21,039 nucleotides of DNA, taken from positions 1 through 21,039 of the IMG/VR virus record IMGVR_UViG_3300009187_000606, one strand, 5' to 3'. Made by a program: the position numbers and the translations under genes. Every line of letters starts with the position of its first letter. Position 1 is the stretch's first letter. The notes beneath the pieces are model-generated. The model saw nothing but the letters and a program-made list of their open reading frames with translations, was not told the DNA's origin and did no database searches. Shown in pieces: positions 1 through 21,039 of this stretch. This DNA is from a virus.

Positions 1-612
1 GCTAGTCAACCCAAATCCAAATATAGCTTTATCACCGCCATATCCTGCTGCTGCTAGTCCAACTCGTGCAGTACCAGTTAATGCGGTTTGATCAGCAGCA
101 ACAACACCAAGATTATTTACTAGATTAGTTGTTGATACCACACCGCCAATAGTACCAGTAAAACCAAATCCAAATATAGCTTTATCAGTCCCGTATCCTG
201 CTGCTGCTAGATTTCGTCTTGCAGTACCAGTTAATGCGGTTTGGTCAACAGCAACAACACCGGTATTAGATACTAGATTGGTTATTGATATTGCAGCAAT
301 ATCTGTTGCACCAAATCCAAATATAGCTTTATCAGTCCCGTATCCTGCTGCTGCTAGATAATATCTAGGAGTACCAGTTAATGCAGTTTGATCAGCAGCA
401 ACAACACCGGTGTTAGATACTAGATTGGTTATTGAAACAGCAGAGCTAGTCAACCCAAATCCAAATATAGCTTTATCACCGCCATATCCTGCTGCTGCTA
501 GTCCATATCTTGCAGTACCAACACTGAGTGTATCAATAGCCACAACACCAGCCTCATTTACTAGATTGGTTACGTTGGTAATACTGCCGGCCACACCAAA
601 TCCAAATATAGC
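1..612 (-). repeat. Kelch-like ~48-residue repeats at the distal end of the giant gene
   Basis: Five copies of the core DKAIFGFG (the first degenerate, SGKAIFGFG) are encoded, with DNA cores starting at 598, 457, 313, 166 and 13. Spacing is 47, 48, 49 and 51 codons in translation order. Each full unit reads roughly LAAAGYG.DKAIFGFG, then TNLVSNTGVV and ALTGTAR. DNA conservation is high: a 20-base core within aaatccaaatatagcttt is shared by all copies. The pattern fits a beta-propeller or kelch-like fold of about 48 residues per blade, common in phage fibres (family-level inference). The array continues past the window edge, so the blade count is unknown. Confidence 0.85.
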
Positions 613-3600
613 TTTCCCAGATCCACTTGGTGCTGATATATTCCAAGTCCAACTACTTGGCGCTGCGGTAAAGCTATATGTTCCACCTTGTGCTAATACA
701 TTCCAAGTCCAAGTAGTTGGATCTACAGAAAAGACAGATGTACCTATTGTGCCCGTTACTGTTGTTTGTGTTGTACCATAATATGGAAAATTTATACCAC
801 TAACAGGAACAGTTAATTGAGAATTACTGTAAACTGCTAATTGATTTGGAGCAACCGCTTTTAAGAAATACTTAGTAGCCTGAGTTGGCACTACACCTGC
901 AGTAATAACATCAGCTACGGCCCCATAACTTTGATTAGGAGCATATTCTTGAAGCTTGTTAACCGTTATCGTTAAGTTGTTATTAGTAGTTCCACCAATT
1001 AGAGTACCGGGGATTGTGATAGTATTAGATACTGCATAACCTAATCCTGGATTGGTTATGACAACATTATAGCCACCTAATATCCAACTTACATCAAATA
1101 CGGGGGATAGTATAGGATACTGAGTGAAGGTGAATGAGTTAGATGATGTGGTTGAACCAATCAACGGTATTACTGATCCACCCTGTGTAGCACTTACTGT
1201 TATATAATCTTGGCCGGTACAACGCATATAATTGCCTGTACCAGTAGACATAATAACAGCCTCGCCACCTGGTGCAAGCGATATAGAAAATCGAGTTGCA
1301 CTTATAATTGACAATACAAAATACTCTGTATTCAAATCTACGCCACCTATGCTTAATGCGTCAAATACAACAGGCATGCCTGGATACAACACATTAGTTG
1401 AGTATGTGCTTGGAATAGTCAAGTAACTTATAGTTGCGGTGATTGAGGTTGATGATACTGTTTGAGAAGAACTTACTTGATAAGTTCCTGTGCTATTAGG
1501 TAACCCTGATAGTTGTGAAATAATAGTAGTACCTGCTACGACCCCTGTTCCTGTAATAGTTGCCCCATTTACTATTAGTCCTGAGGTTACTGAGGTTACT
1601 GTCAATACATAACCAGCTATGGAACCTGTTACAACGCCAACAGTGCTTGGTGCGTTAGTATTTGTTACAGGGAAAGTAGTTGTACCAACCTCTTTTACGT
1701 AATATACTGTAGGCCCTGCACTTAAACCACCAATTGCTCTTGCAAATTTTAATGGCATATTTACATAGATATTTGTTGCTCCACCACTAGTATATGTCAT
1801 TGGTATTCTGTTTGAACCAGCAAGGGTAGCAGGTAATGTTCTGGTAATTAAATTACTGACAGATCCACTTATATTTGGATACTGACCTGACGTTGTATAC
1901 ATTGAAAACTGTTGACCAGTTATCTGACCCGGACTTATTGGCAAGTTACAATTAACAGTCATTGTACCAGTACTAACGGCCAAGTCAACCGCATCAGCCT
2001 GAGCAGTAACTAAGCCTGTACCTTGAGAATTAATTAATGTGAATACTGATGAATTTATTTGTTCTTTTACACTAAAGCTATTAGCTCCTGATACACCAGC
2101 CACGTAGTAAAGTTGACCAGATACAATGTTACCAAACACAGTAGATGATGCTGTACCAGTGCCAGTACCAACTCCAGTTGCAGTAAACGTAATACCTATT
2201 GCATTGAATGGGGCGCCAATTAAAGTATAGTCAGTAGTGCCAAGACTAACGATAGTATAAGTTTGTCCAACAATGAAGTTCCCGCTAGTAAACACAAAGT
2301 TAGTAAAGATTACAGTATCATTTACAGCCAAATCCATAGTTTGATTTGTTAGTGTTACTAGATTGCCTGTTGCAACAGTATTAGCCAGGGTATATACAAC
2401 TGGATCTGTTTGTGTAGAGATTGTAAATGTCTGTGAGCTACAAATTGTATGGACATAATATACTTCATTGGCAATGATGTTTCCAAATACATCACCAGTA
2501 AAGAATATAGGCATATTAACATAAAAACCATTGGTTCCGCCTGTTCCAGTAGGATTAAGAGGAACTGTTATAATATTTGAATCTTCAATAGAAGTTACTT
2601 CAAGTATGCCTGGATAGTTAACAGTTAGTATAGCTTGATTGATAACCTGAGCAGTGTAGAGTGTAACAGTATCAGCAGCAGCGGTTGCTGTAGTTAACGG
2701 GTACACCGAACCTGATTCTGTTTGTGAAATAGTAAACAATACGTCACTAACAATGCTTTGGACATAATACGTTACATCAGTAATAATGCCACCAATTGAT
2801 GCTCCATCAATTTTAATTGGCATACCTACGTAAAAACCTATTGTAGAACCTGATGCTGTAGGTTCACCAACACCGCCGTCGTAAGGATTAAGCCTAATAG
2901 TGTTAGAACCTGAATAGGTGTTTGTTACTCTACGAGGGAATCCTGACCAAGAATATATAACTTGATTTTCAACTTGGTCTATTTCTAATCCAATTCCTTG
3001 TCCACTGGCAAGAACTGAACCTATTGGAGGACTGGTACTTTCTAGTTGAATAGCCGAACTAGAAATCTGATTGTAATTTCCAGCATAGCTAGCACCATAG
3101 AACTGCTCAGGCAACCACTCAACTACTTGAGGTTCATAAGAAGTTCTATCAAAACGCATAGTAATGATATTTTCTCTTACAGGTGTTGAATTTGTAATTG
3201 CAAATGCTCTAGCACCTAAATTGAGAGATTGGCTAGAACCAGTACCTGTAGAATTAAAATTAATTCTAAAGTTGTCATTGATGGCATCATCATAGCTTGT
3301 ATACAGTGCAATAGTAGTTACTGGTGTACTGGATAATACATTCACATAATACCATTCCCCGTCTACTAAAGGTCCAATTGCAGTTGTAGCTACGCCAACT
3401 TCATATTGTACTTGATCACCAGTAACTAAGTTTGGAGCCTCTAATGTAATAGTGTTTAAGATAACATTAACTGAACCACTACCAAAAGTATATGTTTCGG
3501 CGGGATCAACTACGATTGTTGGTAGTACAGCATACCCTGAGCCAGGATTGATTACTTCAATTTCTAGCACCGAGTCTACGTTCATCACCGCTGCAAATAC

Positions 3601-6600
3601 AGCAGGTACACGAGGAGCTGGGTAAATTGAAGTATCAATATATGCAGTGACTCTAGGTGGTTCTGTGTAACTATGTGATCCATAAACTACTAGAACCGGT
3701 GGTAAGTCAGTATAAATTAATTCTCCAGGTAAATGATTATTAATAGGAGTACCATTTAGTCCTCTTGACAATCCACCTAAGGTGTATGTTTCACGATTTA
3801 CAGTTTCATAAGAAATTAACTCAGTACCTATTTTAACTGTACCTGCTACAGGGAATCCATTAATGTTAGATACTGCAATTTCAGTTGTATTAATTGAAAT
3901 ATAAGATTCCAACGTAGCGATATTGAAATCAGGATGACCAGTAATAGATAATCCATAATTCTGATACCACTGAGTATATTCCTGTTGATTCCAAATTGGA
4001 TTCTCAGGTAAGAATTGACTATCACTACTTGGATTACTATAAACCAATTCAGGAGAAATAAATTGAGCGTCACTAGCAACATATTGAGCAGGTAAGTCAA
4101 AGTCAGTGACATTCATTAAGTATGGTTCTGTCTTAGTGTACTTGAACAAGAATTCTTTAAACACTACATGATAGGGCTTAACTTCGTTTAAATAACCATA
4201 CAAGAAATCTTGATTATCTGAACTAAACACTTCATATGGCTTTAATTCTCTGAGAGTATGAGTTACGTCAACCAATGAAGTTTTATTAAGCCAAGGTAGA
4301 TAGTTTTGTGTTTCGGAAGTTTCCGCAACAATGTATTCAAATATAAGAATCAAACTCTTGTTTCTGTAAATTACAAAATCATCAATATAAATCTGTTCGT
4401 TTAATGCTCTAAGAATATAATAAGTTTCTGTTGACGGATACTGATCATATGGAGTTGTATCAAAATAATTGCCACCAAATCCAGTATTAGCTCCTGCATA
4501 ATCCCATAGAGATGACTTAAATGCAATTGTACCATTAGTCAAACCAATTCTAACCCAAACGCCATCTACCGTATAAATGTAAGTTTCAGAATTACCATTA
4601 CCATTTGTAGTTACTTCAGCAATTGTACCAAATGCTACAGAAAGGGTAGATAAATCAGAATACAAAGGCACTTGAACTGATGCTTTAGTATTATTATCAT
4701 ATCCAGTCGCCCACCAATTTACATATTCCCAATAATCTGCTGTATTGTAGAAGGGACCTGATTTATACAAGAATGTTGCTTGCGGGCTAAGTTCTATAAT
4801 AGGGAACTGAGCTAAAATTTCATTAGCATAAGTCAAATAATTTTTTACAGCTAATAATCTGAATAAGAAGAAGCTTTGCCTAGGTCTTACTTGAACACCT
4901 GAACGAACTGCTATTGGTAAGAATGGATCAGGTACAACTTGTCCTGAATCATCTACACCTGACATACTAGCTAAGAATCTTCTGTATAAGTATTGAGGCT
5001 CTACGTTAGCGCCATATCGAGGTAATCCAGATAAAAAGTCATCAGCATAGTCTGCTCTAATTAGATCATATGATGTATGACCAACATCATCATTCGTACC
5101 AGTTGAATATCCAATATGAAATACCGAGTCATTAACGTTAATATAATCACCGGAATTATATAATCCAAATGTGTTTGGTAACAGAGGTGCAAAATAACTA
5201 ATCCCTGAATTTTTAGGAGATCTAATATACGTTTCAATAATTGAATCTGATAGTGTATTACCTAATTTAGTGAATATTATATTTGTGTTTCTAACCCAGT
5301 AAAAATACACAGGTGCTAGAACATTATTGGCATTTAAATCAAACTGAGTACAATATAAAGTAACATCATATGGTGTACCTGGTCCTTGGTAATTTATAGG
5401 TAAATCAATGCTTGAAATCCAAGAATATACTGCAACGTCACTTCCAGGGAACACAGTGCCCCAATATTGACTATTATAAACTAAATCATTTTGATGATAA
5501 TTTACAAATCTAACATTGCTGGTATCAAACCATAACTGCCCAACGTTGGTAACTCCCCATTTCAAATTGTTTTGATTATTGTAATTAGCCGGATCAACGT
5601 TAGAAACATAATCTATATTTTCACTTACAGCACCAAGCAATTTACCTTGAAGAGGATCAATGTAGTCTAAATTTATTAGCGTTTCGTTGGTAAGTGCGCT
5701 AAACAATTGAGAATTTTGTATACGATTTATGTCAACTATTGGTGAGGAGCTTCTATAAAGAGACCAATCTTTTTCTCCACTCGTATTTAAGAAAGTGACA
5801 ACTTGTCCATTTACATAATCAGGTCTGAACAGAGGGGCTCCCACTATTACTGAATAATTATTAAAATCAAGTGCCGTTCCATAATATGGTTGCTTACCAT
5901 AATCAATATTTCTAGCATTGGCATTTTGTGCAAGCACATAGTCGCCAGTATTATTAATATTTTCATTATATACTGACAAGTAGTCAAACATATATACTGC
6001 ACCGGCATTGACAAATATATCTACCCACTGAGTTGCATTATTATCAAATACAGTGTCGTTAGTAAAGTTTTCATCATCTGTAAAATCAAAAGTAGTACTG
6101 CTATAGCGTGAACCAACCGGAGCACTGGCTACAAAAGAATTTTGCTCATTAAATTTGATAGTAGTACCAAACTGATTACGTTCACCTAAATGCGGACAAC
6201 TAACAGTTTGTGTTTTTGTATAAACTGTTATTCCTAATTCAGTTAGAGTATTAATATCAAAGACAGTAAGACTAAGACTTGCATTGGGTATTGCCAAGTC
6301 TTGATTAATTAGAGAGATAACCAAATATTCATTATTACTACCTGAAGTAGTAGCAGTTATGTTAGTAACTTTATTAGAATTAATTGCATTAGCTGCTACC
6401 GTAGCATTACCTTCAGGTATTAGGACCAAATAACCATTTAATAAAATAGGAATAGTTGCAGTAACATTGCAAATTGCCGTACCAAATATTTGACCATAAC
6501 TAGTACCACCATTGGTATATCTAAATATACCACCTTCTTCTACTTGATTATTAATCTGAAACGGAGCACTTACTAAAATTTCAGTTGATTGTAAATTATT

Positions 6601-9600
6601 AGCACTGGCTAATCCAAATTGTGAACCAATTGTATAATTATTTGGATTGGTTAATTGTTGGAAGTAAGTAAACTTATTTCCACTAATATTAATAATGTCA
6701 CCTGCTGTTAATGTACCTACATAATATAATGAGCTTCCTGCAATACCATATTGATTATCAGCAACTATAGTCCCATTTAAGGAAACGTAAATAGGAACAG
6801 TTTGCACACTAGCAATCATTCCATTACCATTTGAATTAGTCAATTGATACGGATTAAGTTGTTCTTTGCTAACTTTAATCCTAAATGTAGTATCATTTAC
6901 TATGCTATGAATATAGTAAATTTGGTTAAATGATATATTACTATTAGGGTAAACTGTACCGTAGAATATAACAGGATCATTAACATTAAATCTCCTAGTG
7001 CTAGCAGCGCATGTAATAGTATTGTTGGAACTAGATGTTTGAAAAACAGCAGTTCTAGCAGTTACGTGGTTCCAGCCCAATCTAAATACTTGAGGTAAAC
7101 CTGGAGTGGTATTTACTTGCACTTCTACGTTTTGAACAGACCTACTAAAAAGATAAGCGGCGCCTGCATTGGTAATTGAATTTACTGTTTGATTTGGTGC
7201 GCCAATTGTTACTGTTTGACCATAATAATCGGTAGAGATTGAATAACCAAAGTTATCTCCTACAGTAGTCAACGATAATTCGTTACCGTCAATAACTGTT
7301 ATATATCTATATGTTGTATTTGTTGCTGAACCAGTACCTGATCCAACTCCAGTTGCTATAAAAGATAACCCTACAATGTTATTAGTAGCACCTACTAGGG
7401 TAAAATCTGTAGTGCCTAAGTCAGTAATAGTATAAGTTTTCCCTACTATAAAGAATCCGGCTGGTGTTGAAAAATTGTTTCTTCTGTAAACATATACAGA
7501 ATTATTGTCATAGTCGGAAATATAAAGCCAATTCTTATCACCTGATATCGCAGTAGCAGCTCCCCAACTTGTTGTATTAGCCGGACCGGTAATTGGATTT
7601 TGATATAATATTAAGTCATCCGATAATACATTATTTTCTAGTATGTATAGGTAAACTGCAGGCGTAGAATTTGTTGTAGATGTTAAAGTAGAGGTTAAAG
7701 TAGAGGTTAAAGTAGGTGTTAAAGTAGGCGTAGTAATTGGTCCACTTGCCACTGATGTATTCCAAGTCCAAGTACTTGGTGTTACTGTAAAGCTATGTGT
7801 TCCACCTTCTGCCGATATATCCCAAGCCCAATAAGTTGGATCTACCGAAAAGCTATAATTAGTAGTTGGCTCTGATATTACATATAAATCACCCGCGTGA
7901 CTAATAGTAGTACCAAATGATCTATTGCCAGTAATAGTCTGTACTAATTGATAAGTTTGTAAAACTTCATTGTAAGTATATCTATATACTTCTCCTACTC
8001 CACTATCTCCTACTAAATAACCTAATTTTGTACCGGTTGCAACTGCACTACCATAAGTTGAACTATTTAATTTATTAAATTCTTGTTCATATTGATAGTT
8101 AATACTCTTTCTTAAGACTGCCCAATCACCAGTTGAATATGTATCTACCCATACTGTATTCTTAATGAACTCTGCATTCAATAAGTTTAAGTTATTAATA
8201 TCCGCAGGAGTAGCAACACGTTGAGTTTGAAAACTTAATCCCACACCCAAACCTGTAGCAAGTCTGATGTTAGGATCTAGATTTAGATTGATTATTACTC
8301 TAAATGGATCAACAATCTGAGTTGCAATATAGTAACCATTAATAGCAGCATTAAGATTAATAATTGCAAAGATATTGTATTGTGATAAATTATGTTGATT
8401 AGCAAAAGTAATCGTAACCGTACCATTTAAATTATTTAAAGCTTGAGTTATTGGTCCAATTGATGCAGGAGTATACACTTGCCAAGTACCTAAATAACTT
8501 GCTAGCCAAACATATTCTCTTACATAGAAGTCAGATAAAGGAATTACCGTACCATTTTGATTTACAGCAGTTGGTAAATTAGCATAAAAATAAGATGACA
8601 TTCTAACGTCATTATAATTTACATATCCTGCATCAGGATATAAAGTAGATGGTTGGTTGATAGGAGTAACCGCTAGGATATCAGGATCATTGATTGAACG
8701 ACCATAATTAAATAGCGAGTATAACGGAATTTCTTGTTCGGCACCTACAGTTGGGGCACCGTTAGTAAGAGCAACAATACTTGGATTACCAGTCATTAAG
8801 CTTTCACTAATCTTAAATTCTACAAAATTAGTGTTTAATACTCCACCAAACTCGCCTGCTTTAATAGCCCAATTTTCATAAATGTCATAATCTATTCCGC
8901 CCTGTGGTAGAGTTGCACCTTTAAATGCACTAGCTGCGTTTAGAGTACCTTTGTTTTTAATTAAATTTTTATAGACATTAATCTGTGTAATTTCAGTTAA
9001 ATCTACTGTTGTTAGATAATCTCTTGGACGATAACCAATTAAAGAAAAGCTTAATAAATCAGCATCTTCTTCTATATTAGCTTTGTTGCTATCATAATAT
9101 AGGGTGCTTTCATAGGATCTAGTACTAGAATTTGGCAATAATCCTTTTTGAATTTGATCATATTCAGTCTTTCTCCAATTCTGTTCATTGAAGGTAGCAC
9201 TTGGTTGAACTATTCTTAATGCTACCCAATACTTATTCTTGTAAAGTACAATAGAACCTTTAGTGTAAGTTATATCTTTGTTCCACTGCAATATATTGTC
9301 TTGGTTAAGAATAAAACCTGATGCAGTAAGAGTACCGTCCCAAGCAGCGGTTTTACTACCTCTAACATAAATTCTAAGTTGTCTAGAACCAGTTACTAAG
9401 TCATATATAACATCATCAAATAAAGTAACATTATTAAAGACAATACCGTCCTCTAGATTACCAATATTAAATTGTCCATATGCTAGTGAATCGCCATTAT
9501 TAACTGGTCTAGCGAGGAACAAAGTACCATCTCTAAGAACATTTAAATCGGTAGCTTGAATAGGATATAAATTCTGATTTAAAATGAAATTTTCTTGACG

Positions 9601-12600
9601 TATAGTAAGAGGTTGTACTATATATCCATCTCTATTAATTTTTAAATATCCAGCTGCTGGATTAATAGTTTCTAAGCTACCATTTTCCCAACCTAACTGA
9701 ACCCAATAAAGGAATTCAGATACCATTTGATTCCAACTAACTTCTATACCAGATTGAATCTCATCAAATACCATACCATGGGCACGTAAATATGCGCCAT
9801 AACTAGTTAAAAACTGAGCAACTTCTTGTACAGTATAGAATAATGTGCCATACGGTACTATTACTTCTTCATCATAATAATCAGTAGCAAGTTTAACCGT
9901 TAGAGTTTCTACATTAACTACTTCATTTATTCCTGTGAATTTTGGTTTAAGAGTAGTAAAATATGCTTGTGTTTGAGAATTACCAAATACTAAATATCCT
10001 TCACTTGTTATCTGAACAATAACAGAACTATAAATGATTCTATCAAAAGGTTGATTATCATATAATAGAACTTGATAACTTGCATCAGGAATTAATAGTG
10101 AAGCATTGGTACTATTAGGAGTAGCTTTTTCTATATAAAAATTAATTAAATTCTTATCAGTAAACCCTGCTACTCTATAAACTAATCTAACATCTAAATT
10201 GTTTAATAAGTCAATAATATTTTGAGTAGCATCTACCCCTAATTGTTTTTCATAATCAACTACCCAGTTCATGTAACTTGTTTTGGGCGTACCAGTACCA
10301 TAAACTTGAATGTTTGCAGGTACTAAGTGGCTACGATTATTAACTAAGTATTGATTAAACTCTGTGTTGAATTTATAATTGTCTAGGTCAGCACATAAAT
10401 TAAAGAATTGTGTAGGCTCGGTTAGAGCATATATTCTCATTAAATCAAAGGGCCAAGAACTGCTTCTGCGATAACTTAATTCAGCAGGACCCTCATCTCC
10501 AACTTTCCAATCATGTTGAAATGTAGAAGCGGTATAGTTACCAACAATTGCGTTAAACGGAGATAACAACTCACCTGCACTATTAACAGGTATTACTTGT
10601 AATAATTGAGGTCTTACAAATTGTTCTAATACTACTGGATTACCATCATTCCAATCAATACCCGCTGCTAAATCATTCCAAAGAATCAAGTTATTACTGG
10701 TATAGGGTGCTGGACCATATCTAGTTTCCCACCAACTTGGTTGCTCTTGGAATCCTAACATCTGCCATGGAGTTAAATTAGGTGTAGTAGTATCATAATA
10801 CCACTGATACACACCACGCCAATAACCCTGATAGATAGGTTCTTGATTTATCTTGTTTCCACTTTGATAATAGTTAAATGTAAATTGATCGTTTTTGTTG
10901 TATAACTGCTTCTTATAATCAATTCTATTTTGCCCGACCCAATTCAAAAACATTTTACTATAGATTTCTAAAATTTCACCATTAGTAAATGCAGTTTCTC
11001 TAAAAAATCCAGGTATAATGTCGTATTGCGATATAGGAACACTAGTGCTTAATTTCAAGTTGTTGTAAACTCTAAGTTCAAATTCAAGTAAAGCTTGGTC
11101 TCTGAAGTCTACTAATACCCCTAAATTAGTATTGTAGGTACCATATAGCTTGTTATATGAACCATCATGGCCCTTAATAAAATATGTGGGCTGAGCATAA
11201 TCTGAATCTAATACAACTTCGGGAATAAATGCAGGATATAATCCCAATTTAGTAGGAGTATTTGGAATATAACTACCATATGTTTGATTGTATTCTTTAA
11301 TTGTAATTACAGCACCATTTTGTAAAGGAGATATAATTGTTAGTGAAGGGGTAGTGGTACTAATAATATAATCTTGATTAGTAACCAATTGTTTGGTTAT
11401 AGTTACGTTAGATATAGTAGTAGAAAGATAAACTAATACACCTGAATAATTAGCAGTAGAGAAGTTATAAACTTGACTTAATGGGTAAGTCGGGGCGATA
11501 GATGGTGTAGTATATGTATAACTATTAATAATATAGGGTGACTTTGATGGAATCATGTCACTCCAAAAGAATGGCTGAGATTGAATCTTAACTTGATTAA
11601 TCTGAGTTAATGCATCATCTAATATAGTAGATGGATTAAATCTTTGTGTATAGTCTGTATTATTAACAGTGTCTACTAACAGAGTTTTAAATTTAATATA
11701 TTCTCTGCTATTAAACATTAACGCATTGAATATATTTTGATTTGGTTTTCTTAAGAATGCACCAGGTAATACTAATGATGCACTATTTTGTATTATTCTG
11801 TCGCCCCATGGAACTAAATTACCCAAATCTCTGTAATTGTTTGATCCAAATACTTGACCGGTTGTGTTTGGATTATTATAAAATATAGTTTGATATTGAT
11901 TTTTAATATCACCTACATTAGCAATTTCCAAGTTAGCATTAAGTGGATTATTACTTAAATTAATAGGAATGCTATAATATGCGGTGGTACTTACTTGATT
12001 ACTAAACAATAATATTTGTACAACAGTGTCAACTAGAATATCAACTAATATATGAACTACTGTAGAATTATTATTTACAGTATATTCATAATCGGTGCTA
12101 GGCAATAGTACATTGTTTATTAAAACTTTGATAACAGGCCAATTAGTAGCAGAAGTATTATTTACTGCAACATCACATGTAAAAAATACTTGCGGATCTG
12201 TTATATTATAATCAAATTCAAATACTTGATATTGAATACTGGGTGATACAGCGGTTTGCCAACCTAATTCTCTATTATAAAGACTTCTAGTTTCATAGTT
12301 ATAAACATAACCAGTATTGACATTTTGAGTTATAGGTTGAAAATTGCTTACATAATCAAAAGTATCGGTATTAATAGATACGTCAAAACTAATATCGCCG
12401 ATATTAGCCACTGTGCTATATCTAATTGGAAAACCTAAAACTTGATCTTTTGTTCCTGTTCCAATGCCATATGCAAATAATTTACTACCAATAAACGAGC
12501 TTCCAACATATACTGCTTTATCACCAAAGCTAATACCATTTTCGTCAAATACATCAAACAAAGGTGGCTGATTTACTGTATTTTTTTGTTGCGCTTGAAG

Positions 12601-15114
12601 CCATTCTAAACCATCATACCAAACACTTTTTCCTGCATAATTGTAACCATTAATCACAACAGCTTGATCACCGACTAGAATCTCACCATTTGGTGCTTCG
12701 CTTAATGTAAGAACAGGTGTTGTCCCTGATATAACAGAATATCTAGCAATATATATTTTTGTTCTAACAGCAGGATCAGTTGCTGCTGCAAATACTACTC
12801 TAGCCCCATTGAATAATGAATAGTTATTAACTGGATCGGGAACAGCTATTAAAGATGCGGTAGTAGTTCCTGTAAAAAAACTATATGAGATAGTATCCCA
12901 TACTACTTCTAAAGTCAAAGTAGTTGTCCCTGAAACAGAAGATATTTGTGTTTCAGGTGGTAATAAATTTGTTGAATCTGTTATGTACTGACCTACTTTG
13001 AAAGTACCTGTTACGTCAGCACCATCGATAGTTATTACAGTGCTTTGTGGAGTCCAATAAAACTGCATTGTTCCAGTGCCAGTAGAAAGGTCAAATACAC
13101 CTCCACCTTTAGTTTCTGAAATTGTAAATTTAGTACTGCTAACTACTTCTGAAACATAGTAATATTCACCCGCAACAATATTACCAAACACTGCTCCTGA
13201 GCTAATAGTAAATCTTACTAAATCGTTAACTCTAAATCCTGAAGTACTGCTGCATGTAATTTCGTCAGTCGTGCCATTAGTAGATGTGGCAGTGCGTGAA
13301 CTTGTATATGTAGTTGTAGCAATTGTAGCGGTATAGTCTGTATATACCTGAACATCAGGGTAATAATTCTCTTCGCCCGATACTAATAGCAAAGGATCGG
13401 TAGTGCGAAAATCTATAAAATTGAGAGGAGCTTTGCCTTCAGTACCTGAATCAAATAATCTTAAGTTTGGATAAAATTCAATGATAGGTCTTTTAGCTTT
13501 ATTATATTGAGAAGCATATAATAATATTGTAGGATCATTGTTGTATTCAGCAGTCGCTCTAATAACATCAATATGAAACCATCTATTGCTTCTAGACCAA
13601 GCATTTTTGCTTAATGCATTTCTAGCTATAGTAATATAATCAGGATCTGTGGGTATATAAGGTATACCTGACCAACCACCTATGTCCCATGGGGTAGAGT
13701 CATATGGCAAATAGACCGATGTTGAAAATGATTCAGGAACTATAAGACTTGATACAGGAATAAGTTCTATTGCTGTACCTACACCTTCAACATAAAAATC
13801 TTCAACTGTGTATGCTTCAGGGACGATATTACCTTGAAATTGTACTTTTAATCCATTGGTAAACGTAACACCATTGGAAGAAGTATATGTAGTTTTACCT
13901 AATATTTCAGTCACAACATTAATGGTATCAGTCGTATTACTGTCAATAAGTCTAATCATCCCTACTTTATCGCTTGAAGTACCATCTTGATAATAAAGCG
14001 TGTCTAACTCAGCACTTAAGTAAGGTATTAATGTAATAATCGTTGCTGTATTTCTAAAAAACTGTCTACCTGAATAATCAGTACCATATTGCGCGGTAAT
14101 CTTTTGATTAGTTGGAATACTGGTAGCAGGCGTAAGTTGTAATTGTGGATTAGAAGTAGATCCAATATAAGTAATTGTGAAAAATTGTGCGCTTACTAGT
14201 TGACCATAAGCCATTTCATTTGGATCACCTGTATTGTAAAACATAACAGTTAATCCATTTAGTGAAGTTACTCCATCAATATCATTTAGAGTGTTTAGAT
14301 AACTTCCATTTACTTGAGAGAAAGGAAGTATACTTACTACACTAACAGTATTATTACCTGGTAAATTATATTCGTCTTGTGCATTTTTAGCAGGCACAGT
14401 AAAAGTCACAACACCTGTAGTAGCACCGTTGTTAACAACTCCTAATACATCTCTGGTTTGTACATTTGGTTGAGTAATACTATAACCTGTAATACCCGGT
14501 TGACCCTGAATCCAAAACTGAGTTGGTTGATCTACAGTAAAGGTATAAGTACCGCCGCGTAATAAAGTTAAAGTTGGGTTTCCTAATGAAGTTCCTGCAG
14601 GTTCTGTAGCAATTTCATAAGAGTTTGCGCCGTCGATCACATAATATTGTTCTGACGAATATGCAATAGCAGATGTTACTACTACTGGAGGAAGACCTTC
14701 AGGCAACCAGTAATACTGATGAAAGTTAACATTTGTATCTAAATTAGTAAATGAATCCCAAGAATAAAATTCGCTATTAAAAAGTCGGTTATTATTATTT
14801 GTTATCCCACCTTCTAATTTAAGAGCATCTAATATTCCAGGATAGCTTATGAAATCTTGTGCAACATCTTGATCGGTTTTTCTAAACACAACACCTGGAT
14901 CAAGTTGGTAATCTGTTCTAACTTTTGTTGGTTCAGTTACATAATAATCTTTAGCATTAATTCCATATCCAACTCTAGTACCAATATATCCCTGAATTCT
15001 TTCAACAGAAGGTTGTGCAACTAGTTGGTCTAATGTTGCTGCTAAGAATTGAGCGTTAGTCGGAGTTTGAAATATCTCTGGGAGAAAATCTAAAGTTCTT
15101 ATTTTTGTGGCCAT
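1..15114 (-). CDS. Giant modular virion structural protein (tail/baseplate appendage), 3' end outside window
   Basis: ATG at 15114 opens a frame with no stop to position 1, giving 5038 codons, and the C-terminus lies outside the window. It starts MATKIRTLDFLPEIF and has FLAATLDQLV near residue 23. Segments I recognise from giant structural proteins of aquatic T4-like phages are PDYITIAR...WSRSNRWFH...AKRPIIEF (about 491-560), VNQPPLFDVFD..G.SFGD (about 845-870), YIPNTPTKLGLYPAF then IKGHDGS (about 1280-1319), YWRGVYQWYYDTT..LTPWQMLGF (about 1427-1457), RPRQSFFLFRLLAVKNYL (about 3409-3427) and EVKPYHVVFKEF (about 3642). A seven-bladed FG-GAP propeller spans about 2350-3125, YYV beta modules about 3880-4625, and kelch-like repeats run from about 4832 on. 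No signal peptide or membrane segment was noticed. The start lies five bases after the tandem TAA closing the gp6 frame; only a weak AGG lies upstream, so translational coupling is likely. Its place just after gp6 suggests the N-terminus docks on the wedge (inference). Function is probably adsorption or fibre-like; exact role unknown. Confidence 0.88.
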   Translation of the reverse strand, partial: MATKIRTLDFLPEIFQTPTNAQFLAATLDQLVAQPSVERIQGYIGTRVGYGINAKDYYVTEPTKVRTDYQLDPGVVFRKTDQDVAQDFISYPGILDALKLEGGITNNNNRLFNSEFYSWDSFTNLDTNVNFHQYYWLPEGLPPVVVTSAIAYSSEQYYVIDGANSYEIATEPAGTSLGNPTLTLLRGGTYTFTVDQPTQFWIQGQPGITGYSITQPNVQTRDVLGVVNNGATTGVVTFTVPAKNAQDEYNLPGNNTVSVVSILPFSQVNGSYLNTLNDIDGVTSLNGLTVMFYNTGDPNEMAYGQLVSAQFFTITYIGSTSNPQLQLTPATSIPTNQKITAQYGTDYSGRQFFRNTATIITLIPYLSAELDTLYYQDGTSSDKVGMIRLIDSNTTDTINVVTEILGKTTYTSSNGVTFTNGLKVQFQGNIVPEAYTVEDFYVEGVGTAIELIPVSSLIVPESFSTSVYLPYDSTPWDIGGWSGIPYIPTDPDYITIARNALSKNAWSRSNRWFHIDVIRATAEYNNDPTILLYASQYNKAKRPIIEFYPNLRLFDSGTEGKAPLNFIDFRTTDPLLLVSGEENYYPDVQVYTDYTATIATTTYTSSRTATSTNGTTDEITCSSTSGFRVNDLVRFTISSGAVFGNIVAGEYYYVSEVVSSTKFTISETKGGGVFDLSTGTGTMQFYWTPQSTVITIDGADVTGTFKVGQYITDSTNLLPPETQISSVSGTTTLTLEVVWDTISYSFFTGTTTASLIAVPDPVNNYSLFNGARVVFAAATDPAVRTKIYIARYSVISGTTPVLTLSEAPNGEILVGDQAVVINGYNYAGKSVWYDGLEWLQAQQKNTVNQPPLFDVFDENGISFGDKAVYVGSSFIGSKLFAYGIGTGTKDQVLGFPIRYSTVANIGDISFDVSINTDTFDYVSNFQPITQNVNTGYVYNYETRSLYNRELGWQTAVSPSIQYQVFEFDYNITDPQVFFTCDVAVNNTSATNWPVIKVLINNVLLPSTDYEYTVNNNSTVVHILVDILVDTVVQILLFSNQVSTTAYYSIPINLSNNPLNANLEIANVGDIKNQYQTIFYNNPNTTGQVFGSNNYRDLGNLVPWGDRIIQNSASLVLPGAFLRKPNQNIFNALMFNSREYIKFKTLLVDTVNNTDYTQRFNPSTILDDALTQINQVKIQSQPFFWSDMIPSKSPYIINSYTYTTPSIAPTYPLSQVYNFSTANYSGVLVYLSTTISNVTITKQLVTNQDYIISTTTPSLTIISPLQNGAVITIKEYNQTYGSYIPNTPTKLGLYPAFIPEVVLDSDYAQPTYFIKGHDGSYNKLYGTYNTNLGVLVDFRDQALLEFELRVYNNLKLSTSVPISQYDIIPGFFRETAFTNGEILEIYSKMFLNWVGQNRIDYKKQLYNKNDQFTFNYYQSGNKINQEPIYQGYWRGVYQWYYDTTTPNLTPWQMLGFQEQPSWWETRYGPAPYTSNNLILWNDLAAGIDWNDGNPVVLEQFVRPQLLQVIPVNSAGELLSPFNAIVGNYTASTFQHDWKVGDEGPAELSYRRSSSWPFDLMRIYALTEPTQFFNLCADLDNYKFNTEFNQYLVNNRSHLVPANIQVYGTGTPKTSYMNWVVDYEKQLGVDATQNIIDLLNNLDVRLVYRVAGFTDKNLINFYIEKATPNSTNASLLIPDASYQVLLYDNQPFDRIIYSSVIVQITSEGYLVFGNSQTQAYFTTLKPKFTGINEVVNVETLTVKLATDYYDEEVIVPYGTLFYTVQEVAQFLTSYGAYLRAHGMVFDEIQSGIEVSWNQMVSEFLYWVQLGWENGSLETINPAAGYLKINRDGYIVQPLTIRQENFILNQNLYPIQATDLNVLRDGTLFLARPVNNGDSLAYGQFNIGNLEDGIVFNNVTLFDDVIYDLVTGSRQLRIYVRGSKTAAWDGTLTASGFILNQDNILQWNKDITYTKGSIVLYKNKYWVALRIVQPSATFNEQNWRKTEYDQIQKGLLPNSSTRSYESTLYYDSNKANIEEDADLLSFSLIGYRPRDYLTTVDLTEITQINVYKNLIKNKGTLNAASAFKGATLPQGGIDYDIYENWAIKAGEFGGVLNTNFVEFKISESLMTGNPSIVALTNGAPTVGAEQEIPLYSLFNYGRSINDPDILAVTPINQPSTLYPDAGYVNYNDVRMSSYFYANLPTAVNQNGTVIPLSDFYVREYVWLASYLGTWQVYTPASIGPITQALNNLNGTVTITFANQHNLSQYNIFAIINLNAAINGYYIATQIVDPFRVIINLNLDPNIRLATGLGVGLSFQTQRVATPADINNLNLLNAEFIKNTVWVDTYSTGDWAVLRKSINYQYEQEFNKLNSSTYGSAVATGTKLGYLVGDSGVGEVYRYTYNEVLQTYQLVQTITGNRSFGTTISHAGDLYVISEPTTNYSFSVDPTYWAWDISAEGGTHSFTVTPSTWTWNTSVASGPITTPTLTPTLTSTLTSTLTSTTNSTPAVYLYILENNVLSDDLILYQNPITGPANTTSWGAATAISGDKNWLYISDYDNNSVYVYRRNNFSTPAGFFIVGKTYTITDLGTTDFTLVGATNNIVGLSFIATGVGSGTGSATNTTYRYITVIDGNELSLTTVGDNFGYSISTDYYGQTVTIGAPNQTVNSITNAGAAYLFSRSVQNVEVQVNTTPGLPQVFRLGWNHVTARTAVFQTSSSNNTITCAASTRRFNVNDPVIFYGTVYPNSNISFNQIYYIHSIVNDTTFRIKVSKEQLNPYQLTNSNGNGMIASVQTVPIYVSLNGTIVADNQYGIAGSSLYYVGTLTAGDIINISGNKFTYFQQLTNPNNYTIGSQFGLASANNLQSTEILVSAPFQINNQVEEGGIFRYTNGGTSYGQIFGTAICNVTATIPILLNGYLVLIPEGNATVAANAINSNKVTNITATTSGSNNEYLVISLINQDLAIPNASLSLTVFDINTLTELGITVYTKTQTVSCPHLGERNQFGTTIKFNEQNSFVASAPVGSRYSSTTFDFTDDENFTNDTVFDNNATQWVDIFVNAGAVYMFDYLSVYNENINNTGDYVLAQNANARNIDYGKQPYYGTALDFNNYSVIVGAPLFRPDYVNGQVVTFLNTSGEKDWSLYRSSSPIVDINRIQNSQLFSALTNETLINLDYIDPLQGKLLGAVSENIDYVSNVDPANYNNQNNLKWGVTNVGQLWFDTSNVRFVNYHQNDLVYNSQYWGTVFPGSDVAVYSWISSIDLPINYQGPGTPYDVTLYCTQFDLNANNVLAPVYFYWVRNTNIIFTKLGNTLSDSIIETYIRSPKNSGISYFAPLLPNTFGLYNSGDYINVNDSVFHIGYSTGTNDDVGHTSYDLIRADYADDFLSGLPRYGANVEPQYLYRRFLASMSGVDDSGQVVPDPFLPIAVRSGVQVRPRQSFFLFRLLAVKNYLTYANEILAQFPIIELSPQATFLYKSGPFYNTADYWEYVNWWATGYDNNTKASVQVPLYSDLSTLSVAFGTIAEVTTNGNGNSETYIYTVDGVWVRIGLTNGTIAFKSSLWDYAGANTGFGGNYFDTTPYDQYPSTETYYILRALNEQIYIDDFVIYRNKSLILIFEYIVAETSETQNYLPWLNKTSLVDVTHTLRELKPYEVFSSDNQDFLYGYLNEVKPYHVVFKEFLFKYTKTEPYLMNVTDFDLPAQYVASDAQFISPELVYSNPSSDSQFLPENPIWNQQEYTQWYQNYGLSITGHPDFNIATLESYISINTTEIAVSNINGFPVAGTVKIGTELISYETVNRETYTLGGLSRGLNGTPINNHLPGELIYTDLPPVLVVYGSHSYTEPPRVTAYIDTSIYPAPRVPAVFAAVMNVDSVLEIEVINPGSGYAVLPTIVVDPAETYTFGSGSVNVILNTITLEAPNLVTGDQVQYEVGVATTAIGPLVDGEWYYVNVLSSTPVTTIALYTSYDDAINDNFRINFNSTGTGSSQSLNLGARAFAITNSTPVRENIITMRFDRTSYEPQVVEWLPEQFYGASYAGNYNQISSSAIQLESTSPPIGSVLASGQGIGLEIDQVENQVIYSWSGFPRRVTNTYSGSNTIRLNPYDGGVGEPTASGSTIGFYVGMPIKIDGASIGGIITDVTYYVQSIVSDVLFTISQTESGSVYPLTTATAAADTVTLYTAQVINQAILTVNYPGILEVTSIEDSNIITVPLNPTGTGGTNGFYVNMPIFFTGDVFGNIIANEVYYVHTICSSQTFTISTQTDPVVYTLANTVATGNLVTLTNQTMDLAVNDTVIFTNFVFTSGNFIVGQTYTIVSLGTTDYTLIGAPFNAIGITFTATGVGTGTGTASSTVFGNIVSGQLYYVAGVSGANSFSVKEQINSSVFTLINSQGTGLVTAQADAVDLAVSTGTMTVNCNLPISPGQITGQQFSMYTTSGQYPNISGSVSNLITRTLPATLAGSNRIPMTYTSGGATNIYVNMPLKFARAIGGLSAGPTVYYVKEVGTTTFPVTNTNAPSTVGVVTGSIAGYVLTVTSVTSGLIVNGATITGTGVVAGTTIISQLSGLPNSTGTYQVSSSQTVSSTSITATISYLTIPSTYSTNVLYPGMPVVFDALSIGGVDLNTEYFVLSIISATRFSISLAPGGEAVIMSTGTGNYMRCTGQDYITVSATQGGSVIPLIGSTTSSNSFTFTQYPILSPVFDVSWILGGYNVVITNPGLGYAVSNTITIPGTLIGGTTNNNLTITVNKLQEYAPNQSYGAVADVITAGVVPTQATKYFLKAVAPNQLAVYSNSQLTVPVSGINFPYYGTTQTTVTGTIGTSVFSVDPTTWTWNVLAQGGTYSFTAAPSSWTWNISAPSGSGKAIFGFGVAGSITNVTNLVNEAGVVAIDTLSVGTARYGLAAAGYGGDKAIFGFGLTSSAVSITNLVSNTGVVAADQTALTGTPRYYLAAAGYGTDKAIFGFGATDIAAISITNLVSNTGVVAVDQTALTGTARRNLAAAGYGTDKAIFGFGFTGTIGGVVSTTNLVNNLGVVAADQTALTGTARVGLAAAGYGGDKAIFGFGLTS
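623..735 (-). repeat. WTWN module, distal copy (paired with 7742-7854)
   Basis: It encodes FSVDPTTWTWN, then GGTYSFTAAPSSWTWN. Each copy is itself two 20-residue units, with the WTWN half-motifs exactly 60 bases apart. My hand alignment to 7742-7854 gives about 92 identical bases of 113, and the copies lie 2373 codons apart in the same frame. This copy sits directly before the first kelch-like unit and appears to replace that unit's usual LAAAGYG lead-in. I do not recognise a named family; an aromatic beta-hairpin that binds a surface or glycan is only a guess. Confidence 0.8.
1240..3480 (-). repeat. Array of divergent YYV...FTIS beta modules in the giant protein
   Basis: At least six related modules lie in this stretch, each reading roughly 'MPI.F.....FGNI..G..YYV..I.SS..FTIS....G'. 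Clear examples are VFGNIIANEVYYVHTI..SQTFTIS near 2400-2560, IGGIITDVTYYVQSIVSDVLFTIS near 2690-2860, LVDGEWYYVNVL near 3330-3400 and LNTEYFVLSIISATRFSIS near 1260-1345. More distant members lie near 13080-13300 (VAGEYYYVSEVVSSTKFTIS) and 6870-7000 (FNQIYYIHSIVNDTTFRI). The stretch also holds NPGSGYAVLPTIVV (about 3500-3560) and a second GYAV motif near 1030-1060. A G..GTTI-type segment (TGTGVVAGTTIISQL) lies near 1500-1650. Such short beta modules are common in aquatic phage fibres; ligands are unknown. Confidence 0.7.
2146..2283 (-). repeat. 46-residue VG.TYTI...GTGTA module, copy nested in a YYV module
   Basis: It encodes GNFIVGQTYTIVSLGTTDYT, then LIGAPFNAIGITFTATGVG and TGTGTAS. It shares 30 of 46 residues with the copy at 7321-7458 by hand alignment. 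The flanks are the two halves of one YYV module: VIFTNFVF before it, and VFGNIVSGQLYYV after it. Intact YYV modules elsewhere read straight from a '..F' strand into FGNI..G..YYV. The module therefore looks inserted into a pre-existing domain. Similar VG.TYTI..VGTTDFT..GA sequences are common in aquatic phage structural proteins; their role is unknown. Confidence 0.8.
7321..7458 (-). repeat. 46-residue VG.TYTI module, copy nested in propeller blade three
   Basis: It encodes GFFIVGKTYTITDLGTTDFT, then LVGATNNIVGLSFIATGVG and SGTGSAT. It matches the copy at 2146-2283 at 30 of 46 residues. It follows SVYVYRRNNFSTPA, the end of a blade's outer strand, and is followed by TYRYITVIDGNEL and then the next blade's FGYSIS. 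This places the module between two strands of a propeller, a different host domain from the other copy. Confidence 0.8.
7682..7729 (-). repeat. Four tandem 12-base repeats encoding a Thr/Pro/Leu linker
   Basis: Four head-to-tail copies of gttaaagtagag (plus strand) are present: the first two identical, the last two ending ggt and ggc. On the coding strand they give TPTLTPTLTSTLTSTLTS. Being a multiple of three, copy-number change would keep the frame and only lengthen or shorten the linker. It tethers the WTWN module to the second half of the split propeller blade. Confidence 0.9.
7742..7854 (-). repeat. WTWN module, proximal copy inside a propeller blade
   Basis: It encodes SFSVDPTYWAWDISAEGGT, then HSFTVTPSTWTWN: two 20-residue half-units 60 bases apart. 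About 92 of 113 bases match 623-735. The module follows FGTTISHAGDLYVISEP and, after the Thr/Pro linker, the blade resumes with AVYLYILE. It therefore occupies the loop between the two strand pairs of one FG-GAP blade. Confidence 0.82.
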
Positions 15115-15119
15115 AATTA

Positions 15120-15317
15120 TTATCTTGCCTGTAATTGGACTTGCGTCAGGGCTGGTATTACTAGTACATCATTTGATGTCGCTGCGTTGACAAAAATTTG
15201 ATAAGGGGCACATTTTATCTCATACAAATTTCCAAATGTCAACGTAGGGTCATTAGGAACTAAGACGGCTGAACTAATAAGGGCACCTATTTCAGAATGT
15301 AAGTAGGCACTTAACTA
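15120..15317 (-). other. In-frame continuation of gp6 beyond its amber codon (64 codons)
   Basis: The TAG at 15317-15315 is followed in the same frame by 64 sense codons starting LSAYLHSEIGALISSAVLVP, then FGNLYEIKCAPYQIFVNAA and ending TQVQLQAR, closed by TAA TAA. The frame has no ATG or GTG, so an independent gene is unlikely. From memory of gp6-like proteins of aquatic T4-like phages, the C-terminus commonly reads 'FGETFYFTEL.AYIH...', with Glu where the amber stands. One G-to-T change (GAG to TAG) would explain it. The extension also fills the 200-base gap and ends five bases before the next ATG, as tightly packed phage genes do. The alternatives are readthrough, a nonsense mutation, or a sequencing or assembly error. 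Confidence 0.75.
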
Positions 15318-18300
15318 TGAAAAATAGAAAGTATCGCCGAAATGACAATTATTTATATTAAAATAATTATTCATTGTGGTTAACACTGCGCTACGAATTT
15401 CACTGTCGCTAGCATTAGTATTAGAAGTTTTAATTACTTTAATAGTTGCCCTTAACTGTGCTGGTGCTTTTGGTCCAAACAAGGGTTGAAAAATAACACT
15501 GTTTAAAATAACAGAATCACTAATCATCTTATAATCATTTACTTGACCATATGCTTGACTTAACTCATTGATAGTTGGTCTATCAGGCTCAGGTATAGTA
15601 TTAGTAGTGTCTACTATATAATTAGTATATGCTGTATAGTAAGCTTGAGTTACAACATATAAGTCTATAATATTTGTGGTAGCTGGATCAATTCTAGTTG
15701 TATTATTAGAATTGTGTCTATATTGGAATTGTAATCCTTGACGACCCGGCTTCATTGAATACTGAGGTTGTGCTACTAAAGTATAGTACGGGGTAGTTAC
15801 TGTAGTACTCTGAACAGTAGTATAAAATAGATTATCTGTATAAGCGTAAAATATTTGACCTAATGGATAATCATACTTAATAACTTCAATTGAATTCATC
15901 GTAGGATATTGATAAACAACATCTGTTGTAGTAATAAGTTGATATCTAGCTAAATTTATTGGATCTTGAACAAGTTCAAAGAAAGCGTATATACCAAAAT
16001 TCTGAGCACCTGTTACATAACCTGTTACTGTATTAAAGAAATCAGGATCAGTAATAATAAGTCTGTTATTAACATCAGTTGCAGATACCTGAACTTCATA
16101 ATCATCTATATATCCATCAGCTAACACTGTTTGACCCACAATATTTACTTGAACATTTGAAGCTAACGGATAATTTGAATTAGGTTGTGTATTAGTAGCT
16201 AAAACATTTATAAAATCTTGTAGAATTTTACCAGTAAATGGGTCATAAACTAGTTTATCTCTTTCAAAAGAAAATCTGGTATCATATACACTACCAAAAT
16301 AATATATTAAAGATTTATAAGATACTGAGTATCTATTATTACCTAAACTTAAAAAATTGATAAAGTAGCTAGGATCATTATAATCAGCAATAGACCATCT
16401 GTCTTCAACAATAGTCAACCCATTATTAAACACTAGAGAAAAGCTTTGCTGTAATTCTATTCTGATAATACATTCTTGAATAATTTCATTACTAAATGTA
16501 TTACTAAAAGCTGGAATCACTTGAGTTAAAATGGCGCCTGTTGGGACATAACCATTTAATGCGACAGGGCCTGTTCCGTTTGAGAAAGATCCATCACCTT
16601 GATTAAATCCATCTCCAATTACATTTAAAACACTAGTCCAAAAATAAGTTGCATTAGACGGGCCAGCAATGCCCGATACCAATCTATTATTTGAATCAAA
16701 GTAATAACCTGATGGTGCAACAAATTTAACTAGAGCACCGGGTGTTATATACTTTACATTGTATCCTGAAAAAGATCCAACTGGAATAGGTGCATTAGTA
16801 CCATTAATAATATTATAATAATAACCAGTTAAAGAATTAGCATCAACTGTACTAGTTTGCCAATATACTGTGCCATCGCCAGTAGATGTATTTACATTGT
16901 ATCTAGTATAATTTTGTAGATAATATTGAGTTGTTTTATTTAATAATAATTCAGATGCCAAAGTGTCCGTTAAAAAAGTAATGATGTTACTAGTATCATT
17001 CACAGTAAGAATCAAATTACCATCTGCATCATCTAAATATAATCCACCATCACTAGCGAAAGAATTTAAACTACTGTATTTTCCTGTTGGATCTAATAAA
17101 TCTAAATTTTTAGAAACACCAATTGAACTTCTATTAATCGCTTTACTTTTAATTATAGAACTGTATAGAGTATAAGGAAAGTTATTATAATCTTCCCCGT
17201 TTACCATACGATTCTGTGTATAGTAGCGAGTAGGAGCACGTAGTTTGATTTGTGGTAAAGTCTCTCTAGACTGAGCATTAGAAACAGGAGTTGGTAATTG
17301 TAAACCAATGGTTAGAGTTTCAATTCTGTTCAATCTACTTAAATAAGAAAATGCAACAGTTATACCCTGCATTTCTGAAGGATCAATGGTATATGTCAAT
17401 CCATTAGAAGAACGAACATATGCTCTGAAATTACCAACTGGTATGGCTGAGAATATTCCATCACCAAAATTGTAGTTAACTACGTCATTAAAACCTGATC
17501 CTACCGAAAAGATTCTTTTCTCACTAGAAGCTGTTTGTAGGTATGCATTAGCATATACATTTTCAACTTTAACCCATGGACTTAGTCCGCCATTAGCTGC
17601 ACTTATTTGATATAACCAAGTATCTGTATTATTAACACCTTGAATGTCAATGTTGACTACTTGATTTGAAATTTGTTGCTGTAGTGTAAAATCGTAATTT
17701 TGTAAAATACCTTGTTTAAAATAGAAAAAATAACCTGTATTTGGACTACCATATCCCAATTTATCGTTTCTATATAACATGTTGAATCTACCTGTTGGAG
17801 CAGGTGGAATTTCATACAAATAATCTTCATCTAAACTTGTTACACTAACAAGTTCAAAATTCATAGTTAAACCATTTACTGTAGAAGAAAATGGTGCTAT
17901 TGGTAAAGTTCCTTGAGGAATATTTATAGCATATTCGCTAGTAGTAATACCTAATAAGTCTGCGGTATTACCCGGACGGCCAACTTTTTGCGTGTTAATT
18001 AGGGTAGAATTGACAATTGTATTGTACTGCTCTAACCAATTTGGGTTAGCTGGGTCATTCCAAAGTATAGTTAAATTACCTAAGTTAACACCATTCAAAT
18101 CAGTGATATTTTCAGTAGTGTTAATACTTGTTATCTTTAAAAACCCTTGTGCAGCTAGATTTCTTTTAGGTGTATAGCTTACTAAGTTAGCAAGCTTGAC
18201 TACTGAATCTCTGCGTTCAGCAGTATCAATGAAATTTTCTCTAGTATTTAAATCATTTCGGAAAGCCAGACCTTGGCCCATAAAAGCCATAACGTCTAGT

Positions 18301-18491
18301 AATGCTATAAATTCACTGCTTTCTATATAATCATTAAATGTCTCAGGATAATAGGTACGTAGGTAATCTACAAAACTCTTGCGTAGTGTTTCATAATCAT
18401 AAGACCGAAAATCTGCTTCTCTAAAGGTTTGGTATATAGATTTCCAATCATTAACACCAAATAAGGCCGATTGTCTGCTGCTGGTTGCCAT
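15315..18491 (-). CDS. 6: Baseplate wedge protein, T4 gp6-like (ends at amber; probably continues to 15120)
   Basis: 1058 residues to the TAG, or 1123 if the amber is read. In T4, gp6 forms the ring that ties the six baseplate wedges together. The N-terminus carries the family hallmark: FRSYDYETLRKSFVDYLRTY, then ESSEFIALLDVMAFMGQGL, FRNDLNTRENF and a VKLANLVSYTPKRN stretch (residues about 28-112). The middle and C-terminal parts are beta-rich, with no membrane segments or signal peptide. It is longer than T4 gp6 (about 660 residues), as is usual in aquatic relatives. The ATG at 18491 is preceded by AAGAG seven bases upstream, a modest ribosome-binding site. It lies 54 bases after the gp25-like gene and just before the giant structural gene, which fits a wedge operon. 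The amber end is odd: the last residues before it, FGDTFYFS, look like the middle of a conserved C-terminal motif. Confidence 0.92.
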   Translation of the reverse strand: MATSSRQSALFGVNDWKSIYQTFREADFRSYDYETLRKSFVDYLRTYYPETFNDYIESSEFIALLDVMAFMGQGLAFRNDLNTRENFIDTAERRDSVVKLANLVSYTPKRNLAAQGFLKITSINTTENITDLNGVNLGNLTILWNDPANPNWLEQYNTIVNSTLINTQKVGRPGNTADLLGITTSEYAINIPQGTLPIAPFSSTVNGLTMNFELVSVTSLDEDYLYEIPPAPTGRFNMLYRNDKLGYGSPNTGYFFYFKQGILQNYDFTLQQQISNQVVNIDIQGVNNTDTWLYQISAANGGLSPWVKVENVYANAYLQTASSEKRIFSVGSGFNDVVNYNFGDGIFSAIPVGNFRAYVRSSNGLTYTIDPSEMQGITVAFSYLSRLNRIETLTIGLQLPTPVSNAQSRETLPQIKLRAPTRYYTQNRMVNGEDYNNFPYTLYSSIIKSKAINRSSIGVSKNLDLLDPTGKYSSLNSFASDGGLYLDDADGNLILTVNDTSNIITFLTDTLASELLLNKTTQYYLQNYTRYNVNTSTGDGTVYWQTSTVDANSLTGYYYNIINGTNAPIPVGSFSGYNVKYITPGALVKFVAPSGYYFDSNNRLVSGIAGPSNATYFWTSVLNVIGDGFNQGDGSFSNGTGPVALNGYVPTGAILTQVIPAFSNTFSNEIIQECIIRIELQQSFSLVFNNGLTIVEDRWSIADYNDPSYFINFLSLGNNRYSVSYKSLIYYFGSVYDTRFSFERDKLVYDPFTGKILQDFINVLATNTQPNSNYPLASNVQVNIVGQTVLADGYIDDYEVQVSATDVNNRLIITDPDFFNTVTGYVTGAQNFGIYAFFELVQDPINLARYQLITTTDVVYQYPTMNSIEVIKYDYPLGQIFYAYTDNLFYTTVQSTTVTTPYYTLVAQPQYSMKPGRQGLQFQYRHNSNNTTRIDPATTNIIDLYVVTQAYYTAYTNYIVDTTNTIPEPDRPTINELSQAYGQVNDYKMISDSVILNSVIFQPLFGPKAPAQLRATIKVIKTSNTNASDSEIRSAVLTTMNNYFNINNCHFGDTFYFS

Positions 18492-18508
18492 ACGTTTTCT
18501 CTTTTAAG

Positions 18509-18516
18509 TATTTATC
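18509..18516 (-). promoter_or_regulatory. Possible T4-type late promoter upstream of gp6
   Basis: The minus strand reads GATAAATAC, seven of eight matches to the T4 late promoter element TATAAATA. It lies in the only sizeable gap between the upstream genes, about 18 bases before the gp6 ATG. Transcription would start just before the gene. The genome is AT-rich, and equal or better matches occur inside coding sequence, so this rests mainly on position. Confidence 0.3.
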
Positions 18517-18545
18517 AAACCTGTAAACCATGGTTTTTAAGTAAA

Positions 18546-18995
18546 TTACTGAATAGTCGCTCTACTAGTATTAGAGTCAAAAAATACACTCAATACCAAT
18601 GGATTATTAAAAGGGGCAATAGCTATTTCTAGTTCTATTAAAATACCAAGCTCTTGTGGGAAAGCAGCTACCGTATTTAAAATTAGTCTAGGATCTAGAC
18701 TAGCAACTCTTCTGATTTCATTTTCTAGTTGAAACTGAACATCAGCCGTATTTGGCTCAAATACAAAAGACCAAATAGTCGTGCCATATGCAGGTTGACC
18801 TACTTTTTGTCCTTGTGTTATATTTAATGCATTGATAAAATCTTGAATTACAAGAGGAACGTCTACTAGAGTATATTTTTTACCTGTGTTAACAGGTCTG
18901 ACAATTCCACCTACACCCCCATCAGTACCATTGACGGCATTAGTGGTTTTTGGTTGATTTGCTCCAATTGTACTGAATCCAATGTATGATGGCAT
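18546..18995 (-). CDS. 25: Baseplate wedge protein, gp25/GPW lysozyme-like family
   Basis: 149 residues. This family (T4 gp25, P2 gpW) is a small wedge component in all contractile tails; it joins the gp6 ring to the sheath and helps start sheath assembly. The core is VPLVIQDFINALNITQGQKV (about 46-65), then GQPAYGTTIWSFVFEP (66-81), and LENEIRRVASLDPRL (90-104), followed by a beta-rich end. The family's usual E-P-R triad is DPR here (101-103), a conservative change. A Gly/Thr-rich extension of about 40 residues precedes the core. The start is well supported by AAGGAG nine bases upstream of the ATG. The gene begins 19 bases after the preceding stop and lies directly before gp6. Despite the name, no muralytic activity is expected. 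Confidence 0.93.
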   Translation of the reverse strand: MPSYIGFSTIGANQPKTTNAVNGTDGGVGGIVRPVNTGKKYTLVDVPLVIQDFINALNITQGQKVGQPAYGTTIWSFVFEPNTADVQFQLENEIRRVASLDPRLILNTVAAFPQELGILIELEIAIAPFNNPLVLSVFFDSNTSRATIQ

Positions 18996-19004
18996 AATTT
19001 ATTG

Positions 19005-19010
19005 CTCCTT
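19005..19010 (-). promoter_or_regulatory. Ribosome-binding site of the gp25-like gene
   Basis: AAGGAG on the minus strand, nine bases before the ATG at 18995. It is the strongest Shine-Dalgarno in the window and sits in the 19-base gap after the upstream gene's TAA, so it fixes the gp25 start. Confidence 0.85.
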
Positions 19011-19014
19011 ACTC

Positions 19015-21039
19015 TTATAAATTATTTCTAAGTGTGGTAAGTACTGAAGCAGTACCGCTTAGTAGTTCTCTAGTCTGATCACGTTCAGGATTGCCAGTAT
19101 TAATAGGTCTAGTTATTCCTTGTAATGCATACTGCTGCTTTCTTAAAGCTAATATTTTTTTATTTAAAGACTCAACTTCTTCTAAAGAATTTTCAGCAGT
19201 CTTTCTAGCACTAGCTACTCTTGGATCTCCCTGTGGACTAGAATTTGCTAAGTCTCTATATTGCCTCTGAAGCAAATTAAAATTGATCTCAACGTTATCT
19301 CTCTCAATAATTAGGTCATCGATTTGTTTTATCACAGCATTTATTTTATTATTTTTTTCCTCTATTGTATTCAATGCAGCAGTAGCTGAATCCGAAACCG
19401 TTCCTGTTAAGTTTGGTGCGGGAACATTTCCTAATAACGCTTTAGTTTGATCATTTATTTGTGATCGGTCTGTAGTATTTACGCCTACTTGAGGAGTAAC
19501 AATCTTAACAAAACTTGAGCTTAATCCTGAAATTGCAGAATTTAATTTTGCAGCCGCTACAGCCGGCAATCCTGCTTGAACTAATGCCGATAAACCTAAT
19601 GATTTTAGTTTATCTAGCCCACTTGAAAGAAATCCAGTAACCGAACTTGCTATACTGCTTATTGATTTTCCTATTGTAGTTAAACTGCTTACTGAGTTTA
19701 TGGCGCTTGATATAGCGCCTGATAAAGAAATTCCATTAATAGCCGCAGTACTAGCACTATCAACAACTGCCTTAATAGATCCTGTACCCAGTATAGCGGT
19801 AGCCGCTTCGTTATTTGAGTAGTCTGTTATAGAAGAAATTGCATTTTGACCACCGGGTATCATATCGACTCCACTAGCGATAGCTGAGTTTGCCCCACTA
19901 GTAGTATTTGTAGTTGTGAACGCCCCAGCTAGTTTATTAGCGGCATTTGTAACTACTGATCCAGCTGAATTTATAGCTGTGGTTACTGTGGTTTTTATAG
20001 TATCAAGAGCACCGCTAACTGAAGATAGCAATGAATTACTAGATCTAGTAGCACCGGCTACTGCTCCAGCTACCGCGGCACCGGCTGCTGCTATTCCAGT
20101 GACACCTGCAACGGTGTCTGTTGCTGCCGCTGAGGTATTACTTGTTGCAGCCGCTGCCGATTCGGCCGCTTTTGCGGATGCGTTAATTGCTTCTAAATTC
20201 TGAGGAACCCCAGGTTTTAAAGTTGGTAATGCATTCTTAATTGAATTAAACGCATCGGCTGCTATTCCTTTAGCTCGGTTGATTATATTACTAATACCAC
20301 CTCCTAACTTACCCAAGAATCCTGATATTGCACTAAATGCGCCGCCCACAGCGCCTAGACTAGCTGCAAAATTTCCAGAGCCAATAGTTGATGTAATAGA
20401 AGAAAAATTTGACGAAAGACCGGCAAATGAATCGGTGAGTCCACCTAATGCAGGTACTTTAGCTGTTAAATTAGTTATTTTATCTAAACTATTACCTATA
20501 TTTTGACCTGTAGCAACTAAACCTTGAGCAGTATTAACTAAATTTTGACCTGTAGCAACTAAACCTCGAGCAGTTGTAACTGCTTTATTAACAGTAGTAG
20601 CAGCTTCATTGTAAGCGTCTATAACCGGGGCTACTCCAGCGGTAGCACCAGCTAATATTACCCCTGCAACATCTGCGGGTGCTTCTTTACCAGTCATTAC
20701 TCCTACTTGAGTTAGAGCAATTTGACCTCGTTGTAAGCCTTCAACCGCTATTTTAGCTTGTGCATCAATATTATCAGCAAGCTGAGCCGCACTTTCACCG
20801 CCCGGTTTATTACCGGTAAAAAGATTCTTAGGTAATACTTTAGCTAGTGTTGCCCCGGGATTTTGTGCCAATGACATTACCAATGGCGCAGATCCTGGTT
20901 TAATACAGCTGGAGTCTTGTAGTTGTTGCGGAGTTAATCCTAATTTACCTAACACTGGAACAGCACCTTGTGCCGTTTGCACTATACCTCCCCCCACAGA
21001 CGCAGCGAAATTGGCTGCACTACTTCCTACGTTAGTAGA
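19015..21039 (-). CDS. Ala/Gly/Ser-rich virion-associated protein with C-terminal coiled coil, 5' end outside window
   Basis: The frame is open to the window edge, giving 674 residues. A GTG at 20997 could be read as a start, but 14 in-frame codons precede it (STNVGSSAANFAAS), so the real start is probably outside. Near the visible start, LGLTPQQLQDSSCIKPGSAP resembles a 'TPQQLE.AG.IKPG' motif I associate with baseplate- or tail-adjacent phage proteins. A LFTGNKPGG and TGKEAPADVAG segment follows. The middle is low-complexity Ala/Ser/Gly helix, with a 14-residue duplication (GLVATGQNLVNTA / GLVATGQNIGNS). Two charged coiled-coil helices (NTIEEKNNKINAVIKQIDDL to about LANSS, then ASARKTAENSLEEVESLNKK) occupy roughly the last 120 residues before RPINTG. 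No enzyme motif was seen. Its position before gp25 suggests a hub, tail-tube-tip or tape-measure-like role, which is inference. The gene ends TAA 19 bases before gp25. Confidence 0.75.
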   Translation of the reverse strand, partial: STNVGSSAANFAASVGGGIVQTAQGAVPVLGKLGLTPQQLQDSSCIKPGSAPLVMSLAQNPGATLAKVLPKNLFTGNKPGGESAAQLADNIDAQAKIAVEGLQRGQIALTQVGVMTGKEAPADVAGVILAGATAGVAPVIDAYNEAATTVNKAVTTARGLVATGQNLVNTAQGLVATGQNIGNSLDKITNLTAKVPALGGLTDSFAGLSSNFSSITSTIGSGNFAASLGAVGGAFSAISGFLGKLGGGISNIINRAKGIAADAFNSIKNALPTLKPGVPQNLEAINASAKAAESAAAATSNTSAAATDTVAGVTGIAAAGAAVAGAVAGATRSSNSLLSSVSGALDTIKTTVTTAINSAGSVVTNAANKLAGAFTTTNTTSGANSAIASGVDMIPGGQNAISSITDYSNNEAATAILGTGSIKAVVDSASTAAINGISLSGAISSAINSVSSLTTIGKSISSIASSVTGFLSSGLDKLKSLGLSALVQAGLPAVAAAKLNSAISGLSSSFVKIVTPQVGVNTTDRSQINDQTKALLGNVPAPNLTGTVSDSATAALNTIEEKNNKINAVIKQIDDLIIERDNVEINFNLLQRQYRDLANSSPQGDPRVASARKTAENSLEEVESLNKKILALRKQQYALQGITRPINTGNPERDQTRELLSGTASVLTTLRNNL
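20501..20574 (-). repeat. Direct repeat of 32 bases, period 42
   Basis: Copies at 20501-20532 and 20543-20574 differ at one base of 32 and share ttttgacctgtagcaactaa. They encode a 14-residue duplication, GLVATGQN(L/I), in the helical Ala-rich part of the protein upstream of gp25. Two heptads per unit fit lengthening of a helix by slippage or unequal crossover. Confidence 0.9.

Follow-up and report, generated by a model that had tools for sequence, protein, structure and literature searches.

The amber codon that interrupts the gp6-like baseplate wedge gene of the window, which is an entire virus record of 21,039 bases, is most probably a local sequence error in this contig and no functional element, as judged by comparison with near-identical contigs and with relatives. 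The stop codon is a true observation, but the interesting readings of it fail; readthrough and suppression are very unlikely, and second to a local error comes a real dead allele, which would be very young. Glu occupies the TAG position in both contigs that cover the site at near identity, namely contig A (IMGVR_UViG_3300027971_000065, 51,403 bases), which spans the full 21,039-base window with 28 differences, 17 of them within one repeat region (20467-20567), and contig B (IMGVR_UViG_3300009068_002517, 26,363 bases), which spans window positions 1-18996 (18,996 bases) with 19 differences, although A and B may have reads in common with one another or with the sample of the window. The absence of the TAG from both contigs is what a sequence artefact predicts. 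A further contig, C (IMGVR_UViG_3300009184_002257), stops at 15463, short of the TAG site.

The gp6 frame and its surroundings

The gp6-like open reading frame lies on the minus strand (15315-18491, 1058 codons plus stop) and, as the first-pass annotation had described, it ends at a TAG (15317-15315, minus strand), which is codon 1059 of gp6. Behind it, in the same frame, follow 64 open codons that make up the detached C-terminus (15314-15123, minus strand) and a tandem TAA TAA (15122-15117, minus strand), the first TAA of which is the end of gp6 in contig B. The first 1058 residues matched PHROG 10646 with an E value of 5.5e-228 (best stretch, residues 1-842), a profile match over most of the length that places the protein among the gp6-like baseplate wedge subunits; the Pfam profile Gp6-like_1st gave 15.7 bits, below its cut-off of 27. 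The 64-residue extension alone also matched PHROG 10646, the baseplate wedge subunit family, at positions 1078-1139 of the 1142 in the profile (E=3.5e-12), which is not a chance match. Since the extension matches this profile, since relatives are longer than 1058 residues and since isolates align through the TAG site, sequence comparison indicates that the extension is the gp6 C-terminus proper, as the same annotation had proposed.

The ORF list does end the gene at the TAG, and the 1058-residue form might be taken as the normal gp6 with a spurious extension behind it; we regard this as next to impossible and reject it. Among the best 80 of 600 candidate relatives, all 37 whose gp6 was fully read continue past the site, with lengths of 1114-1135 aa and no internal stop, and their own stop beyond it is TAA in 36 and TGA in one. 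For the isolates Phosso (gp6 of 1198 aa) and 121Q (gp6 of 1153 aa), the alignment carries on across the site as far as the end of the protein; Glu and Asp stand at the TAG position and Trp at position 1049. The PHROG 10646 profile, too, takes in the extension.

An AlphaFold model of the intact sister gp6 was of modest quality (mean pLDDT 64.6, pTM 0.44) and placed Glu1059 in a helix (1057-1068) followed by a strand (1072-1079), with pLDDT values of 70-84 over residues 1051-1080; on this model the stop would cut a helix-strand unit near the protein end. In a fold search with the intact sister gp6, the phiKZ baseplate and the T4 5iv5 chains ranked first, and the eight chains with E under 0.001 belong without exception to baseplate or tail entries of phages (9xqs, 5iv5, 9f4a, 9vzk, 9ay5), with low TM-scores of 0.12-0.27. 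The T4 gp6 crystal structure 3h2t gave E 0.14 with the same modest model, and a search of PDB sequences with the sister gp6 returned one match, a nucleotidase with E 0.1.

Directly upstream of gp6 lies a gp25-like baseplate wedge gene (18546-18995, minus strand; PF04965, E=3e-06), a neighbour befitting a gp6 gene, whose match of 27.4 bits is barely above the cut-off of 27.2. Contig B ends at window position 18996, and the alignment of contig C is interrupted from 18996 to 19319, where the gp25-like gene starts, so that 18996-19319 marks either a variable spot or an assembly break. On the other side, the giant gene (1-15114, minus strand) has its ATG at 15114, just past the tandem TAA, and is cut by the contig end; the earlier statement that this frame lacks TAG was borne out, since the 5038 codons that extend to the contig edge include no TAG, TAA or TGA. 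In contig A the giant gene runs on to a TGA at L215:10787 (L215:39-10787), which by coordinate arithmetic gives 6260 codons plus the stop, and a giant gene also stands behind gp6 in Phosso (13.7 kb) and 121Q (10 kb). Window positions 11-615 match another place in the giant gene of contig A at 82%, with corresponding places in contig B, and also match places in the gene that follows in contig A at 67-77% (contig A coordinates G005:C1:39735-40165 and 44555-45403); by sequence these appear to be repeats common to the giant gene and its next gene. At 20467-20567 (minus strand) lies a 42-base-spaced repeat whose second copy is identical to the first in the window (25 bases) but differs from it in contigs A and C, reflecting either gene conversion or repeat misassembly. 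Contig A also encodes, at L217:993-4043:-, a portal protein of 1016 aa (PHROG 213), whose match to an HNH endonuclease at 472-548 suggests an intein-like or homing insertion.

The TAG site in relatives

The relatives were the best 80 of 600 candidate stretches, a set that lacks the near-identical contig A, is no census and, through the selection itself, may favour intact genes. Two of them, L003 and L068, terminate short of the TAG site, and the 78 that reach it all have Glu there (61 GAA, 17 GAG and no stops), so the Glu that had been given for this position was right. The surrounding motif in the relatives is FSELSAYLH, FTELSAYLH or a close variant, and no internal stop or split was found in the available part of gp6 in any of the 80. 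When IMG/VR was scanned for the motif with any stop codon in place of Glu, no stretch was returned, as against at least 120 with Glu; the stop pattern also admits TGG and matches the window itself, and the scan omits the record of the window and perhaps others very close to it. Genome contigs scanned for the same motif gave no match with a stop and likewise none with Glu, a result that is uninformative because the Glu pattern was as empty as the stop pattern.

These comparisons bear on the two functional explanations that had been offered for the stop. Programmed readthrough of the TAG would make a short and a long gp6, and a conserved 64-residue extension does stand in frame behind the codon, but that extension is the ordinary C-terminus in relatives and the TAG comes accompanied by damaged neighbouring codons. 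A stop used in this way would be conserved among relatives; instead the site is a sense codon in 78 of the 78 relatives reaching it (best 80 of 600) and in both near-identical contigs, and the IMG/VR scan held no stop at the motif. Programmed readthrough is therefore contradicted by relatives, sisters and IMG/VR alike, and we reject it as scarcely credible. Neither was anything seen in favour of the suggestion that readthrough couples translation into the giant gene, and the 37 full-length relatives each have their own gp6 stop past the site.

We hold it equally hard to believe that the TAG is read as sense, whether through recoding or through a suppressor tRNA of phage or host. Phages that carry suppressor tRNA genes and recode TAG do exist, as do recoded phages without such genes (PMC10607447). 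The first-pass annotation had proposed a search for a suppressor tRNA with a CUA anticodon; ARAGORN detected none in the window or in 18 plus four loci (two of the four repeated from the 18), which together take in the whole of contig A (51 kb) and of contig B (26 kb), and it gave no other tRNA gene either, although the phage genome is incomplete here, so that a tRNA gene may lie elsewhere and the result is no proof. Contig A has a late sigma factor gene (PHROG 12791, E=7.7e-74, residues 6-290 of 303 against profile positions 4-269 of 286) that ends at a TAG at about the length expected from the profile. TAG thus functions as a stop in contig A, and this, together with the absence of TAG from the 5038 codons of the giant gene, agrees with the earlier view that general recoding is unlikely; a recoding phage would have TAG in several conserved genes and leave it unused as a stop, and neither was seen in the giant gene and the ORF lists of contig A. 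Judging from their sense codon at the site, the sister contigs would need no suppressor tRNA for gp6. Suppression is contradicted by the sisters, by the 78 of 78 relatives reaching the site (best 80 of 600) and by the TAG stop in contig A, and was rejected.

Clustered changes around the stop and their origin

We defined window-only sites as those at which the window departs from a base common to contigs A and B, and found ten of them over the 18,996 shared bases compared (2313, 3442, 4373, 10554, 11328, 15180, 15317, 15344, 15345 and 15408). Five of the ten fall in a 229-base stretch (15180-15408, minus strand), the outer two being synonymous, while the inner three lie within 29 bases and are transversions of the A-C/G-T class. 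Besides the TAG, these comprise adjacent substitutions at 15344-15345 (minus strand), which give Cys at codon 1049 and His at codon 1050, so that the codons 9 and 10 upstream of the TAG are also aberrant, a feature that had been missed in the first-pass annotation. When ten sites were placed at random over 18,996 bases, five fell within a span of 228 in 5 of 200,000 trials and three within a span of 28 in 148 of 200,000 trials, in a test chosen once the cluster had been seen.

The residues affected are conserved ones. In a set given as 81 loci, all 79 relatives reaching these codons have Trp at 1049 and Glu at 1059, where the window has Cys and TAG, and at 1050, where the window has His, Asn is present in 66 of the 79, Thr in 5, Asp in 5, Gln in 2 and Ser in 1. 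The gp6 alignment has 295 columns that are invariant in the non-sister relatives, and the window departs from them at two, Trp1049 and Glu1059; its states unseen in the 78 non-sister relatives are at positions 736, 854, 1049, 1050, 1059, 1088 and 1122, the last compared in 31 rows only. Of random single-base changes in gp6, 60% (70% for A-C/G-T changes only) produced a residue that none of the 78 non-sister relatives has, and three damaging changes out of three therefore fit unselected errors. To judge from the sequences, the three damaging changes in 29 bases look never to have been exposed to selection, and the gp6 differences outside these three bases look selected, being synonymous in 2 of 2 cases against contig A, 4 of 6 against contig B (the two nonsynonymous ones at residues 564 and 1122) and 13 of 13 against contig C. 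Because two synonymous differences stand beside the three, some of the cluster may reflect real differences between strains. Contig B has differences of its own at 15061, 15110 and 15128, adjoining the window's cluster, one of which alters codon 2 of the giant gene, and this may therefore be a region where strains differ or assemblies are poor.

A local error would amount to a short stretch of wrong bases in the C-terminal end of an otherwise normal gp6 gene, most likely from one poor or chimeric read or from locally low coverage in the metagenome assembly. It would have brought three transversions into 29 bases, turning the Glu1059 codon into TAG and altering Trp1049 and residue 1050; in the living phage, translation of gp6 would presumably run on to the tandem TAA and yield a single 1123-residue protein. 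We infer the technical cause of the cluster from a stop that occurs in no other sequence examined, from the clustering and from the change of conserved residues. The class of the substitutions lends weak support, with three changes only: A-C and G-T confusions are named as common Illumina errors in PMC6053417 and PMC4381044. In the data of PMC6053417 itself, however, A-to-C and T-to-G are among the rarest miscalls, and this type accounts for one of the three changes, which reads A-to-C on the coding strand and T-to-G on the opposite one.

A real nonsense allele, with a dead gp6 in part of the phage population and its haplotype chosen by the assembler, is an unlikely explanation but deserves weighing. 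The synonymous differences at 15180 and 15408 flank the cluster, and the window's base at 15408 is also found in relatives L004 and L005, so that the stretch probably carries some true strain variation as well; against this, contigs A and B are intact at the site, and a dead essential gene would be expected to be rare and not to form the assembled consensus. T4 gp6 forms the baseplate ring, and its C-terminal dimers are thought to form as six wedges join round the hub (PMC3004832). A real truncation of gp6 would most likely be lethal. As modelled, the truncated product would lack the last helix-strand part of the C-terminal domain and should give no baseplates unless a co-infecting phage supplies gp6. 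Such an allele might have arisen possibly by one multi-base event, for example a hairpin-templated (quasi-palindrome) polymerase switch. We examined this because, in a single-strand fold, the bases at the two altered places are paired with neighbouring ones; published abstracts attribute multi-base mutations to template switching at imperfect inverted repeats. In two short hairpin stretches, picked after the fold was seen, the observed bases were the most stable (best of 4 for the TAG, best of 16 for the doublet), but in longer stretches the window came only 22nd and 33rd among 64, behind the more stable sister sequence (ranks 12 and 11). Moreover, in a fixed 41-42-base control, the TAG change was equalled by 19% of random single changes and the doublet by 63% of random double ones. 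The hairpin origin fails in the longer stretches and in the random controls and is thus a weak lead; a search of the window for a nearby donor of the changed bases, with 11-13-base words, showed that only two overlapping 11-mers around the TAG recur. We give very little credence to the fuller version, in which the three changes are real, share a hairpin-switch origin and constitute a common gp6 knockout kept by complementation in mixed infections. Were the allele real, a lethal allele of a structural gene would be frequent in a natural population of phages.

Local error is favoured over a dead allele because of the cluster of damaging changes. Of the four readings that had been offered, error and dead allele thus remain, while programmed readthrough and suppression are contradicted. 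A false lead towards two gp6 forms, amber suppression and coupling into the giant gene is thereby removed, and near-identical contigs together with a count of window-only changes at invariant residues provide a simple test for such leads.

Comparison with known systems

The baseplate wedge gp6 of T4 and of jumbo phages such as 121Q belongs to the same family as the gp6 of the window, PHROG 10646, and the latter shares 33-34% identity over 93% of its 1058 residues with isolates such as 121Q and pEa_SNUABM_47. The gp6 of contig B has 1123 residues, as against 648 and 658 in two matched 5iv5 chains, which we take to be T4 gp6, as fits their length; T4 gp6 structures are in PDB 3H2T and 5IV5. Phosso and 121Q share the gene order of the window, with a baseplate wedge or baseplate-annotated gene upstream of gp6 and a giant gene downstream, and 121Q differs in having an intron-linked gene between gp6 and the giant gene. 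The TAG and the two odd codons in the gp6 C-terminal domain belong to this contig alone.

As in phAss-1 and the crAss-like phages that recode TAG, the codon lies here inside a conserved structural gene. However, phAss-1 has 41 ORFs with TAG and recoding phages often carry suppressor tRNA genes, as stated in PMC10607447, whereas here there is one TAG, no tRNA gene was found in the scanned DNA and TAG is a stop in contig A. A further, putative likeness is to the substitution artefacts of short-read assembly, with clustered A-C/G-T transversions in a single contig.
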